Virus record (IMG/VR): IMGVR_UViG_3300050821_002231
Location: 38,897 to 102,896 of that record
Origin: a virus
Strand: one strand, 5' to 3'
Length of the DNA stretch: 64,000 nt
Within the stretch, counting starts at the first letter, position 1. Every line of letters begins with the position of its first letter. The notes under the pieces were generated by a model, which had not been told where the DNA came from, searched no databases, and saw only the letters and a list, made by a program, of their open reading frames with translations. Shown piece by piece: positions 1-64,000 of this stretch. A program made the position numbers and the translations under genes.

Positions 1-32
1 AAGCAGCGATGGTTTAGAACGCCATGACATAT

Positions 33-70
33 TTGAACTTAGGGAGTTATGTATATAGTTCCCTAAATTT
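33..70 (+). promoter_or_regulatory. Promoter-like region with inverted repeat upstream of ACP
   Basis: A TTGAAC (33-38) is followed by a TATAGT-like box (54-59), with a short 15-nt spacer. The spacer is flanked by an imperfect inverted repeat, TTAGGGA (39-45) and TCCCTAA (60-66), which would suit a dimeric DNA-binding protein. The ATG of the next gene is about 11 nt downstream, so the transcript would be nearly leaderless. It does not contain the ACTAGT operator found elsewhere. The repeat is visible; its regulatory role is inferred. Confidence 0.4.
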
Positions 71-316
71 ATGTATCAGCATGTCACCTTCGCCAACGTT
101 TCCCAAATCATCATCGAACAACTCGGAGTGCCAGAGGAAGAGGTCACACCGAACGCCAAGTTCGTCGATGACTTGGGCGCAGACTCCTTGGACACGGTAG
201 AACTGGTCATGGCATTCGAGGAAGCCTTTGATCTGGAGATATCGGACGAGGATGCAGAGAAGATTGTCACAGTCCAGGATGCGGTGGACTATCTCGCGGC
301 GCGGAAAAAGAAGTGA
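71..316 (+). CDS. Acyl carrier protein
   Basis: 81-residue protein with the usual ACP length and the motif [12 protein letters not shown], where Ser39 is the expected 4'-phosphopantetheine attachment site. The helix IV region ([16 protein letters not shown]) also fits the family. ACPs carry acyl groups for fatty acid, lipid A or secondary metabolism. A phage copy could redirect host acyl metabolism or serve as a protein partner. The start is the ATG just after the promoter-like region. A second, more divergent ACP-like gene lies in the tail module at 47153. Confidence 0.93.
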
Positions 317-332
317 AGAGGCCTTGCGCTGA

Positions 333-578
333 ATGAAACTAGTGCTAAAAACTAAGGAGGATGCGGCATTTGTGAGAAGTCACATTTCCGAATTGTGCGC
401 GCAACTCCGAGGCCGTAAAGAGTACTACGCGATAATCGCGGCGAATGCGCTCGAAGAAATCGTAGTCTGCGTGGCCAAACCATGCACAGGTACAGTCACT
501 ATCGGCGCAGAGATAAAGCCTTGTTGTCTGACGGCTCCCCACGACCCTCCGTGCCTTGCTTCGCTGGGAATGCTATGA
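333..578 (+). CDS. Small hypothetical protein
   Basis: 81 residues, not recognised. The N-terminal half looks like a helical KxxEDAAFVRSHISELCAQL segment. The C-terminal part is proline/cysteine rich. Support comes mainly from its stop codon overlapping the next gene's start as ATGA at 575-578, the usual arrangement in this genome. No good ribosome-binding site is visible. Confidence 0.45.
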   Translation: MKLVLKTKEDAAFVRSHISELCAQLRGRKEYYAIIAANALEEIVVCVAKPCTGTVTIGAEIKPCCLTAPHDPPCLASLGML

Positions 579-1072
579 ACGATGATGTCGGAGAGTCCGT
601 AAAGAAACGCAAACACGGTCGATTTCCGTACACGCGAATGAGCCTGGAATACATTAGGGCACAAGGCCGAATACCGGAGATCGTCGAAAGGTTGATCCCG
701 ACAGGCCAGTCCTTCCCGAAGCGTCACGACGCATGGGGCGTCTTCGATATTATGTGGGTTGATCCTGCGACAAAAGAAATGGGATTCGTCCAAACCACAA
801 GCTGGCAGCAGCGGAGCGCCCACAAAAAGACAATCATCTCACTCTCGACAGAAGGCGATACGGCATTAGTGCTGCAAGTATTGCTTGCAAGGCGCGATAC
901 GCACGTCGAACTCTACGGATGGCGCAAGGACGATCACAACAAGTGGGAAATCTCAGTGGAGCGATTGGAGTGCATCCACGAATTGCTCGGAGACCGCTTA
1001 CAGTTTGTAGCAGTGGATGCGCCGAGCATGAAGGAAGTACGAGCCCAGGCGCGGGCGCGCGATGACTTTTGA
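575..1072 (+). CDS. Putative PD-(D/E)XK-like nuclease-fold protein
   Basis: 165 residues from the ATG at 575. The middle contains D-x-W-G-V-F-D-I followed by G-F-V-Q-T-T and downstream basic residues (RSAHKK). This resembles the D...(E/Q)xK/T core of Holliday-resolvase-like nucleases. It is followed by VELYGWRK...KWEISVERL, a segment typical of small phage/plasmid proteins of that kind. Catalytic activity is not proven because the usual ExK is QTT here. An in-frame start 93 nt upstream exists but would run through the previous gene. Confidence 0.6.
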   Translation: MNDDVGESVKKRKHGRFPYTRMSLEYIRAQGRIPEIVERLIPTGQSFPKRHDAWGVFDIMWVDPATKEMGFVQTTSWQQRSAHKKTIISLSTEGDTALVLQVLLARRDTHVELYGWRKDDHNKWEISVERLECIHELLGDRLQFVAVDAPSMKEVRAQARARDDF

Positions 1073-1149
1073 GAATGTTCTTGTGCTCTGTGCCTGCCAG
1101 TGATACAACCTTAGTCAATCCGTTAACGACTGCAAATGAACCGCACCGG

Positions 1150-1177
1150 GGGCGGCATCTCCACAGGGATGTCGCCC
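1150..1177 (+). other. Hairpin GGGCGGCA/TGTCGCCC (copy 1)
   Basis: GGGCGGCATC (1150-1159) pairs with GATGTCGCCC (1168-1177) around an 8-nt loop, with one G-T wobble. It lies 18 nt upstream of the start codon at 1195. A second hairpin with the same lower stem and also an 8-nt loop lies at 35799-35824 before another small gene. No U-tract follows, so it is not an obvious terminator. A translational or processing role is possible. Confidence 0.5.
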
Positions 1178-1194
1178 TTCGCAAAGCCCGCACA

Positions 1195-1419
1195 ATGAAA
1201 TTCGGTCGCTTCGATTCCGGCAACAAGAAACCCATCGAAACCTACGAGGGCGACCGTATTCAAGTTGATGGCGGGTATGTCAAAGTCTTGTGCAACCACG
1301 CCGAGTTCATGGAACCAGACGGCGGCAATGTGGTTGCTGCGTTCCATTTGAGCGAAGGACAGAGCGTCCGCATTGTTCCCGCCAGAGCAAAGCAGCGCAA
1401 GACGAAACGCAAGCCGTAG
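1195..1419 (+). CDS. Hypothetical small basic protein
   Basis: 74 residues starting MKFGRFDSGNKK. A beta-rich core (YEGDRIQVDGGYVKVLCNH) is followed by a very basic tail (ARAKQRKTKRKP) that could bind nucleic acid. The open frame extends upstream, but the first 42 codons cover the hairpin at 1150-1177 and have no ribosome site, so the internal ATG is preferred. Family not recognised. Confidence 0.6.
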   Translation: MKFGRFDSGNKKPIETYEGDRIQVDGGYVKVLCNHAEFMEPDGGNVVAAFHLSEGQSVRIVPARAKQRKTKRKP

Positions 1420-1445
1420 CCTCTAAGTAATCTTCGTAATTCCGC

Positions 1446-1475
1446 TTGACATCTCTATCGTGATTCACTAGTATT
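1446..1475 (+). promoter_or_regulatory. Promoter with GATTCACTAGTATT operator (site 1)
   Basis: TTGACA (1446-1451), a 17-nt spacer and TAGTAT (1469-1474) form a strong sigma70-type promoter. The 14-bp word GATTCACTAGTATT (1462-1475) overlaps the -10 element, so a bound protein would block RNA polymerase. The same word occurs at five other promoters in this window. Transcription would run through the structured leader at 1477-1554 into the gene at 1576. Confidence 0.8.
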
Positions 1476-1476
1476 C

Positions 1477-1554
1477 CTCTTGTGAGTGCAAGCGCAACAA
1501 GAGTGCGGTCGGCCAATGCGCTCGTGAAATCCACGCAAAGCCTGCCGACCGCAC
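1477..1554 (+). ncRNA. Structured leader with hairpin element H1
   Basis: Two hairpins follow the promoter. CTCTTGT (1477-1483) pairs with ACAAGAG (1497-1503). Then GTGCGGTCGGC (1503-1513) pairs perfectly over 11 bp with GCCGACCGCAC (1544-1554), closing a 30-nt loop. The loop starts with CA, ends with T and has the central word GTGAAATCCAC (1524-1534). The same architecture recurs eight more times at 2127-3544 with different stem sequences. The stems share base 1503, so they stack or compete by one pair. Confidence 0.75.
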
Positions 1555-1575
1555 AGAGTTCTGAAGGAAAAACGA

Positions 1576-2124
1576 ATGAGTAAGACGGAATACGCAGCAG
1601 CGGCCTATGAAAAGTGGGCCGCTTGGAGAGAGTCAGGAAAAGAGCCGTCGCACGATAGGGCGATGAAGATCGTCCAGCGCGAATTAGGGAAAACGAATGG
1701 CTTGGGCGTTGAATATGCTGTTCCATGCGACGATGGCAGACCCGATGACCGCCTCTCATTCATCGTCTGGGATTTGACCGAGAACGGACGCGGAGCACTC
1801 GACTACGACAAGCAAGACGGCTTCATCAAGAATCTGTTGGAGCAAGCCCGCATGATCGTAAGTGGAGTTTATGCGCGTGACTCAGTAAAGATCGGCGGGC
1901 GATGGAGCAGTTACCCGAGAACGATGCAAACCCCAAATCGCGGCAGAGTGAGGATTACGGATACGACCGCAGAGGAGCGGGAGATGGAGGCGGAGCGCAT
2001 GATCCGCGTTGCGAAAGGAATGATTCTGCGATGGAAGGGTGTCGCTGGAATTGACTGGAAATTTATCCGTTCTGTGCTTTTGCGGTTGGCTCGCGAAGTC
2101 CGGAAGGAATGGAAGATAGCTTGA
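1576..2124 (+). CDS. Hypothetical protein between hairpin elements
   Basis: 182 residues, not recognised. Mixed alpha/beta with a charged helical stretch (TTAEEREMEAERMIRVAKGMILRWKG) and a basic C-terminus. The ribosome site GAAGGA precedes the ATG. It is the first gene after the operator-controlled promoter at 1446 and leader hairpin H1. Five more H-type hairpins begin three bases after its stop, which links it to the IS110-like island. Whether it works with that island is unknown. Confidence 0.7.
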   Translation: MSKTEYAAAAYEKWAAWRESGKEPSHDRAMKIVQRELGKTNGLGVEYAVPCDDGRPDDRLSFIVWDLTENGRGALDYDKQDGFIKNLLEQARMIVSGVYARDSVKIGGRWSSYPRTMQTPNRGRVRITDTTAEEREMEAERMIRVAKGMILRWKGVAGIDWKFIRSVLLRLAREVRKEWKIA

Positions 2125-2126
2125 AA

Positions 2127-2396
2127 GGTTCGGCCACGCATGATGTGAAAACCACGGGAAATCTGCTGAACCAAGGGAGGGCGGTCCACACCAAAGGTGA
2201 GAAACCACCTTTACCGTGACCGCCCTCAAGATAACAGTTTCGTCGCCGGTGAATAAGTGTAAACCATTAGTGTGCTGCGGCGACAAGGTTGGTGCGGACC
2301 ATCCGCGGAGTGTAATCCAAAGTCCACTTGTCCGCACCGACCAAAGAACTTAGTCGGGCCAGGCTGCCATTGAAAACCACGATCATCATGCCCGAC
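2127..2396 (+). ncRNA. Tandem hairpin array H2-H6 (structured non-coding RNA candidate)
   Basis: Five consecutive hairpins fill this intergenic region. H2 spans 2127-2172 (8-bp stem), H3 2177-2227 (10 bp), H4 2242-2284 (7 bp), H5 2287-2342 (13 bp with one wobble) and H6 2353-2396 (7 bp). Loops are 29-31 nt. Four start with CA and end with T, and all five hold a central core like GTGAAAACCAC (H2), GTGTAATCCAA (H5) or TTGAAAACCAC (H6). Stem sequences differ but stay complementary, which is the signature of conserved structure rather than sequence. No U-tracts follow, so these are not ordinary terminators. The array ends 20 nt before the IS110-like gene. Confidence 0.8.
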
Positions 2397-2416
2397 AAGA
2401 GAAAGAAGGAACGAAG

Positions 2417-3406
2417 ATGCTAACGCTACATCGGAAGTACAACGGAGTCGCTAAGGAACCTGTGTTCTATGTCGCAGACAACGGCAAAGCAAAAGAAGTG
2501 AAAGGTGCCAAGGCGCGAAGTTGGCTGGCGAAACTTGGAAAGAAGGTGCGACTACTTTCGACTTCCGCGCATTCGAGTGACGCCACGCTGCTGCAATTGG
2601 CAGAGCAAGGCGTGACGATCTTTACTGCCCACTGGCACAACACGGGCATAGACAAAGGCATGGAGCCGAAAGAAATTGCTCTGGCATTTTCGCGGCTGGA
2701 AGATTCCGTCCTGCGTCCTTATGTCCCGCGGCCTGACTTGTCGCGATTGCGCGGATTGGTTACGGTTCGGAATGCAGTATTGGAATATCGAAAAGGAGCT
2801 GCTAGTCAGATAGGCTCTGCCATCCGGTCGCTAGGGGTTTCCATAGACCGGCTTCCCTCTTTTGTCGCGTTAGAGCAAGAGGAACTTGATGCCGACAGTT
2901 CGCCCATTGAGGCCAAGTGCGCCCGCGAGTTGACGGCGGAAGCAAAGAAAATCCAAGAGTGCAAAACGTTCAATCGCGTCTTCGGAATGAAAAACGGCTG
3001 GATTGTCGCGGCACAATTCGTCTCGGCGATTGGAGATATCAGCCGCTTCCCGAATGTTGCAGCCTTTTGGCATTATCTGGGGCAGCATGTAGTGAACGGC
3101 AAAGCGCCGAAGCGTGCCAGGGGCGCGGCGAACGATTGGAATCCTGGCGCACGATGCACGCTTTGGAAAACGATTGACGCTGGCCTTAAGAATAACGTGC
3201 CATTGATACGCGCCATGTACGAGGATTACAAGGCAGAAGAACTCGCGGCACATGACGTGAAGTGCCCAAACTGCGAAACGAAAGTGGGACATTGCGGCGC
3301 ACGTGCACGGCGACGTGTGACAAAGGAACTTCTAAAACAGTATTACGTCGCAGCGGGAGGCACTGGTAAAAAGATGCCAGCCAGCGCCTTCTTGGTTGCG
3401 GCATAG
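2417..3406 (+). CDS. IS110/IS116-like transposase (possibly domesticated)
   Basis: 329 residues. The C-terminal half contains the helix-hairpin-helix-like segment of the IS110/IS116/IS902 family: AAQFVSAIGDISRFPNVAAFWHYLG, then a basic run and DWNPGARCTLW. IS110 enzymes are DEDD recombinases that use a bridge RNA. The N-terminal RuvC-like domain is divergent: where the family usually shows TDxxDA, this protein has NTGIDKGMEP. A CPNC...C zinc-like motif lies near residues 282-296. No terminal inverted repeats or target duplication were seen. The gene sits exactly between two clusters of H-type hairpins. Ribosome site AAGGA precedes the ATG. Confidence 0.75.
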   Translation: MLTLHRKYNGVAKEPVFYVADNGKAKEVKGAKARSWLAKLGKKVRLLSTSAHSSDATLLQLAEQGVTIFTAHWHNTGIDKGMEPKEIALAFSRLEDSVLRPYVPRPDLSRLRGLVTVRNAVLEYRKGAASQIGSAIRSLGVSIDRLPSFVALEQEELDADSSPIEAKCARELTAEAKKIQECKTFNRVFGMKNGWIVAAQFVSAIGDISRFPNVAAFWHYLGQHVVNGKAPKRARGAANDWNPGARCTLWKTIDAGLKNNVPLIRAMYEDYKAEELAAHDVKCPNCETKVGHCGARARRRVTKELLKQYYVAAGGTGKKMPASAFLVAA

Positions 3407-3544
3407 ATTCCGCCATAAGGCCCTTCGAAGACCATGCGAAGACTGCGGAATGTCTGCCAATCAAGATGTGAAGCCCATCGACCTTCTGCGTATTAAGGGT
3501 CGGCCCATTCGCTGACTGAAAACCAAAAGAGCAGTGGCCGACCC
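3407..3544 (+). ncRNA. Tandem hairpin array H7-H9
   Basis: Three further elements start directly after the transposase stop codon. H7 (3407-3451) has a 7-bp stem ATTCCGC/GCGGAAT and a 31-nt loop with the degenerate core TTCGAAGACCAT. H8 has a 30-nt CA...T loop at 3458-3487 with core GTGAAGCCCAT, but its stem is poor and abuts the H7 right arm. H9 (3497-3544) has a perfect 9-bp stem GGGTCGGCC/GGCCGACCC and a 30-nt loop with core CTGAAAACCAA. H9 ends 24 nt before the next start codon. Confidence 0.75.
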
Positions 3545-3567
3545 GTTGTTTCAAAAAGGAGAACGCA

Positions 3568-3771
3568 ATGAAAAAACTCAGCGCCAGAGAAGCACGAAGG
3601 GCGCGTCATCTGGGAAAGGCGCTAAAATCGCTCTCCAAAATGACTAGCGATGAGTGGCAAGCGCTATGCGATGAGGCCTTTGGGGCTTTTGGTTCGGAAA
3701 AAGCACAAGGGAGGATGTGCAGGGAAGATGGAAGACATACGCCCAATCTCGAAAAGGAGGAGAAACCATGA
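3568..3771 (+). CDS. Small basic hypothetical protein
   Basis: 67 residues, beginning MKKLSAREARRARHLGKAL, probably helical and nucleic-acid binding by charge. A strong ribosome site AAAGGAG precedes the ATG. Its stop overlaps the next start (ATGA at 3768-3771). Not recognised. Confidence 0.65.
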   Translation: MKKLSAREARRARHLGKALKSLSKMTSDEWQALCDEAFGAFGSEKAQGRMCREDGRHTPNLEKEEKP

Positions 3772-4448
3772 ACCGACGATCACTTTTCCGGTCACTGCTT
3801 GGAGCAGTGGCCGGTGTGTTTACCTCTTCACTCCCGGCTTTTAGTAAGCCATCAATTCACCCGAATGTCGGGCGAAGGCTACGCCAGATTTACGGACTGG
3901 AGACACATCCACTCGATGAGCTTATTCCCGGCAACGAGGACGGGTTCACGTACCGAGAACTGGCTACCTACACAGATTGTTTGTATCGTGGTGAGATTGA
4001 AAGACAATACGGCCCTAAGAGCGTGCCTTATTGTGAAAGCGCGACATTCCGTAAAGCTATTGATCTGCAGACCGCTGCACGGAGGCGAGAATGCGGGAAA
4101 AAGGTCAGAGATGCAGAGGAGGAATTAAAAAGACTGGCTAGGGAAGTTCACGCGAGAGAAGCACCGGAAAGGGAAAGGCAGCAACAGGCCGCAATACTCG
4201 AAAAATATCGAGAGGAACTGAAGTCGGTAGTCGATACCGGGCGAGAGGGGCAGGAACTAGCCAATCTTAGATATGCGTATGCATTAGAAATGCACGCAAT
4301 CCTGAAACAATCAAAAGAGCATTTTGGCGAACAAACAAGGAGGGAGGCGATGATAGCCCTTCACATCGGGGATGGTGACTGGCACCTTAATCCCGCTGGC
4401 TATATCTGCACCTGTAGAAATGACAAGCACGACTGCCCAAGATTTTGA
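3768..4448 (+). CDS. Exported protein with twin-arginine-like signal and coiled coil
   Basis: 226 residues from ATG 3768. The N-terminus MNRRSLFRSLLGAVAGVFTSSLPAFS has paired arginines and a moderately hydrophobic stretch, like a Tat signal peptide. Residues about 100-165 form a charged coiled coil (RDAEEELKRLAREVHAREAPERERQQQ). The C-terminus is cysteine-containing (YICTCRNDKHDCPRF). No family recognised. The coiled coil and export could suit envelope disruption or a receptor-masking role, but that is speculation. Confidence 0.7.
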   Translation: MNRRSLFRSLLGAVAGVFTSSLPAFSKPSIHPNVGRRLRQIYGLETHPLDELIPGNEDGFTYRELATYTDCLYRGEIERQYGPKSVPYCESATFRKAIDLQTAARRRECGKKVRDAEEELKRLAREVHAREAPERERQQQAAILEKYREELKSVVDTGREGQELANLRYAYALEMHAILKQSKEHFGEQTRREAMIALHIGDGDWHLNPAGYICTCRNDKHDCPRF

Positions 4449-4513
4449 TCCGCTGTGCTACGGCACGGTCAGAGGCCCCGAGAGATCAGAGCACACGGAG
4501 AGGCAAACAAACC

Positions 4514-4768
4514 ATGACACACGTACTAACCTATACGCTGGAATTCACAGGCGACGAATTGTTTGCCGTGCGACAGGCGTTGCAGCAGCGGGCGGACGTC
4601 TGGAAGCGTACGGCAGACTATCTTGAAAGCGAAACTAACGACCCAAACAACGACGGGCCTATCGAGGATGAGGAAGATCCGAAAGTAGCGCGGGCGATTG
4701 CGGACGATTACGAACGTGCACTCAATAAAGTTTTGGCATGTCCAGTGGATGAAGAGAGCGTTCGATAG
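4514..4768 (+). CDS. Small acidic hypothetical protein
   Basis: 84 residues beginning MTHVLTYTLEFTGDELFAVRQALQQR. It has a predicted beta strand then helices, with an acidic middle (NDGPIEDEEDPK). The internal ATG at 4514 is chosen because the preceding codons look non-coding and a GGAGAGG ribosome site lies just upstream. Not recognised. Confidence 0.6.
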   Translation: MTHVLTYTLEFTGDELFAVRQALQQRADVWKRTADYLESETNDPNNDGPIEDEEDPKVARAIADDYERALNKVLACPVDEESVR

Positions 4769-4772
4769 CCTG

Positions 4773-4797
4773 AAACTTTCCACCGGGTGGAGAGATT
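4773..4797 (+). repeat. Dispersed 25-bp near-palindrome, copy P1
   Basis: Core TCCACCGGGTGGA (4779-4791) followed by GAGATTGGA. It lies between two genes, 11 nt before the ATG at 4808. It is one of ten copies in the window. Confidence 0.8.
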
Positions 4798-4807
4798 GGA
4801 TCTGACC

Positions 4808-5017
4808 ATGAATCTCAGTCGAATAGGAGACGCGGCCTTAACGGATAGTTTATTGCGTGGCGATTCACGCGGTATCCGTATACAGTCGTTCAAAGGCAGG
4901 GACGGCTGGCGCATCTCGGTTTGGTTGCCGACTACCCAAGACTTTGATCCGCCAGACGGAACCGGTGAGACCGTAAGTGAAGCGTTGGAATACGCGGCGC
5001 ATCGGGTGCGGAATTGA
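4808..5017 (+). CDS. Small hypothetical protein (HicB-like antitoxin fold possible)
   Basis: 69 residues. The C-terminal pattern (GWRISVWLPTT... GETVSEALEYAAHRVRN) resembles the strand-strand-helix layout of HicB-like or similar small domains, but it is too short and divergent to assign. The ATG at 4808 follows repeat P1, whose GGTGGAGAG may act as a distant ribosome site. An in-frame GTG at 4787 lies inside P1. Confidence 0.5.
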   Translation: MNLSRIGDAALTDSLLRGDSRGIRIQSFKGRDGWRISVWLPTTQDFDPPDGTGETVSEALEYAAHRVRN

Positions 5018-5018
5018 T

Positions 5019-5048
5019 TTGACAACTTAACCGATTCACTAGTATTAT
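5019..5048 (+). promoter_or_regulatory. Promoter with GATTCACTAGTATT operator (site 2)
   Basis: TTGACA (5019-5024) and TATTAT (5043-5048) are separated by 18 nt, and the operator word GATTCACTAGTATT occupies 5033-5046. It overlaps the upstream stop region. Transcription would enter the structured leader at 5065-5173. Confidence 0.75.
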
Positions 5049-5064
5049 TTCCCCATCGCAAGCA

Positions 5065-5173
5065 CGCACGGCCCAACCCGTGCGGCGAGTACCGGACAGG
5101 GATTGGAGTTGAGGTTGATTCCGGCGTCCGGTTTAGAGCTAGCTTCGCAAGAGGCCAAGTATCGCCGCACGGG
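5065..5173 (+). promoter_or_regulatory. Structured leader with competing hairpins
   Basis: CCCGTGCGGCG (5077-5087) can pair perfectly with CGCCGCACGGG (5163-5173), enclosing an inner hairpin ACCGGAC/GTCCGGT (5091-5097/5126-5132). Alternatively its CCGTGCG (5078-5084) pairs with the upstream CGCACGG (5065-5071) around a 6-nt loop. The two folds are mutually exclusive, as in riboswitches and attenuators. The leader ends about 30 nt before the ATG at 5205. No ligand or terminator U-tract is evident. Confidence 0.6.
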
Positions 5174-5204
5174 AATATCCAAAGGAAAAGGAGTGACCCG
5201 AACA

Positions 5205-5540
5205 ATGGGACACACAACACAACGAGACGAAGCAACGAACCCCACCTACCCGGCATGGACCTTTATCGCACGGCAGCGGTTTAACGAACTCGCCGCCGAA
5301 GGGCGAAAGCATTGCTACTACGTTCCGCCAGTCCCAGACCTAGCCGGATATTTCCGCACGGTTGTAGTCTTCGAGAACGAGCCGGGATTCTTCTGCATGG
5401 GAGTATTCAAGAAAGACCAGGCAGAGGCGGAACGGCGGGCCTCGGCGGATAATCAACGTAGCGGAGTGAGCGAGGATGAGGCTACGCGGATTGTGGCGTC
5501 GGCGCTCATCGCGCAGATTGCGGAAGGGAGTACGAAATGA
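5205..5540 (+). CDS. Hypothetical protein
   Basis: 111 residues, starting MGHTTQRDEATNPTYPAWTF. It has an aromatic, beta-rich first half (FIARQRFNELAAEGRKHCYYVPPVPDLAGYFRTVVVFENEPGFF) and a helical acidic second half. An in-frame GTG at 5193 directly after AAAGGAAAAGGA is an alternative start. The stop overlaps the next ATG (ATGA at 5537). It is the first gene of the leader-controlled unit at 5019. Confidence 0.65.
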   Translation: MGHTTQRDEATNPTYPAWTFIARQRFNELAAEGRKHCYYVPPVPDLAGYFRTVVVFENEPGFFCMGVFKKDQAEAERRASADNQRSGVSEDEATRIVASALIAQIAEGSTK

Positions 5541-5851
5541 AAATTGAGATCAAATTCCCAGCTAGTGATTGGTTTGAGTTGGACGAAAACCTCGCAGGAG
5601 TTACGACCATCGAGACTCCGCATAGCGGAAGTCTGCGAGTAAAGGCCATCAACTCCGTAACGTTAACCAGCAGCGGAGACCTCTTGATAATCTGCGACCC
5701 GGTAGAAGCAATTCCCGAACCGCTCGTAGTTGATGTCCCGTCTGTTGGCGCGGTAGCATTAACCGCGCTGGACGAATCAGGAAAGCCGACCGAATGGCCG
5801 AATGACGGCGCAACGGTGAATGTCACGGTCAATGACGAAGGACCGTTTTAG
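5537..5851 (+). CDS. Hypothetical beta-rich protein
   Basis: 104 residues. Repeated strand patterns (LRVKAINSVTLTSSGDLLIICDPV; GAVALTALDESGKPTEWPNDGATVNVTVNDEG) suggest an immunoglobulin-like or similar beta sandwich. It is translationally coupled to the preceding gene. Function unknown. Confidence 0.65.
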   Translation: MKIEIKFPASDWFELDENLAGVTTIETPHSGSLRVKAINSVTLTSSGDLLIICDPVEAIPEPLVVDVPSVGAVALTALDESGKPTEWPNDGATVNVTVNDEGPF

Positions 5852-5871
5852 GCACGGAAGGACTAAAAGCA

Positions 5872-6656
5872 ATGGCGGAAAATAGCGGAATTTCTTGGAC
5901 CCACCACACGCAAAACTTCTGGCTCGGTTGTTCTAAAATCGCGCCAGAGTGCGGCCACTGCTACATTGATCGCATGTTGCGGAAGATGGGCCGCGAACCT
6001 TGGGGCCAGCTCTACAAAACATCTGAAGGTCTCTGGCGCAATCCTGCCAAGTGGGAACGCAAGGCGGCAGCGCGTGGTAAGTCTCTCCGAATCTTCACTT
6101 GCTCCCTGAGCGATTTCTTCCACCAAGATGCAGAGATACGCCACACCTTGCTTGGTTAATCTTGACGAAACGACCGGGACGCATCCTCTCTCATCTCCCC
6201 GCCGATTGGGGCGATGGCTACCCGAACGCATGGATGGGAGTCTCTACCGGATGCCTCAAAACTTTGCACCTAATGGATATTCTCCGCAAGGTGCCAGCCC
6301 GTGTTAGGTTCACGTCATCAGAACCGCTTCTCGAACCGATCGCGGAGCAGATCAATCTTGAAGGTTTTCATTGGGTAATCACTGGCGGCGAGAGTGGACC
6401 CGGACCTGAATATCTCTGGCCCGGAACGCAGTGGCAGGACGAGCAAAAGGTCGGTCGGCGCACGATGGAATTGGGATGGGCAGCGGACTTACGCGACAGA
6501 GCCTATTCAGAGAATGTTGGATTCTTCTTTAAGCAGATCACGGCATTCGTATCTGGCGCGGGTGCGGACGCGCTCGGTAGGGTGTACCACGATTTTCCGG
6601 CTGGCCCCTATCCTTGGTACACCGACAGGGAACTTGCCGAAGATTTTGGAAAATAG
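5872..6656 (+). pseudogene. Phage Gp37/Gp68-family (DUF5131) protein, frameshifted
   Basis: Frame one (5872-6159) begins MAENSGISWTHHTQNFWLGC and carries the family motif C-x6-C-x2-C (GCSKIAPECGHCY). It reads through SLSDFFHQDAE, then stops. A second frame then continues with TPHLAWLILTKRPGRIL and runs to 6656 (WMGVSTG, ITGGESGPG). Related proteins have about 15 more residues between FHQD and TPxLxWLILTKRP, so a small deletion near 6135 both removed sequence and shifted frame. The cysteine motif recalls radical-SAM-like proteins, but the function is unsettled. A sequencing error alone would not explain the missing segment. Confidence 0.75.
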
Positions 6657-6670
6657 AAAGAGGAACGAAC

Positions 6671-7579
6671 GTGCAAGACGCGATGGACTTCGGCCAGCCA
6701 CGGCAGAATGAGTTCTCATTTCCTCAATCGCTCGCCGTGAAATACCAGCCCGACCTCAAGAACTTCATTGGCCTTGATGCACCGAAACGAATGCTACTCG
6801 GATTACTCAAGAAGCCCCGACCGTGCGCGATACTGGCAATCGGCGCTCCTGGTACTGGCAAGACGGCGGCGGGCATGGCTCTTGCGAGAGAACTGCCGGC
6901 CAGCCTGAATCATCTCAAGTCGCAATCGTGCGATGTTGCCACGCTGCAAAATACTTGGGAGCACTGTCAGTATTACCCGGCGAAGGGCAGCTTCCACCTT
7001 GTGCTTGTGGACGAGATCCATCAAACGAGTGACAAGACGCAGTTGCAATGGCTCTCCTACGGTGATGCGACGGCGACATTGCGGCCGGTAATGTTTGGCG
7101 GATTTGAGTCGGGCGAAGCGCCTCCCGTCATCTGGTATTTAACCTGCAACGGCGTAGGTCCGAAACAGACCGATATACCGAGCGGATTGCTGGCAGCATT
7201 GGCGTTGCGGTGCATGATTCTCCGCTTTGAAGCTCCCGAACCTGCAAAGACGGCTGCATATCTGAGATGGGTTTGGGAGCGCGAAGGTGGGCCAAAGCGA
7301 TACCCGGCAGAGTTCTTTGAATCGCTGGCGAAGGGAATTGGCGTGCGCGATGCGTTGATGCGGCTGGACATGGAACTCTTGGCGCCGCGGAGTCCAAAGG
7401 AAATTCGGGAGCAACTTGCGGCAGACCGTGAAGCCGCACAGCGGGTGGAAGCAGAGCGCGTCGAGAATGCACTGGCGAATGCACCGGACCCGGATCGAAG
7501 CGCAGCGGCACGGAGAGCTTGGGTGACGATGCGGACGGACAGGGCGAACCAAGTTGCAATGAGTGGCGGAACGGCGTGA
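6671..7579 (+). CDS. AAA+ ATPase, clamp-loader/RarA-like
   Basis: 302 residues from GTG 6671, preceded by AGAGGAA. Walker A GAPGTGKTA and Walker B LVLVDEIHQ are intact, followed by a sensor-1-like WYLTCNG. The start YQPDLKNFIGLDAPKRMLLGLL resembles the N-terminal box of clamp loaders and Holliday-junction helicases (KYRP..L.DFIG). The C-terminus is a long charged helical tail. A role in phage replication or recombination, perhaps loading a clamp such as the 13736 product, is inferred. Confidence 0.8.
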   Translation: MQDAMDFGQPRQNEFSFPQSLAVKYQPDLKNFIGLDAPKRMLLGLLKKPRPCAILAIGAPGTGKTAAGMALARELPASLNHLKSQSCDVATLQNTWEHCQYYPAKGSFHLVLVDEIHQTSDKTQLQWLSYGDATATLRPVMFGGFESGEAPPVIWYLTCNGVGPKQTDIPSGLLAALALRCMILRFEAPEPAKTAAYLRWVWEREGGPKRYPAEFFESLAKGIGVRDALMRLDMELLAPRSPKEIREQLAADREAAQRVEAERVENALANAPDPDRSAAARRAWVTMRTDRANQVAMSGGTA

Positions 7580-7596
7580 CAGACTGGAGGCGAATT

Positions 7597-7659
7597 ATGC
7601 GCGGGCTGGCGCGTCTAAAGGCCCGCTACAACGCGATAAAACCCACGGAAACCTAGGAT
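7597..7659 (+). CDS. Possible 20-residue peptide
   Basis: A short ORF with a good GGAGG ribosome site encodes MRGLARLKARYNAIKPTET. Its 5' half can form a GCGGGC/GCCCGC hairpin, so it may equally be an untranslated structure. The rest of the 7580-7727 gap shows GC-rich inverted stretches (GGGCCTG, CAGCCCA) but no clear gene. Confidence 0.3.
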
Positions 7660-7727
7660 ACAGGCCTGGAGGGCTCTCTGGGCCTGATTTCAGCCCAAAA
7701 CGGGCATAAAATCCTTACAGAATTGTG

Positions 7728-7756
7728 TTGACAATACTAGTGAATGGGACTAAACT
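7728..7756 (+). promoter_or_regulatory. Promoter with inverted operator (site 3)
   Basis: TTGACA (7728-7733), 17-nt spacer, TAAACT (7751-7756). The operator word is present in reverse orientation as AATACTAGTGAAT (7733-7745), lying fully in the spacer. This is the only one of the six sites that is inverted. It drives the leader at 7776 and the gene at 7808. Confidence 0.75.
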
Positions 7757-7775
7757 ATTCTTGTACTTAACTACT

Positions 7776-7806
7776 GGCCCTTCGGGGCCGACTACAGGAG
7801 TGGCCC
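7776..7806 (+). promoter_or_regulatory. Leader hairpin that can mask the start site
   Basis: GGCCC (7776-7780) and GGGCC (7785-7789) form a hairpin capped by a TTCG tetraloop. The same GGGCC can instead pair with GGCCC at 7802-7806, which traps the AGGAG ribosome site (7796-7800) in a 12-nt loop and ends one base before the ATG at 7808. The two states would switch translation on or off. Confidence 0.55.
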
Positions 7807-7807
7807 T

Positions 7808-8242
7808 ATGGGACACATGAGCACAGCGACACCGGAAGCAATCCACAACAAACGAAAAGAAGCAGCCGCGAAAGCATGGCAAACCATGCGTGCTCGACGA
7901 GTCGAACAACAGACGGCACAGACATCCCTTCGTCAACTTTCAAGCCAAATCACGCTGGCACCTGTCCACTCTGGACGATGCGTTTGCGAAAACTGCGGAC
8001 TGCCAGACGGAGCGCGCCCGATACCCGGCTTTCAGGTCCAGGTAACGCGCAAAGCTGAGAACCGATTCAAGCGCGACTCGAAAGCAACCGTGTGGGTGTG
8101 TTCGCGCGAGTGTGGTGTGCAGATTCTGGGTGTATCGACGTACGGGAAAGCGACCTCGCGTTGGCCGATTTCGCTGGAAGAATTCCGCATGACCGTTGCA
8201 TCTATGTTTCGCGCAGCGTTGGCGCAGAAGGCGGTGAACTAA
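7808..8242 (+). CDS. Zinc-binding-type hypothetical protein
   Basis: 144 residues. A helical basic N-terminus (NKRKEAAAKAWQTMRARRVEQQ) is followed by CVCENCG and, further on, VWVCSRECG, giving two CxxC-like knuckles about 40 residues apart that could bind one zinc. Probably a small nucleic-acid-binding protein. Controlled by operator site 3 and the leader hairpin. An internal ATG at 7817 is an alternative start. Confidence 0.65.
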   Translation: MGHMSTATPEAIHNKRKEAAAKAWQTMRARRVEQQTAQTSLRQLSSQITLAPVHSGRCVCENCGLPDGARPIPGFQVQVTRKAENRFKRDSKATVWVCSRECGVQILGVSTYGKATSRWPISLEEFRMTVASMFRAALAQKAVN

Positions 8243-8243
8243 G

Positions 8244-8435
8244 ATGCCGCAGACCCTACCATGCATTCCAGTCCGCATAAGCGGCGAAGTCAAATCGCAT
8301 CTTGCTTTCGTGCGTAGAGGCGGGGCCGATTCTCTCACGCTCTGTCTCAAGCAGTGGACTCGTAAATCAAACGACCCATTCTCCGCGAAGTACGATTGCG
8401 AGGAGTGCAGGGTGAAGCAGGAGGCGCAATCGTGA
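8244..8435 (+). CDS. Small hypothetical protein with CxxC
   Basis: 63 residues ending in YDCEECRVKQEAQS. The stop TGA overlaps the GTG start of the following gene (8432-8435). Not recognised. Confidence 0.55.
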   Translation: MPQTLPCIPVRISGEVKSHLAFVRRGGADSLTLCLKQWTRKSNDPFSAKYDCEECRVKQEAQS

Positions 8436-8779
8436 AAACACGGATAGGCGTGAGCGTGACGGCTGAATTCAATTTAATTCCTCATGATGCTGACGGGATG
8501 GCCTTACCCTACGATCCGTTGACGAAAGTTAAGACGGGCAATCCGAAAGTCGCGACGATTGCCATGCGCTCTAATGGGACGGGAATCTTAACCTGCTATG
8601 AAGTTGGGCGCACTTATGTCATGTGGACGTTGCCGTCGGGGATTCGCGGCAAGAAGTTGATAGAGGTGGAGAGAAGTACGGGGCCAGTCGGTTTTGATCT
8701 GATTGACGCTTATTTCAAAAAACGGGAAGAAACGGAAAGCGCGTTAATCTTTCCACCCGGTGGAAGGATTGGAGATTGA
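8432..8779 (+). CDS. Hypothetical protein whose 3' end overlaps repeat P2
   Basis: 115 residues from GTG 8432. A beta-rich sequence (VATIAMRSNGTGILTCYEVGRTYVMWTLP). The last residues FPPGGRIGD are encoded by the dispersed palindrome P2, showing that the repeat can invade or be tolerated in a coding 3' end. Function unknown. Confidence 0.6.
   Translation: MKTRIGVSVTAEFNLIPHDADGMALPYDPLTKVKTGNPKVATIAMRSNGTGILTCYEVGRTYVMWTLPSGIRGKKLIEVERSTGPVGFDLIDAYFKKREETESALIFPPGGRIGD
8746..8770 (+). repeat. Dispersed 25-bp near-palindrome, copy P2
   Basis: Core TCCACCCGGTGGA (8752-8764), followed by AGGATTGGA. It lies inside the last codons of the 8432 gene and ends a few bases before the start of the next gene. 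Confidence 0.8.
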
Positions 8780-9120
8780 TCGTGGTGCAGCGAAAGATTG
8801 ATGTATCGACCTTGCTTGGGGCTGCGCTCGTTGCGCTTGGGCATCGGAACTTCGCCGGCGCGTCCGATCGGCTGCAGCGGTCACGGGCGATGATCAAGAA
8901 ACTCGCTGAACAGAAAGCAATTCTGTTGACGGAAGAGTCTTGGCCGGAACTGACCTTTGGGACGACATCGGGGATTACTAGTTTAGTTGTATCGGCCATC
9001 ACGGGCATCTCAAAGAACAATCTCCAGGATGCATACACAAAGGTACGGGATGCCGGGTTGATGTTGGGGAAGATGGTTGAGGAGCGGAATGCGCGGAAGA
9101 GTGCAACCATCTCTGGGTAG
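8776..9120 (+). CDS. Hypothetical helical protein
   Basis: 114 residues. Helical segments with an internal hydrophobic stretch (TTSGITSLVVSAITGISKNN). The start is either TTG 8776, overlapping the previous stop, or GTG 8782. Not recognised. Confidence 0.5.
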   Translation: MIVVQRKIDVSTLLGAALVALGHRNFAGASDRLQRSRAMIKKLAEQKAILLTEESWPELTFGTTSGITSLVVSAITGISKNNLQDAYTKVRDAGLMLGKMVEERNARKSATISG

Positions 9121-9158
9121 TCACTCAACGGGGCGCAAAGCCCACAAGGAGGAAAGTT

Positions 9159-9837
9159 ATGTCACACGCGGCAATCTTAGTAGCTTTGGATGCGCCAGAA
9201 GTTGAGCGCATCGGACTTGAGGCAGCACTAGCGGATCAGATGCTTCCACGAGAACGGGGAGTGGTTCCGGGATGGCAGCCGATGGGACTGGTATGTCGTT
9301 GGCGGGCGCTACACGGGGATGTTGAGCGATTACGACCCGGAGAAAGACCCGGAGAATCAGGAGATTTGCAAGATATGCGGCGGAACTGGCGTTCGACCCG
9401 GCGGATTGAAAGAGTTCGGTCAGGCATGGTTCGACGGCTGCAAGGGCTGTAACGGCTGCCACGGAGCGGGTAAATCTACCAAGTGGCCGACTCAATGGAA
9501 GGAGTACCACGGGGACATCGTAAAAGTGTCGATGCTGGACGCGGCTAAATTCCAACCCGCTGCCGCTTTCCTGATAAACCGTCACTGGCACGAGTACGAG
9601 CGCATGGGATGGTTCGGCGTTCCTGCCTACACGGAATGCGAACGCAAGGATATGAGCAAGCCCGTGGCTGATCCGGATAAATGGTTCGGCAAGTGCCTAC
9701 ACAAAGACGAAGCGTTGGGCGCTCAGATCGTTTGCTGGAACGAGCCGTGGGAGATTTGGAAAGAAAAGTTCTTTCACCGATTCATCGAGCCACTATCGCC
9801 CAAGACAACGCTCGCAGTGGTCGATTATCACGTTTAG
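9159..9837 (+). pseudogene. Frameshifted zinc-finger-containing phage protein
   Basis: The first frame (from ATG 9159) reads MSHAAILVALDAPEVERIGLEAALADQML. From about 9244 the coherent reading continues one frame over as FHENGEW, RWDWYVVGGRYTG and MLSDYDPEKD, then CKICGGTG...CKGCNGCHGAG, and runs to 9837. The CxxCxGxG repeats resemble the DnaJ-type zinc finger. The WYVVGGR element and the N-terminus are of a type common in phage hypothetical proteins. A loss of a few bases near 9240-9250 is inferred. A sequencing error is possible. Confidence 0.65.
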
Positions 9838-9850
9838 GAGAAACAAGGCT

Positions 9851-10237
9851 ATGGCAAACGAAAAGTATACCCCGGGTCCGTGGAAGTCTCGCGGCCATGG
9901 GCAGACGGTCTACGTAGGTAAAGGCGTCATATCGGGGGAGCCGGGGGAAGGCTTGGAGCCGATAGTCATTTCGCCTCACGTCGTTCGTGTGTATCAGGAT
10001 CAGGACGAACAAAATCGACGCTGCACGCAATTTATCGCAACCTGCAACGGCGCAACCTGTCCGAACGAGGCCAACGCCCGCCTGATAGCTGCCGCACCGG
10101 ACATGTACGAAGCCTGCAAGTGTGCCGAAACAGTTTTAATTCTACTTTCCGAGGAAGTCTCGCGCCTCGGACTTCGTGCGGAAAACGTGCTGCCCCGACT
10201 GAGAACGGCCATCAAGAAGGCTGAGACAGGCGAGTAA
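9851..10237 (+). CDS. Phage hypothetical protein (TPGPW/ARLIAAAPDMYEA type)
   Basis: 128 residues. It has the N-terminal KYTPGPWK box and the later EANARLIAAAPDMYEACK box seen in many phage early-region proteins of unknown function. TAGGAGAAACA upstream supplies the ribosome site. The gene at 10425 looks like a shorter relative (KGPWEL, EANGKLLAAADAM). Confidence 0.75.
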   Translation: MANEKYTPGPWKSRGHGQTVYVGKGVISGEPGEGLEPIVISPHVVRVYQDQDEQNRRCTQFIATCNGATCPNEANARLIAAAPDMYEACKCAETVLILLSEEVSRLGLRAENVLPRLRTAIKKAETGE

Positions 10238-10242
10238 CTCTC

Positions 10243-10395
10243 ATGGACCTCGAAACTTTCAAAGCGATTCACCGGGAAGGCGATGGCAGATCATTTTGCG
10301 AAACTTGCCGGATGGTCACGGAATTCCAAGTTGTGGGGCACGGCGAGATAGTGTGCGTAACCTGCGGCAACGAACCGAAGCTTGACGAAGAGTAA
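10243..10395 (+). CDS. Small zinc-ribbon protein
   Basis: 50 residues. CETC and CVTC are spaced as in a minimal zinc ribbon. It starts five bases after the previous stop. Possibly a small nucleic-acid or protein adaptor. Confidence 0.6.
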   Translation: MDLETFKAIHREGDGRSFCETCRMVTEFQVVGHGEIVCVTCGNEPKLDEE

Positions 10396-10424
10396 CGCAC
10401 CACGAACCACAGAGGAGAAGAAAT

Positions 10425-10727
10425 ATGGCGAAGCACTCGAAAGGCCCTTGGGAACTAGATTCAGCGAAGGACGGGGATACGCGATACTACATCGTTCACG
10501 CGGCAGTACCCGACAAGATCAATGCGGATTTTGGCTATCCGGTTTGTGACACGCTGAATCGACATCACTGTATCTCGCCCGACGAGGATGAAGCGAACGG
10601 CAAGTTACTGGCGGCTGCCGATGCAATGGCCGATTTGTTGCTACGCGCCTATACGCATGTTACGCACGGCGGGCCAACACGGGCGGAGCTAGAGGCAGTA
10701 CTCAAGAAAGCTGGCATCATCGACTGA
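10425..10727 (+). CDS. Phage hypothetical protein, paralogue-like to 9851
   Basis: 100 residues. KGPWELDSA near the start and DEANGKLLAAADAMADLLLRA mirror the 9851 product, suggesting a shared domain. The leader CGCACCACGAACC...GAGGAG is repeated almost exactly before the next gene. Confidence 0.7.
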   Translation: MAKHSKGPWELDSAKDGDTRYYIVHAAVPDKINADFGYPVCDTLNRHHCISPDEDEANGKLLAAADAMADLLLRAYTHVTHGGPTRAELEAVLKKAGIID

Positions 10728-10764
10728 CGCACCACGAACCCCGCGCACCACCACGGAGGAAACG

Positions 10765-10914
10765 ATGAAAGCAAATCTGCGACGTATTCGCCAAGAGTTT
10801 GAAGCGTGGGCTAAGGGCTGGGGCTTTGACACACGAAGAAACGGGGCTTATGAAGATTCCAGAACTCAAAAGGTCTGGATGGACTGGCTGCGAAAGGTTG
10901 CAGTAGATTGCTGA
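10765..10914 (+). CDS. Small hypothetical protein
   Basis: 49 residues: MKANLRRIRQEFEAWAKGWGFDTRR..., helical with a W-rich amphipathic pattern. A strong GGAGGAAACG ribosome site. Similar W/G patterns occur in small phage proteins of unknown role. Confidence 0.6.
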   Translation: MKANLRRIRQEFEAWAKGWGFDTRRNGAYEDSRTQKVWMDWLRKVAVDC

Positions 10915-10943
10915 CCCCGGCGCACCAAGGAGGAGAAACCAAA

Positions 10944-11192
10944 ATGGCAGCAACTAAATCAGACATCGCTGAATGGTTTGATCGAGGCGTTAAGTTAAGC
11001 GCAACGCACTTGATTGTAGTTTGCGATACCTACGATCACGAGGATTACCCGACCTACGTATACCCCGGAGAGGATGCGCAGGAAAAATACAAAGAACACA
11101 ATGAGGCATCTATGCAGCGCGTCATGGAAGTCTACAATCTCGCGTTGCCAAAAGAATCGCAACTTGCCGAGCATAGGGCGTTAAACTACTGA
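10944..11192 (+). CDS. Small hypothetical protein
   Basis: 82 residues from ATG 10944 after AAGGAGGAGAAACC. The motif HLIVVCDTYDHEDYPTYVYPGEDAQEKYKEH is of a kind recurrent in phage early regions. It is acidic and probably a compact alpha/beta fold. Function not known. Confidence 0.7.
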   Translation: MAATKSDIAEWFDRGVKLSATHLIVVCDTYDHEDYPTYVYPGEDAQEKYKEHNEASMQRVMEVYNLALPKESQLAEHRALNY

Positions 11193-11219
11193 TTCCCCGC
11201 GCACGCGAAAGGAAAAAGT

Positions 11220-11966
11220 ATGATGCTGGAAAACGAAAAGAGAACGCGACAGCAGTTAGCCGATGAACTGGAAAAGATGACGGCGGAACGAGACAGTGAG
11301 CGGGAAAATGTACGTGCCATCGGCCAGGTAGTAACGAAGCGGGCGGAAATAGCAGATGAGTTAACCAAACAGAACACGGCTCTGATTAAAGAACTCTCAA
11401 TCGCCCGCGACAGGTTGGTAACTTCGGAAGATGTGCGGTGGCGCGCGAGTCGCTCATTTTGGACACTCGCAGTAGTCATGGGCGTGGCCATCGCGGCTAT
11501 TTGTATAACCTTGGCCACTAAGATCTCTCGCATCTCGAATAGTCAGCGGCGAACGGAGAGCAACATCTTGGCAATGGCCGAAAGACCTTGGATTACACAT
11601 AAAGATTTGCTTGATGTCGTGACGCTCGGAGTGACCGAGGGCATTGCCGGATCGGGAGAAAAGAAACCTGCAGAGACGCCTGCGAAGACATCGCCAGTGA
11701 CCATTGACCTCCAATCTTCAGCGAAAGGATCTGACTCAACCTGCTGGCTGCAATTCACGGTAGACGGCAAGATTCTTTTGAGCGGGTTTCAAAAGCCAAA
11801 GCGGTTTACACTCGGAGGCCGGCAGATCGACGTGCGTTCAGGATGTCCAGGCCGACTGCTTTACCACATTGCGGGCAGGGAAATTCACCCGAAGAATCTT
11901 GCGGACAATCCCGGCATCGTGGAGCACGTTCTGATTGATGCGAATGAAGCGAAGGCAAGTCAGTAA
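11220..11966 (+). CDS. Membrane-anchored coiled-coil protein
   Basis: 248 residues. Residues 1-70 form a coiled coil (EKRTRQQLADELEKMTAERDSEREN...). A single transmembrane helix follows at about 82-101 (WTLAVVMGVAIAAICITLA), then a soluble C-terminal domain. The layout would place about 145 residues on the far side of the membrane. No family recognised; superinfection exclusion or envelope roles are possible. Confidence 0.65.
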   Translation: MMLENEKRTRQQLADELEKMTAERDSERENVRAIGQVVTKRAEIADELTKQNTALIKELSIARDRLVTSEDVRWRASRSFWTLAVVMGVAIAAICITLATKISRISNSQRRTESNILAMAERPWITHKDLLDVVTLGVTEGIAGSGEKKPAETPAKTSPVTIDLQSSAKGSDSTCWLQFTVDGKILLSGFQKPKRFTLGGRQIDVRSGCPGRLLYHIAGREIHPKNLADNPGIVEHVLIDANEAKASQ

Positions 11967-12084
11967 AAAGCGTCCGCGCTGCGAGTGCAGCCATGCGGAT
12001 AATCAGCATGTGAAGGGGAAGGGAATTTGCATGGTGCGGAGTTGCTTTCGATGTTGGCAGTTTCGACCGCGCGAGAAGGCATAA
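11944..12084 (+). CDS. Small cysteine-rich basic protein
   Basis: 46 residues overlapping the previous gene by 23 nt. CEC...H, then C...CFRCW with many Arg/Lys, fits a tiny zinc finger. Ends just before repeat P3. Confidence 0.5.
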   Translation: MKRRQVSKKRPRCECSHADNQHVKGKGICMVRSCFRCWQFRPREKA

Positions 12085-12107
12085 TCTGTCCACCCGGTGG
12101 AGAGATT
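12083..12107 (+). repeat. Dispersed 25-bp near-palindrome, copy P3
   Basis: Core TCCACCCGGTGGA (12089-12101) followed by GAGATTGGA, 18 nt before the ATG at 12125. Confidence 0.8.
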
Positions 12108-12124
12108 GGAAACCAAGGGATTCT

Positions 12125-12334
12125 ATGACGAACTACCACATTGCTTATTCTGGTATCGGCTTCTGGCAGTTTATGTGGGCCTGCTATCGCTCTTACCGAG
12201 GCGCACAAGAGCATGGAACGGCATACTTCGCCATTTCTCGCCGAGGAGTACCGCAAATAGTCTGCTTTGTCGGACTGGGCCGGGAAGCCTGGAGAATTTC
12301 ACAGAAGGCAATCGAGGAATGGAGGGAGCCATAA
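12125..12334 (+). CDS. Small hypothetical protein
   Basis: 69 residues rich in aromatic residues (MTNYHIAYSGIGFWQFMWACYRSYRG), with a W-rich helical N-terminus and compact remainder. The nearest purine tract is AAACCAAGGGA. Not recognised. Confidence 0.55.
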   Translation: MTNYHIAYSGIGFWQFMWACYRSYRGAQEHGTAYFAISRRGVPQIVCFVGLGREAWRISQKAIEEWREP

Positions 12335-12338
12335 AGCT

Positions 12339-12554
12339 ATGATCCCACAAGACAGACGACGGCTTGAGTTAGGCGTAAGGTGCGCCATGATCGCAATCGC
12401 CGAAGACTACGAGCGGGTAGCGGAGTTTCCAGTCACTTCGGAGTCCGCGGCTTTTGCTGTCAGTTGTCAAGCACGCCGTGAAGCCTCGCAACGTGCAGCG
12501 GAGATTCGAGCGCAGTATTCCAATTTCCAGTTTCACAAGATTAGGGTGCATTGA
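12339..12554 (+). CDS. Small hypothetical protein
   Basis: 71 residues, helical (ELGVRCAMIAIAEDYERVAEF... CQARREASQRAAEIRAQ). The start ATG 12339 lies four bases after the previous stop. Its end overlaps the relic gene that follows. Confidence 0.55.
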   Translation: MIPQDRRRLELGVRCAMIAIAEDYERVAEFPVTSESAAFAVSCQARREASQRAAEIRAQYSNFQFHKIRVH

Positions 12555-12833
12555 AAGACTGCTCTTACGAAACGTTTCTGCTGTCCAAGACTCAGGATAG
12601 TTCTGCGCTCGGGTTCGATCCTGTATTCATGCCGGATTTCCTTTTTGATTTCCAAGCGTTTTTAACCGAGTGGGGCATACGCAAGGGGCGCGCTGGAGCG
12701 CAAAGGGCTGGGGATAGAACTAAAACCTAGTTATTACAGACAGGCTTTGAAAAATATCGCCGAAGTTCTTAAGACGGGAAAGATCAACGTGCAAGAGGAA
12801 TTGTACGGAGCGGAGGAAGAGATTACGGCATGA
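12551..12833 (+). pseudogene. Relic of a phage helicase-DNA methyltransferase gene
   Basis: From TTG 12551 one frame reads GFDPVFMPDFLFDFQAFLTE, then WGIRKGRA. This is the N-terminal hallmark of phage SNF2-type helicase/methyltransferase fusions, which normally continue into the ATP-binding motif. Instead, from about 12690 the next frame reads LERKGLGIELKPSYYRQALKN, the C-terminal hallmark of N6-adenine/N4-cytosine methyltransferases. Everything between is missing. The joint lies at two similar strings, CGCAAGGGG and CGCAAAGGG, pointing to a microhomology deletion of well over a kilobase. Neither activity can remain. Confidence 0.75.
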
Positions 12834-12931
12834 AACTCCGTTTTATCGCCGTCGCTGTGTGCTGGTACGCTTGGCGCTCTGTGAGGCAGACATGTGGAAA
12901 CGAATCTCGGATTTATGTGTCGAGGCGATGA
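12830..12931 (+). CDS. Possible 33-residue membrane peptide
   Basis: ATG 12830 overlaps the relic's stop codon. MKLRFIAVAVCWYAWRSV is short, hydrophobic and positively flanked. It overlaps the next small ORF by 40 nt, so only one of the two may be real. Confidence 0.3.
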   Translation: MKLRFIAVAVCWYAWRSVRQTCGNESRIYVSRR

Positions 12932-13008
12932 TCGTTCTGACATTGGTTGCGGTGGCAATTTGTGCGGTCTTGATTGTTTGGGAATTTGTAAACGAGGTTA
13001 TGACATGA
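12892..13008 (+). CDS. Small single-pass membrane protein
   Basis: 38 residues with one clear transmembrane helix (MIVLTLVAVAICAVLIVWEF). The stop overlaps the next gene's ATG (ATGA at 13005). It may be a partner of the TadE-like protein. Confidence 0.55.
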   Translation: MWKRISDLCVEAMIVLTLVAVAICAVLIVWEFVNEVMT

Positions 13009-13403
13009 AAATAACGAAACGACTGAAAGACGAGAGAGGGCAGGCGATATTGGAGGCAGCGGTCATGCTACCAGTGTTGATTTTCGTGGCACTGGCAATG
13101 ATCGACATCCAAGTTGCCGAAAGCACAGCGGGAAGTTTGAGTTACGTAGTCACCGAAGTCGCGCGCTGCGAAGCGATTGCAGGACTGCCATGCAATTCTC
13201 CGAACAACGCCGGACTGTACGCGAATCAGTTGGCATACAATTTGCGACTAAGAAACGGTTTTGCGGTCGCATCTTACGGATGCGATGAAGTCTCAGGTTC
13301 GTGCACGATGGTTGCGTCGTATTCTTACAAGCCGCTCGGTGTGTGGTTTCCGCAGATGGTTATCACGCGGACGGGGACGGCTTCGATTAAGGCTGGAGGA
13401 TAG
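13005..13403 (+). CDS. TadE-like membrane protein
   Basis: 132 residues. The N-terminus RGQAILEAAVMLPVLIFVALAMIDIQ closely matches the TadE/TadG signature (RGxAxxExAxxxPxL plus a transmembrane helix). The remainder contains four cysteines that could form disulphides outside the membrane. TadE-type pseudopilins belong to Flp pilus systems, so a phage copy is unexpected. It sits among small membrane proteins. Interference with pili or a lysogenic trait are possibilities. Confidence 0.7.
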   Translation: MKITKRLKDERGQAILEAAVMLPVLIFVALAMIDIQVAESTAGSLSYVVTEVARCEAIAGLPCNSPNNAGLYANQLAYNLRLRNGFAVASYGCDEVSGSCTMVASYSYKPLGVWFPQMVITRTGTASIKAGG

Positions 13404-13404
13404 C

Positions 13405-13491
13405 ATGGTTCTCTTAGTGATTTATGTCGCTGGCCCATTTCTCTATCTGCTCTTTGCGATTCACGAGCGGATGAAGGCTGGGAAGTTATGA
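13405..13491 (+). CDS. Tiny membrane protein
   Basis: 28 residues, MVLLVIYVAGPFLYLLFAIHERMKAGKL, essentially one hydrophobic helix. The preceding GGAGG is well placed, and the stop overlaps the next ATG (13488). Confidence 0.5.
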   Translation: MVLLVIYVAGPFLYLLFAIHERMKAGKL

Positions 13492-13739
13492 ACCGTTTTG
13501 TCTCGATGCAAGTGAAGTGTGCGGGATGCGGAGCGCAGTTCGGGGAGGCGAATCACAGGTTCGTGCTCCATGATTCTACGAACGGATGGACAGTTACGGC
13601 CACGAGTCCTGATTATCAGCTTTATACCGTCCGCAGGTTTTCTCCGAATGAATCGTTGCATGACCACGACTATCCAGTGTGCGGTGAAAAGTGCTTGAGC
13701 ACTCTCGAAGGCCAGATTATTGCAGGCAAGAAGCTATGA
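13488..13739 (+). CDS. Zinc-finger-like hypothetical protein
   Basis: 83 residues. CAGC near the start and C-x3-C (PVCGEKC) near the end can form one zinc site. Translationally coupled (ATGA) to both neighbours. Function unknown. Confidence 0.6.
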   Translation: MNRFVSMQVKCAGCGAQFGEANHRFVLHDSTNGWTVTATSPDYQLYTVRRFSPNESLHDHDYPVCGEKCLSTLEGQIIAGKKL

Positions 13740-14323
13740 ACATCGCATCGGTAGGCCCGATTGAAAAACTCACCCGGCAAGATGCTGAGGCGCCGGAGTA
13801 CACACGGCATGTCTGGTACGACGTAGAAAACGGGCGACTGGTCGTAACGAACGGACACGCGCTCGTGATTGCGGCAGTGGAACCTGAAGACGAAGACGTT
13901 ACTGGAGTTCTCAGCGTTGAGGCGATTCAGTACGCCAGATGGCTTGTACGCAGACATTACTCGTCCTACTTCAAGTGTGTAGCGAAAGAGTATGAATTTG
14001 ACGATGGCACGCGAATGCCGCGACCCCAAGGCGAGTTTCCGGATTATGCGGCAATCGTGCCTGAGATTGCAGGACCGCCGACCCTGACCTTTAATCCTGA
14101 ACTGCTGGCACAGATTGTCGCCGCGTTTCCGAAGCAGGAGATTGGAAAGAAAGGGACGAATCCAGGCTCGATCAGTCTGTGGGTTACGCCGTCAGAAGAT
14201 CCAATGAAGCCAAGCCCGATTGTTTGCAAGGCGCATTATGACGGTGGCCTTGCAGTATTGATGCCGGTCAGTGGCATGGACTCGGCGAGATGGAATACCG
14301 AACTCCCGAGAGGGCGAAAATAG
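13736..14323 (+). CDS. Beta-clamp-like protein
   Basis: 195 residues from ATG 13736. VENGRLVVTNGHALVIAAVE resembles the conserved strand-turn of DnaN-type sliding clamps (xATDGHRL). Further strands, and VEAIQYARWL and PELLAQIVAAF helices, follow the clamp rhythm. It is shorter than bacterial DnaN (about 370), as with other phage clamp-like proteins. With the AAA+ protein at 6671 it could form a replication clamp system. Assignment rests on pattern only. Confidence 0.5.
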   Translation: MNIASVGPIEKLTRQDAEAPEYTRHVWYDVENGRLVVTNGHALVIAAVEPEDEDVTGVLSVEAIQYARWLVRRHYSSYFKCVAKEYEFDDGTRMPRPQGEFPDYAAIVPEIAGPPTLTFNPELLAQIVAAFPKQEIGKKGTNPGSISLWVTPSEDPMKPSPIVCKAHYDGGLAVLMPVSGMDSARWNTELPRGRK

Positions 14324-14324
14324 T

Positions 14325-14486
14325 TTGGGCCGACTTGCACACATTGACGCGATTATAAAGCGAACGGAAGACCGCAAGCTCCTGAAGCTTTTGAATCGCA
14401 TATGGTGGAGCGAGTACTTCAAGAATCACCGAAAGGATGAAAGCAATGCAAGAACCTCCTCCACTACCACAGCAGTTGGACGATGA
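14325..14486 (+). CDS. Small hypothetical protein
   Basis: 53 residues from a TTG at 14325, directly after the previous stop. Helical and basic (HIDAIIKRTEDRKLLKLLNRIWW). It overlaps the next gene by 41 nt. Confidence 0.4.
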   Translation: MGRLAHIDAIIKRTEDRKLLKLLNRIWWSEYFKNHRKDESNARTSSTTTAVGR

Positions 14487-14592
14487 CGAAATTGAGATGC
14501 TGTATCTGCGCGGCGAGTTAGTCCGCGGCGAGAAATCGGGAACCAGAGTCATTCGCAACCTATTCTGGTCGGCACATCCCGCTGGTCGTTGA
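14446..14592 (+). CDS. Small hypothetical protein
   Basis: 48 residues, MQEPPPLPQQLDDDEIEMLYLRGEL..., with a proline-rich start and an acidic helix. GAAAGGATGAAAGC supplies a ribosome site. The following gap 14593-14671 is AT-rich with no other gene seen. Confidence 0.5.
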   Translation: MQEPPPLPQQLDDDEIEMLYLRGELVRGEKSGTRVIRNLFWSAHPAGR

Positions 14593-14671
14593 AAACGTTA
14601 GAGGCGCACAAAAATATATCGGTCCAGCTAAGGCAAATTTTGGTTCATATTTTTTATTTGGCGATGTCGGG

Positions 14672-15001
14672 ATGGTAGGCAAGCGCGTAGTGGCGGGAGT
14701 GCCGAGGTTTGGAGTGAGCGTGCAGCCGATGCGATATGGCGGAGCGAAGGCACCACCGGGGAATGCGTGGCGCGAGAACGGATGCAACGCGGAAAATCGC
14801 ATAGTGCCGTCGAAAGTGAACGGCGTGAAGCAGGAAGGCATCTCAGGCCCGCGCAACAACGGCAAAGGCGATAAATGGTTTCAGGACGGTGCGGCGCGTC
14901 ACGGCTCCAAGTCCAACTCTCGCAAGGCTGCTTCTGCGGAGATCGCGAGAATTCCGTTTGCGCTGGCGAACTACATCGCCAGAGCTTTCAAGTCAGAGTA
15001 A
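14672..15001 (+). CDS. Glycine/asparagine-rich basic protein
   Basis: 109 residues, positively charged, with low-complexity GPRNNGKGDKWFQDGAARHGSKSNSRK, likely disordered and nucleic-acid binding. It precedes repeat P4. Not recognised. Confidence 0.45.
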   Translation: MVGKRVVAGVPRFGVSVQPMRYGGAKAPPGNAWRENGCNAENRIVPSKVNGVKQEGISGPRNNGKGDKWFQDGAARHGSKSNSRKAASAEIARIPFALANYIARAFKSE

Positions 15002-15007
15002 TCCGCT

Positions 15008-15032
15008 AATCCTTCTACCGGGTGGAAGGATT
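15008..15032 (+). repeat. Dispersed 25-bp near-palindrome, copy P4
   Basis: TTCTACCGGGTGGAA core (15013-15027) with the fullest outer arms: AATCC on the left and GGATT on the right, one mismatch in the palindrome. Located just after the 14672 gene stop. Confidence 0.8.
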
Positions 15033-15233
15033 CGGTTGTCCAGAAATGCACACCCACAACTTATTTCTTGACATCCACAGATTCATGTAAGAGACTCACT
15101 TCCAGAGCATTAAGTCACATGCTCTTGTCCGGTTTGTAATCGGCGCGCCCTACTAAAGGGGCTTACCCTGGCGATAAGTGGGTGCTTCACAAGTAGTCAC
15201 TCCTGCTGTCTAAAATACAATCGCTCTCATCAT
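15033..15233 (+). other. Intergenic region with hairpin, possible small RNA
   Basis: No gene seen in 200 bases. It holds a TTGACA at 15068-15073 without a convincing -10 box. It also holds a 7-bp hairpin AGAGCAT/ATGCTCT (15104-15125, 8-nt loop) and GC-rich stretches, and ends in the terminator at 15234. A transcript between these points would be a roughly 150-nt small RNA. Confidence 0.35.
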
Positions 15234-15262
15234 CCCGCCCAAGATTGGCGGGTTTTGTTTTG
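15234..15262 (+). terminator. Rho-independent terminator
   Basis: CCCGCC (15234-15239) and GGCGGG (15247-15252) pair around a 7-nt loop, followed by TTTTGTTTTG. It overlaps the start of an open frame, which argues for the later start at 15290 for the next gene. Confidence 0.85.
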
Positions 15263-15289
15263 TGGAAGGTACGACGCACGTCCGCTCAC

Positions 15290-15652
15290 ATGCGAAAAGA
15301 AAACATCCGCCTCTTGGCTGAAAACGGCAAGTTCATCGGCTGGACCGATGACGACGATGCCCGCTCCAAGAAACAGTCGGGCTACTGGCAAGAGTTCTAC
15401 CATCCCCGTACCGGCAATTTCTACGCCCTCCAGAAGATCAAATTCCTCCCAAAACCAAGTGATCATTCCAGCCCATGTGGGATAACTGCATCCGAATCGC
15501 TTGGCAATGTCGGGATATGGGATGGCCTTTCTCCAGAGGAAGGCGGAACGATTCCGACCGGGAAACTCCGCGCGGATAAGATGAAGCTACGAATGTGGCC
15601 TTTAGAGGGTGACGACAAAGCAGTGCGTGTTTCATGTTTAGCGCGAACCTAG
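15290..15652 (+). CDS. Hypothetical protein
   Basis: 120 residues from ATG 15290 (MRKENIRLLAENGKFIGWTDDDD). The upstream extension of the frame crosses the terminator and is rejected. Aromatic YWQEFYHPRTGNFYALQKI in the middle; no family recognised. Confidence 0.5.
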   Translation: MRKENIRLLAENGKFIGWTDDDDARSKKQSGYWQEFYHPRTGNFYALQKIKFLPKPSDHSSPCGITASESLGNVGIWDGLSPEEGGTIPTGKLRADKMKLRMWPLEGDDKAVRVSCLART

Positions 15653-15669
15653 AAAACAGAAAGGAAATT

Positions 15670-16236
15670 ATGCAAGCGAATCGTAGAGACGTCGTGAAAT
15701 ACGTGGCGACGATACTCGGAGGACTCGCAGTTTCCGGCAGCACGCTTTTCTTGACCGCATGTGGCAATGTGGCCGCAGACATCATCACAGCATTTCAATC
15801 CGTGCTGACCATTCTCCAAGGTGCCGGCGTCGTGCCGGGTGGAGAGATCGTCGCAGCTGTATCAACTGCACTGTCGGCGGTACTCACCGAAGTGACGGCG
15901 TACGCACAGGCACCAGCAGCGGATAAGGCCACGGTCGGCTTGAAACTCGCAACGCTGATTCAGGAGGCGCAAGCGCAACTCCAGACATTTTGGAATGGCC
16001 TGAATCTCACTGGCGTTGTCGCAGTTGTGGTCAAAGGCGTGGTGTCCGTGATTCTGAGCACGCTTGCCGGATTCCTGCCAACGTTGCCCGTCCCGGCCAC
16101 TGAGAGCGAGATAGTGAAGAAGGCGACGCGGTTGCCGAACATGGTGACCTACGTTCCGCAGAAGTTGACCGCGAAGCAGTTCCGTGCGGCAGTCAACAAG
16201 TTGATGGTGGACAATAAATATCCGAAAGTGTTTTAG
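15670..16236 (+). CDS. Putative lipoprotein with twin-arginine-like signal
   Basis: 188 residues. The N-terminus has NRRDVVKY followed by a hydrophobic stretch and LTACGN, a lipobox with Cys at about residue 31. The mature part has amphipathic/hydrophobic helices (VVAVVVKGVVSVILSTLAG). The RR plus lipobox resembles Tat-exported lipoproteins. Phage lipoproteins often act in superinfection exclusion or as spanins; its role here is not shown. Confidence 0.7.
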   Translation: MQANRRDVVKYVATILGGLAVSGSTLFLTACGNVAADIITAFQSVLTILQGAGVVPGGEIVAAVSTALSAVLTEVTAYAQAPAADKATVGLKLATLIQEAQAQLQTFWNGLNLTGVVAVVVKGVVSVILSTLAGFLPTLPVPATESEIVKKATRLPNMVTYVPQKLTAKQFRAAVNKLMVDNKYPKVF

Positions 16237-16345
16237 AACGGCACGCCGAATAAAAATCCTATACTGTGGAGGCGCGGATACTGCCAGAGCGGGTTGGGCC
16301 TGCGTCGCTATGGTTGTGGCGCGGGCCTTTCCTTAAAGTAAACGA

Positions 16346-16603
16346 ATGAAGAAATGCACGGCACTGCTGATTCTCGCACTTAGTATCACGGCTTCAGCGG
16401 TGAACCAAAAGTCGTTGCTGCTAGGCATTGGAATCGGCTTGGGCATGTCGGCCTATCAGGGAACGCGAAGCAAGGTATTATTGCCAACCGCGCATTTTAT
16501 TCAGCGCACGGTGCGACCGATACCGCAGGACAAGATCGAAAAAGCAAAGAGAAAGGCGGCGAAGGCGGCGCGGAAGAGGGTTGGTACGCCAGTAGCCGAG
16601 TGA
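16346..16603 (+). CDS. Small exported basic protein
   Basis: 85 residues. [21 protein letters not shown] is a Sec signal peptide. A glycine-rich hydrophobic segment ([16 protein letters not shown]) and a very basic tail ([18 protein letters not shown]) follow. The upstream gap 16237-16345 has a GGCCTGCG/CGCGGGCC hairpin near 16297-16330 that may attenuate transcription. Confidence 0.6.
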
Positions 16604-16833
16604 AAGCGGAACACATGGAAGGTACGCGCGTCACAGGAATAGTAGCGTGGTTCTCGTCGGTGAAAGGTTTTGGCTTCATCAAACCAGAAACCGGCAGAGA
16701 TGTATTTGTCCATTTCTCGGCGATTCAGATGGACGGCTACAAGGAACTCAAAGAGAATGATCCAGTCGAGTTCGAGATAACAGACGGTCCCAAGGGTAAG
16801 CAAGCTGCGAACGTGAGACGGCTGGAAGATTGA
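16600..16833 (+). CDS. Cold-shock domain protein
   Basis: 77 residues with the cold-shock OB fold: [18 protein letters not shown] contains RNP1-like KGFGFI, and DVFVHFSAI is RNP2-like. [15 protein letters not shown] ends the domain. It binds single-stranded RNA or DNA and usually melts RNA structure, which is notable in a genome with many structured leaders. Start is GTG 16600 (GTGA overlap) or ATG 16615. Confidence 0.95.
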
Positions 16834-16849
16834 TTTGGAAAGGCACGGC

Positions 16850-17104
16850 ATGACAAAGCTTGCGTTGATCTTGGTGATAGCCTGCGGCATTGTCTTAGGG
16901 CAGTTGGGTTTGGAAGTGCTGGGACTGCTGTTCAAGTTGGCCGGCAGGGCCTACGGATGGATTGTCGCGATAGCGGCAAAGAAGATGCTGGCAGCTCGGC
17001 AAGCGCAGTACGAAGCGCAGCAAGTCGCGCTAACTCGACAACGTCCACCCTTGGTGACAGAAACTGGAGGCAGAATCAGTGAAAATCACGACACAACATC
17101 TTGA
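16850..17104 (+). CDS. Small membrane protein with long tail
   Basis: 84 residues, two hydrophobic stretches (LALILVIACGIVLGQLGLEVLGLLF) then a charged QAQYEAQQ helix. It overlaps the next gene by about 26 nt. Unknown role. Confidence 0.55.
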   Translation: MTKLALILVIACGIVLGQLGLEVLGLLFKLAGRAYGWIVAIAAKKMLAARQAQYEAQQVALTRQRPPLVTETGGRISENHDTTS

Positions 17105-17363
17105 AGCAGTAAAGGGCTTCCTGGCGAAACAGAGCGAACAACTTGCAGCGCAGACAAAGGCTGCGAAGGCCGCAGAGGAAACCAGAGCGAAGCTTGACGG
17201 CGAAGTTCGATTGCTGCAAGGGGCGTATGATGTATGTGCGGCCGCGTTTGCGAGCGATGCGGAACTGAGCCCAGCGCAGATCGCGGATCAACCGCAAGCG
17301 GTACAGCAGGCGTTAGGAGTGGCAAAGCCTGGGCCGGCGGTCGTGGCAAAGGAATCAGTCTAG
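17079..17363 (+). CDS. Small coiled-coil protein
   Basis: 94 residues from GTG 17079. It is alanine/glutamine/lysine-rich and helical (KQSEQLAAQTKAAKAAEETRAKLDGEVRLLQGAYD). No family recognised. Confidence 0.55.
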   Translation: MKITTQHLEAVKGFLAKQSEQLAAQTKAAKAAEETRAKLDGEVRLLQGAYDVCAAAFASDAELSPAQIADQPQAVQQALGVAKPGPAVVAKESV

Positions 17364-17377
17364 AAGGATCCAGCGGA

Positions 17378-17415
17378 TAGCGGTACCGCTAGAAATTTCT
17401 GCCGAAGCTAGCGGT
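17378..17415 (+). promoter_or_regulatory. Competing hairpins upstream of 17434
   Basis: TAGCGGTACCGCTA (17378-17391) is a perfect palindrome. Its right half, ACCGCTAG (17385-17392), can instead pair perfectly with CTAGCGGT (17408-17415). The two pairings exclude each other and lie 20 nt before the next start codon. Confidence 0.45.
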
Positions 17416-17433
17416 CTCGGCGGGACAGCAAAT

Positions 17434-17682
17434 ATGAAAGTACGAGCTAAGTTTTTCGTGAATGCAATCGAGATGTATTCGGCCCCGGCTGATAGTGGCA
17501 GCGTGAAACTGCTAGCCACAAATCAGAAGGACGGCGATAACACGGATTGGTCGAAGTGGACGCCCAGCGGGTCTGTCCAGATGATGATTACCAATCCAAC
17601 CGCGTTTGAGTTCTTCAAGGACGCGATGAAGGGCAATAAGCCGATCTACCTTGACTTCCAGTTGGTCGAGGCATCGGAGTAA
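17434..17682 (+). CDS. Hypothetical protein
   Basis: 82 residues with a regular beta pattern (KVRAKFFVNAIEMYSAP... SVQMMITNPTAFEFFKD) of a kind seen in other phage proteins of unknown function. It ends immediately before repeat P5. Confidence 0.65.
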   Translation: MKVRAKFFVNAIEMYSAPADSGSVKLLATNQKDGDNTDWSKWTPSGSVQMMITNPTAFEFFKDAMKGNKPIYLDFQLVEASE

Positions 17683-17705
17683 TCCTTCCACCCGGTAGAA
17701 GGATT
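17681..17705 (+). repeat. Dispersed 25-bp near-palindrome, copy P5
   Basis: AATCCTTCCACCC (17681-17693) then GGTAGAAGGATT: palindromic over 12+1+12 positions except one base. It overlaps the stop codon of the 17434 gene. Confidence 0.8.
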
Positions 17706-17712
17706 CGATTCG

Positions 17713-17790
17713 CGCTACAGTGGCACCGTAGCGGAAGAGGGGCTTGTAGGATCGAACAAGCGGAACACTTTTTCGAGACGGTAGCCCCTC
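17713..17790 (+). promoter_or_regulatory. Structured leader of 17813
   Basis: Two hairpins in sequence: CGCTAC/GTAGCG (17713-17718/17728-17733), and GAGGGGCT/AGCCCCTC (17737-17744/17783-17790) with a 38-nt loop containing a T-run. It lies between P5 and the gene at 17813. Probably an RNA element; function unknown. Confidence 0.45.
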
Positions 17791-17812
17791 ATAAAATCAG
17801 AAGAATAAAGAC

Positions 17813-18046
17813 ATGACTGACGGATTCTCGGCTGAGCAAATCGAAAAAGACATTGAGTACTACTGGGCAAATTATCAGATCCAGCCGCGCTGGGCCGCTA
17901 TTGGTATCCAAGGCAGAGACGCCCTGATTGCAAAGCACGGATTTAAGGAGGAAGATTTCCAGCGATTCGGCAACTTGTATTTTCTGGGGACACCGGATGC
18001 GAACGCCATCATGGACGCAGAGAGTGAGCAAGGAGAGCTGCTATGA
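17813..18046 (+). CDS. Hypothetical protein
   Basis: 77 residues, acidic and mostly helical, from MTDGFSAEQIEKDIEYYWANYQ. The stop overlaps the next ATG (18043). Unknown. Confidence 0.6.
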   Translation: MTDGFSAEQIEKDIEYYWANYQIQPRWAAIGIQGRDALIAKHGFKEEDFQRFGNLYFLGTPDANAIMDAESEQGELL

Positions 18047-18213
18047 GTGCAGACAACACAGCCAACGGACCATGCTCGATGCCAGCCAAGAAACCACAAG
18101 ACTCTGGAGTTAGGGTACTGCCAAAGCAGCCAACTACGGGTGCTGCGACGCCAGCGCAACCGAACGTGAGTTCGGCTCAGCCGATGGGAATGCCGAAGGC
18201 GGATGTAGGCTAG
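18043..18213 (+). CDS. Small proline-rich disordered protein
   Basis: 56 residues of low complexity (KKPQDSG, PKQPTTGAATPAQPN), coupled to the previous gene by an ATGA overlap. Possibly a linker or minor protein. Confidence 0.45.
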   Translation: MSADNTANGPCSMPAKKPQDSGVRVLPKQPTTGAATPAQPNVSSAQPMGMPKADVG

Positions 18214-18215
18214 GC

Positions 18216-18500
18216 ATGGAGCCTGTAAGTCCGGTACTGCCGATGTCGAGTGAACTAGATCAAGTCTACAAAGCCCAAGACGGCTCGGACCTCTACACCC
18301 CACTGCCAGCTTTTCGCACGGATAAGGCAGTCATAAGCCGCTGGCGATTGACGGATGAGGAGCGGCAGCATATTGCGAACGGCGGCGATTTGTTTGTGTG
18401 CATTTTGAATTACGGCCAGCCAATTTGGCCGATCATGCCCATAGCGGCATCGCCTGAGCAGGCGATAGAGACATTGTTGCAGGTTGAGGAACACGTATGA
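18216..18500 (+). CDS. Hypothetical protein
   Basis: 94 residues. TDEERQHIANGGDLFVCILNYGQPIWPIMPIAASPEQA resembles a short domain recurrent in phage genomes next to packaging genes. Not recognised by name. Confidence 0.65.
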   Translation: MEPVSPVLPMSSELDQVYKAQDGSDLYTPLPAFRTDKAVISRWRLTDEERQHIANGGDLFVCILNYGQPIWPIMPIAASPEQAIETLLQVEEHV

Positions 18501-18757
18501 GAAAGCCGTTGTTCAGGCCAATCTTCATCTCGTGGCTGGCGATTCCGGTAACGCCGAAGACTCGTTCTCAGAAGTTCCGCGCATGGCTGGAGAAGTGGCT
18601 TCCGGTAAGATTCGGACCCAGAACATGGGACTACCCATGCGGCGGAATCATCGGGCCGAGCGAATATGTTGCTGGAGGCTGGACGGGATGTCAGGTGTAC
18701 ATGTCGGAAGATAACCGCATCACTTTTCGGCAACTTGAAAGCGAAGAAACGGCGTAA
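18497..18757 (+). CDS. Hypothetical protein
   Basis: 86 residues, basic, tryptophan-rich (FRAWLEKWLPVRFGPRTWDYPCGG), translationally coupled (ATGA) to 18216. It lies immediately upstream of the small terminase. Confidence 0.6.
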   Translation: MRKPLFRPIFISWLAIPVTPKTRSQKFRAWLEKWLPVRFGPRTWDYPCGGIIGPSEYVAGGWTGCQVYMSEDNRITFRQLESEETA

Positions 18758-18762
18758 GTCCA

Positions 18763-19269
18763 ATGGCTACAGTACGAAAGACGGAAGTCACTGGTATCAG
18801 TGGCGAAAACAGTGAAGAAAAGCCAGCGAAAAAGAAACGCGGTGAGAATCTTGTTCCCTACCATTTCAAGCCAGGCGAGAGCGGCAATCCTTCAGGGCGT
18901 CCGAAGGGGACAACGGCGAAGGAAATGTTGCGGCGCCAGATCAACCGAGTTGTGGTCGATTTGCAGGGGAAGCCAAGTAAGGATGGCATCGTTCGCGGTG
19001 ACTTGCTATCAAACACGGTAGTGACCCGAGCGATTGCCGGGGACATGCGGGCAGCGGCCATTGTCTACCAGTACGATCAAGACCGTCCCATATCGTTTGA
19101 GCAGCGAGAGGTTCCGCCAGTAGCGGGAACCGAAGTGAACGTGACAGTGAATGCCCAAGCAATTGCGACCGCGCAAGTTGAAAGCAGAAAAGACCCAAGA
19201 GAACTCGTCCGGCTCCTTGATGAGTATTACGGACTCGCCCGTAGAGACGACGTCAGACTCAGTGGTTGA
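18763..19269 (+). CDS. terS: Terminase small subunit-like protein
   Basis: 168 residues. The N-terminal motif FKPGESGNPSGRPKGTTAKE (DUF5681-type, FKPGxSGNPxGRPKG) is common in proteins next to large terminases. It is followed by helices and an extended C-terminus. The position directly before the large subunit supports a DNA-recognition role in packaging. Its 3' end overlaps the large-subunit frame. Confidence 0.7.
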   Translation: MATVRKTEVTGISGENSEEKPAKKKRGENLVPYHFKPGESGNPSGRPKGTTAKEMLRRQINRVVVDLQGKPSKDGIVRGDLLSNTVVTRAIAGDMRAAAIVYQYDQDRPISFEQREVPPVAGTEVNVTVNAQAIATAQVESRKDPRELVRLLDEYYGLARRDDVRLSG

Positions 19270-20800
19270 GGTACTACCGCCAGAAGTTCCTAAGAATCCG
19301 CTACGGCTCTATAAGTATCAAGCGGACTGGATTAACGATCAGTCGCAGCTAACCATTGCGACGAAGGCGCGGCGGATTGGGTTCTCGTTTGCGGCCGGAT
19401 TTAAGGGCATACGCAAATGCCTGCTAAAGAAGCAAGACTTCATCGTTCTCAGCGCGGGTGAACGCCAGTCGATCGAATTCATCAGTAAGTGCGTCGCTCC
19501 ACACCTACGAGCGATTGGAGCAATCGCCGAATATCACGATACATTTTTCCCCGGTTCCTCGATTTTAGAGAAGCGCGTCATTCTGGGGAACGGTTCACGC
19601 GTCATCGCGCTGCCTGCGAATCCAGAGACAGCACGAAGTTACGGCGGGGATGTACTGCTGGACGAGTTTGCGTTTCATCTTGATGCACGGAAGATTTACG
19701 AAGCAATCGCGCCGTCAATTACCCTTGGATACGAACTGGCGATTATTTCGACGCCGAACGGTCAGCAGGGGCCGTATTACGAATTAGCCAAGGAAGCGGG
19801 TCTGACCGGCGAAGAGCCGAAGAGTAAACGATTCTCGCCGCACAGTTGCAACATCTTTCAGGCGATTGAACAAGGTTTCTCGGATCGCTTCGGCAGGCTG
19901 CTGGTCGCAGAGGAAGTCCGAGCGACATGTCTCGACGAAGAGATGTGGTTGCAAGAATTCTGCTGTCAGTTCCTTTCGATTCTTTCGCAGTGGATTCCGT
20001 ACGAGTTATACAAAGCGAATGAATCGGCCTCGGCATCGAGCGGGGAGCCCGATCCAGAATATTCGAACATGTACGCGGGTTGGGATATCGCCCGCAATAA
20101 AGATTTGTCCGTTGTCTGGTTCATGAATCAGGTTGGCGACGTGAGCGTGACTCGCGGACTCTGGGAGATGCGGAACATTCCCACGCCAGAGCAAGTACGG
20201 CGGATCGTTGCGATGATGCCGCGGATTCGTCGGCTCTGTATCGATAAGTCGGGGATGGGCCTCCCCATCTTCGAGCAGCTAGAAGAGAAGTTCGGAGCGA
20301 GTCGAGTGGAGGGAGTGCAGTTTACGCTCCAGGCAAAAGAGGCGCTGGCAACGCACGGCAAGCGCCGGATGGAAGAAACGAAAGTCCGTATTCCTGAAGG
20401 GCAAGACACGATCCGGTATTCATTCGCTTCCATTAAGAAAACTACGACAGCGACCGGGCAGGCACGCTTCGATGCCGAGCACGATGAGAAGTACGGTCAT
20501 GGCGATCATTTTTGGTCGTTCTGTCTTGCAGAGAGCGCGGGCCACAATCCAGGCGACAGCTTCATGCGCTGGTTGCAAACGAAGTCAGACGACGCAAAGC
20601 GGCTGGCACCTCCGCCGAACCCGCAAGACTTGGGCGGCGGAATAATTCTTGGCTCTGCGATGGTAGCAGTGCCAGCGGTAGTGCCGGGAACGGTTACGGT
20701 TAATGAGGCTGAGACGGTACCGAGCGAAGCGCCACGGGAGCAAGTGAAACCCTTTACCGATCCTTATGGCCTCTTGAAAAGAGCGGCGCGGAGCAAGTGA
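19220..20800 (+). CDS. terL: Terminase large subunit
   Basis: 526 residues from ATG 19220. N-terminal packaging ATPase: adenine motif YKYQADW, variant Walker A KARRIGFS (about residues 49-56) and Walker B VLLDEFAF, then a coupling motif IISTPNG. C-terminal RNase H-like nuclease with acidic residues in GWDIARNKD, CIDKSGMG and the GHGDHFWS region. It cuts concatemeric DNA and drives it into the prohead. The start is uncertain: an upstream ATG at 19151 lies deep in terS and GTG 19262 is also possible. Confidence 0.93.
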   Translation: MSITDSPVETTSDSVVEVLPPEVPKNPLRLYKYQADWINDQSQLTIATKARRIGFSFAAGFKGIRKCLLKKQDFIVLSAGERQSIEFISKCVAPHLRAIGAIAEYHDTFFPGSSILEKRVILGNGSRVIALPANPETARSYGGDVLLDEFAFHLDARKIYEAIAPSITLGYELAIISTPNGQQGPYYELAKEAGLTGEEPKSKRFSPHSCNIFQAIEQGFSDRFGRLLVAEEVRATCLDEEMWLQEFCCQFLSILSQWIPYELYKANESASASSGEPDPEYSNMYAGWDIARNKDLSVVWFMNQVGDVSVTRGLWEMRNIPTPEQVRRIVAMMPRIRRLCIDKSGMGLPIFEQLEEKFGASRVEGVQFTLQAKEALATHGKRRMEETKVRIPEGQDTIRYSFASIKKTTTATGQARFDAEHDEKYGHGDHFWSFCLAESAGHNPGDSFMRWLQTKSDDAKRLAPPPNPQDLGGGIILGSAMVAVPAVVPGTVTVNEAETVPSEAPREQVKPFTDPYGLLKRAARSK

Positions 20801-20804
20801 ATCA

Positions 20805-20963
20805 ATGGACCATTATCTTGCTAAGGCATTGATGAATGCCGACCAATCTACGGTGGCACTGTTCATTCAAACGGAGCGGTGGGTGCGGATGTCTTGGAGA
20901 TATTATCCGAACGCTGTAGTTAAAGAAGAGGCCATGAACCACATTTGGCTTGGAGCGAAATAA
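20805..20963 (+). CDS. Small hypothetical protein
   Basis: 52 residues beginning four bases after terL, ending in a TAATG overlap with the next gene. Aromatic, tryptophan-containing (TERWVRMSWRYYPNAVV). Unknown. Confidence 0.55.
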   Translation: MDHYLAKALMNADQSTVALFIQTERWVRMSWRYYPNAVVKEEAMNHIWLGAK

Positions 20964-21331
20964 TGTTGGGCACAAGTGATCAGCCACAACAGCATACAGC
21001 GAGCGAGATCAAGGCAGTTGAAGAGGCGAAGGCGCGAACGATGAGAATCTTGGGAGAAGAACCAGCAGTTCAAATCGAAACTAGAACATTGAGTGCTCAC
21101 GATTTCAGTTCACGCGTAACTACGGGCGATTCGGCGCTTATGTTTGGTACGAATCGGGCACAGACCGTTAAGACATTACGAGCTTTGGCAGACAGAATCG
21201 AGAAGGAAGAGGTCCATGTGTTTGGCGCACGAGTATCGTCCTTAGCCCCACGTGACGAATTTGTGACGTCCGTTCTTCGTTTAGTGCTCGCCGAGAAAGT
21301 AATGATCGGCAAGGAGAAAACAAATGTGTAA
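20963..21331 (+). CDS. Hypothetical helical protein
   Basis: 122 residues. The tail half (FGTNRAQTVKTLRALADRIEKEEVHVFGARVSSLAPRDEFVTSVLRLVLAEK) looks like a compact alpha/beta domain. It overlaps the start of the glycoside hydrolase by 8 nt. Unknown. Confidence 0.6.
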   Translation: MLGTSDQPQQHTASEIKAVEEAKARTMRILGEEPAVQIETRTLSAHDFSSRVTTGDSALMFGTNRAQTVKTLRALADRIEKEEVHVFGARVSSLAPRDEFVTSVLRLVLAEKVMIGKEKTNV

Positions 21332-23327
21332 GTGCAAGTGGTCAGCTTTTATAGTTCTGCTGGCATCCATCGCAACGGCGCAGCAAGTACCGCCAACGAT
21401 GTTTGGGATGAACGTGCATCCCAAAGTAATCGCGCCGCATAACGGGATACCTTGGCCCACAATTCCTATCGGAGCATTCCGCTTCTGGGGAACTGAGACA
21501 ACGTGGAGTGCCATGAATCCCTCGAACGGTGCCTACAATTTCGACACGATGGATGCTTGGTTCGCAGCCGCCGCAAAGAACGGTGTGACTGATTTCCTTT
21601 ATACATTTGGTGAGACGCCGGCATGGGCTGCTGGACCGCCGATGACTCAATCATGCGACCACTACCCAGGATCGTGCGACGCGCCCAAGGATCTTAACGC
21701 CGATGGCACGGGACCGGATCAAATCTGGAAGGACTTCGTTACGGTGGTTGTGAAGCACGCAAACGGTCGCATTAAGTATTGGGAAGTGTGGAACGAGCCC
21801 GACATTGGGATTGAGTGGACGCCGACGAACCCGCAGATGCCTTACGCGCAACTGATTCGCATGGCGAAAGACGCTTACGCAATCATTAAGGCGAATTGCC
21901 CGACGTGCCAAGTAACAACACCGTGCCCGGTCGATTCCGGGAAAGGGCAGACAATTGGCAATTGGCTACCTGGCTACGTGAAAGCTGGAGGTTTGGCATA
22001 CGCGGATATCATCGCGTTCCACGGCTATATTGATTCGGCTCTGGGGCAGAAGCCAGAAGCGGAAGCGGGGAAGGTTGCGACGATTAAAGCGGCGATAGGG
22101 AACAGCACAAAGCCGATCTGGGACACGGAAGGCAATTGGGGCAACGATAGCGGATTGCCGAACGCGCAACTCCAGGCCGCATATCTCGCACGCATGTATC
22201 TTGTGCAACGATCGGTTGGTGTGCAGCGCTTTTACTGGTGGCAATACGGGAACTCGGAGATGGGAACGCTCGTCACGAACGGGACGCTGACCTCATCTGG
22301 CACAGCCTACGCGGAACTCAACAAGTGGATCGTAGGCAGCACAATGACCAAGCCGTGCATGAATTCAGGAACGGTTTGGAGTTGCGGCTTCCGTATGGCG
22401 AACGGCACGCAGTCGATGATTGTCTGGGACGCTGGACAAACATGTGCCGTGACAAACTGTGGGCAAACGCAGTGGAGTTACCCGGCAGGCTACACGGCTT
22501 CGGCAACGCTGGCGGGCGTGAATGCAAAGTTGAGCGGAGGCAAGGTTGGAATTGGCGCTCAGCCGATACTGTTAATGGGCAGCACGCCTCTCGGTAATTT
22601 GCCACAAAATGCGCTAGTGGCAAGAAGTACCGGCGCGCAAAGAAAGGTACTATTCATTGACGGCAAGAGAAAAACGTCGAGCGCGAAAGCGACGCTGACT
22701 GCTGGCGCTACTTCGAGTACGCCAGAAGTAGTGAACCTGTTGTGGAATGCATCATCGTCTCCGAACGTTCTGGCCTACAACGTCTATCGCAACACGGCAG
22801 CGACAGGCGGGTTTACGGAGATTGGCAGCATTCCAAGTTCGAGTTGCTGCAACTATAAAGATTCTACGACGATATTCTCTACGAGTTACTGGTACGCGGT
22901 GACTGCCTCAGACGTTGCGGTTGGGACTCCCTGTCCGACAGGCCAGACATGTGAGAGTGCCGAGGATGGACCGATCGGGCCGGAAGTAATTCCTGGACCG
23001 CCTCCACCACCCCCACCGCCGCAACCGAACCCGCCGACGGGACTTACTGGCACGGTAACGACCTCGAAGAATGTGATTCTGAAATGGAATCAGCCGGTGC
23101 CGCAGGTTGGAGTCCAAGACATATCGACTAGCGTGTACATGTGCTATCAGAGCGGGTGTCCTAAGCCGCCAATCATCGCGACGGTGCTGGCACCTGCCGC
23201 AACCTACACGGCGAAATGCACATACCCAGGCGGACGTTGCTGGTATGTGCTGAAGGAAAACGCGATGGTGAATGGCAAGAGCGTGCAGAGCGTGCAAAGC
23301 AATATCGTCGCCGCAAAGGTGTCGTGA
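21324..23327 (+). CDS. Secreted glycoside hydrolase (GH39/GH5-like) with FN3 domains
   Basis: 667 residues. A Sec signal peptide covers residues 1-19. A TIM-barrel hydrolase covers about 25-340: the WNEPD motif gives acid/base Glu158 and the WDTEGNWG motif gives nucleophile Glu269, the clan GH-A pattern. FN3-like domains lie at about 450-545 and 570-667, joined by a PPPPPPPQPNPP linker. It would cleave a beta-linked polysaccharide outside the cytoplasm. The placement between terminase and portal is unusual, and a signal peptide is not expected of a virion enzyme, so action in the infected or lysogenised host envelope or surroundings is likely. Confidence 0.85.
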   Translation: MCKCKWSAFIVLLASIATAQQVPPTMFGMNVHPKVIAPHNGIPWPTIPIGAFRFWGTETTWSAMNPSNGAYNFDTMDAWFAAAAKNGVTDFLYTFGETPAWAAGPPMTQSCDHYPGSCDAPKDLNADGTGPDQIWKDFVTVVVKHANGRIKYWEVWNEPDIGIEWTPTNPQMPYAQLIRMAKDAYAIIKANCPTCQVTTPCPVDSGKGQTIGNWLPGYVKAGGLAYADIIAFHGYIDSALGQKPEAEAGKVATIKAAIGNSTKPIWDTEGNWGNDSGLPNAQLQAAYLARMYLVQRSVGVQRFYWWQYGNSEMGTLVTNGTLTSSGTAYAELNKWIVGSTMTKPCMNSGTVWSCGFRMANGTQSMIVWDAGQTCAVTNCGQTQWSYPAGYTASATLAGVNAKLSGGKVGIGAQPILLMGSTPLGNLPQNALVARSTGAQRKVLFIDGKRKTSSAKATLTAGATSSTPEVVNLLWNASSSPNVLAYNVYRNTAATGGFTEIGSIPSSSCCNYKDSTTIFSTSYWYAVTASDVAVGTPCPTGQTCESAEDGPIGPEVIPGPPPPPPPPQPNPPTGLTGTVTTSKNVILKWNQPVPQVGVQDISTSVYMCYQSGCPKPPIIATVLAPAATYTAKCTYPGGRCWYVLKENAMVNGKSVQSVQSNIVAAKVS

Positions 23328-24031
23328 GGCGGTTCAAAAAGAGAACCGTATGGCAAAAGGTTCGAGACGCCGCACGCAAAAAACGCCCGTTACGGTTGGC
23401 TGCAAGCGAGACGAAATCGCTATCTTCGGCGATTGATCCTCTCGCGAAGCTCGACGACATTGATACCGCGAGATGGCGTGAAGAAAACAGGCGATGCTGG
23501 TATCAGAATAGGCGGAAAGTAAAGCCGCCTACAGGGCCAGTTTGGCCGCAGTTGAGCGTGAAGGTAGCTGAAGTCTGCGAACTGTTATGCAAAGGGATGC
23601 ATCGCGACAAGATCGTAAAGGTATTAAAGCTGCCCCGGACTACGGTGAGCAGTAGGTTAGCGGAAGCGTATAGGATCGCTGGGATATCGAATGACAAGCA
23701 GAAAGAAGTCGCTCTCGCGGTGCTCCTTACTTACGAACGTCATCCTGAGTTGCGCCCTCGTGATGGGCTGCGTTGCGAAACGAACCACGGCGTCACAGTC
23801 GATGAAACCATCAACTACACCCATTCCTATCCCAACCGTCCAAGCGGAAGCAATCGTATCGCCGGCCCAGTCTTTTACTGGACCCAAACTCCCGCCGATC
23901 TGCAAGGGCGGCCTGCTGTCGCAGCACGCGAACGCAACAGAGATGATTGCGTATCAGGCGAAGTATTCGACGCAAGGGTGCCGATGGATGGCTCCTCCCA
24001 AATGTCCGACAAACTGGAAACCGCAACATGA
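23324..24031 (+). CDS. LuxR-type helix-turn-helix protein
   Basis: 235 residues from the GTG at 23324, which overlaps the hydrolase stop as GTGA. The N-terminus is very basic. Residues about 80-145 match a LuxR/GerE-like HTH (LSVKVAEVCELLCKGMHRDKIVKVLKLPRTTVSSRLAEAYRIAGIS). The last 110 residues lie in a region that also encodes a lipoprotein in another frame, so the functional protein might be shorter. A DNA-binding regulator or small-terminase-like protein; the direction of control is unknown. Confidence 0.7.
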   Translation: MRRFKKRTVWQKVRDAARKKRPLRLAASETKSLSSAIDPLAKLDDIDTARWREENRRCWYQNRRKVKPPTGPVWPQLSVKVAEVCELLCKGMHRDKIVKVLKLPRTTVSSRLAEAYRIAGISNDKQKEVALAVLLTYERHPELRPRDGLRCETNHGVTVDETINYTHSYPNRPSGSNRIAGPVFYWTQTPADLQGRPAVAARERNRDDCVSGEVFDARVPMDGSSQMSDKLETAT

Positions 24032-24050
24032 AGGGCAGTGTACGCCATGA
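23691..24050 (+). CDS. Putative lipoprotein overlapping the HTH gene
   Basis: 119 residues in a frame different from the HTH gene for 341 nt. The N-terminus has a basic start (MTSRKKSLSRC) and a hydrophobic stretch ending LVMGC, a lipobox. The mature part is proline-rich with further cysteines. The stop overlaps the next ATG (ATGA). Nested coding of a lipoprotein recalls Rz/Rz1 spanins, but the outer gene is not a spanin. Both frames stay open. Confidence 0.6.
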   Translation: MTSRKKSLSRCSLLTNVILSCALVMGCVAKRTTASQSMKPSTTPIPIPTVQAEAIVSPAQSFTGPKLPPICKGGLLSQHANATEMIAYQAKYSTQGCRWMAPPKCPTNWKPQHEGQCTP

Positions 24051-24301
24051 ACATACCGCCAGCGGGGTTGATTGAAAGCGCTGTGGATCAGATTGATCCG
24101 AACGGAAAGCCTGAGAAAGATGAGGCTTCGGAATTGGTCTCTGCGATTGGCGGATCCACGGCAACGAAACTCGGAATTAATTTTCCGCTTTCGCCCGAGT
24201 TCCTGAAAGGCTATCAGATTGGTTTGCAGGTAGCGCGTCAAATGCTTGCAGGCAGTATGGAACTGGCGGTGAAGGGAATTAACCCCGAGATTCTTCTGTA
24301 A
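24047..24301 (+). CDS. Small hypothetical protein
   Basis: 84 residues, helical (LSPEFLKGYQIGLQVARQMLAGSMELA). It ends 12 nt before the portal gene. It may be a packaging accessory by position; not recognised. Confidence 0.6.
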   Translation: MNIPPAGLIESAVDQIDPNGKPEKDEASELVSAIGGSTATKLGINFPLSPEFLKGYQIGLQVARQMLAGSMELAVKGINPEILL

Positions 24302-24313
24302 AAGGAACTACGA

Positions 24314-27199
24314 ATGGCGCGAGGTTTAGTCCAAGACGGGTTCGGCAAGGCGACTCCGATAAGCCGTGGCTTGTTCGAGCGGTTCACGGATGGAGTGAAC
24401 GCGCAAATCTCTTCCTTGGACCCGATGGCATGGATGGGGCCGTCGCAGCCAATGGGACGCGTGGCCCCGCGCGGTACTCAGGCCCGAATCTTTGACTATC
24501 GGTTCGGTCAGAACATCGACTACACGCCGAAGGCGTTTGAAGGCTATTGCTACGATGTTCTGCGCGACCTAGCAGACGGCTACAGCCTGTTGCGGTCCGT
24601 AATTGAGACTCGCAAGGATCAAGTGTCGCGCGTACCGCACAGCTTTAGTGTGAGGACATTGCCGGGAGAACCGCCAAGCAAGCAGAAAGAGCGGCAGTTG
24701 AATGACAAGCGCATCGCTAAGCTGGAGGAATTCTGGTCGAAGCCTGATGGGCAGCACAGTTTCTCTGATTGGCAGCGGCAAATACTGGAAGATCTTTTTG
24801 TTATTGATGCCGCGAGCGTTGTGCCCCGATGGAGACGCGACGGCGGTATTTATGGTTTCGATGTGATTGACGGCGCGACAATCAGTCTACTTGTGGACGA
24901 GACAGGGCGCTCACCAATGCCTCCGGACCCTGCCTATCGCCAGATTATCAAGGGAATGCCAGCGGTTGACATGATGATTCCGACACCGGCGATTAGGAAG
25001 TCGGATGCATTGTTCTTTTATCCGCGCAACGTTAGACCGTCGCGATTGTATGGATTCTGTTTCTCGCCAGATACAGAAGTTTTGACTCGTGATGGCTGGA
25101 AGTTAGTCAGCGCCGTGACTCACGAAGATGGCGTAGCAACTCGCAATCCTGACACTAAGGCTTTGGAATGGCAGAGGCCAACAGCTCTTACGAAACGCCG
25201 ATACTCCGGCAATCTCATCAATTTCATAGGGAAGGGTGTTGATGTTCTGGTTACTCCAGAACACAACATGATCGTGCGAAACAGAAACACCGGGCATGAG
25301 AGTTTGCTTCCAGCGCAAGAGTTGAAGGATTCGCCATTTCATGTTACTCACTGGCAACTGCCATTGGTCGTGGACTCATGGGCGGGTTGCGAAATTAAAG
25401 AGATGAAATTCGGCGACAAGTCTGCAATCCATGAACGCAATCGTACGATCAGAACCAAGCGACAGGCTGGCGCGAGTTACTCCGAGATATCTGCTTCGAC
25501 AGGCGTTCCCGTAGCGACAATCGCCGATGTTGTTACTGAGCGCTATACCTATGAGGCGCACGAGGGCGGAAGATATCCGATAGAAGTAACAATGTCCGGG
25601 GATGACTATTGTGCTTTCATGGGGATGTATCTATCGGAAGGATCGACCAACAAAGGGAAGATTGTAGTCATTACTCAGAAACAATCATCCAGGTTTTTCA
25701 CAAAGTTCCGCGACAAGCTGGAGGGCATCTTCGGACCTGTCGCTTACGATGGTTATGACTTTTATATTCACCGGACTGCTTTAATTGGTCATCTCAAAAG
25801 TTTCGGCTACAGTCATCAGAAGTACGTGCCGATAGAAATCATGGAGGCGACCTCGGACCAAATCAAAATCTTCCTTGACTATCTATTCGATGGAGATGCT
25901 CGCCGAGCTCCGAGCGGACAAATCTTCTACTACACGACCAGCAGGCGTATGGCTGACCAAGTACAAGAGTTGCTACAAAAAACCGGAGTATCGTCCACTG
26001 TAACCCCGCTGGCTCCTCGCGGTAGCGTGATGGCGGATGGCCGGGTGATTAAGGCAGAGAATTGCCGCACGCAATACAAGGTGTCAGTTAATAAAATGAG
26101 ACGTGCGGCGGCATCGAAATCCAAATACGTTCCATTCGAAGGAACCGTTAACTGTATCAGCGTGCCTAATAAAAGTGTGCTGGCGAGACGCAACGGGAAA
26201 GCCACTTGGACATCACAGTCGCCGGTTGAGCAGCTCGTACTTATTGTGAACATCGCATTGCGACGGCAGATGCATCAATTACAGTGGTACACGGATGGCA
26301 CAATCCCAGATGTGTTCCTAGAGGCTCCAGACGGACTGAGCGAAGAACGAATGACTCAGTTTGAAGCGATATGGAACGAGAAGTTTGCCACAACGCAAGC
26401 ACGGCGCAAAGCAAACTTCGTTCCATTTGGTACTAAGGTCACATTCGCCAAAGACCCGAAACTTAAAGACGAGATGGACGAGTATCTCGCCCGTATGGTC
26501 GCGTACTGTTTCAGCGTGTCACCTACAGCGTTGGTCAAGACCACGAACCGAGCCACAAGCCAGCAGTTGAGCGACGATGCACGAGCAGAAGGTCTTGAGC
26601 CGATTCTCTTCTGGTTCAAAGAGATCATGGACGATTTGCTTGCGTTCATGGGCTGTGCGGATATTGAGTATGAACTTGGTTCAAGCAATCGCGAGAACCC
26701 GCTAGTCCAAGCCCAAGTGTGGCAGATTCTGTTGAGTACGGTGGACGATCAAGGGCACAGCCCGATGCGTGCGCCAGAAGTCCGAGAAGAGTTGGGACTG
26801 GAGCCCATCGACTACAAAGCTGAGGACGACGCGGCATTTGCGAAAGGTCTTGACCAGCAGAGCCAGCGCAATGCACTTCAGGCCGACAATCAGGAAGACA
26901 TGATGCGCCGGCAGCAGCAAGTGCAACACGCCGACGAGCCGCGGCCGAAGGCGGCACGGCTGGCAGAATGTCCGCTCTGCCGCAGCGGGATGAAAGTTGT
27001 AGGGCATAACGGCGATACCGTGATGGGACCGCACCACGTAGACACAGACGGCACGGAATTGCTTTGCTACGCAACGCAAAAGGTACTCGGGACTCGTGCT
27101 CTAAAAAAAAAGTCTCAAAGCCTACACGCTACCGCGTCGAATCGGGCTCTCGTAGCGAGCGGCACACACAAGCCTTTGTCCGCACGTCGAACTTACTGA
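24314..27199 (+). CDS. Portal protein interrupted by an intein
   Basis: 961 residues, of which 249-635 are an intein, leaving a 574-residue portal after splicing. Portal signs: SLLRSVIETRKDQVSRVPHSF near the start, FYPRNVRPSRLYGF joined to SPVEQLVLIVNIALRRQ across the intein, then TNRATSQQLSDDARAEGLEP. The portal forms the ring at the capsid vertex through which DNA passes. The C-terminus has CPLC...H residues. The last 136 nt overlap the upstream part of the next frame. AAAGGAACTACGA precedes the ATG. Confidence 0.92.
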   Translation: MARGLVQDGFGKATPISRGLFERFTDGVNAQISSLDPMAWMGPSQPMGRVAPRGTQARIFDYRFGQNIDYTPKAFEGYCYDVLRDLADGYSLLRSVIETRKDQVSRVPHSFSVRTLPGEPPSKQKERQLNDKRIAKLEEFWSKPDGQHSFSDWQRQILEDLFVIDAASVVPRWRRDGGIYGFDVIDGATISLLVDETGRSPMPPDPAYRQIIKGMPAVDMMIPTPAIRKSDALFFYPRNVRPSRLYGFCFSPDTEVLTRDGWKLVSAVTHEDGVATRNPDTKALEWQRPTALTKRRYSGNLINFIGKGVDVLVTPEHNMIVRNRNTGHESLLPAQELKDSPFHVTHWQLPLVVDSWAGCEIKEMKFGDKSAIHERNRTIRTKRQAGASYSEISASTGVPVATIADVVTERYTYEAHEGGRYPIEVTMSGDDYCAFMGMYLSEGSTNKGKIVVITQKQSSRFFTKFRDKLEGIFGPVAYDGYDFYIHRTALIGHLKSFGYSHQKYVPIEIMEATSDQIKIFLDYLFDGDARRAPSGQIFYYTTSRRMADQVQELLQKTGVSSTVTPLAPRGSVMADGRVIKAENCRTQYKVSVNKMRRAAASKSKYVPFEGTVNCISVPNKSVLARRNGKATWTSQSPVEQLVLIVNIALRRQMHQLQWYTDGTIPDVFLEAPDGLSEERMTQFEAIWNEKFATTQARRKANFVPFGTKVTFAKDPKLKDEMDEYLARMVAYCFSVSPTALVKTTNRATSQQLSDDARAEGLEPILFWFKEIMDDLLAFMGCADIEYELGSSNRENPLVQAQVWQILLSTVDDQGHSPMRAPEVREELGLEPIDYKAEDDAAFAKGLDQQSQRNALQADNQEDMMRRQQQVQHADEPRPKAARLAECPLCRSGMKVVGHNGDTVMGPHHVDTDGTELLCYATQKVLGTRALKKKSQSLHATASNRALVASGTHKPLSARRTY
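25058..26218 (+). mobile_element. Intein with LAGLIDADG-type homing endonuclease
   Basis: 387 residues from Cys249 (CFSPDTEVLTRDGWK, block A) to Gln635 (GKATWTSQ), followed by Ser as +1 residue. Block B is VTPEHNMIVRN. The endonuclease has two degenerate LAGLIDADG motifs, FMGMYLSEGST and FLDYLFDGDA, with an HTH-like segment (YSEISASTGVPVATIADVV) before them. Removing it restores YGFSPVEQ, a conserved portal string, which fixes the boundaries. A terminal Gln rather than Asn is a rarer but known variant. Confidence 0.92.
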
Positions 27200-28551
27200 G
27201 GCGCTTCTTTAAGCGATGCCAAGCGAAGTTGGTAGCGATCGCAAAGGAAGTCCCATCGCTCGCAGAGATTCCAGAGGGATGGCACTTCTACAACCCCGAG
27301 AGCGGGGCGGAGTTGCCAAAGGTAGCTGCTGCGGACTTGCAACGTGATCAGAGCCACGTGGCTTGTGCGATGATTCGATTGCCAGAGGCTATCGCAGACG
27401 AAGTACTGGCGAAAGCAGCAATGCTGATTGCAGATGAGGATGTGACAGGCAAGGGGCGTGAGGACGAGCCGCATATCACGTTAAAGTATGGGGTTAGAGA
27501 GAACGTAGGCGAGACGGCAGAAGCCCTCGCCGAGTTCTACCCCTTCGAGGTTGAGTTAGGCAAGACGGGAGTGTTCACTCCAAACCAGAACACCGGAGGT
27601 GCGGCGGTTGTTTACGTGGAAGCAATCGCGCCAATCCTGAAAGAACTGCACTCCAAGTTGGGTGACAGCATAGGCGTGCGGCACGACGGAGCCGATTACG
27701 TTCCGCATGTCACGTTAGCTTACGTGGACGCATCAAAGGCCGACAAGTACGATGACCTGGATTCTTTCGCAGGCATGAAGTTCACCGCGAACGCAATCAC
27801 GATCACGCGGGCAGAGGGGAAAGATTGGACCTTTGACTTGGGCGGTGCGAGTCTCGTATCCAAGGCTGGAGGTGACGAAGAGGACGAGGATATTGAGGAA
27901 ATCATTCTCGATATTCTTAAAGGCTTCCAAGAGATCGTGCCTGCGGTGCAACACGAATTGGAAGGCACGTATCTGGACCAGGCGCGGCAGATGTCAACCG
28001 AGATGGAGAGCACGGTCCAGTTGTCGGTGCTGAATCAACGAGCGTTGGACTACGCGCGAGCGCGTGCGGCCGAGTTGGTTGGCATGAAATGGGTGGAAGG
28101 CGAGCTTGTCACAAACCCGAACGCGGTGTGGGCCATCACGGACACGACGCGGGAAGTGCTGAAGGATCTGATTACAAACGCATTCTCACAAGGCCAGACG
28201 CCAGCAGAGTTAACAAGTTCGATTGAGCAGACGGGGATCTTTAGTGTGTGGCGTTCTGACCTAATTGCCTCGACCGAAATGGCGATGGCTACCCGGCAGG
28301 GCGCACGGGACACGGCTAAAGATGTTGGAGTGATCGGTAAATCTTCCGAGACGAGCGGTGATCATACTGAAGAGAATTGTGATGGAAGTTGCGACGAAGC
28401 GGAAGAGCGTGGCGTCATTGGGATTGATGAAGATTGGGGCGTAGACGGACACTTCGAAGGAATAGGTTGCAACTGCGTAGAAGTTTACTATACGGCGGAT
28501 GATCCCGAGGCCGCGGACTTGCTGGAGCCAGAAACGGTGGAAGCGGAATGA
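27064..28551 (+). CDS. MuF-like head morphogenesis protein fused to a 2H phosphoesterase
   Basis: 495 residues from the first ATG; the true start may lie nearer 27190-27230. Around LRRFFKRCQAKLV the usual minor-head N-terminus begins. Residues about 100-260 form a 2H phosphoesterase (LigT/2'-5' RNA ligase-like) domain with HITL at His137 and HVTL at His215, 78 apart, both within correct strand contexts. The C-terminal half (ITDTTREVLKDLITNAFSQGQTPAEL... IASTEMAMATRQGARD) is a MuF minor capsid domain. MuF proteins enter the virion, so the phosphoesterase may be delivered into the cell. Confidence 0.85.
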   Translation: MLRNAKGTRDSCSKKKVSKPTRYRVESGSRSERHTQAFVRTSNLLRRFFKRCQAKLVAIAKEVPSLAEIPEGWHFYNPESGAELPKVAAADLQRDQSHVACAMIRLPEAIADEVLAKAAMLIADEDVTGKGREDEPHITLKYGVRENVGETAEALAEFYPFEVELGKTGVFTPNQNTGGAAVVYVEAIAPILKELHSKLGDSIGVRHDGADYVPHVTLAYVDASKADKYDDLDSFAGMKFTANAITITRAEGKDWTFDLGGASLVSKAGGDEEDEDIEEIILDILKGFQEIVPAVQHELEGTYLDQARQMSTEMESTVQLSVLNQRALDYARARAAELVGMKWVEGELVTNPNAVWAITDTTREVLKDLITNAFSQGQTPAELTSSIEQTGIFSVWRSDLIASTEMAMATRQGARDTAKDVGVIGKSSETSGDHTEENCDGSCDEAEERGVIGIDEDWGVDGHFEGIGCNCVEVYYTADDPEAADLLEPETVEAE

Positions 28552-28868
28552 GCGAAAGTTTTCAGAGTTCGATCATGCCTCAAGTAACGCTGGATATTCC
28601 GATGCCACAAGGCGCAGCGATTCCGAAACGCGAGCAGCAGGAAATCGTCAAGCAGGCCGCAGATGAAGTTGCGCTAACGATTGAGTTGAAGCGCCTTGAC
28701 ATCAAGAAAGACACGGCCTACAGATGTGGCCAGTCGGCAAAGGACCGAGGCTTTGGACGTATCTCGCCTTACTATGAGGACGAGGCTGCGGATAGAGCAT
28801 TCTTCGCTGGTTACGATGGGCAGTCGAAGCCAACCTTGGACGAGTTGCTTGCGCCGGTGCTGGGATGA
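28548..28868 (+). CDS. Hypothetical head-region protein
   Basis: 106 residues. The C-terminal DTAYRCGQSAKDRGFGRISPYYEDEAADRAFFAGYDG resembles a small domain seen in other phages. Coupled by ATGA to both sides. Function unknown. Confidence 0.65.
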   Translation: MSESFQSSIMPQVTLDIPMPQGAAIPKREQQEIVKQAADEVALTIELKRLDIKKDTAYRCGQSAKDRGFGRISPYYEDEAADRAFFAGYDGQSKPTLDELLAPVLG

Positions 28869-29326
28869 CCACAGCTGATCTGAATCAACTAGCGGAAAGG
28901 GCGGCGCGTCGGGAAGAAATACGGGCCAAACTACCAGAGTCGCTGGCGATTGCATGGCTGGTAGTTGAAGAGGACGGGCGTATTTTCGACCTCAATAAGC
29001 AGGCTGAATTGTTATTCGGCTATGAATCGACCGAACTCATCGGCAAGATGGTAGAGGATTTGGTTCCAGAGGCAAAACGCGGAGTCCACGTTCCGCACCG
29101 CGAAGGCTACTGGGAAGAGCCACACACCCGAACGATGGGAGCTGGGATGCTTCTGAGCGCACGGCGTAAAGATGGAAGTTCATTTCCCGCCGCAATTAGC
29201 CTCGGACCAATTGCGGCCAAAGGTGGACGAGTGGTTGCTGTCACAGTGGTTCGCTTGGAATTGCGAAAGCCAGAGACAATATCCAATCGGGTCACGCAGA
29301 ATCCCTCGAAGGAGGGCCGTGCCTGA
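28865..29326 (+). CDS. Stand-alone PAS domain protein
   Basis: 153 residues. The sequence IAWLVVEEDGRIFDLNKQAELLFGYESTELIGKMVEDLVPE, then GAGMLLSARRKDGSSFPAAISLGPI, is a complete PAS fold as in bacterial sensor kinases, without kinase or other output domain. A short coiled coil precedes it. PAS domains sense small molecules, redox or partners. Its position among head genes suggests acquisition from a host sensor gene. Confidence 0.85.
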   Translation: MTTADLNQLAERAARREEIRAKLPESLAIAWLVVEEDGRIFDLNKQAELLFGYESTELIGKMVEDLVPEAKRGVHVPHREGYWEEPHTRTMGAGMLLSARRKDGSSFPAAISLGPIAAKGGRVVAVTVVRLELRKPETISNRVTQNPSKEGRA

Positions 29327-29633
29327 ATGGAAGGACGTAGGAATTGGCGGTCTGCTGTGCCTTTTGGTGCTCAGGGAAGTATTCAATTTCCTGAAGACGC
29401 GGGGCATGGAAAAAAGCCGCGACCAGCAGGACAAGGACAACCGGGATTCACGAGCTGCATTGCGGGAAGAGATTAGAGTCTTGCTTTCCCAAGTAATGAA
29501 CGACTCTCTGAAATCCACGCTTGACCAACAAATTAGGGCGACCGAGGCCATGAGAGATCAGTTGAAAGTTACGGCTGACGGGATTCTGAAGTTGATCACG
29601 ATTTACGAAGTACAGAGAAAGAACCGGGATTGA
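29319..29633 (+). CDS. Small membrane protein with coiled coil
   Basis: 104 residues from GTG 29319, just after GGAGGGCC. One transmembrane helix (VGIGGLLCLLVLREVFNFL) is followed by a charged coiled coil (QQDKDNRDSRAALREEIRVLL). The layout resembles small holin/spanin-like or hypothetical phage membrane proteins. It overlaps the PAS gene by 8 nt. Confidence 0.65.
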   Translation: MPEWKDVGIGGLLCLLVLREVFNFLKTRGMEKSRDQQDKDNRDSRAALREEIRVLLSQVMNDSLKSTLDQQIRATEAMRDQLKVTADGILKLITIYEVQRKNRD

Positions 29634-29647
29634 TTCAGGAGGTTTCA

Positions 29648-30160
29648 ATGAAGGCACGGCAAGGCAAGCAGGTAAAGAACACGGTCATGACGGCGAAGTG
29701 CAAACTAACGCGCGAGGAGTGCAGAGATCCAGCTTGTCCGGTTCACGGCGAACCGGAGAATGATAACGACAAGGATGACGAACTTACTTCGTCGGCGCAG
29801 AAGGCTGAGCCTGGATCGATGTGCGGTAGCGAGCACTGGATAGATGGCGCTGATGAGTTTGTAAAAAACATGATCTGCGGTCGCCCACGGGAAGAGCATA
29901 CGATAGATGCGGCAACGAATAAGGTGGGGATGGATCACGAGTTCGTACCGCTGGCCGCATTGCCGGAAATCGGCGCAACGAACGAGCTGCCCTTGCATGT
30001 GGTGGGCGTCTTGCGAGACGCGCACGATTTAATTCAGCACATTCAGCATCACAATGAGTTTACGAAGGGCTTGCTGAAGCGTATGGAAGACATTCTTGAT
30101 CCGCCCAAAGAGTTGATGACGATGGAAGAAGCGAAAGCACGGCTCGGCTTGGCAGGTTAA
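29648..30160 (+). CDS. Hypothetical head-region protein with C-x6-C-x4-C-x2-H motif
   Basis: 170 residues, strong CAGGAGG ribosome site. Near residues 18-33 CKLTREECRDPACPVH matches a cysteine/histidine motif found again in the scaffold at 31235. The middle is acidic; the C-terminus has an HxxQHxxxH helix (AHDLIQHIQHHNEF). Function unknown; a structural or zinc-dependent role is possible. Confidence 0.65.
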   Translation: MKARQGKQVKNTVMTAKCKLTREECRDPACPVHGEPENDNDKDDELTSSAQKAEPGSMCGSEHWIDGADEFVKNMICGRPREEHTIDAATNKVGMDHEFVPLAALPEIGATNELPLHVVGVLRDAHDLIQHIQHHNEFTKGLLKRMEDILDPPKELMTMEEAKARLGLAG

Positions 30161-30200
30161 ATAATCCAGCGGCGCCACGCGCCAGACAGAGGTAAACATT

Positions 30201-30815
30201 ATGGGAGCACCTCGAATTCTTGCATCAGTGGGCACATCACCCGTCGCTGTAACCGCAGGTGGCGCCGGTTATGCCGTGTCGATTACTCAGCCCGGCCCGA
30301 CATTTACGGCGTTCAAAGTCTATGATCAAAATCAAAATCAGATCGGCGGACCAATTGTTGGGAACAACGGCAGTTATATCTGGACCGCTCCAGGAGGGCA
30401 GGCATTCGTTGCGGGGCAGGTCGTCGGCTACGTGGCAGTGTTCTCTGGCACGGCGACATTCTTGGTTAGCGATACGAGTCCAGTTCCGTATCCGCAGCCG
30501 ATATCCGGACAAGCCTTTCCAAACGCCGGAGCCATTACACTGAAGACCGGGCGCGCACTGTTGACTGGCGCAACAGCGACCGCTTACACGTTGGCATTGC
30601 CGACGCCAGGGGCGGACGATTTCAAGGAGTTGACTGTCGTAAACCACACAGGGCAGGCGCACACGGTAACTACTCCTGCGCTGGGCATTAACGGTACTTC
30701 CGATACGATCACTTTTGCTACAACGGTCGGATCAACTGCGGTACTCGTGCCCTATCAAGGCCAATGGGATTTGAGAATGGCGACGGGCAACGGCCTGACT
30801 TTGAGCGAAGTGTAA
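30201..30815 (+). CDS. Putative capsid decoration-like beta protein
   Basis: 204 residues, Gly/Thr/Ala/Val-rich beta sequence with no long helices (SVGTSPVAVTAGGAGYAVS... TLALPTPGADDFKELTVVNHTGQ). The second half resembles repeats found in phage head or tail fibre surface proteins. It lies before the protease/scaffold, so a head decoration role is plausible but unproven. Confidence 0.55.
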   Translation: MGAPRILASVGTSPVAVTAGGAGYAVSITQPGPTFTAFKVYDQNQNQIGGPIVGNNGSYIWTAPGGQAFVAGQVVGYVAVFSGTATFLVSDTSPVPYPQPISGQAFPNAGAITLKTGRALLTGATATAYTLALPTPGADDFKELTVVNHTGQAHTVTTPALGINGTSDTITFATTVGSTAVLVPYQGQWDLRMATGNGLTLSEV

Positions 30816-30827
30816 GAACGGTAGGGC

Positions 30828-31235
30828 ATGGGAATCACGAACGGCACTCACGGGGAGCAACTTTCCTCTGCGAAAGTATTGCAAGCGCAACTTGCGGCGG
30901 CGAACGAAACGCTGCGAAGATTGACGGCAGTTCTTGCTGCGGTGCTGATAGATCAACATCGCGGCAGGCTGCTGGTCGATAGCGTAAGCGTGGATGCAAT
31001 GTACGGAGACCCAGAGCAAGACAACGGCTTCATGGTGGACGTGCAAACGATCCACGCGCTTAGCAAGCACCGTTTGCAGGTTGTACAGCCGAACGGCTCG
31101 ACATATGTGCCAGTTCCGGTTGTTACAGTGGTACAAGCAGAGACGGTCTCACTGATTTGCGAGGAAGCAAGTCACAAGCGGGGTAACGGGTTGCGTTGCG
31201 AGGAGTGCGGCAAACTGCTAGAGAAGAGGGCTTGA
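30828..31235 (+). CDS. Hypothetical protein with C-terminal zinc-like motif
   Basis: 135 residues. A helical N-terminus (LQAQLAAANETLRRLTAVLAAVL) leads to a domain ending in LRCEECGKLLEKRA. Stop and next start overlap (TGATG at 31233-31237). Unknown. Confidence 0.6.
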   Translation: MGITNGTHGEQLSSAKVLQAQLAAANETLRRLTAVLAAVLIDQHRGRLLVDSVSVDAMYGDPEQDNGFMVDVQTIHALSKHRLQVVQPNGSTYVPVPVVTVVQAETVSLICEEASHKRGNGLRCEECGKLLEKRA

Positions 31236-33124
31236 TGGATACCGAGAAGGCAGTCCAATATCTCGTGAAAGAGCCAGACGGCAAGGGCCGATTGCCGTAC
31301 ACGAAAGAAGATGGCAAGCCCGACCATACTCTTCTAGGCGCGGCTTGGGCTGCACTACACGGCGGCTATCGTGGCAATAAGTACGAAGGACCAGACAAAG
31401 CGAAGGCGCTGGCGAAGTTGAAGAAGATTTACAAGGAGGAGAAGATGGAGTTGCCTTCGGACAAAGCCGCAGCGGCGCTGGGCCACTTAATGACTCTAAA
31501 AGGCCGCGTTGGCAAAGACGGGGAGCCTGAGAAGTGGGCCACATTCGCGATTAAGTCCTGCTACGAAGCGCCTGCAGAAGATCCAGAGCCCGGTTTGTTT
31601 GTTGAGGGTATCCTCGCAGCCGAGGAGCCGGACTTTGAAGGCGAGATTATGGACTTCGTCTCCTCAAAGCCGAATTTTCAAAAGTGGAACAAGAACTTCT
31701 CGGACATGACGGGAGGGAAGTCAGTCGGTAATTTGCGGGGTCAGCACAATCCGAAGATCGCGGCTGGCAAGTTCGTCACGATGGAGTATGACGACGACAA
31801 GAAAGCCATCCCGGTTCTGGCGAAGGTCGTTGATCCAGTCGAAGCGGACAAAGTGCGGCAAGGCGTCTACACGTCGTTCTCGATCGGCGCACACTATGCG
31901 CGTAAGTGGCGCGATCCTGGCGGGAAGTACATGCGCTGGACTGCCGACCCGTTTGAAGGTTCAATTGTGGACTTCGGATCAATCCCGACGACGCGCGGGT
32001 TTGTATATCGTGCAGCGGATGGTCACGAAGAGCAACGTGAATTTGACGGTGGGCGCCGGCAATTGCGAAAAGCATTTGAAGCCTATGGCAGGCCGCTTAG
32101 CATTGAAGAAGAGGACCGCGTTGTAAAGGCCATTACAGGAATGGGCGCGGCGCAAAAGGGCCTCTACACAATTTCCGGATTCGCGCAACTCGTGCAAGAG
32201 TTGATCTACATGCGCGATTCCATCACCTTCGAGAAAGAGATGGAAGGCGATGCATCTCCGGTCACAGAGCGAGTGGCCGAAGCAACGAACGAGCTTTTGG
32301 AATGCCTGGCGGCCTACACGCAAGAACAGGTCAGCGAGGAAATCGGCAAGACGAAGGAGAAAACCGTGGAACTCAAGGACTTGGTAAAAGATATTCCAGC
32401 AAACAAGACCGCAACAGCAGCCGATCCCGCTGATAGCAAGCCAACCCCCGACGCAATCAAGACGGCTCTCGATAGCGTTAACGAAGGACTGAAAGTATTG
32501 AAGGCCGCAGGCTACTCCTTGCAACCTGGAACGACCTCGGACCCCGGACACAGCAACCCAGTCGGCCCTTCTGGCGAGGATGGGAAGAGCGTGGCTACAG
32601 ACCCCAAGGCCAAGGGGCACGGCGAGTTGAGCAAGGAAGATTGCAAGGCGGAAGAGTGCGATGTCCACAAGAAGATGAAGGCCGCAAACGACAACGATGC
32701 CGACGACAAGTGCAAAAAGACCGCCGAAGAATGCAACGACGAGAAGTGCATGACGCACAAGGGGAAGAAATCGGCCGCAGTCAGTGCGAACGGCGATGCC
32801 CTGAAGCGTGCCGATGTGGTCAACATCGTCAACGAAACAGTCGGGCATCAATTCAACGAATTCCGGACCAGTTTCCAGAAGGATGTGGTCGGCCCACTGT
32901 CTGAGCAACTGAAGACCATTGGTGAAACGATGGTCGCTATCGGTGCGGCACCGGTGCCAACGCGTATCGCAGCGCGTCCTGGACTTCAGGTTGTGACCAA
33001 AGATGTCGAAGTAAACAAGGAAGCAGAGGACGCACAGAAGGCAATCGCAAAAGACGTAGCAGACGGCAAGGCCACGAGCGCCATTCTCAGGATTCGCGAG
33101 AACGGACATCGAGTTAGCTGGTAG
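31235..33124 (+). CDS. Capsid maturation protease/scaffold (XkdF-like)
   Basis: 629 residues. The N-terminal segment AWAALHGGYRGNKYEGPDKAKALAKLKKIY is a small helical domain common in phage head genes. The protease-like region (about 110-265) contains LFVEGILAAEEPDFEGEIMD and VDPVEADKVRQGVYTSFSIGAHY, the pattern of XkdF/prohead protease proteins. The long acidic C-terminal part would act as scaffold and carries two copies of a Cys/His motif (about residues 468-520). An upstream ATG at 31196 is less likely. Confidence 0.8.
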   Translation: MDTEKAVQYLVKEPDGKGRLPYTKEDGKPDHTLLGAAWAALHGGYRGNKYEGPDKAKALAKLKKIYKEEKMELPSDKAAAALGHLMTLKGRVGKDGEPEKWATFAIKSCYEAPAEDPEPGLFVEGILAAEEPDFEGEIMDFVSSKPNFQKWNKNFSDMTGGKSVGNLRGQHNPKIAAGKFVTMEYDDDKKAIPVLAKVVDPVEADKVRQGVYTSFSIGAHYARKWRDPGGKYMRWTADPFEGSIVDFGSIPTTRGFVYRAADGHEEQREFDGGRRQLRKAFEAYGRPLSIEEEDRVVKAITGMGAAQKGLYTISGFAQLVQELIYMRDSITFEKEMEGDASPVTERVAEATNELLECLAAYTQEQVSEEIGKTKEKTVELKDLVKDIPANKTATAADPADSKPTPDAIKTALDSVNEGLKVLKAAGYSLQPGTTSDPGHSNPVGPSGEDGKSVATDPKAKGHGELSKEDCKAEECDVHKKMKAANDNDADDKCKKTAEECNDEKCMTHKGKKSAAVSANGDALKRADVVNIVNETVGHQFNEFRTSFQKDVVGPLSEQLKTIGETMVAIGAAPVPTRIAARPGLQVVTKDVEVNKEAEDAQKAIAKDVADGKATSAILRIRENGHRVSW

Positions 33125-33245
33125 CTGTAAGAGTTTCCGCAAGTCAGGAATGTTTCCAAGACATTTCTCCCGCACGGCACGTTGCCTGAGAGGATCTGGC
33201 CCGGATCGTTCGCTGGCGCAATTCTAAAAATCAGGAGAACACAAA

Positions 33246-34793
33246 ATGTCGTTGCCTCTAGGCATGACCGCGGAAACACTTGAGGCCCTGAAGTCCATTC
33301 GCGCACGCGGCGGAGTGGCTTACAAGGACATCACTACGGGCCTCGGCTATCAGTGGTATGATTTGCAACCGCTGGTAGATCGCACCTTCCCACAAATTAC
33401 CCCGCTGATCTCTGAAATCCCACGGCTGGCTGGAGACGGCGGCAGTTCGACGAATTGGAAAGAAATCTATGCCATCAACGCTGGCAACCTATCGCCGGGC
33501 GTTTCTGAGCGCAATCGCAACGCAACGGTGCAGACTCAACTGCGAAACCACTTCGCGCCATATGCAGAACTCGGATACGAAGACTTCGTAACATGGAAGT
33601 CGGAACTCGAAGCCGGAAAATTGACGCCAGAAGTGAAGGCGGTTGCGGTCGAGGATTTGTTCTATGCCTCGCGGCAGGCCGAAGAGAAAGTTGTCTTGTG
33701 GGGTAACACCGGCTTGGTAAGCGGCGGGAATGGCGTCACGTTCGGCACAGCTCCCACGCCAGTTGCGGCTCTTGTGGCTGGCGGATCGTTGACAGCACAG
33801 TCAACCTCGCTGTGGGTTGCGGCTCTAACCCCAGAGGGGTACTTCAACTCGACTGTGGCTGGCGGCGTCCCAACCTCGATCACGCGAAACAACGTGGGCG
33901 GCTCGACCGACACCTACGGCGGTGGCAGTTCGCAAATCTCCGCAGCATCAAATGCTGTCACTACGGCTGGCGGTAACTTGTCAGTCAGTGGCACGGTCGC
34001 CGTTGTGCCGGGAGCTGTGGCCTATGCATGGTTCATTGGCCTAACCTCCGGTGGCGCGGCTACTGCGCGTCTGGCGGCGATTACAACGATCAATTCGGTT
34101 GTAATCACTGCAAACCCAGCCGTTACTACGCCAACTGCTGGCTACACTGTGCTGGCCTCTGGATGCAGCGCAGACAACACAGGCAATCAGCTTGAGTTTG
34201 ACGGCATGATGACGCAGACCGTTGCGGGCTATCTGGCCGGCTCCTCGGCTGTATTCCAGTCGCAGGCAACAGGAACGCCTGGAACGGGCACCGGACTGAC
34301 CTACGACGGCGCGGGTGGCATCGTCGAGATTGAAGCGGACTTCCTGCAATTCTGGAATTCCTCGCGCCTCATTCCCGACGACATCATGGTATCGGGCCAA
34401 GAGTTGAAAAACATCACCAACAAGATTTTCGCAGGAGGCGGCGCGCCTCTCTATCGAATCAACCTGGATGGCAACGCTAACCGCGATGCCGTGCGGGCCG
34501 GCAATCTCATTCGGCAGTACCTTGGCAAGTTCGCAATGGGCGGCGGACACGAAGTCACGATCAGCCTCCATCCGAACATGCCACCGGGAACGATTCTCTA
34601 CCGGACAAGGAACCTGCCCTACCGCATCCAGAACATGCGGAACACGTTCAATATCCGCACGCTGCAAGAGTGGCGCCAGATCGATTGGCCGATTGTGCAG
34701 CGGTCTTGGGACTACGGGGTCTACGTGACCGAGACGGCGGAAATGCACGCGTCATTTTCGTTCGGCCTCCGTACAAATATTGCCAACATCTAA
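33246..34793 (+). CDS. Major capsid protein (HK97-like) with insertion domain
   Basis: 515 residues. The N-terminus and core (DLQPLVDRTFPQITPLISEIPRLAGDGGSSTNWKEI... PYAELGYEDFVTWKSELEAG) fit an HK97-type fold. The glycine/serine/threonine-rich section at about 165-355 looks like an inserted Ig-like surface domain. The C-terminus (VYVTETAEMHASFSFGLRTNI) is typical of capsid proteins. AGGAGAACACAAA precedes the start. The 120-bp leader (33125-33245) has a small AATGT/ACATT hairpin and no gene. Confidence 0.88.
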   Translation: MSLPLGMTAETLEALKSIRARGGVAYKDITTGLGYQWYDLQPLVDRTFPQITPLISEIPRLAGDGGSSTNWKEIYAINAGNLSPGVSERNRNATVQTQLRNHFAPYAELGYEDFVTWKSELEAGKLTPEVKAVAVEDLFYASRQAEEKVVLWGNTGLVSGGNGVTFGTAPTPVAALVAGGSLTAQSTSLWVAALTPEGYFNSTVAGGVPTSITRNNVGGSTDTYGGGSSQISAASNAVTTAGGNLSVSGTVAVVPGAVAYAWFIGLTSGGAATARLAAITTINSVVITANPAVTTPTAGYTVLASGCSADNTGNQLEFDGMMTQTVAGYLAGSSAVFQSQATGTPGTGTGLTYDGAGGIVEIEADFLQFWNSSRLIPDDIMVSGQELKNITNKIFAGGGAPLYRINLDGNANRDAVRAGNLIRQYLGKFAMGGGHEVTISLHPNMPPGTILYRTRNLPYRIQNMRNTFNIRTLQEWRQIDWPIVQRSWDYGVYVTETAEMHASFSFGLRTNIANI

Positions 34794-34842
34794 TAGAAAA
34801 CAAATAACTTAGTTAGATGTTGCGTGTAAATCATATGCATGT

Positions 34843-34872
34843 CATACTAGGGGCTGAGAGGTTCCTAGTATG
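34843..34872 (+). promoter_or_regulatory. Hairpin sequestering the start codon of the HNH endonuclease
   Basis: CATACTAGG (34843-34851) pairs perfectly with CCTAGTATG (34864-34872), the last three bases of which are the ATG of the endonuclease gene. The GAGAGG ribosome site lies in the 12-nt loop. A read-through capsid transcript would fold and hide the start. A shorter transcript from the TTGCGT...CATACT region might not. Confidence 0.65.
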
Positions 34873-35751
34873 GCAGGCATCAAAAAACAAGCAACGTGTC
34901 ATCCCGAGAGACCGAATTGTGCTTTCGGAATGTGCCAACAGTGCTACATGCAATGGCGGAGGACGGCACCAATCGGCGAGGATGAGCCAAGGGCAACATG
35001 CCATCCTGAGCGAAGGGCATGGTCGAATGGACTATGCGAACCGTGCTATCAGAAGCAGTGGAGGGAGAATAATCCTAACCGTGAGGCGAAACTCGCGGCG
35101 CGAAGAGAGAAAGAAAAGAAACGTTATGCAGCTTGGCGCTCTCTGAATCCAGCGGAGCCAAGACCGAAAGGGATTCGCAAAGCACAAGTACACAATCAAT
35201 CACTGTGTCATCCCGATAAGCGAGAATATGCGCGGGGTTTGTGCCGTGCGTGCTACATGCGAGAACGTCGAGCGATGGCATCAGGGAACCATAAGCCGAC
35301 ATGTCATCCTGATCGGATTCATTACGCACAGGGCTTTTGTCATGCTTGCTATCAAACGCACCGGCGCAACAGTGATCCGGTAAAACTTGAGGCATCGCGT
35401 GGATATGGACGTAAACACCGCGCAGCAATTAGAAGCGATCCCGATAAACACGAGGCTCACAAGGCGCTGCAGCGCGCATCTCGTCGCGAATCGGAATTCG
35501 GCATGACCAGCGAAGAATACGAGGCAGCTCTTGTGAAACAGGAACGGCGATGCGCGATCTGTACGAATGCCTTTACCGAATACAAAGAAGGCAATCCGCC
35601 GTGCATCGACCACTGCCACGAACTCAACATCTTTCGCGGTCTGCTGTGCCGTTCGTGCAATCTGATGCTAGGTTACGCGAAGGACAACATCTCAATTCTT
35701 CAAGCCGCGATAAAGTATCTCGAAGCGTTCGCGGCGAAACAAGCAGCTTAA
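34870..35751 (+). CDS. HNH/endonuclease VII homing-type nuclease with four CH-CxxC repeats
   Basis: 293 residues. The C-terminal Recombination endonuclease VII domain (about 220-285) has CAIC, CIDHCH and LLCRSCN with GYAKDN, all expected zinc and HNH residues present. The first 165 residues contain four repeats of C-H-x10-C-x2-C beginning at Cys10, Cys44, Cys113 and Cys145 (e.g. CHPDKREYARGLCRACY). These probably bind zinc and contact DNA. Inserted between capsid and connector genes, it behaves like a free-standing homing endonuclease. Confidence 0.88.
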   Translation: MAGIKKQATCHPERPNCAFGMCQQCYMQWRRTAPIGEDEPRATCHPERRAWSNGLCEPCYQKQWRENNPNREAKLAARREKEKKRYAAWRSLNPAEPRPKGIRKAQVHNQSLCHPDKREYARGLCRACYMRERRAMASGNHKPTCHPDRIHYAQGFCHACYQTHRRNSDPVKLEASRGYGRKHRAAIRSDPDKHEAHKALQRASRRESEFGMTSEEYEAALVKQERRCAICTNAFTEYKEGNPPCIDHCHELNIFRGLLCRSCNLMLGYAKDNISILQAAIKYLEAFAAKQAA

Positions 35752-35798
35752 CTTTTCTCGACAAGGGCACCTTTCTTGGATGTCGAGGAGGCCGGAAC

Positions 35799-35824
35799 GG
35801 GCGGCAGTTGGGAGACTGTCGCCC
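35799..35824 (+). other. Hairpin GGGCGGCA/TGTCGCCC (copy 2)
   Basis: GGGCGGCAG (35799-35807) pairs with CTGTCGCCC (35816-35824), 8-nt loop. The lower stem is identical to that at 1150-1177 while the top pair and loop differ. It precedes repeat P6 and a small gene. Confidence 0.5.
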
Positions 35825-35832
35825 TGAAGGTT

Positions 35833-35857
35833 TAACATTCCACCCGGTGGAGGGATT
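35833..35857 (+). repeat. Dispersed 25-bp near-palindrome, copy P6
   Basis: Core TCCACCCGGTGGA (35839-35851), followed by GGGATTGGA, 8 nt before the ATG at 35866. Confidence 0.8.
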
Positions 35858-35865
35858 GGAACGGA

Positions 35866-36033
35866 ATGCTGACGCAAGACGAAGTAGACGAGGTTGTAAT
35901 CCCGTCGATTAAAAGGAATCCAGCCCCAGCAAATCCTGAGCGCACAGAGTACTGCACCCACGTCTTTATTTGGCCCAAGGGAGCAACGGATGAACAGATA
36001 GCAATCGCTTTTGATCACGCCAATGCTCACTGA
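35866..36033 (+). CDS. Small hypothetical protein
   Basis: 55 residues, MLTQDEVDEVVIPSIKRNPAPANPERTEY..., located between P6 and the connector gene, which it overlaps by 11 nt. Not recognised; head-joining role possible from position. Confidence 0.55.
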   Translation: MLTQDEVDEVVIPSIKRNPAPANPERTEYCTHVFIWPKGATDEQIAIAFDHANAH

Positions 36034-36868
36034 CCTCTCGACCTACAAGCGTACCTACAGCCTGTACACAACGAATAGCGACCAGAAGTTATCGCTGCTC
36101 ATTGCGGATCAGAGCCAAGCGTTCTTGGATGAGACCGGGCGTACGACATTCGATCTAGCGACTTATACCGAGACGCGGGACGGGCTCGGGAACGACACGA
36201 TGCAGTTGTCGTATTTCCCGGTGCAGTCGTTTACTTCTTTGGTAAAGAACGGTGTCACAATTCCGCTTTCGACTGGCTGGAACAAGTGGGGCTACCAGTG
36301 GGATTCGCTGGGCAAGGTCACGCTGATTTGTGATTCGTTCAACTGCTCGAACGTGACGTTCAACCGCAAGAACGTAGTCGCCACCTACACGGCAGGTTAT
36401 CCGACACTTACAGTAACGAACGAACTGCAAACGGTTCCCAACAGTCTTCCTCCGGGGCCAGCGGGAACGATTACGACATGGCCTCCGCTGTATACGATCT
36501 TTGTCGCACTGCCGAACTGGTTGAGCGATGGCGGGGTAAGTTATTTCGGCGGAGCAGTATTGACGCCAGTAACAGCGCCTCCGACAATCGGCCAGTATTA
36601 TGTGCTTGGTGGTGGCGGGTATTTGTTCGCGGCAGCGGACGGCGGTAAGCAAGTGACGATGAACTATACGGCGTCCGGCTATCCTGTTGACCTTGTAGGT
36701 GCGGTGACGCGGATGGTCTCATTGCGCTACAAACAGCAGGATCATGAAGATCTGAAGCAAGTCAAGAGTGGCGAACAAACCACCACGTTTTCAAAGGAAG
36801 CCTACCCAGCAGACGTTGTAAGAATAATCAAAAAATACAAGAAATTTTACTTCACTCCTGGATTCTGA
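36023..36868 (+). CDS. Head-tail connector protein (gp6-like)
   Basis: 281 residues from ATG 36023. The start (LTDLSTYKRTYSLYTTNSDQKLSLLIADQSQAFLDETGRTTF) matches gp6-like connector proteins, which have a helical domain with LLxxxIxxAs. A beta-rich insertion occupies the middle, and AVTRMVSLRYKQQDHEDLKQV the last helix. It joins portal and tail. Longer than minimal gp6 proteins (about 100 residues). Confidence 0.7.
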   Translation: MLTDLSTYKRTYSLYTTNSDQKLSLLIADQSQAFLDETGRTTFDLATYTETRDGLGNDTMQLSYFPVQSFTSLVKNGVTIPLSTGWNKWGYQWDSLGKVTLICDSFNCSNVTFNRKNVVATYTAGYPTLTVTNELQTVPNSLPPGPAGTITTWPPLYTIFVALPNWLSDGGVSYFGGAVLTPVTAPPTIGQYYVLGGGGYLFAAADGGKQVTMNYTASGYPVDLVGAVTRMVSLRYKQQDHEDLKQVKSGEQTTTFSKEAYPADVVRIIKKYKKFYFTPGF

Positions 36869-36871
36869 AAC

Positions 36872-37354
36872 GTGCCCAAAGCCTTCGACTTCGTAATCAG
36901 TGGTGACATAGCAGCGCGGGCACGGATGGAAGGGGTGCCCGACCGCTTGGTTCCGTTGCTTGTGCGGAATCTGAATACAGTCCACACGCAGTTACAGCGG
37001 CACATCGTAAGCGACAAGTTAAGTGGACAGGTTCTAAAGTCGCACTCGGGCAATCTGAAGCGGAACATTTTGCAACTGCCTGCGACGGTGGAAGGCTACA
37101 AGGTTTCGGCGGGAGTAGGACTCGGAAGAAATGCGAAGTATGGACTGGCGCACGAGTTCGGAGCGCACATCCCAGAACGGACACCTGTCAACGCAAAGGC
37201 GCTTTCGTGGATTGGCGCGGACGGAGTGAGGGTATTCTTCATGCGAGCGAAAGCGTTTGATTTGCCAGAACGGAGTTTCCTGCGTAGCGGCTTCGCGGAA
37301 TTCCAGCCCAACATCGAACAGGCAGCACATGATGCCGTGCAAGAAGCACTATGA
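36872..37354 (+). CDS. Tail completion/HK97 gp10-like protein
   Basis: 160 residues from GTG 36872. The pattern of LVRNLNTVHTQLQRHIVSDKLSGQVLKSHSGNLKRNIL and VGLGRNAKYGLAHEFGAHIPERTP is characteristic of HK97 gp10-family head-tail joining proteins, including the Y-A/G-x-xHEFG box. It sits in the canonical order between connector and tail terminator. Confidence 0.85.
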   Translation: MPKAFDFVISGDIAARARMEGVPDRLVPLLVRNLNTVHTQLQRHIVSDKLSGQVLKSHSGNLKRNILQLPATVEGYKVSAGVGLGRNAKYGLAHEFGAHIPERTPVNAKALSWIGADGVRVFFMRAKAFDLPERSFLRSGFAEFQPNIEQAAHDAVQEAL

Positions 37355-37860
37355 CCGTTTATGTTCCGCCCGCAAGGGAAGCCATCTACGCTGCGTTGTT
37401 CGCTAAGTTTCAGCAAACCAGCATGACATGGACGAATTCGCCCTATACCCCAACTGGCCCAAAAGCATTTGTAACGACAGGTCGCGCGCTTCGATCTCAA
37501 GAGCAAATTAATGCGATTGAGAAGCCGGCAATGTTCATGTTGCAGGCAGATGAAGACTGGAAACAGAACAACAGCGGCTTGCCGTATGTTTCGGAAGCAC
37601 TGGTTGAGGTCTACATCTTCGTGGCCCAGCCAGATGACCTGATTGCTCCAGTCCCGCAGATCAATAATCTTATCGACGCGACACTCGCGACGATCGCGCC
37701 AAACTTCCCAGGCCAAAAGCAAACACTCGGAGGGCTCGTCGATAACGTCGTGCTCCGCGGGAAGGCAGAATACCGGCTCGGGTTGCAGGGCGTTATCAAT
37801 GCGTTTGCAGTCTTCCCTGTCACGATCATCATGCCAAACATTCAGCAGGGTCTCGGCTAG
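37351..37860 (+). CDS. Putative tail terminator protein
   Basis: 169 residues, translationally coupled (ATGA) to the gp10-like gene. REAIYAALFAKFQQ at the start and the central strand-rich region fit a small tail-terminator fold. Assigned mainly by position between gp10-like protein and tail genes. Confidence 0.65.
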   Translation: MTVYVPPAREAIYAALFAKFQQTSMTWTNSPYTPTGPKAFVTTGRALRSQEQINAIEKPAMFMLQADEDWKQNNSGLPYVSEALVEVYIFVAQPDDLIAPVPQINNLIDATLATIAPNFPGQKQTLGGLVDNVVLRGKAEYRLGLQGVINAFAVFPVTIIMPNIQQGLG

Positions 37861-37863
37861 CAG

Positions 37864-38148
37864 ATGGCTTGGGAGTCGGTGAACCATGCGAACGGTACAT
37901 GGTTCTGGTGGATGCAGGTAGGGAACAATTGGACGGCATGGGTGATCGACGATTCGTGGAAGCGCGGCGAGGGAACAAAGTATCGCGTCGCGGTTTCGCT
38001 TCGTACTGTGACATTCTTTGCAAGCCAGCGGTTGGACAATTTCCGTGCGGCGAAGTATGAGGCGATTGAGTTGCTATTGAAGTTGCAATCGAGTCCGCTG
38101 CAAGGAAGTGGGAGATTCTCGCGACATGCGTTGACGGAGGGGAAATGA
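37864..38148 (+). CDS. Small hypothetical tail-region protein
   Basis: 94 residues with a W-rich amphipathic beginning (GTWFWWMQVGNNWTAWVIDDSW). ATGA overlap with the next gene. Unknown. Confidence 0.55.
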   Translation: MAWESVNHANGTWFWWMQVGNNWTAWVIDDSWKRGEGTKYRVAVSLRTVTFFASQRLDNFRAAKYEAIELLLKLQSSPLQGSGRFSRHALTEGK

Positions 38149-39251
38149 AGGGCGCTATCAAATTATTGCTTGCTCTGCTCGTGATTGGCGGTGCTGCGTT
38201 GGCTCAAGACGTCCAGCCAATTCAACTCACCCCGTTCAAAGAGACCGCGACCTCTCCAGCGATTACGATTTCTGGCACGCCGGTGTTTTTCGCAGACAAG
38301 AATGGATCTGTATCGGAACTATTTGAAATCCTCGTGAGCGGTGGCCCGAGCGCGCTGAGTGTGTCCATCTATGGATGCGGCAATAATTCATGCACGACAT
38401 CAACAATCGGCACCTCAAGCGGAACCGGTTCGCAACCGATTGTTACGGCTGGCGGCTACAACAGGTACGAAGTCGTATCAACGTTCAGCGGGGGTACGAG
38501 TCCAAGCGTAACGATCATCCGTTGGGGATTCTCGGGAAGCCCTTCATCAACTAGCGGAGGTGGAAGCGGCGGTACGGTAAACCAAGGTACTCCAGGTGCC
38601 AGCGCGTCCGCAGGATGGTGGAACAAACTCACCGACGGTACAAACGGCCCAGTCGCAGTCAAGCCCGCATCGACTGCGCCTCTCGCAACCGATCCATCAC
38701 TCGTTGTTACGATCTCGCCGAACTCTCCATCAGCTTCAGTTCCAACAGGAACGGCAGGATCTCCGGCAACGCAAGTGGTAAGCGTGCAGGGCGTAGCGGG
38801 AGGCACGGTGGTTCCAATCTCAGCCGCAAGTCTCCCTCTGCCTACTGGAGCGGCTACTTCGGCGAACCAAGCAACGCCAGGTACGGCCGGTTCACCGTCT
38901 GCACAAGTTCTCAGCGTGCAAGGCGTCGGATCAGGAACCGCTCTGCCAGTTAGCCTTGCGACCGCTCCCACTACGCCCACACAACCAGCAGGATTCGGAT
39001 CGGCGGTCGGTTTCCAGCAAGCGGTCACAACGTCGGCGGTTGCGCTGGCAACTAATTCGACGCACGGGTTTTGCGTGCAAGCCCTGTCAACGAATGCGCT
39101 TACTGTCTATGTGGGGCCAACGGGCATCACTACTTCGACCGGCTTTCCGCTTGGCCCAGGCCAAGGCGTCTGCTACCAACTGTCGAATACGAACGTTATT
39201 TTTGTGGTCGCCTCGTCCACAGGTTCATCCGTAGCGGTAACTGGAGCCTAA
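38145..39251 (+). CDS. Exported repeat protein in tail cluster
   Basis: 368 residues. A Sec signal peptide (MKGAIKLLLALLVIGGAALAQ) is followed by a Gly/Ser/Thr/Pro-rich beta protein. It contains two clear repeats, GTAGSPATQVVSVQGVAGGT and GTAGSPSAQVLSVQGVGSGT. The C-terminal domain (FCVQALSTNALTVYVGPTGITTSTGFPLGPGQGVCYQL) resembles small receptor-binding or tail accessory domains. A signal peptide on a phage tail-region gene is unusual. Confidence 0.7.
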   Translation: MKGAIKLLLALLVIGGAALAQDVQPIQLTPFKETATSPAITISGTPVFFADKNGSVSELFEILVSGGPSALSVSIYGCGNNSCTTSTIGTSSGTGSQPIVTAGGYNRYEVVSTFSGGTSPSVTIIRWGFSGSPSSTSGGGSGGTVNQGTPGASASAGWWNKLTDGTNGPVAVKPASTAPLATDPSLVVTISPNSPSASVPTGTAGSPATQVVSVQGVAGGTVVPISAASLPLPTGAATSANQATPGTAGSPSAQVLSVQGVGSGTALPVSLATAPTTPTQPAGFGSAVGFQQAVTTSAVALATNSTHGFCVQALSTNALTVYVGPTGITTSTGFPLGPGQGVCYQLSNTNVIFVVASSTGSSVAVTGA

Positions 39252-39257
39252 AAGCTT

Positions 39258-40523
39258 ATGATCCTTCGACGCATTGTTCTCTTCGCTACGCTCCTGTGTT
39301 CGATCATAGCGGTTGCGCAGAACCCGCCGGTAAGCGTGTTTGGGGGACCATTCTTCTCATGCGTCAATGGTTCCTCCACTTGCGTGCCGAACAACTTCCA
39401 GATTCCAACTGGCTTCGTATTTCAAATCGGGACTGACACGGGGCTGTCTCGCGATTCGGCAGGAGTGATTGATGTCGGCAACGGAACGGCAGGAAATAAG
39501 GGTGGCACAATCAACGATACTACCGAGAATGTGAGCGGCACGGCTACTATAGGTACATTGGCAGCAACGACAATCAACGGAGCCGCACTGAATGGTACAT
39601 TCACGGGTGCTGGCACGTTAAGCGGGAATCTAGTTTTCAGTGGGCAGCCCAGCTTTACGCAGACTACAGGTACGCCACCATTTGCTGTAACCAGTACCAC
39701 GAATGTCGCCAACTTAAATGCGGCTTTGTTGAACGGGGCAACGTTTTCGGCGCCTGGCGCGATAGGCGGAGGCACTGCGTCTGCGGCTAACTTTACTACG
39801 TTGGGACTGACGGGCCTTGAGACCGTTCCAGTGGGCACGGCCACCGCACCAGATATTAGTGCGACCGGATCAGCATCAAATACAGGGTTGCTATTGACGA
39901 CTTCGGCAATGTGCTGGGATGCTGCTGCATCAATTACCGCCTGCGGTGTTACCGGAGGGTTTCAAGTCGGCGATGGTAAGTCTTTCGGCTTTTCACAAAA
40001 TACATCAGGTAACGGAGCGGCAGGAGCTAACTATGGAGTAATTGGAACAGGGGCAACGGAAGCATTAGCTCCTTCCACTGTGCTACTGCTGCCGCAGTGC
40101 AAGGTAACTTCTCCTGTGAGTATGACATCCAGCGGCACGCCCGTAACGATATGCTCGTGGACGCTTCCGAATGCCGCACAGACTTGGGCATGGCGATGTA
40201 GCGGAACTTACACAACGACAACAGCGACGGACACTTTTTCGCTTGGATACACAGCCGCGCAAGCCCCAACTGCCGCTAAAGGGAGCGCAAACATCTATTC
40301 GACGCTTACTGGCACCTCCACGCAGGGAAGCGTAAGTTCGACAACATCGACGGCGAATCAGACCATGCTGACAGGGGCTTCGGTTAGTAATGTGACCAAT
40401 GAGCAGTGGACCTCTTTCGGATGGGTCACAGCTTCAGCGACATCGGGGACATTTGTTATCACAGGAACACTTACTGGTACAACCCCTTCGGGGACAGCAG
40501 ACGCAGTATGCGAACTCTTCTAA
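39258..40523 (+). CDS. Exported repetitive fibre-like protein
   Basis: 421 residues. Signal peptide MILRRIVLFATLLCSIIAVAQ. The mature chain is low in charge and full of short T/G/A/N strands (SGTATIGTLAATTINGAALNGTFTG...), as in tail-fibre or adhesin shafts. A C-terminal beta domain follows (TWAWRCSGTYTTTTATDTFSLGYTAAQ). It would be exported to the periplasm or surface of the host, perhaps as an adhesin-like lysogenic trait. Confidence 0.7.
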   Translation: MILRRIVLFATLLCSIIAVAQNPPVSVFGGPFFSCVNGSSTCVPNNFQIPTGFVFQIGTDTGLSRDSAGVIDVGNGTAGNKGGTINDTTENVSGTATIGTLAATTINGAALNGTFTGAGTLSGNLVFSGQPSFTQTTGTPPFAVTSTTNVANLNAALLNGATFSAPGAIGGGTASAANFTTLGLTGLETVPVGTATAPDISATGSASNTGLLLTTSAMCWDAAASITACGVTGGFQVGDGKSFGFSQNTSGNGAAGANYGVIGTGATEALAPSTVLLLPQCKVTSPVSMTSSGTPVTICSWTLPNAAQTWAWRCSGTYTTTTATDTFSLGYTAAQAPTAAKGSANIYSTLTGTSTQGSVSSTTSTANQTMLTGASVSNVTNEQWTSFGWVTASATSGTFVITGTLTGTTPSGTADAVCELF

Positions 40524-40536
40524 ATCCTAACGCGAG

Positions 40537-41559
40537 ATGTATTCATTCATGCGCCGAACGGCCGTCCTTTCTTTGTTATTATTCTCAGTTCTTCTCTGTT
40601 TGGGAATCAACGCATATTCGCAGACTCCGCCGCTTGCTCTTGGTAGCGTATCGAGCGTTGCCGGTGCCTCCTGTCCTGGAGGAGTTGGGTTTCTTGGTGC
40701 GGATACTTGCTTCACCGCGAACGTTAGTTGCACTGGTGTGCCGAATCTAGGAGTCACTTACAGCGTTCAGAATCCCACAGTTAAACGCTTTGGCACCGTG
40801 GTTTATTTCGCCACTGGTCAAGGGACCACGCTATCAGGTCAAGTAATTGGCACCTTCCAGCCATCGCTGGTGGCCGCGGGATACCAAGTCGTAAAGTTTA
40901 TCTGGGCCTCTTCATGGTGGAATGCGGCAACGACGCCCAATCTACTAACGTCTGCATGTCTGCCGGCCACTCTGGGGAATTATTTTCATACCTCGATTTA
41001 CACCTCGGGTTTCTTTAATGTGCTGGGCAATAGCGCGGGATCAGCGGCAGTGGGTTATTGGCTAGCATGGTACGGCGGCGCATCGGTGCTGCATTTTGTA
41101 GAACTGATGAACGGCCCGGTGTTCTCCGATCTCTCGCAAGGTTGCCAGTTTCCCCAAGCACCTAATGTCACGATCATGCCGACCTACGGGGTTCCGTGGT
41201 CAGGCAGCGTGTACTACCAAGGGGGCGACCCGTCATCGCTTACCACTGCGACCGGCATTCAATGCCTCAATCCATCAGGAACCACAGGAACGCAGAACAC
41301 GGCATGGAAGGCACAGAGCATAACCGCCCCAGGATGGATTTCATCCTATCCGAACGTCACTATTGCCTCATGGGTGTGCAACAGCAACTTGAATAACTCC
41401 GAAGGGCAAGCGTGGCTATTTTACAGCGCGCTAACTTCGCCCTACCGGCTGACTCCAGTGAGTGGATGCACAGGGGCAGAGGATATAACGGACGGTACGA
41501 CGCCAGCGGGAATCAACGGAGGCACGGCGGTTCTGAACGACATGCTGCAAGACCCGTAG
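40537..41559 (+). CDS. Exported alpha/beta-hydrolase-like protein
   Basis: 340 residues. Signal peptide at residues 1-29 (LSLLLFSVLLCLGINAYSQ). The motif GNSAGSAAVGYWLAWYGG is a nucleophile elbow (G-x-S-x-G type) of serine hydrolases with alpha/beta fold, followed by HFVELMNGP. Family members include lipases, esterases and feruloyl esterases. Substrate unknown. Third consecutive gene with a signal peptide. Confidence 0.7.
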   Translation: MYSFMRRTAVLSLLLFSVLLCLGINAYSQTPPLALGSVSSVAGASCPGGVGFLGADTCFTANVSCTGVPNLGVTYSVQNPTVKRFGTVVYFATGQGTTLSGQVIGTFQPSLVAAGYQVVKFIWASSWWNAATTPNLLTSACLPATLGNYFHTSIYTSGFFNVLGNSAGSAAVGYWLAWYGGASVLHFVELMNGPVFSDLSQGCQFPQAPNVTIMPTYGVPWSGSVYYQGGDPSSLTTATGIQCLNPSGTTGTQNTAWKAQSITAPGWISSYPNVTIASWVCNSNLNNSEGQAWLFYSALTSPYRLTPVSGCTGAEDITDGTTPAGINGGTAVLNDMLQDP

Positions 41560-41624
41560 ACATTTGAACGGCACGGCAAGGCACGCTATCTTCTAACGCT
41601 CACGGCGTAGAAAAGGAGTGTCCA

Positions 41625-42380
41625 ATGGTAATTGAATTCGGGAGCGGCATACTTTTTGGCAAGCCGATTGCTGGCAACCTGCCCACCAATCCTACGCCGG
41701 TGCGTCTCGGCGTTCTACAAGAAGTCACCGTCACATTCAAAGGTGACCTCAAGAAACTATTCGGCCAGTACCAGTTTCCCGTTGCGACGGCGCGCGGCAA
41801 GGTGGAGATCGACATTAAAGGCAAGTTTGCGGCCTTCGATCCGGTAGCTATAAACCAACTATTCTTCGCGCAGTCGCAGACGGCTGGCATCACGCTGATC
41901 GCGGATAACGAATCGCATCCTATTGCTGCTACGGTAACTGCGACCAATGCTACAAACTTCGTAAGTCCCGGTGGAGACTTTGGAGTGCAGAATGGCACGA
42001 CGGGCGCCACGATGGTCAAAGTGGCTTCATCTCCCGCTGTTGGCCAGTACAGCGTAGTGGAATCCACGGGGGTCTATAGCTTCAACGCTACGGACGTAAC
42101 CTCGGGATTCCCTGTTTTGTTGAGCTATCTCTACACAGCAGCAACCCGCGGCTTGACCACGCAGATTTCGCAGCAACTCATGGGCTATGCTCCGGAAGTG
42201 GAAATGTTCTTGTATAACAACTTCCGGTCGAAGTACTTGGCTTGCCAACTCAACGATGTGACCATTGGAGAAATTTCCCTGCCAAGCAAGCTGGAAGATT
42301 TCTGGGTCTCGGATATTAGCGGCAGCGCCAACGCCAACGCCGCGAACTCCGTTGGAGCCATCTACTCGGATGTCGCGTAG
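41625..42380 (+). CDS. Major tail tube protein
   Basis: 251 residues. Start MVIEFGSGILFGKPIAGN, then PTPVRLGVLQEVTVTFKGDLKKLFGQYQFPVATARGKVEIDIKGKFA, are typical of tube proteins. Strong AAAAGGAGTG ribosome site, as for an abundant protein. It lies directly upstream of the tail chaperones and tape measure, the standard order. Confidence 0.8.
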   Translation: MVIEFGSGILFGKPIAGNLPTNPTPVRLGVLQEVTVTFKGDLKKLFGQYQFPVATARGKVEIDIKGKFAAFDPVAINQLFFAQSQTAGITLIADNESHPIAATVTATNATNFVSPGGDFGVQNGTTGATMVKVASSPAVGQYSVVESTGVYSFNATDVTSGFPVLLSYLYTAATRGLTTQISQQLMGYAPEVEMFLYNNFRSKYLACQLNDVTIGEISLPSKLEDFWVSDISGSANANAANSVGAIYSDVA

Positions 42381-42451
42381 CAGTCATTAACCTCAACGTG
42401 GGCGGGGCTTCGGCTTCGCCCGCATATTTTCAAAGGGAAGGAACCTGCACG

Positions 42452-42874
42452 ATGCGTACGAAAGAAGTGGAATGTGAAGGACAGAAATACCTGTTCGGCA
42501 AGTTAACCAGCGGCCAAGTAGATGAATTAATCTTCGCTATCGGCGAAATGCGTAAAGAGGAAGGGAAGATTATCGCCTCCGTCACAGGCGGGAAACGAAT
42601 GTTGCGGACGCAGATATGCCCGGTGATAGCTGCGGCCTTCAATAACGCAATTGCCGGTGACGGCAAATGGTTTTTCGATGGATGGGATCGTCCCGCAGAT
42701 CTTAAACCAGAAGCCACTTGGTACAGCGCCAAGGATGTATTTGGTACCTTGGACTTTTCCGACACTATCCGCGTCTATAATGAGATCACTCGATTCAGTG
42801 CACTCACAAGCGAAGTCAAGAAAGCCGCCCCATCGGGGGAAGGCGAAGCAGTCGATACTACCGCGACCAGCTAG
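42452..42874 (+). CDS. Tail assembly chaperone (short form)
   Basis: 140 residues from ATG 42452. MRTKEVECEGQKYLFGKLTSGQVDELIFAIGE with a later conserved-looking W (DGKWFFDGWD) fits the G-type chaperone fold upstream of tape measures. It ends VDTTATS. A minus-one frameshift near its end would add the 43185-terminating extension. Confidence 0.75.
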   Translation: MRTKEVECEGQKYLFGKLTSGQVDELIFAIGEMRKEEGKIIASVTGGKRMLRTQICPVIAAAFNNAIAGDGKWFFDGWDRPADLKPEATWYSAKDVFGTLDFSDTIRVYNEITRFSALTSEVKKAAPSGEGEAVDTTATS

Positions 42875-43185
42875 AACGTCTTATCGCCTGCTTATCCATT
42901 GAGCTGCACAAGTTTCCCGAAGAGGTTTGGTGTATGCCCTATGCAGACGCTATGCTCTTATGGCGTGAGTTCGAGGAAGCCCCGCCTGTGCGTACCCTCT
43001 TCGCAAAATTCGTCGGCTACGAGAACCCACATCGCCGCTGGTCTGGAAAGAATATGAGTGGCGACGATTTCATGTTCTTACAAAAGGCAATGGGTGCGCC
43101 AGCGCAGCCTAAAATGCCCGATCATTTGAAAGATGCCCTGAATTGGGCAGAAAACATGAAGAAGAAACATCCCGCGTTGCAGTAA
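42452..43185 (+). CDS. Tail assembly chaperone, frameshifted long form (G-T type)
   Basis: The minus-one frame is open from 42784 to 43185. It reads YYRDQLERLIACLSIELHKF, then PEEVWCMPYADAMLLWREFEE, clearly protein-like before the ATG at 42934. A likely slip site is the run of five G at 42835-42839 in TCG GGG GAA: Gly-tRNA can re-pair with GGG one base back. Phages make G and G-T chaperones at a fixed ratio to wrap the tape measure. The slip position is inferred. Confidence 0.7.
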
Positions 43186-43208
43186 TCCCTCCACCCGGTG
43201 GAATCATT
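43184..43208 (+). repeat. Dispersed 25-bp near-palindrome, copy P7
   Basis: Core TCCACCCGGTGGA (43190-43202), ending two bases before the ATG of the tape measure gene. The GGTGGA arm sits at ribosome-site distance, so binding here could affect translation. Confidence 0.8.
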
Positions 43209-43210
43209 CG

Positions 43211-46183
43211 ATGCCTGACGATGTAGTCTTCAAACTCACGACCGTGTACGACGGCACCAGCGTTGCCGAGGGTATGAGTGGAACTACGTCTGTAATTGAG
43301 GGCGACACGGCAGCGTGGAAAGAAGCGTTCAACTCCACCTTCCTGCAGATAGATGAGAGCAACGCGACTCTGATTGCATCCATTGAGAAACTTACTGCCG
43401 CGATCGACACAATTCCGATAGCAAGTGAACGCGCGGCTGCAGAATCGGGCACCGCATTTTCCGCTCTTTCTGAGCGAATCGTCAACACGGCAGAAGTAGC
43501 GAAGCTCGAAGCGGCCGGCATTGGCGGGGCGTTCTCCGGTCTGGGTGCTCTGCTCGGCGGCGGAATCGCAGTCGGATTCCTCGCGCACTTCCTCGACGAA
43601 ACCAACAAAGAAGTTATCGCACTCGGAAATCTGTCTACTCAGACAGGCATTTCCATCTCCTCGCTCGCTGGATTGCAATTAACCACGCGGGAACTCGGCA
43701 TTGACTTCCAAGTTGTGCAGCAGTCGATGTCGCGCCTTGAAGCAGCGCAAGCGCGTGCAGTGGAAGGCAGCAGAGGCCAGATAGAAGCCTTCCAGCGTAT
43801 CGGCCTTTCCGTCAAAGAGATCAAGGACCTCTCGCCAGAAGAGTTGTTCAATACGGTATCCGGAGCGGTCCAAAACACGGCTAGCTCGTCTGACATCGCG
43901 GCCTCTTCCATGACGCTCCTCGGGCGCGGTGGCAAAGCACTAATCCCGGTTTTCAAAGAGTACGGCAGTTCTCTCGATGAGGTGATGAAGAAACTCGGAG
44001 AGGAGAGCGGGGTCACGGAAACAGCGTACGCCGAAGCGCTGAAGTATCAGAAGGTGATGGCAGACCTTGGTGACACACTGCGAAAGGTAGCCATTGAGTC
44101 CATTCCTCTTCTAACGACCGCGATTCGATATGGAGTCGCAGGGTTTGACGAGTTGGCTGGGACTATCGACAAGGTAGTCATTCGGATGTATCAGTACGAG
44201 CAGGACGCGGAAGCAATTTCCAATGCCACGCTTACCCTAACGTCGCCGATGCAGGCGATACGCGACAATGCCCGAGAGGCCGATGCTGCTATCGCGCAGT
44301 TGACGAAAGATACAACTGACCATGTGCGGTCGGCTCTTGGACTTGCAAGCGTCACCGAAGTGGAAAATCAAGGCACGAAAGCTATCGAAGCCTATGCCAA
44401 CAGCGGCAAAGACCTCGCGCATCTTTCCGACGTATTCGCGCAAGTAAAAGGCGATTGGTTCGCGTTCACGCAAGCCATCGCAAGCGAAGGCGCTAAGTCA
44501 GATCCATTTGGGATTTCCTCAGTTCTTAAGACGATTGATCAGCGCGAAAATAAACCGAGCGGCGCGGGTGCCCCTGCGCCGAAGGATAACCGTTTGGAGG
44601 AATGGAAACTCCAACTCCAACAAATGGAGGATGCTAGTAACGCCTCACACATCGTAATCGAATCCCAGGAACTGGCTTTCTGGGATCACATTCTTCAGAC
44701 AGTAAAACTTAAGACCTCGGAAGAGGTTGCGATTCGTCATAGCATCGCAACCCTGAACAAGGACATTGAAAAGGAACTGCAAGCCGATGTAATCCGTAGT
44801 TACGAAGAGGGCGCACGCGCCGCAGGCGAAGGATCGGAAAAACAACTTGAAATTCTGCGCACCCTTTACGAGTACACATCCCGAGTGTACGGCGAATTAT
44901 CGCCACAGGCCGTGCACGCGTACGACGAGATTATTGCGTCCAGCCGCAAGGCGGCGGAGCAGCAAATCAAAGATGTTACGGAAGTGGCGAAGGCCGCAGA
45001 AAAGGCCGCACAGCAGCGTATCGAGGAAGCGCAGAAGCAATTAGAGACCCAGCACAAGGAAGACACGACCCAGATTGAATCCTCGGGCAAGCAAACTGTC
45101 GGTGCGCTAGGAGGCGGCAAGGGGATCATTGGCGGCGGTATCCAACTCGAAGTCGCACAGCAAGACACGCAGCAACTCTTGGCATTGGATGAATCCTTTG
45201 CTGCGGCTAGCATTGCGAACGCGCGAGCAATCGAAGCTGCTAAGGTCGAAGAGTTAAACAAAATTCGCTCAGAAACCCAAGCGCAGTATGACGCCGGAGC
45301 GCTCGGAGAGCAAGCCTATAACGAAAAAATCAAGCAACTCGACACCGAGCAGGAGGCGGCAGTCGAGGCGGAACAGACTAAAGAACTCGACATTACCCGA
45401 AAGACGGCAGACCAAAGGTTTCAAATCGAGCAGCAGTATGCGAAGCAGGTAGAAGCGGTTCAGCAGGAGATTGCGAATCGCATGGCTTCGGAACTCGATA
45501 AGATGATTTTGCAGTCGCGAAATTTTCATGAAGCCATCACGAAACTCTGGGTTGATGCAGTGCAGGGTATCATCAAGCAGATCGACAAGATGGCGACGGA
45601 GTTTATTACCCGGCAGCTGATTATGGTTGCTGCGAAGAGGTCTGCGGACGCAGCATTGGACGCGGCACAAGGAACGGCTGATGTTGGTAAAACAGTCGTC
45701 AACAATGCAGCAAACGCGGCAGCGGCCGAGAGTTACATTGGTACAGCGGCAGCAGCAGCTTTTGCAGGGCAACTGGAAATCAGCGACGGTTTAGACGTTC
45801 CTGGAGCCGTGGCTGCTGCAAGCGCAGTAGAATCTGCGGGTCAGGTATTCGTTGCTCAAGCCAGTGCCGCAGGTGGCTGGGAACTTCCAAGTAGCGGCGG
45901 CCCGTTCCCTATGCTTGGCCATCCCGATGAAATGATGTTGCCAGCGCCAATCTCAACGGGTCTAAAGAGAATGATCACAATGCAGAGCCTGCAGGAGAAC
46001 AACAGTTCGACAACGAATGCCGCACCTGCGATTGGCAATCTGCACTATCACGCGGGCGACGTACATGCACTGGATGGCAGCGGAGTATCCGATGTTCTTT
46101 CTAAGCATCCTGCACAGTTAGCGAAGATGGTCTCTGGACTCGTGAGCAGAGGGCATCTTGACCCGAGAGGCTTCGTGCGATGA
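43211..46183 (+). CDS. Tail tape measure protein
   Basis: 990 residues, largely helical coiled coil (QQRIEEAQKQLETQHKEDTTQIE; EELNKIRSETQAQYDAG). A membrane-active glycine/alanine segment lies at about 95-120 (AAGIGGAFSGLGALLGGGIAVGFLAHFL). Length sets tail length: by the usual rule of about 1.5 angstrom per residue, near 150 nm (general knowledge, not measured). The C-terminus is HxH-rich (LHYHAGDVHALDG). It starts directly after P7. Confidence 0.9.
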   Translation: MPDDVVFKLTTVYDGTSVAEGMSGTTSVIEGDTAAWKEAFNSTFLQIDESNATLIASIEKLTAAIDTIPIASERAAAESGTAFSALSERIVNTAEVAKLEAAGIGGAFSGLGALLGGGIAVGFLAHFLDETNKEVIALGNLSTQTGISISSLAGLQLTTRELGIDFQVVQQSMSRLEAAQARAVEGSRGQIEAFQRIGLSVKEIKDLSPEELFNTVSGAVQNTASSSDIAASSMTLLGRGGKALIPVFKEYGSSLDEVMKKLGEESGVTETAYAEALKYQKVMADLGDTLRKVAIESIPLLTTAIRYGVAGFDELAGTIDKVVIRMYQYEQDAEAISNATLTLTSPMQAIRDNAREADAAIAQLTKDTTDHVRSALGLASVTEVENQGTKAIEAYANSGKDLAHLSDVFAQVKGDWFAFTQAIASEGAKSDPFGISSVLKTIDQRENKPSGAGAPAPKDNRLEEWKLQLQQMEDASNASHIVIESQELAFWDHILQTVKLKTSEEVAIRHSIATLNKDIEKELQADVIRSYEEGARAAGEGSEKQLEILRTLYEYTSRVYGELSPQAVHAYDEIIASSRKAAEQQIKDVTEVAKAAEKAAQQRIEEAQKQLETQHKEDTTQIESSGKQTVGALGGGKGIIGGGIQLEVAQQDTQQLLALDESFAAASIANARAIEAAKVEELNKIRSETQAQYDAGALGEQAYNEKIKQLDTEQEAAVEAEQTKELDITRKTADQRFQIEQQYAKQVEAVQQEIANRMASELDKMILQSRNFHEAITKLWVDAVQGIIKQIDKMATEFITRQLIMVAAKRSADAALDAAQGTADVGKTVVNNAANAAAAESYIGTAAAAAFAGQLEISDGLDVPGAVAAASAVESAGQVFVAQASAAGGWELPSSGGPFPMLGHPDEMMLPAPISTGLKRMITMQSLQENNSSTTNAAPAIGNLHYHAGDVHALDGSGVSDVLSKHPAQLAKMVSGLVSRGHLDPRGFVR

Positions 46184-47151
46184 GTTTGACGACCTCTCTC
46201 GCAATCTTCCCAGGATTCAAGCCCGGCCAATCGTTTACGCCTCCGCCTACGCCGATTCGCGCACAGCCTTCCTGGAATTTCAAAGAAACTGCGAAGTGGA
46301 ACAACTCAAGGCAAGAGGCTATCAATGGTCGCGTCTCCGTTGTGAAGTATTGGAACAATCCAAAGTGGGACTGGGAATGGATCTACAGCTTTATGTCCGA
46401 CGACCCATCGGGACAGGCTTATGGTATTGGTTTGAACCAGTTCTATCCACAACCGATTCCTGCAACGGACCTCGGAGTTCTGAAAGGCTTCTACCATGCG
46501 ATGCAGGGCGCCAACATGTTCGCCTACCAACCGCCAGACTGTGTGATTGGCGGAAACATGAGCATCACTGCAGTTTCGGGCGCGGGGAATCTCTTCACTC
46601 TCTACGGCGCGAACAACGCACAGCTTGGGAACTATGCGAACATCTCTGGATTAGGCCCGACGAGTTTTCTTGATGGCAACCGTCAAGTGCTTGCCTGTTC
46701 CCCTTTATACATCACGGTATATCTTGCACATGCCGACTATGCACTCACTGCTGATTCAGGGTCAGCATTCATCGGACAACTCCTCTCGCCGGCAGATGCG
46801 AACAACAATTCAGAACTGGTGCACACGATTGGCGCCTACCCAGCGATTCCCTTGACCGGGACTCCGCCGACAGCAACACTGGCAACGGAGTCAGTACAGC
46901 TAATAGACTCTTCCACGCTTCAAGTTCAGGCCAATGGCACAACTGTAAGCACGATAACGCTCCCAGTAAATACGGTGCCGAACTATCAAGGTCTCGTGCT
47001 GAATTTTGCGTCCGCGCCAACGCCCCCGATTGTCGCAGCATTCAGTTATTACTATCCGGTGCGGTTCTCGGAAGACACACAAGAGTATGAAAATTTTTCG
47101 GCCATGCTTTATTCGTGCAGTTCCGTAAAAATGGAACAAGATAGGCTCTAA
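46180..47151 (+). CDS. Distal tail protein-like (DUF2460/GTA gp12-like)
   Basis: 323 residues, ATGA overlap with the tape measure. A WNFKETAKWNNSRQEAINGRVSVVKYWNNPKWDWEW segment and the final FSEDTQEYENFSAMLYSCSSVKMEQDR fit DUF2460-like distal tail proteins, which join tube to tail tip. The inserted middle is beta-rich. The order of genes after it supports this. Confidence 0.7.
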   Translation: MSLTTSLAIFPGFKPGQSFTPPPTPIRAQPSWNFKETAKWNNSRQEAINGRVSVVKYWNNPKWDWEWIYSFMSDDPSGQAYGIGLNQFYPQPIPATDLGVLKGFYHAMQGANMFAYQPPDCVIGGNMSITAVSGAGNLFTLYGANNAQLGNYANISGLGPTSFLDGNRQVLACSPLYITVYLAHADYALTADSGSAFIGQLLSPADANNNSELVHTIGAYPAIPLTGTPPTATLATESVQLIDSSTLQVQANGTTVSTITLPVNTVPNYQGLVLNFASAPTPPIVAAFSYYYPVRFSEDTQEYENFSAMLYSCSSVKMEQDRL

Positions 47152-47152
47152 A

Positions 47153-47398
47153 ATGATCGACGAAAAACTAAAGACAGTCCTCATCGACAACATCGGCGAA
47201 CCCGAAGGCGGCTTCGCGGAATCAACGTCACTTGCCAATGTGGATTCCTTGCGAATACTAGAGATCGGCATAGCGCTTGAAGAGGCTTACGGGATCATCA
47301 TCGAAGATGAAGATATGCGAAGAAACGGCAATAATGTCTTTGCCGCGGTTGGTGATTTGCAAGAGTATCTAAAGCGGAGGACGAGTTGCCCCGCGTAA
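47153..47398 (+). CDS. Acyl-carrier-protein-like protein inside tail-tip operon
   Basis: 81 residues. ANVDSLRILEIGIALEEAYGIIIEDED has the DSL motif with Ser32 as phosphopantetheine site and the ACP helix layout, about the same length as the ACP at 71-316 but clearly different in sequence. It begins two bases after the previous stop and overlaps the next gene by 13 nt, so it is co-translated with tail-tip proteins. Role unknown: carrier for an acyl modification, or structural partner. Confidence 0.75.
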   Translation: MIDEKLKTVLIDNIGEPEGGFAESTSLANVDSLRILEIGIALEEAYGIIIEDEDMRRNGNNVFAAVGDLQEYLKRRTSCPA

Positions 47399-48510
47399 TC
47401 TATAATCCTGCGACAGGAGTTATTAACTCGTCCTCTGTTCAGACCGCCCTGCTAACTGATCAGACCTTGGTAATCTGTAATCTCTACAGCTTCGCGAACC
47501 GAGTGTTCTGGACTTACGACCCAACTAGTCATGTAGCGTTCTGGTCATTCACTGATGGAGACTTTGCGTGTGCAGTTAAGTATCTTCAGTTGTTCGCATC
47601 GGGCAGCGTGCAAATTTCAGCCTTGAACGCAGGGAATATGTACTACACCGCAGCGCCAGGAGGCGCAGGAGTTACATATTTACCGGCTAGACGCACCGGG
47701 GTAGGCGGAGCCCTGAATGATGCAGGCTTCAAGCGAGGTCCGCTCACTTACGAAGTTGGCTTGGCAGCCAACGCTCCAGAGTTAAATTGGTTTGTTGATG
47801 ACGCTGCCGACCACTTCGCGCCTCTCAGTGGAGCCTACACCCAACTAATTAATCCGCCCGTGGCCATCTTGCCTATGAGGCAGGCAATGGTCAACTTCCG
47901 AGCATTCGACGACTGCCCATTCTGGATTCATCGCGCGATCTTTACGGACTTCCCAAATAAGGGAGGATTATTTCTAGGCACGACATTGATGTGGCGCGGG
48001 TTCATCCGTAAGGTGGAAGCTGCCGCAGATTACCTCAAAATTACTTTGGCGAGTTTGATGCAGATTATTCAAGACACGCCAGTGCCGACGCAGATCATTC
48101 AGGCGAACAGCCGTACTGGGCCATTCCTGCCGTTCCCAACCGTGGGAGCCAGCACACTTGGCCCATATCCTTCAGCAGGTTCCATTGTGCGAATCGCGGC
48201 CAAGACTTATACCGTGAGCGGTTCGGGAATCGTCGCGAACCAATTTCAAGACTGCTGGGTAACGTTCAATCCGCAGGCATCGAGTTTCAACTTCGCGCCG
48301 CAGAGCGGTCTTCCTCCACAGGCTACGCCATGCTGGAAAATTCAGAGCAACACCGCCTCCAGCGGGGGTGCTGTGAATATTACATTCTACGATCCGCCGA
48401 TTGTGCCAGGTAACGTGCAGAACATCAACGTGTTCTCATTGGCATCTGGAACAATCGGAGCACCAGGGGTTGGGAACATACCACCGCCAGATAACAGCCT
48501 CAGCATATGA
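47386..48510 (+). CDS. Tail hub protein (DUF2163/GTA gp13-like)
   Basis: 374 residues from a TTG at 47386. FAFDDCPFW-like FRAFDDCPFWIHRAIFTDF and MWRGFIRKVEAAADYLKITLASLMQ resemble the hub fold, and the downstream gene order (peptidase, then megatron) matches gene-transfer-agent tails. The C-terminus has Cys/Pro-rich loops. Confidence 0.6.
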   Translation: MPRVIYNPATGVINSSSVQTALLTDQTLVICNLYSFANRVFWTYDPTSHVAFWSFTDGDFACAVKYLQLFASGSVQISALNAGNMYYTAAPGGAGVTYLPARRTGVGGALNDAGFKRGPLTYEVGLAANAPELNWFVDDAADHFAPLSGAYTQLINPPVAILPMRQAMVNFRAFDDCPFWIHRAIFTDFPNKGGLFLGTTLMWRGFIRKVEAAADYLKITLASLMQIIQDTPVPTQIIQANSRTGPFLPFPTVGASTLGPYPSAGSIVRIAAKTYTVSGSGIVANQFQDCWVTFNPQASSFNFAPQSGLPPQATPCWKIQSNTASSGGAVNITFYDPPIVPGNVQNINVFSLASGTIGAPGVGNIPPPDNSLSI

Positions 48511-48983
48511 CCGACGAGGAAATCAAAGAGCAGTGTAATGCTGTGATAACAGAAGCGATGTCCTGGGTAGCGCCGAAGAAAACTGCCTACCATCACGGGA
48601 GCGCGATGAAAGGTGTGGGCGTAAGTTGTTCAACATTCATTGCATCTGTATTCAATGCAGCCATCGACACGCATCTCACCGTAGTTGACCACGTTGAGCA
48701 GTGGTATCTGAACGCGAAGGAACAACTGTATCTCGATAACCTAAAAGTGCAGGGCTTCGTAGAAATCGAACGCAGCGAAGTTCGGGCGTGTGACCTAGTT
48801 GTGTCGAATACGATCTATGAAATTTACTGCCACAGCGGGATCATTCAATCATGGCCGACGCCGGCTCCGGTTATCCATGTCACGCGCAACGGAGCCGAAC
48901 GAGTGAAATCTCTTTGGTCAAGTTGGTACTTCGCGCAAAAGCCGAACACTAACAAGTTCTTTCGATGGGGAGGTTGGATGTGA
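48507..48983 (+). CDS. NlpC/P60-like peptidoglycan peptidase
   Basis: 158 residues. GVGVSCSTFIASVFNAA supplies the catalytic cysteine and helix of NlpC/P60 enzymes, and HSGIIQSWPTPAPVIHVTRNG a candidate His strand. In GTA-like tail tips such a peptidase cuts peptide cross-links for DNA entry. Coupled to the hub gene by ATGA. Confidence 0.75.
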   Translation: MTDEEIKEQCNAVITEAMSWVAPKKTAYHHGSAMKGVGVSCSTFIASVFNAAIDTHLTVVDHVEQWYLNAKEQLYLDNLKVQGFVEIERSEVRACDLVVSNTIYEIYCHSGIIQSWPTPAPVIHVTRNGAERVKSLWSSWYFAQKPNTNKFFRWGGWM

Positions 48984-49126
48984 GGAAAGAACATGCGCGA
49001 GAACTCTTTATCAATCTAGCCCTCTACTTCACTGGAACGGTCTGCCTCTATAGCACAGGACATTGGATTGGCGGCTCCGTACTTTTGCTAGCATGGGCAA
49101 GAGTCGCTTTTATTACTGGAATTTAA
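48980..49126 (+). CDS. Small membrane protein inside tail operon
   Basis: 48 residues from GTG 48980, GTGA overlap with the peptidase stop, two bases before the megatron start. It has two hydrophobic stretches (LFINLALYFTGTVCLYSTG; GGSVLLLAWARVAFITG). Holin-like in size, but its location suggests a tail or injection role. Confidence 0.55.
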   Translation: MRKEHARELFINLALYFTGTVCLYSTGHWIGGSVLLLAWARVAFITGI

Positions 49127-49128
49127 GA

Positions 49129-52100
49129 ATGCGCGTACTTAAAGGAAATCTCGCCAGCCCTCCGCCGAACGCGACTGGACTTCAGGTTAACAACTCCGCC
49201 TATGGTCAAGCGTTTCCACTGCTCTACGGTTACAGCGACATCGTTCCTAAGCTTATCTGGGCCAGCAACTTTCAGGTGCATGGCGGAGGCAGCGGCATAT
49301 TCGCTAGCGGCGGGAAGGGAAGCACGACTTATTCCACAAATGCTGACTTACTCCTGCCATTCAATGGCATCGAAGGCATCAGCGACGTTTGGTACAACGG
49401 GACGTGGTTCTACATCTTCAGCACGACGCAAGTCGTCAGTATGCCTTCGGGGGCGACCGCTGGGCAGGTTGTAACCTTTACGCTGAGCAATCCGGCGCAA
49501 ATTGCACTTGTTGCTGGCGTCTATCTAGCAGGGATCCCATACTTTGAAAGTTATACAGACTATGTCTATCCAGACGAGAATAACAGTTTCAGCGTAAGCG
49601 GGAACGGGATCATTCCACTCTACAACGCAGCCTTTCCCGCGCCGAACAATGGCAACTGGAGTTCGCTTGGCATTCCATATGCGGAGTACAACCAACCAGG
49701 AATCGGGCCGACAGTGGGCACGGTTACATTCCCTGCGGCAATCAGCGGGTCATTCAGTATAGTCATTGTCTACTACTTCAACGTGAACGTTAGCGGATAT
49801 GCTCTCCCGCTGCCTTCAGCACAGTTGACTTTTGAATCCGAGTTAGGAAACGGCGCTTCAGGGCAACCGATTGTCTATCCTGAGTTTGCTGGTGTCTACG
49901 GCGAGAACATCAATCTTGGCGGTTCTCCAATGCTGCCGCAATGGAGACTCCACGGGAAGGGCTTGTTTGGTCTCGGCTTTCCGGTTACCCAAGGGACTGG
50001 AGTACCAGGTGCAACGGCTCAGACCGTGCAGCAAATGCCGGCCGCGGGCGACTGCAATCCAGCGGACGTGATGTTCGATTTGATTTCGTCCGGCAATGCC
50101 GTGACTTGGTTTGGAACAAACGCCTGTTGGAATCACGGTTGCGGGTTCAGCGGAGTTATCTACGATTCAGGAGGTGGTATAGATAATCAGTTCCAATACT
50201 CCCGCTACGGAAGTCTTGCCATTGACGAAGCTGGGCCGATCGCGTTCCTGCGACTGCGAAATTACTGCCTCGCATATAGCATTCTAATTTCTGCCGAATT
50301 GCGTGACCAGAGTTCGTGTGCTCAGATTCTCAAAGACCTTGCAGAGATTGCGAACTGTGCGCCGTGCTACAACGGTGCCTCGCTGGACTTCGTTCCTTAT
50401 TGCGAGATTTCCAACTTTGGCAATGGCGCGAACTACATTCCCTACACTGCCACTGGCCCTTTCTTCGCACTGATCAGCGCACACTTCTTAACGACAAAGA
50501 AAGACAAGCAAGGAAACTCCAATCCAAAGCCACCGGTCGTTCTGCAGGCAGGGTTGCCACAAGATAATTACAACTCTCTACAGATCAACTTCAAGGATCG
50601 AACAGGAACATCGAACAATAATTCCCTTATCATCACGGATTCCGGTGATCTCACAAGACAAGGGCCACTACCTACCAAATCTCTGTCTTGGCCTTGGGTG
50701 CAAACCCCAAGCATAGCAGCCAATGCAGCTTGGGCCGTGATGCGGCGCAATGCTGTCATCGGACGCGATGGTAAATATATCTTCTCGCTCCCGGCATATT
50801 GGAGTCCCATCTTGACGTTAATGGACTTCATCACTCTGGACGAACCTTCGCTCGATCCGCTCTTGCCTATTCCAGTTCGGATAACGAAGATTTCGGAAAA
50901 CGAAAAAGACTTTACGCTGGAAATTGAGGCAGAGAAATATGTCTATGGCGGAAGCCTTCCGACCGCACCGGCGAGCGGAATAGGTAGCGTGGGCACAGGC
51001 GGAGGCGGAGGTGGCGGCGGTGGGCAAGACAATCCAGGCAGCGTGAATCCGCCGATCTTCATTGAGACAACGCCAGAGATGGTTCCGCTGCAAGAAATTT
51101 GGATTTGTGTGAGCGGTGGCAAGCCGATTGTTAACGGCATTGAAAGTGCCACAAAAGTAAGTGGTGGCGCAAACTATGCTGCCGCCTCAGTCTCGGTCGC
51201 CGGCACGGGCACGGGCTGCACGATGATCGCGGTGATTAGCGGTGGTTCCATTTCAAATTTGGTCGTTACCAATCCAGGCCAGAACTACACAGGAACGCCG
51301 ACGATCACGATCACTGATCCTACGGGACTAGGTTCTGGCGCATCATTTACGGCAGTGATACAAGCCAGCATCCCCGTGAGTTATGGTGGCTGTCTCGTCT
51401 ACATGTCCACGGATGGAGGTACGACCTACGATGCGGTAGAGGACATCTACAGATCGTCGCCAATCATCACGGGCAGTCAAACGATGGGCGTTACTTACAA
51501 CGCGGATTATCCGTTGCATGTTGATCCAGATAGTACCGACACGTTGCATGTTGATCTTACCGAGAGCCAGCAGCCGTTGAGTGCGTTTACGACAGGCCAG
51601 CAAAATGCGTTTCTGTCGCTATGCTATCTCAACGGAGGTGGGACCGTCGAGAACCCCTGTAATACAGCACTGCTTACAATTCCCTATGAACTCGTGGCCT
51701 ACGGCGGTGCGACACTCGCCGCAACAAATAAGTACACTCTCGCTCCGCCAATCCGGCGCGGATGCTATGTAACACCTGTCGCGGATCACCCTATCGGAAC
51801 GCCGTTCTCATTTATGAATGATGGGAAAGTGTTCAAGATGGCGCTCTCGCCAAGCCTCGTGGGAGTGACTCTTTATTTCAAATTCTTGGCGTTCAATACA
51901 TCTAATACTCTCACGCAAACTTTAGCTCAAGCGACGGCCTATGCCTTTACTCCGACAGGGACCGTGGGCTGGCCGATTTGCACGGTAGGAGGCGGGTCGC
52001 CGACGATTAGCCTAGTCAACTCCGGTCAATTCTTGTTCTATCCGAGTTACCATAATGCAGGAGGGCCGACTCAAGCGGAGACTCTTACCTTGGGATGGAC

Positions 52101-52746
52101 CCCGACTCCTGGTAACACGTTAATCATAATGGTGCAGGCGCAGGCGGAACAAAATGCTCCAGCGACTCACGTGTACCCGACGAATGGGGTTACCGCGTTT
52201 CAAGACGGTTACGGCAATTCATTCCAAAACATTTCACAGGCTACCGAAAACTATACGTACATTGCGCCTGCTCCGGATCTATCTTATGGCCAGTTCTATT
52301 CAGTGGCTTGGTGGGAGGAAAATTGCAGTAATTCAAAGGTAATCAATTTTAACGTAACTGGTTTGCAGGCCACGATAGGAATCAATGACACTACGGTATG
52401 CGTAACCATTTATGAAATTACACCTGCGTGCATTGTTGATGTGGGAGGAGTCACGCAATCCACCATAGCCACATCGAGCGTAACTCCGTTCAATGGAGCT
52501 TCAATCCCCGCTACCGGAACGCAGGATTTCTACGTGACCGGTATGTGTATCTGGCCGACCACTGCGAGTGTGGGTGGAGCGTGGAACTCATCCCTCTTGA
52601 CTAATAATGTGACTGCATCCGCTGGCACGATAGGGGCAACCTACGTTATATCTTCGGGAACGCAGCAGGCTACCTTTACTCCAGCCAGTTTCCCGAATCA
52701 ATCCCTTGCTGTGACATCTGGAGTGTGTTTCAAGATCGCGCCATAG
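49129..52746 (+). CDS. Tail tip/host specificity protein (megatron-like)
   Basis: 1205 residues from ATG 49129. MRVLKGNLASPPPNATGLQVNNSAYGQAFPLLYGYSDI is the usual beginning of phage central tail hub/GTA gp15-like proteins (LLYG box). The central part (YCLAYSILISAELRDQSSCAQILKDLAEIANCAPCYNGASLDF) is a hub-like domain. A glycine run near residue 625 separates a C-terminal receptor-binding part rich in beta strands. An upstream ATG at 49063 is unlikely. Confidence 0.8.
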   Translation: MRVLKGNLASPPPNATGLQVNNSAYGQAFPLLYGYSDIVPKLIWASNFQVHGGGSGIFASGGKGSTTYSTNADLLLPFNGIEGISDVWYNGTWFYIFSTTQVVSMPSGATAGQVVTFTLSNPAQIALVAGVYLAGIPYFESYTDYVYPDENNSFSVSGNGIIPLYNAAFPAPNNGNWSSLGIPYAEYNQPGIGPTVGTVTFPAAISGSFSIVIVYYFNVNVSGYALPLPSAQLTFESELGNGASGQPIVYPEFAGVYGENINLGGSPMLPQWRLHGKGLFGLGFPVTQGTGVPGATAQTVQQMPAAGDCNPADVMFDLISSGNAVTWFGTNACWNHGCGFSGVIYDSGGGIDNQFQYSRYGSLAIDEAGPIAFLRLRNYCLAYSILISAELRDQSSCAQILKDLAEIANCAPCYNGASLDFVPYCEISNFGNGANYIPYTATGPFFALISAHFLTTKKDKQGNSNPKPPVVLQAGLPQDNYNSLQINFKDRTGTSNNNSLIITDSGDLTRQGPLPTKSLSWPWVQTPSIAANAAWAVMRRNAVIGRDGKYIFSLPAYWSPILTLMDFITLDEPSLDPLLPIPVRITKISENEKDFTLEIEAEKYVYGGSLPTAPASGIGSVGTGGGGGGGGGQDNPGSVNPPIFIETTPEMVPLQEIWICVSGGKPIVNGIESATKVSGGANYAAASVSVAGTGTGCTMIAVISGGSISNLVVTNPGQNYTGTPTITITDPTGLGSGASFTAVIQASIPVSYGGCLVYMSTDGGTTYDAVEDIYRSSPIITGSQTMGVTYNADYPLHVDPDSTDTLHVDLTESQQPLSAFTTGQQNAFLSLCYLNGGGTVENPCNTALLTIPYELVAYGGATLAATNKYTLAPPIRRGCYVTPVADHPIGTPFSFMNDGKVFKMALSPSLVGVTLYFKFLAFNTSNTLTQTLAQATAYAFTPTGTVGWPICTVGGGSPTISLVNSGQFLFYPSYHNAGGPTQAETLTLGWTPTPGNTLIIMVQAQAEQNAPATHVYPTNGVTAFQDGYGNSFQNISQATENYTYIAPAPDLSYGQFYSVAWWEENCSNSKVINFNVTGLQATIGINDTTVCVTIYEITPACIVDVGGVTQSTIATSSVTPFNGASIPATGTQDFYVTGMCIWPTTASVGGAWNSSLLTNNVTASAGTIGATYVISSGTQQATFTPASFPNQSLAVTSGVCFKIAP

Positions 52747-52750
52747 TCAA

Positions 52751-52930
52751 ATGAGGAGATCGTGTGACATTTGTGTCGCACTGGACAACGACTCCGCTCC
52801 CAAGGAGTGCCAGTACTGCCGCATCTGCGGGCAGTGGATGTGCACAGATTGTCGCAAGAGCCTTGTTAGGCGAACGCAAGCCGCGATAAAGGCATGTGCT
52901 CAGAAAGTTCTAGGCAACGGCAGCACTTAG
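52751..52930 (+). CDS. Small multi-cysteine zinc protein
   Basis: 59 residues: CDIC...CQYCRICG...CTDC gives three or four CxxC units, enough for a double zinc ribbon or RING/B-box-like finger. It starts four bases after the tail gene. Function unknown. The gap 52931-53057 shows only a GGCACGGACC-type repeat word and no gene. Confidence 0.6.
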   Translation: MRRSCDICVALDNDSAPKECQYCRICGQWMCTDCRKSLVRRTQAAIKACAQKVLGNGST

Positions 52931-53057
52931 CAGATAAAATCCATGTGATGTAGGACTACCAAGGTTCCCCATCGACGCAAGGCACGGACCAGCAGGGCGC
53001 TAGTAGAGCAAGATACTTTTTAAGGGCGCAACTATTGCGATGAATGGGAGGGAGGAC

Positions 53058-53441
53058 GTGAATGGAACTCTTGCTCTGCTCGTGGATTCCGGGAACTCTC
53101 AATGGCTCTATCCTGCAATCGCTTCTGTGGTTATTGGTGTTCTGTTTCTTGCTGTTAAGCGGGACTTACGCAGCAAGGACGAACTCCGCCGGAAAGAGGA
53201 TGAACAGGAAGAGGCAGGAAAGAAGGCTCTTCAGGCAGCAGTTGACAGCCTCAATGCAGGGCTCGATAAAGAAACCTTTGAACGACAGAATGCCATTAGC
53301 GAAGAGTCTTCAGCCCGAAGAGATCAATTCGCCAATCTTGGTAGGGACGTTGGCGAGATTCGCGAAGAGATGTGCCACGATTACGGGGAACGTGGCAAAG
53401 CGCGTCCGACGTTCGGTCGGCAACAGTCAGGGCACGACTAG
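53058..53441 (+). CDS. Membrane protein with coiled coil
   Basis: 127 residues from GTG 53058, preceded by the very strong GGGAGGGAGGAC; an ATG at 53040 in the same frame lies before that site. One transmembrane helix (WLYPAIASVVIGVLFLAV) and a coiled coil (RRKEDEQEEAGKKALQAAVDS). Holin/spanin-like layout in the lysis region. Confidence 0.6.
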   Translation: MNGTLALLVDSGNSQWLYPAIASVVIGVLFLAVKRDLRSKDELRRKEDEQEEAGKKALQAAVDSLNAGLDKETFERQNAISEESSARRDQFANLGRDVGEIREEMCHDYGERGKARPTFGRQQSGHD

Positions 53442-54003
53442 CGGGGTGTGGGCGCCGGTGTGGTTTGTATTCGTCATCATCGGAGGAATCGCAGTCTACT
53501 TTGTCATCTATCCCCCGGATACGGTGCGTCCCGCCGACTTCTTATGTCCCGATAATTGCACGGCAATTCAGAAAGTCGAAGGCGTGCAGGGTATCGAGGG
53601 GATCAATCTAAAGACTGGAAGAGTTAACGAATTCAGATGGTGCCGGCCTTTAGTTGATCCAAACTATCCTAAGTTGTTTCCTGGTTATGTCATCGAACTG
53701 CACACGGTACGGCGCGGTTTATGCGACGATATAACTCCGCCGACCTATTACTTTCACATCGTCCGCGGAAAGGAATTAGTTAAGCGCGAATATCAATTGG
53801 TTGCGGCCGTTGCTCACCTCGACCTCTTCCATGTTGATCCAGATGTTAATCCGGGCGATAAGCCCGCGCTGTCCAACCGCTGTCGCGACACGGATGACGA
53901 CACCAATGTAATCTGTGACGGACAGCCATTTGTACCGACACAGGAGGAATCCAATTCCGAACCCACCGGATGGCACGTTCTCAGCGCCAGTAGTAGCTAC
54001 TAA
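53392..54003 (+). CDS. Membrane-anchored hypothetical protein
   Basis: 203 residues from GTG 53392 after ACGGGGAAC. One transmembrane helix (APVWFVFVIIGGIAVYFVIYPP) and an extracytoplasmic domain with several cysteines (FLCPDNC, WCRP, LCDD, RCRD, VICDG). The frame is open further upstream to 53062, but that part is the shadow of the previous gene. Possibly a lysis or exclusion protein. Confidence 0.6.
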   Translation: MAKRVRRSVGNSQGTTSGVWAPVWFVFVIIGGIAVYFVIYPPDTVRPADFLCPDNCTAIQKVEGVQGIEGINLKTGRVNEFRWCRPLVDPNYPKLFPGYVIELHTVRRGLCDDITPPTYYFHIVRGKELVKREYQLVAAVAHLDLFHVDPDVNPGDKPALSNRCRDTDDDTNVICDGQPFVPTQEESNSEPTGWHVLSASSSY

Positions 54004-54007
54004 GGGA

Positions 54008-54145
54008 ATGACCCCTCAGCAATGGCAAGCTAAATTAAATGCTGCGATAGCCACGGGCTACCCAGCCTTTAGCGCCACGACTCCCTCGCCAGATATACCG
54101 GGCGAGACGTGGACCTGTGTCTACTTGAAAACCAGCAAGGACTAG
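54008..54145 (+). CDS. Small hypothetical protein
   Basis: 45 residues (MTPQQWQAKLNAAIATGYPAFS...). It begins four bases after the previous stop. The region just after it has CACGGCAAGGCACG, a short word also found at 41571-41590. Unknown. Confidence 0.5.
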   Translation: MTPQQWQAKLNAAIATGYPAFSATTPSPDIPGETWTCVYLKTSKD

Positions 54146-54190
54146 CATTTTCACGGCAAGGCACGTCCCATTTCTCACTGAGGTCCAGCC

Positions 54191-54769
54191 TTGCCTGAAG
54201 GTTCTGCAAAGTCGGTCACGCTCACTACTGCGGACTTAGAGCGTTTACGCAGTGTGCCCGTAATTGATCCCACCGCAAACGTCCTTGGACTCGTGGCCGC
54301 AGAAGGAAGGCGGCAGGATGACCTTCGGGCAGCGGAAGCAGTCAGACAGGACGATCTAAGGAGAACGCAACGTGAAAGCGACCAAGAAATACGGCGCGTC
54401 AGAGCAGAATACGAGCACGCTTTAACGGGTGCGGAATCGAGAAGGATTGACGCCCTAGCAATTGCGGAATCGCGGCGCCTAGATGCCGTACTCGCGGAGC
54501 AAAAAGCAAATGTTGCGCTTGCCAATTCGCGGGCTGAACTTACGGCCACGAATCTTGCGGAGCGCGTTGATAGTTCGGCAAAGGCTCTGGCGCAAGCCGC
54601 GCAAGCTATTACGGATGCACTCTCGAAGCGAGTAACTGAACTCGAAACTAACCGCTGGTCCTCTGGTGGCGAAAAATCCCAAAGACTGGAAGGTCGCCAG
54701 TTCAATCAATGGCTCATTGGTATCATTGCGCTGTTGATCGGAGTCGTGCTCGCCCATTTCTGGAAGTAG
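54191..54769 (+). CDS. Tail-anchored coiled-coil membrane protein
   Basis: 192 residues from TTG 54191. A long charged coiled coil (RQDDLRRTQRESDQEIRRVRAEYEHAL...) ends in a C-terminal transmembrane helix (WLIGIIALLIGVVLAHFW). This layout could span the periplasm or anchor a cytoplasmic coil. In the lysis region an unusual spanin is possible. Confidence 0.65.
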   Translation: MPEGSAKSVTLTTADLERLRSVPVIDPTANVLGLVAAEGRRQDDLRAAEAVRQDDLRRTQRESDQEIRRVRAEYEHALTGAESRRIDALAIAESRRLDAVLAEQKANVALANSRAELTATNLAERVDSSAKALAQAAQAITDALSKRVTELETNRWSSGGEKSQRLEGRQFNQWLIGIIALLIGVVLAHFWK

Positions 54770-54781
54770 TGATGCGACGAC

Positions 54782-54931
54782 ATGACCGAGCGGGAGAAAC
54801 TTGAGGCCACGATTGAACGGCTTGAGGAATTGTTGGAGTTCAACCCGACAGGCTTGCCGGCCGTGGCGATAGCGACAGAGATTCTACGATTAGAACGGCG
54901 GCTTGAAGAGTTGGAGAAAGAGGGCAAATGA
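54782..54931 (+). CDS. Small coiled-coil protein
   Basis: 49 residues, heptad-like (REKLEATIERLEELLEF... LRLERRLEELEKEG). It overlaps the next gene's ATG (ATGA at 54928). Likely a small lysis accessory protein. Confidence 0.6.
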   Translation: MTEREKLEATIERLEELLEFNPTGLPAVAIATEILRLERRLEELEKEGK

Positions 54932-55368
54932 AATACGACGGCGACGATCTTCACGCAATGGCGCTTTGTATTTGGCGAGAAAGCCGCGGTGAAGGGAACC
55001 CTGGTATGCAGGCGGTCGCCAGCGTCATCGTGAACCGTGCGAGTGCTTGGTACGAGATGAGCAGCACTGATCCGATTCATGCAACGATCTTTCAAAAGAA
55101 TCAGTTCACCTCTATGAGCGTGCCGTCAGACCCAGAGTTCAGATTGCAGCCAGAGTTAGACGATCCGCAGTATGCCTTCGCAGTGTCGATCTGCGAAGCC
55201 ACTATTAATGGCAGGAATTCAGACCCGACCAAGGGAGCCCTATATTATGCGAACCTCGCGGAGGCCACGTCTGGATGGTTTAGCCGCGTAATCAGCGGTT
55301 CAGATGGCAAGGGAACTCCAGAGCATCCGCTGTGCGCCGTGATTGGAAGACAGAGTTTCTACCGCTGA
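54928..55368 (+). CDS. Endolysin, SleB-like cell wall hydrolase
   Basis: 146 residues. ALCIWRESRGEGNPGMQAVASVIVNRA is the signature of Hydrolase_2 (SleB) enzymes, with the catalytic Glu in RESRGE, and KNQFT... the second conserved box. Acts on peptidoglycan glycan strands. No signal peptide, so it needs the holin-like proteins nearby to reach the wall. Confidence 0.88.
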   Translation: MKYDGDDLHAMALCIWRESRGEGNPGMQAVASVIVNRASAWYEMSSTDPIHATIFQKNQFTSMSVPSDPEFRLQPELDDPQYAFAVSICEATINGRNSDPTKGALYYANLAEATSGWFSRVISGSDGKGTPEHPLCAVIGRQSFYR

Positions 55369-55378
55369 AGGGAGAGCG

Positions 55379-55846
55379 ATGCAATACGAAAGCTGGATGC
55401 CGTATGCGGGTATCGCAGTGGTTGTGTTCGGCATGTTTTGGATTTTCGCACTGAAGTTGCTGACAAGCAAAACGATCAATCTCCCCACGGTCCAGGATAT
55501 TCAAGAGCTCGCTACAGTTTTTAGTACCAAGGGCGGCTTTATTCTGGCACTGCTCGTCATGTGGTTCGTGACTCTATTCGGTACGGTTTCGTTTGGCATC
55601 TGGGTGATTGTGAAGGGCGTTGATCCGCAGCACGCGGTTGTAGTGACAATCCTTGGAATGCTGGTCAGTCAAGCATTTGGCAACGTGAACGGTTCACTCT
55701 TTACTTCATTCAAGGGCGATGACCCGAAAGCGCCTCCCGGCGTCACTTCTGAAACGAGCAGAACAGTAGTACAAACCACCGAAGTGCAACCGACCATTCT
55801 GACCAAGCCTTTAGTGGATGCCGTCTCGCCACCTGAGCACATTTGA
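55379..55846 (+). CDS. Holin-like membrane protein
   Basis: 155 residues from ATG 55379 after GGGAGAGCG. Three hydrophobic helices in the first 110 residues (MPYAGIAVVVFGMFWIFAL, FILALLVMWFVTLFGTVSFGIWVIV, AVVVTILGMLVSQAFG) with a hydrophilic C-terminus. Position right after the endolysin fits a holin. Confidence 0.7.
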   Translation: MQYESWMPYAGIAVVVFGMFWIFALKLLTSKTINLPTVQDIQELATVFSTKGGFILALLVMWFVTLFGTVSFGIWVIVKGVDPQHAVVVTILGMLVSQAFGNVNGSLFTSFKGDDPKAPPGVTSETSRTVVQTTEVQPTILTKPLVDAVSPPEHI

Positions 55847-55896
55847 GCATCTAACAGCGGCTCGAAGATGAAAGAATCTGACAGGAGGAAAACCCT

Positions 55897-56094
55897 ATGT
55901 TTGTCTATCTGCCTCTGTTGATCTGTCTGGTCGGCTTGTTGATGTGGCTGTTCGTGGATGCTGCCAAGTATCCGAAGGCTCTTGAGATCGGCAAGGTCAT
56001 GTTCTGGGTTGGACTGCTTACCTTTCTGCTGACTTGGCACGGCGGGAAGCCGTTCGGTCTGGCTGGTATGTTCTTCGCTCCGCGCCTGCTCTGA
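55897..56094 (+). CDS. Small membrane protein (holin candidate)
   Basis: 65 residues with two transmembrane helices (VYLPLLICLVGLLMWLFV and VMFWVGLLTFLLTWHG). A good AGGAGGAAAACC ribosome site. It may act with or instead of the 55379 product in lysis. Confidence 0.7.
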   Translation: MFVYLPLLICLVGLLMWLFVDAAKYPKALEIGKVMFWVGLLTFLLTWHGGKPFGLAGMFFAPRLL

Positions 56095-56135
56095 AGTTCC
56101 TCGCTGCCCACTCGCCCGATTCTGCCCTTCCCTCA

Positions 56136-56169
56136 ACGGCTCAGCCCTAACCGGGCTGGGCCGCTTTTC
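56136..56169 (+). terminator. Rho-independent terminator of late operon
   Basis: CGGCTCAGCCC (56136-56146) and GGGCTGGGCCG (56152-56162) pair over 11 positions with one mismatch, 5-nt loop, followed by CTTTTCT. It closes the lysis genes. Confidence 0.85.
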
Positions 56170-56207
56170 TCGTTGCGCCAATACTCACCTTCGCGTATCT
56201 TTTCGGC

Positions 56208-56411
56208 ATGGGATTCGGAACGAAACAGGTTGCAGGTAAGTTCGAGGTCATCGACTTCGAAGATGACTGCATCACGCTGCGGCATCTTGAAAGCCAAGCA
56301 GAATACACAATCGCCATTGCCGAAGGAGCAACTGACAAGTTCCTAGAAGTGATGCCTCTGGGCACGTTCTTTCTCGGTGCGCTGGAGATCGAAGACTACC
56401 ATGTCTGTTAA
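56208..56411 (+). CDS. Small hypothetical protein
   Basis: 67 residues (MGFGTKQVAGKFEVIDFEDDCITLRHLESQAEYTIAIAEG), a beta-rich small domain. It has poor ribosome-site signals and overlaps the next gene by 11 nt. Confidence 0.5.
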   Translation: MGFGTKQVAGKFEVIDFEDDCITLRHLESQAEYTIAIAEGATDKFLEVMPLGTFFLGALEIEDYHVC

Positions 56412-56625
56412 CCCCGCCATTCTCCAGCGCATTATGCTCCCTAGCGGACACTTCATTGTGACGGACTTCAAGCGCGGCATCGCATTGCTGTGCGATCCTG
56501 AAGATGGGCGCTGTCAGTGCTGCGGGAAGATAAAGAACCACTGGAATCTCACATTCAGTTTTCAGGTAGCGGGGACGGATGGGATGATGAGGCCGGGGAT
56601 GCGGATACAGAACGGAATGAACTGA
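56401..56625 (+). CDS. Small hypothetical protein with CQCC
   Basis: 74 residues; the motif CDPEDGRCQCCGK could bind zinc. Beta strands around it. It ends directly before repeat P8. Confidence 0.5.
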   Translation: MSVNPAILQRIMLPSGHFIVTDFKRGIALLCDPEDGRCQCCGKIKNHWNLTFSFQVAGTDGMMRPGMRIQNGMN

Positions 56626-56649
56626 AAGTCTCCACCCGGTGGAGAGATT
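56625..56649 (+). repeat. Dispersed 25-bp near-palindrome, copy P8
   Basis: Core TCCACCCGGTGGA (56631-56643) with GTC/GAG arms giving TCTCCACC/GGTGGAGA pairing. It lies immediately upstream of operator promoter site 4. Confidence 0.8.
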
Positions 56650-56654
56650 CGCGC

Positions 56655-56684
56655 TTGACACGATTCACTAGCACACGCTACAGT
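56655..56684 (+). promoter_or_regulatory. Promoter with degenerate operator (site 4)
   Basis: TTGACA (56655-56660), 18-nt spacer, TACAGT (56679-56684). The spacer holds GATTCACTAGCA (56662-56673), which matches the operator's first ten bases but diverges after. It feeds the leader peptide and attenuator. Confidence 0.7.
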
Positions 56685-56699
56685 CAGATTCGGGAACCT

Positions 56700-56759
56700 A
56701 TGGCTTCGATTTCACCATCTCGCGCACGAGCACTTGAGGGAAGGCAGGCGCGGGAATAA
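56700..56759 (+). CDS. Leader peptide of an attenuator
   Basis: A 19-residue ORF, MASISPSRARALEGRQARE, starting 15 nt after the -10 box. Three arginines follow a serine-rich start, but no strong run of one amino acid. Ribosome position on it could control the two alternative hairpins downstream. Confidence 0.4.
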   Translation: MASISPSRARALEGRQARE

Positions 56760-56833
56760 CTGAGTTGGCAAATCGCGTTGAGACTCGAAGCCTTCCCGGC
56801 ACCTTTGCAAACGGGAAGGCTTTTGAGTTTTTC
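56738..56833 (+). terminator. Attenuator with competing antiterminator
   Basis: AAGCCTTCCC (56788-56797) pairs with GGGAAGGCTT (56813-56822), extended by ACTC/GAGT, and is followed by TTTTT at 56828-56832: an intrinsic terminator. The same GCCTTCCC can instead pair with GGGAAGGC at 56738-56745, inside the leader ORF. The two pairings exclude each other. The structure precedes the gene at 56854. Confidence 0.75.
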
Positions 56834-56853
56834 GGCAAGGAAAGGAGGTAGTC

Positions 56854-57054
56854 ATGCCTGTACTTGAAATGCTGGAAGAAGTTGAAGGCGTTGCGGACAT
56901 CGGCTACTGCGTAGCGTCGGAAGAAGGGGATCACGAACGCTTGGTGCGGGATGCGCGGGCGGATCGTGTGCGGCTAGGGTTTGATATTGCTTCGTCTTCG
57001 GTGTTTTGCGGCCGGTGCCGGATGGTGATTCCGCTGGAGTGTCGGGTCGGGTAA
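56854..57054 (+). CDS. Small zinc-like hypothetical protein
   Basis: 66 residues ending FCGRCRMVIPLECRVG, one CxxC pair plus Cys. AAAGGAGGTAGTC is a very strong ribosome site. It is the first gene behind the attenuator. Confidence 0.65.
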   Translation: MPVLEMLEEVEGVADIGYCVASEEGDHERLVRDARADRVRLGFDIASSSVFCGRCRMVIPLECRVG

Positions 57055-57056
57055 TT

Positions 57057-57188
57057 ATGACCATGCATCGTTCCAGAGCGCCGGACGATCTCTACGAGCA
57101 GTATGGACTAAAGCGACGGAAATCAATCCCGGTCAGGGTGCCTACGAAGCGAAGCATGGACTTGATCCTTTTCCGGAAGGACCAGTGA
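57057..57188 (+). CDS. Small basic hypothetical protein
   Basis: 43 residues (MTMHRSRAPDDLYEQYGLKRRKSIPVRVPTKRSM...), three bases after the previous stop. Unknown. Confidence 0.45.
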   Translation: MTMHRSRAPDDLYEQYGLKRRKSIPVRVPTKRSMDLILFRKDQ

Positions 57189-57216
57189 ATGAATGCAACC
57201 AAAAGGCAGTAACTTT

Positions 57217-57408
57217 ATGGACAACGAAAAACTCATCGCACTTTGGGGAAGCGCCAAGAGCCAGTTGCTATGCGGCAAACTGATTCGCACTTGGGATTGC
57301 AGTCTGAGACCATGCCTCTGTACTGCCGATCACGAAGGCGGATGCAATCCGTTTTCTCCGACACCGAATCTGAGCGTTCGCAGGAAATCAGAAAAGGTGT
57401 GCGTTTAG
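57217..57408 (+). CDS. Small cysteine-containing protein
   Basis: 63 residues from ATG 57217 (MDNEKLIALWGSAKSQLLCGKLIRTWDC); cysteines in CSLRPCLCTADHEGGC suggest metal binding. An upstream ATG at 57193 is possible. Confidence 0.5.
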   Translation: MDNEKLIALWGSAKSQLLCGKLIRTWDCSLRPCLCTADHEGGCNPFSPTPNLSVRRKSEKVCV

Positions 57409-57414
57409 GCGGGA

Positions 57415-57597
57415 ATGTCGATGAATCCTGTTCTTGCCTGTGCCCATAAGCGGCAGTTCTCCAGTCAATCAGAATGCGATAAGTCAATTCGCGCAAACGC
57501 GAACTCTACACCCGGCTTGTGCAGCTACAAATGGAGCGTTTGCGGGCTGTGGCATAAGACGAGCAGAAGACGAAACGGAAAGAAAGTCCGGCGCTAG
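57415..57597 (+). CDS. Small basic hypothetical protein
   Basis: 60 residues; HKRQFSSQSECDKSIRANANSTPGLCSYKWSVCGLWHKTSRRRNGKKVRR reads as a compact Cys/His domain with a basic tail (conserved-looking W-x-CxxCxLWH-like ending). Nucleic-acid binding is plausible. Confidence 0.55.
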   Translation: MSMNPVLACAHKRQFSSQSECDKSIRANANSTPGLCSYKWSVCGLWHKTSRRRNGKKVRR

Positions 57598-57600
57598 CAA

Positions 57601-57990
57601 ATGATTGAGATTCACTTCAAATTTTTCAGGTCTCGCGGTGAAGCCCAAGAATACACGCGACGGTGGCGCAGGGCGCACAAAGGCAACCTTCCTAAACCGT
57701 TGCGAGGCCATCACGGTATCACTTTCGGCACCAGCGATTGGTTCAAGGAATGTGGCAGCAAAATCGGACATCGCAGCCTTCATTCTGCGATCCAGCAAAT
57801 CACAGAACTGAAACTAAAGCCAGCCATTCACAATACGGGTGGAGCATGGCTTACGGTGTATCTTTGTCGATGGTGCGAATGGTTTCATGTTGGGCACTCA
57901 ACCGAAAAGTGGGAACATGAACGAAGCACGGTCTATTCCGAGAAAGGAATGGATCATAAAGTATTTGCGCCAGACCTGTTTCTTCCCTGA
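57601..57990 (+). CDS. Hypothetical protein
   Basis: 129 residues. The last half (AWLTVYLCRWCEWFHVGHSTEKW) has a CxxC-W-x-HVGH motif that resembles the C-terminal motif of the preceding gene, suggesting shared ancestry. Its start lies three bases after the previous stop. Confidence 0.55.
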   Translation: MIEIHFKFFRSRGEAQEYTRRWRRAHKGNLPKPLRGHHGITFGTSDWFKECGSKIGHRSLHSAIQQITELKLKPAIHNTGGAWLTVYLCRWCEWFHVGHSTEKWEHERSTVYSEKGMDHKVFAPDLFLP

Positions 57991-58080
57991 GTGACCGCAT
58001 CGATTTTATCTATGCAATTCTCCTCGAATTGCAGTATGCTTAATCCCGTCTGGATTCCAGCATCGCGGAGAACAATCATC

Positions 58081-58623
58081 ATGGAGCCAAAGAAAGCAGT
58101 TGCCGCCCCACTTCCTGTCAAGTTCAATGTTTCAACGCACATCATCGGCCACGGCGAGAAAGCAAAATTCATTTTCCATCCCGTAGGTGCGGACGGCGTT
58201 GGCATAGCGTTGCCGATAGGTACAGACCCGGTCGCGTTCGAAGCCAGCGAACCAGAAGCCTTGCACTTGCAAACGGACACGACCGACATCACCGGCCTGA
58301 CGGTAATCGGCAAGCCAATGGTTCCAGGCGTTGAATTGGACGGGTTGACGGTGCATGGGCAAACGTTGCTTCCCGGCGCAGATGCTCCCATCGAAGGCAC
58401 ATCAGATCCAATCAACCTCGTATTCGGACCTATCGGAGCCCACGGCCACAAGCTGGAATTGCCAGAGACGGCAGAGCAGAAGGCCGCGAAGGACAAAGCG
58501 AAGAGTGCGGCCAAAGAGCGGTCTGAGAAAGCGCGTGCAGCGCGGAAGAAAGCTTCTGCGACTCCAGCGCCGTCGCCAGTCACGTCGGGCAAAGCTGTGG
58601 CACGGCTTCACGATCTAGAGTAA
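58081..58623 (+). CDS. Hypothetical beta protein with basic tail
   Basis: 180 residues from ATG 58081. A beta-rich body (FNVSTHIIGHGEKAKFIFHPVGADGVGIALPIGTDPVAFE) is followed by an alanine/lysine-rich helical tail (EQKAAKDKAKSAAKERSEKARAARKKASATPAP). It resembles small Ig-like phage proteins in layout. The tail could bind DNA. Confidence 0.6.
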   Translation: MEPKKAVAAPLPVKFNVSTHIIGHGEKAKFIFHPVGADGVGIALPIGTDPVAFEASEPEALHLQTDTTDITGLTVIGKPMVPGVELDGLTVHGQTLLPGADAPIEGTSDPINLVFGPIGAHGHKLELPETAEQKAAKDKAKSAAKERSEKARAARKKASATPAPSPVTSGKAVARLHDLE

Positions 58624-58629
58624 ATGACA

Positions 58630-58654
58630 AAACATTCCACCGGGTGGAGGGATT
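58630..58654 (+). repeat. Dispersed 25-bp near-palindrome, copy P9
   Basis: Core TCCACCGGGTGGA (58636-58648), then GGGATTGA, two bases before the GTG start at 58657. The GGTGGAGGGA arm lies where a ribosome site would be. Confidence 0.8.
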
Positions 58655-58656
58655 GA

Positions 58657-60036
58657 GTGGGCGGTCTCCAGTGGACAACTCTTGCCGCACTAACGGCGCA
58701 CAACACGTCGGCAAATCCTGCCTACAACAAAGCGAACTTTCCCGCAAACTTCACCGGCGAGTCAATGCTTAGCCAGTCAGGAACGATGGAGGCCGTTGAC
58801 TCCACAAAGTCAGATGACAGTTTCAACCCTGTCACTCCCTGCCACGTTTCCAAGCTCAGCGTGCATACTCTTTTCCCGAACTACAAAGGGAAGATCATCA
58901 GCCTTTGCGTACCGTACAACTACGGCGGGAATCATATAAATGTCGGGATTAACAATCTCACCGAGGCCCAGGCCGAAGCCGCGATGCTGAATGAGCAAAT
59001 GATCGGCGCAGACGGAATCACGATCGATTGGTACGGGCCGAACCGGGCAGAGGACACAATTAGTCTTTTGTGGAAAGCGCAGATTGAGGCAATGCAGAAC
59101 TTCACATTCGCGCTGATGATTGACACGAGTGGGGGATCGTACTCGACAACCGCGGAACTAATTGCCTATCTGGCCTATGCAAAGGCGACCTACTTCAGTT
59201 CGAAAGCGTACCGCACATACAACGGTTTGCCAATTCTTTATCTGTGGGGCAGTCCGGTGCCGGGAGTCAACTATCCGCAAGCACTTGCGACGGTAGGCCC
59301 GATGTATGTTATCGGGCAAGGTCCAAGCGCACTTGCATGGGTATATTGCAATGCGGGGTTCGATTGGGTGCAGCCGTATCTCAACGGTGTAGTCGCGGCC
59401 GACCCTTATAATCTCGAAGCGAAGCAGTCCTTCATCAATAACTACAAGGGCGCCGCGAAGGGTTGCGTGCTGGCGCTGTCATCGCGATTCAATGGAACGC
59501 TGACCAAGACGAAGGCATGGTCGGAAGGGAAAATGCTTCCAGGCAATTACGGCGGATGCTGGCTCAGTCAGGCTGCGCTCATCAACGCAAACCTGCTGCC
59601 GAACTTGGTTGAGATCATGCTGGCAACGGGCTGCGCGGGCGATTGGGAAGAAGGGACACAACTGGCCGGCGGAATTGACAACGGAATTACGGTCAATGCT
59701 TCGCTCAATGGTTCGATGCTGAGTTGGACGGTCTCAGGCGGTCTGGGTAACGAGTCCACAATCAGTAAGTATATGATTTTGGCGCAAATGGTTGGAGAAG
59801 TTCCGAACGACACAGCAATTATCGCAACGCAAACTCTCGGCTGGCCAAAATCTTTGGACCTGAGCACAGTGAGCGGATTGCCTCCAGGAAATTATCAGCT
59901 CTATGTGTACGCGGTCGGAATGCCTTGTGTGAGAAACCAAATTAGCGCACCGATACCCTACACGGTTGCATCGCAGAGCATGACCGGGACTTTTACAGGA
60001 ACGTTTGTTGGGACTTTCACGCCAAGCGGAAGCTAG
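58657..60036 (+). CDS. Glycoside-hydrolase-like protein (GH71/GH99-like)
   Basis: 459 residues from GTG 58657. The pattern LNEQMIGADGITIDWYGP, LMIDTSGGSYSTTAELIAYLAYAKATYF and NGLPILYLWG, with a later CAGDWEEGTQ, resembles GH71/GH99-type TIM barrels, in which an acidic residue follows GADG(I/F). The last 130 residues form an Ig-like domain with FTGTFVGTFTPSGS at the end. No signal peptide. Polysaccharide capsule or wall degradation is likely; substrate unknown. Confidence 0.6.
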   Translation: MGGLQWTTLAALTAHNTSANPAYNKANFPANFTGESMLSQSGTMEAVDSTKSDDSFNPVTPCHVSKLSVHTLFPNYKGKIISLCVPYNYGGNHINVGINNLTEAQAEAAMLNEQMIGADGITIDWYGPNRAEDTISLLWKAQIEAMQNFTFALMIDTSGGSYSTTAELIAYLAYAKATYFSSKAYRTYNGLPILYLWGSPVPGVNYPQALATVGPMYVIGQGPSALAWVYCNAGFDWVQPYLNGVVAADPYNLEAKQSFINNYKGAAKGCVLALSSRFNGTLTKTKAWSEGKMLPGNYGGCWLSQAALINANLLPNLVEIMLATGCAGDWEEGTQLAGGIDNGITVNASLNGSMLSWTVSGGLGNESTISKYMILAQMVGEVPNDTAIIATQTLGWPKSLDLSTVSGLPPGNYQLYVYAVGMPCVRNQISAPIPYTVASQSMTGTFTGTFVGTFTPSGS

Positions 60037-60039
60037 ACG

Positions 60040-60222
60040 ATGAGTCGCGAACTTATTATGTTTCTTCTCAATACGCTTGTACTGGTTCTCATCTCAGCAT
60101 CCTTCGTCATTGGGATATATCGACCGAATCCCTATCGGATAGGTCGCTGGCTCCTACGGGCCAACATGGCCATGTGGGTTGTCATCTGGATTATCGGTCT
60201 GACAAAACTGCTGCACCGATGA
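60040..60222 (+). CDS. Small membrane protein
   Basis: 60 residues with two transmembrane helices (IMFLLNTLVLVLISASFVIGIY; ANMAMWVVIWIIGLTKLL). It begins four bases after the glycoside hydrolase. Could aid export of its neighbour or act as a holin. Confidence 0.6.
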   Translation: MSRELIMFLLNTLVLVLISASFVIGIYRPNPYRIGRWLLRANMAMWVVIWIIGLTKLLHR

Positions 60223-60302
60223 ACCGTTACTAAAGTCCACTCTCCTCTCGTACTCTTTCCCCTCGCACTTAAGCGCGCCATACTTGCGTCATGGAGGAAT
60301 CA

Positions 60303-60470
60303 ATGGAAAACCGATGGTTGGAAGAGGGGCTTGCGGCTGAGATTGCAAGACTCTGGCAGATGGTGGATGGGTCGGCGAATTCACCTGCTATCGACAATCG
60401 CTGCGATGATATAATTCGCACGCATGACTCCCGCCGAGATCGTCAAAACTTTACAACGCTACCGCTTTAG
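60303..60470 (+). CDS. Possible small protein
   Basis: 55 residues from ATG 60303 after GGAGGAATCA (or 59 from ATG 60291): MENRWLEEGLAAEIARLWQMVDG... It overlaps the nuclease gene by 47 nt. The start and first half look protein-like. Confidence 0.4.
   Translation: MENRWLEEGLAAEIARLWQMVDGSANSPAIDNRCDDIIRTHDSRRDRQNFTTLPL
60410..60415 (+). promoter_or_regulatory. Perfect TATAAT -10 box, possible leaderless promoter
   Basis: TATAAT lies 8 nt before the ATG at 60424. No good -35 element is seen (best is TCGACA at 60391 with a 13-nt spacer). It would give a leaderless mRNA for the nuclease-helicase pair. Confidence 0.4.
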
Positions 60471-60777
60471 TTGCGCAACGGAAGATGAGTTGCAACGCGG
60501 CATCGCGAAAGTTCTCGGTGACGATTCGTGGCAGCGAGAAGTCAGTTTGACGCCGATGGATCGACCTGATTTCTTCTCGGAACCGGATGGCATTGTTATC
60601 GAAGTCAAGATTAAAGGCTCGGTCGGTAACGCCCTTCGCCAACTCGAACGTTATGCAAAACACCCCGCAGTTAAAGGAATCGTATTTGTCACAACCCGCT
60701 CTGTGCAGGCACTACAGATGCCCGGCACTCTTCAAGGAAAGCCTCTCGCAGTCTGTTACCTCAAATCATTATGCTGA
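60424..60777 (+). CDS. PD-(D/E)XK nuclease
   Basis: 117 residues. EDELQRGIAKVL, then DRPDFF...GIVIEVKIKGSVGNALRQLERYA and KGIVFVTTR: the Asp, the E-x-K (EVK) and the following Gln helix make a complete restriction-type nuclease core. It overlaps the helicase gene by 7 nt, so the two products probably act together, as in other phage nuclease/SNF2 pairs in recombination or replication fork processing. Confidence 0.85.
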   Translation: MTPAEIVKTLQRYRFSCATEDELQRGIAKVLGDDSWQREVSLTPMDRPDFFSEPDGIVIEVKIKGSVGNALRQLERYAKHPAVKGIVFVTTRSVQALQMPGTLQGKPLAVCYLKSLC

Positions 60778-62456
60778 AAGCGAAAGTGCAAGACCCGCAC
60801 GGTGTCGTGTCGTTCTGGGACGATGGCAACTGCTGGCTGATTAAAACCAAGCCGCACATCGCGCTCCGCATGAAGCGCATCTTCCCGAAGATCAATCCAG
60901 GCGAACAGGGAATCTTGCGCCTCTCGGATACGCCAGAGAACTGCCGCGACCTCGAATGGTTTCTCGAACGGTACCCGCATGATTGCCCCTACGTTCACAT
61001 GCTGCGGAGCCGTGCGAAGATGCACCGCGAGGCTGAGGCGGTCATCGCGAGCTTGATGAAAGCCACGCCAACGAATGGGCGTGTGAAAGAGTTCAAGATG
61101 GCGAAGCCTCCGCGCGATTATCAAGTACAACTTGCGGACTTGCTAAAAGCTTCGGGCGGATTGCTGTGCGCGGACGATGTCGGCCTCGGAAAGTCGGTAA
61201 GTGCTATCACCGCATTCGTTGATCCGACGCTACAACCGGCGCTTGTGGTTTGCCTCGCACATCTCCCGCTCCAATGGCGTAACTTTATCCGCGAGTTTGC
61301 GCCACACTTGCGCGTCCACATTCTCAGCAAGGGAACCCCGTATAACTTCAAAGACAAGTGGGGCGACCTCCCAGACGTGATTATCAGCAGTTATGGAAAG
61401 ATGCGAGATTGGGCCGAAACGCTATCGGCCATCATCAAGAGTGTAGTGTGGGACGAAGCCCAAGAATTGCGGCATGAAGATACGCAACGGTATGCAGCGG
61501 CCCGTGTTATCGCCGATGCAGCCCCATACAGACTAGCTCTAACCGCGACTCCAATCTACAACTTTGGAATTGAAATGTTCAATGTAATGCGCTGCGTGAA
61601 GCCAGAGGCGCTGGGAAGCCGCGACGAGTTCGTAACCGAGTGGTGTGCGGGAGATGCGATCCGCGACCCACGTGCCTTCGGAGAATATCTTCGATCTGCC
61701 GGCCTCATGCTTCGTCGCACACGAGCCGATGTTAAGCGCGAACTGCCGCCATGCTCGTCCATCGTGCATTCGATCGAATGTGACGAGAAGGCATTAGAGG
61801 CAGGTATCTCCGGGTGTGACGAACTGGCGAACATCATTGTGAGTCGCAGTGAGTTGTACCGCGGACAGAAGATGCAGGCAGCGGCCGAGTTTGACATGCG
61901 AATGCGACAGGCTACGGGCATCGCAAAGGCTGGCTATGTTGCGGAGTTTGTGAGGATGCTAGTCGAGGGTGGACAAAAGGTCGCGCTATTCGGCTGGCAT
62001 CGTGCCGTCTATGCAATCTGGATGAAGAGATTAGAAGATCTGAATCCAGTGATGTATACCGGAAGCGAGAGTCCCACCCAAAAGAATGCCGCGAAAGAAC
62101 GATTCGTTAGTGGAGATTCAAAAGCCATCTTGATAAGTTTACGCGCTGGCGCCGGATTAGATGGATTGCAGAAGGCGTGCAGCACTGTTGTCTTTGGTGA
62201 ACTGGATTGGAGTCCGGGCGTACATTACCAGAACTCTGGACGTATAGCACGCGACGGGCAAGAGAATCCCGTGTTCTCTTACTATTTGGTCTGCGATTAC
62301 GGCTCAGACCCTATCATCTCCGACACTCTTGGAATCAAGCGGCAGCAAAGTGAAGGCATCCTAAATCCAGCGGCGGACATTATCGAAGGTCTGCAAATTG
62401 ATCCTGAGCACGTAAAAAAGCTTGCAGAGGCTTATCTACTACGAAAACGCCGTTGA
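60771..62456 (+). CDS. SNF2-family DNA helicase/translocase
   Basis: 561 residues. Motif I CADDVGLGKSVSAITAF, motif Ia VVCLAHLPLQWRN, motif II WDEAQEL, motif III LALTATPIYN, and C-terminal motifs ISLRAGAGLDGLQKACSTVVFGELDWSPGVHYQNSGRIARDGQ are all intact. The N-terminal 110 residues are an accessory domain. It moves on double-stranded DNA using ATP. The stop codon forms part of the -35 box of operator promoter site 5. Confidence 0.93.
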   Translation: MLKAKVQDPHGVVSFWDDGNCWLIKTKPHIALRMKRIFPKINPGEQGILRLSDTPENCRDLEWFLERYPHDCPYVHMLRSRAKMHREAEAVIASLMKATPTNGRVKEFKMAKPPRDYQVQLADLLKASGGLLCADDVGLGKSVSAITAFVDPTLQPALVVCLAHLPLQWRNFIREFAPHLRVHILSKGTPYNFKDKWGDLPDVIISSYGKMRDWAETLSAIIKSVVWDEAQELRHEDTQRYAAARVIADAAPYRLALTATPIYNFGIEMFNVMRCVKPEALGSRDEFVTEWCAGDAIRDPRAFGEYLRSAGLMLRRTRADVKRELPPCSSIVHSIECDEKALEAGISGCDELANIIVSRSELYRGQKMQAAAEFDMRMRQATGIAKAGYVAEFVRMLVEGGQKVALFGWHRAVYAIWMKRLEDLNPVMYTGSESPTQKNAAKERFVSGDSKAILISLRAGAGLDGLQKACSTVVFGELDWSPGVHYQNSGRIARDGQENPVFSYYLVCDYGSDPIISDTLGIKRQQSEGILNPAADIIEGLQIDPEHVKKLAEAYLLRKRR

Positions 62457-62481
62457 CTCTTTCACTAGTATTGCTTTACGC
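62453..62481 (+). promoter_or_regulatory. Promoter with operator (site 5), nearly leaderless
   Basis: TTGACT (62453-62458), 17-nt spacer, TTACGC (62476-62481). TTCACTAGTATT (62461-62472) fills the spacer. The ATG at 62490 lies 9 nt after the -10 box, so the mRNA would start at or next to the start codon. Confidence 0.75.
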
Positions 62482-62489
62482 TTGAGGTC

Positions 62490-62816
62490 ATGAGTAAGTC
62501 TCGTCTACCCAACGGTCCTGGCCCACGCGCCAAGCGGACTGGCACGCCTGTTAAGAATGGCAAAGGGATACCTGTATGGTCGTATCCCAGAGAGAAAACT
62601 AGAGCCTGTTTGGTGAAAGCGTCCGAGAGGGCAGGGCAGAGCCTTGGAGCGTTCTTGATCTTGGCAGGCTTGGAAAAAATCGCACGGATGAAGATGCAGG
62701 CCGATGGAGAAACGGTGCTAGCGTTGGCCGACATGGAAACCGCAGTGCAAAAGCTGATCCCCGAAGAGGAGTATGCGGAGTTGCTGCGGAAGCGCGGAGG
62801 GAAGGGTGGAAAGTGA
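62490..62816 (+). CDS. Putative ribbon-helix-helix-like regulator
   Basis: 108 residues. A basic, proline-rich N-terminus precedes REKTRACLVKASERAGQSLGAFLILAGLEKIARM, a spacing like DUF1778/RHH antitoxin-like DNA-binding folds. Under operator promoter site 5, it is a candidate for the protein that reads the operators. No toxin partner is evident. Confidence 0.5.
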   Translation: MSKSRLPNGPGPRAKRTGTPVKNGKGIPVWSYPREKTRACLVKASERAGQSLGAFLILAGLEKIARMKMQADGETVLALADMETAVQKLIPEEEYAELLRKRGGKGGK

Positions 62817-62926
62817 AAATCGGCCGCGCGACTGAGATACTATTCGGCATTGGAATCTTGGTCGCAGTGATATACGTTTGGGTTGTGAAATTCATCTCAC
62901 CCTGTTGCTATCATCACTTTCGATGA
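62813..62926 (+). CDS. Tiny membrane protein
   Basis: 37 residues from GTG 62813 (GTGA overlap), one transmembrane helix (ILFGIGILVAVIYVWVVKF). Its stop overlaps the next ATG at 62923. Confidence 0.5.
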   Translation: MKIGRATEILFGIGILVAVIYVWVVKFISPCCYHHFR

Positions 62927-63201
62927 CACCCGACGAGCAAATCCTGCAAACAATCATCACGGAGCGCGGCTACTTGGTCGGATGCACGGACTATAACTTG
63001 GTTGTTGGTCAAGAGATAAGATTTTTATGGGATTGGGATAATCTTCCGCTTCATGTTAACCAACCATTTCGAGTCATTCGGCAGACCGATAAAACTGATT
63101 TCGCGATACAGGCTGCGCTTATTGAGCACCACTGGCCGGACATGAATTGCGAAGGAGATCGGTGCGATGGGGAAAAGTTCTACCGGATCGGAACGGACTG
63201 A
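62923..63201 (+). CDS. Small hypothetical protein
   Basis: 92 residues from ATG 62923 (MTPDEQILQTIITERGYLVGCTDYNLVVGQEIRF). It has acidic and aromatic segments and a C-terminal CEGDRCDGEKFYRI. Coupled to the membrane peptide before it. Confidence 0.6.
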   Translation: MTPDEQILQTIITERGYLVGCTDYNLVVGQEIRFLWDWDNLPLHVNQPFRVIRQTDKTDFAIQAALIEHHWPDMNCEGDRCDGEKFYRIGTD

Positions 63202-63203
63202 GA

Positions 63204-63416
63204 ATGGCGCAGAGCAAGGAGCGCACCCGCCAAGCTGCCGCACAATTCATTCGTGACCTCAACGATGACCTCCGAACAATCAAGCGAATCCAGCAAGACG
63301 TAGACGCTCTACTTGATGCTGGGAACGAAGGTTCTCATGGCTCATGTCTGCTCGAAGCCATAGCCAGCCTCTTGGAAGATGTCAGCGACGATTACCGCGC
63401 CACGCGAGATTCCTAG
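63204..63416 (+). CDS. Small helical protein
   Basis: 70 residues from ATG 63204 (MAQSKERTRQAAAQFIRDLNDDLRTIKRIQQDVDALLDAG), helical throughout. Two bases after the previous stop. Unknown. Confidence 0.55.
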   Translation: MAQSKERTRQAAAQFIRDLNDDLRTIKRIQQDVDALLDAGNEGSHGSCLLEAIASLLEDVSDDYRATRDS

Positions 63417-63459
63417 CAGAAGATCAAAGAGACAGGCGTCATCGGGAAGGAATAGTTCC

Positions 63460-63484
63460 AATCCTTCCACCGGGTGGAGACAAT
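63460..63484 (+). repeat. Dispersed 25-bp near-palindrome, copy P10
   Basis: Core TCCACCGGGTGGA (63466-63478) with AATCC on the left and a diverged right arm (GACAATG). It is directly upstream of operator promoter site 6. Confidence 0.8.
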
Positions 63485-63489
63485 GCCTC

Positions 63490-63518
63490 TTGACTGATTC
63501 ACTAGTATTCTGTATGCT
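63490..63518 (+). promoter_or_regulatory. Promoter with operator (site 6), nearly leaderless
   Basis: TTGACT (63490-63495), 17-nt spacer, TATGCT (63513-63518). The spacer holds the complete word GATTCACTAGTATT (63496-63509). The ATG at 63526 is 8 nt after the -10 box. Confidence 0.8.
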
Positions 63519-63525
63519 CCTTGGC

Positions 63526-63993
63526 ATGAAGATACAGAAGTTCTGGATATTTCAAGGCGAAGCGGGATTGTACGCATCTTCCCTTCCTCCGCGTAATCCT
63601 CGGGTTGACTTTGAAACTGAGCGAGAGCGGTGGGTAAGAGAGAGACAACAAAATGCCTTGTGGGTTACTGAAGCGCAGAATGCCGAACAGGCGCTAGCCA
63701 AATACAATGAATACGCGGCCCAGCATCCTGTCATAATCGCGTACTTGTCCGAATGGAGGGCATCTCGCTATAAACGGCTCGTTCTCTTTCTCCAATGCCC
63801 GATTGTCTGCCGCCTGTTCAAAATCGAGAGGTCGAGAAAATTCTTCGCACGCGAAGCCGAGAAGGTTGAGAGCGGCGGAGATGTCACCACTTTTACCGCT
63901 AGGGAATTCCGCGATTTAGAGCGGCACTGTCTTGAAATCGAGAGCAAACTTCTAACATATGTCAGATTAGACGGAGATTCTTTGCGTGCGTGA
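63526..63993 (+). CDS. Hypothetical operator-controlled protein
   Basis: 155 residues from ATG 63526 (MKIQKFWIFQGEAGLYASSLPPRNPR). The frame is open upstream but that part contains the promoter. A helical middle (WVRERQQNALWVTEAQNAEQALAKYNEYAAQ) and a basic segment precede a charged C-terminus. Family not recognised. It ends 8 bases before the end of the window. Confidence 0.65.
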   Translation: MKIQKFWIFQGEAGLYASSLPPRNPRVDFETERERWVRERQQNALWVTEAQNAEQALAKYNEYAAQHPVIIAYLSEWRASRYKRLVLFLQCPIVCRLFKIERSRKFFAREAEKVESGGDVTTFTAREFRDLERHCLEIESKLLTYVRLDGDSLRA

Positions 63994-64000
63994 AGCGACC

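Follow-up and report, generated by a model that had tools for sequence, protein, structure and literature searches.

A gene for a carrier protein set between tail-tip genes of a virus raises the question of whether its product has a part in the tail, or whether the tail operon simply accommodates it. The gene, hereafter ACP2, occupies positions 47153-47398 (plus strand) of the window, by which we mean the whole 64,000-nucleotide stretch of DNA that was analysed, bases 38897-102896 of a 102,896-base virus contig. It consists of 81 codons, begins with ATG, and its translation is MIDEKLKTVLIDNIGEPEGGFAESTSLANVDSLRILEIGIALEEAYGIIIEDEDMRRNGNNVFAAVGDLQEYLKRRTSCPA. The original prediction had pointed to a phosphopantetheine-type motif at Ser32, and this is what we find: a DSL-type motif is formed by D31-S32-L33 within VDSLR, with the serine at the start of helix II. 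The Ser32 codon (47246-47248, plus strand), the predicted phosphopantetheine site, is kept in L004, the closest relative found.

The assignment of ACP2 as a diverged carrier-protein gene draws on its open reading frame, homology, a shuffle control, a structural model, and selection. All 14 NCBIfam models matched by ACP2 were carrier proteins, with NF002148 at 4.9e-6; the best match in the PDB (phmmer) was an ACP (3.2e-4), and PHROG 5934, 'acyl carrier protein', was matched at 8e-4. The match to Pfam PF00550 (PP-binding; 7.9e-4) scored 20.1 bits, short by 0.7 of the gathering score of 20.8 bits, which is a curation threshold and no biological feature. Direct homologue searches with ACP2 returned only weak general ACP matches; one of these, MT835881, was rejected as a phage, its neighbours being FtsW-like, glutamyl-tRNA synthetase-like, and helicase open reading frames that indicate a bacterial chromosome. 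When ACP2 was compared with an HMM built from 13 other phage ACPs (including ACP1, the second carrier protein of the same phage), it scored 28.7 bits; the highest score among 5000 shuffled versions of its sequence was 10.9. A single-sequence AlphaFold2 model of low confidence (pLDDT 54) had helices at residues 4-14, 32-46, 52-57, and 62-76, the four-helix pattern expected, and the top Foldseek matches of this model in the PDB were ACP chains (probability 1.00, TM 0.6-0.7; no E value below 0.001). We conclude from these comparisons that ACP2 is a real, diverged gene of predicted acyl-carrier type.

The genes around ACP2, all on the plus strand, form a recognizable tail module. A tape-measure protein is encoded upstream (43211-46183; PHROG 9483, 2.6e-11), followed by a DUF2460 distal-tail gene in the slot of RcGTA g12 (46180-47151; Pfam PF09343, 3.9e-11), which stops 1 nt upstream of ACP2. 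A GGAGG Shine-Dalgarno-like site (47376-47380) of the next gene (47386-48510) falls within the 3' end of ACP2, and the last 13 nt of ACP2 overlap the TTG start of that gene, so the overlap with a tail hub gene suggested earlier is borne out. This gene, at the position of RcGTA g13, is 50% identical to the gene in the same slot of a related contig, L003 (7998-9521). Family searches with its product gave no Pfam match, none in the PDB, and no profile match to the hub of Brevundimonas phage Polewnik; its AlphaFold2 model (pLDDT 29) was unusable, and it is assigned as the tail hub by position only. An NlpC/P60-type tail peptidase gene (g14 slot; 48507-48983; TIGR02219, 9e-4; hhalign to the Polewnik endopeptidase, 2e-13) and a gene for a megatron-type tail tip protein (g15 slot; 49129-52746; NCBIfam GTA_megatron NF048004, 0.0024; PHROG 1101 tail protein, 2.8e-21; Polewnik tip protein, 2e-18) follow. 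Apart from ACP2, the genes that follow the tape measure (DUF2460, hub slot, NlpC/P60, and megatron) fit the g12-g15 order of RcGTA, and the original prediction was right in describing it as GTA-like; three of the four genes concerned (distal tail, peptidase, and megatron) are supported by sequence. No Rfam elements were found in the window, and profile scans of genome contigs with DUF2460 and megatron found nothing. A 48-amino acid hydrophobic open reading frame with a GTG start and no family match (48980-49127) lies between the P60 and megatron genes; at the same junction of L003 the megatron gene overlaps the P60 gene directly, without this frame.

Comparison with other phages revealed that the junction exists without ACP2. 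L003 (IMGVR 3300006052_000023), in which the DUF2460 and hub-slot genes are each 50% identical in alignment to those of the window, has no ACP2 between them, and the two genes overlap by 4 nt. The DUF2460 and hub genes of Polewnik also overlap by 4 nt with no ACP2 between; hhalign of DUF2460 with the Polewnik gene that follows the tape measure gave no match, the Polewnik DUF2460 being a later gene. Since the two genes overlap directly in both phages, ACP2 is an insertion relative to L003 and Polewnik, and since both phages are without it, ACP2 is not required at the distal-tail/hub junction. As a gene absent at the same site in L003 and Polewnik, ACP2 is an extra gene of the kind expected of a phage moron. 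A search for a promoter or terminator of its own revealed a single weak promoter-like sequence, located within the gene (sigma-70 type only; chance level 0.9), and no terminator, and the classic moron label therefore does not apply. A second cargo position in the tail cluster is seen in L003, where an unrelated 78-amino acid gene of no known family (9531-9767) lies between the hub-slot and P60 genes.

The original prediction had held that absence of the gene from close relatives would speak against it; L004, the closest of the relatives found (93% identical in DUF2460), has ACP2 with the DSLR sequence kept, the L004 contig ending after 35 ACP2 codons. Over these 35 codons dN is 0.15 and dS 0.69 (dN/dS about 0.22, versus 0.04 for the neighbour gene), and the differences number 7, 3, and 12 at codon positions 1, 2, and 3, respectively. 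The compared 35-codon part of ACP2 is under purifying selection. Between DUF2460 and ACP2, L004 carries a broken, 39-amino acid GIY-YIG endonuclease (8900-9155; PF01541, 6.8e-7), and the last 22 codons of its DUF2460 gene are recoded, with 40 of 66 nt identical versus 72-94% in other segments. The remnant together with the recoded 3' end forms the pattern expected at a homing site, which this junction likely is, and the endonuclease may have been tied to the arrival of ACP2.

The phage also encodes a canonical acyl carrier protein, ACP1, outside the tail module (71-316, plus strand; PF00550, 55.5 bits). ACP1 passes the curated cut-off of 70.45 bits of the AcpP equivalog model TIGR00517 with 107 bits, while ACP2 remains below it with 20.8 bits. 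The two proteins are only 28% identical, and on this figure a recent duplication of ACP1 was rejected as the origin of ACP2. Two positions after the serine, each of the 13 other phage ACPs in the comparison, among them ACP1, has Asp (Asp38 in E. coli), and both ACP2 (Arg34; codon 47252-47254, plus strand) and its L004 orthologue have Arg. In the B. subtilis complex, Asp35 and Asp38 of ACP touch AcpS at Arg14 and assist in orienting Ser36 (PMC3447402), so that a protein with Arg at this contact position, as judged from the DSLR sequence, may be a poor substrate of AcpS. A search of the phage contig for AcpS found none; the same search does detect AcpS in cyanophages P-HM2 and MED4-213. Pfam scans of ca. 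100 phage proteins, with small open reading frames only partly covered and the contig possibly incomplete, revealed no lipid or acyl-transfer enzyme and no ligase.

On balance, ACP2 is probably a late accessory carrier protein, inserted in the late operon at the DUF2460/hub junction, and no obligate part of the virion. According to this reading, the gene would have entered the late operon at the junction of the distal-tail and hub-slot genes, would be translated together with the neighbouring tail genes, and its product would act in the cell late in infection. Ser32 may be loaded by host AcpS or by another phosphopantetheinyl transferase, and the protein may serve acyl or carrier metabolism of the host or compete for carrier partners. 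Its place beside tail genes would reflect a junction that tolerates insertions and receives homing endonucleases, not a function in the tail. Among the options offered by the original prediction, that the gene simply hitchhikes fits best. The homology and shuffle control, the direct DUF2460/hub overlap in L003 and Polewnik, the retention of ACP2 by L004 under selection and with DSL intact, the traces of an endonuclease at the same L004 junction, and the other unrelated small gene in the L003 tail cluster all point this way. So does the known distribution of phage ACPs, which are accessory genes with no clear function (PMC5463345, PMC8224337), one of them listed among acidobacterial virus contigs (PMC11924767), and which lie mostly away from annotated tail genes: a tblastn survey gave 70 records labelled as phage with ACPs (some of them bacterial, such as MT835881), and out of 11 phage ACP regions opened, 10 were not next to an annotated tail gene, annotation being sparse in several. 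In the remaining region, that of P-HM2, the ACP gene beside gp5 stands with cpeT, another accessory metabolic gene. Several observations fit an accessory role less well: ACP2 has no promoter or terminator of its own and so is no classic moron, the DSLR sequence may hinder recognition by AcpS, with canonical ACP1 already present it is difficult to name a general metabolic gain from a second carrier, and the fact that ACP genes recur next to hub genes in unrelated phages might point to a role linked to the tail.

Other explanations were weighed against the same observations. ACP2 might be a decaying hitchhiker from a homing-endonuclease cassette, without present function. The GIY-YIG remnant adjoining ACP2 in L004, the Pfam score just below cut-off, and a dN/dS above that of the neighbour would suit such decay, but in the two phages the frame is open over the sequenced extent of the gene, DSL is intact, the differences are mostly in third positions, and both start and stop are fitted to the neighbours; we regard loss of function as unlikely. 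A tail assembly partner, of which the apo- or holo-carrier fold binds the hub-slot or DUF2460 protein and aids folding or assembly, as ACP does with MukB, IscS, and LYR proteins, is a somewhat less probable alternative. In its favour, the gene lies between two tail genes and is closely coupled to them in translation; further arguments are the departure of DSLR from the AcpS/FAS contact surface, which would suit a non-metabolic partner, the eurybiavirus ACP genes that also adjoin hub gp5, and the binding of non-FAS proteins by ACP (PMC13343975). Against it, L003 and Polewnik, with tail modules that match in other respects, have no ACP2 at the junction, and a link with iron-sulphur chemistry is weak. 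Such a link was considered because the RcGTA hub holds an iron-sulphur cluster with four Cys (PMC7296036) and E. coli ACP binds IscS (PMC13343975); since only two Cys are common to the hub-slot protein and its L003 counterpart, the idea that ACP2 helps load a cluster into the hub was set aside.

A more specific proposal, that ACP2 is a repurposed carrier, no longer a standard AcpS substrate after the change of Asp to Arg, and now a dedicated factor for tail-tip assembly or activation, with an independent parallel in eurybiavirus cyanophages, we consider doubtful and of still lower probability. The least probable reading is that ACP2 serves as acyl donor for a tail-tip protein (HlyC-like lipidation), aiding membrane contact. 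It would agree with the gene position and with the conservation of Ser32 in both ACP2 copies, those of the phage and of L004. However, no acyltransferase, AcpS, or ligase was detected among the scanned proteins of the contig, so that a host enzyme would have to carry out the transfer, the DSLR sequence is unfavourable, and no phage example was found; nothing thus came to light in support of the acyl modification of a tail-tip protein that had been suggested originally, and we consider it very improbable. Overall, ACP2 might have a role in tail assembly or in acylation, but nothing observed directly supports one.

Phage ACPs generally figure as metabolic helpers to which no tested role is attached. 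Here, one canonical ACP is accompanied by a diverged one locked between tail-tip genes, which makes the metabolic and the tail idea separable by test. If ACP2 were a tail factor, it would represent a new job for carrier proteins; if it is not, the case shows that cargo genes and homing endonucleases can settle at the distal-tail/hub junction of GTA-type tails. The presence of two ACPs, the DSLR change, and the cyanophage parallel are what makes ACP2 moderately interesting.

Several other features of the contig were observed. The portal protein gene (24314-27199; 961 amino acids) contains an intein-like insert with Hint and LAGLIDADG matches, and the open reading frame just after it (27064-28551) matches 2'-5' RNA ligase/LigT, with a sub-threshold match to anti-CBASS Acb1 (25.2 versus 27 bits). 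An Endonuclease VII-type gene (34870-35751; PF02945, 4e-19) located right after a capsid-like gene (33246-34793) is another selfish-element candidate in the structural operon. Transposase-like genes include IS1- and IS605-like ones in the left part (contig 1-38900), and there is an IS110-family match, probably at window positions 2417-3406.

ACP2 shares with the housekeeping ACP of fatty acid synthesis (AcpP, TIGR00517) the DSL serine and, in its low-confidence model, the four-helix pattern, but has Arg where AcpP has Asp38, and its score of 20.8 bits compares with a cut-off of 70.45. The acpP genes of phages (Erythrobacter phages R6L and ZS04, roseophage prophages, Vibrio, Xanthomonas, and other phages; PHROG 5934, 4154) likewise encode small stand-alone ACPs; unlike ACP2, they have DSLD or DSFD and no adjoining annotated tail genes in the regions examined, and they resemble ACP1, not ACP2. 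The RcGTA tail tip (g12 distal tail, g13 hub, g14 peptidase, and g15 megatron) has the same order as the genes around ACP2 (PMC7296036), the hub among these being placed by position, but its g12 and g13 are consecutive with no carrier gene between, and ACP2 belongs to a phage contig of 103 kb that also carries terminase and portal genes. A parallel in gene position is provided by eurybiavirus cyanophages P-HM1, P-HM2 (PHM2_029), and MED4-213 (CPMG_00087), in which a phage ACP also lies in the tail cluster, after the baseplate hub gene gp5 and before fibre genes: the ACP gene follows gp5 in P-HM2 and MED4-213, stands beside cpeT and before the fibre genes in P-HM2, and the same gene is present in P-HM1. 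Unlike ACP2, the eurybiavirus proteins are 155-164 amino acids long with a C-terminal extension, have DSLD, and score over 70 bits with NF002148. P-HM1 and P-HM2 have been reported to carry both ACP and ACPS (PMC3037559), and P-HM2 and MED4-213 encode AcpS in addition to the carrier, whereas none was found in the contig with ACP2; they are also T4-like myoviruses of Prochlorococcus. A carrier gene among tail genes is thus less odd than first thought: phage ACPs are known, the eurybiavirus ACP adjoins a baseplate hub gene, and the phage with ACP2 is not alone in having a carrier gene within its tail cluster.
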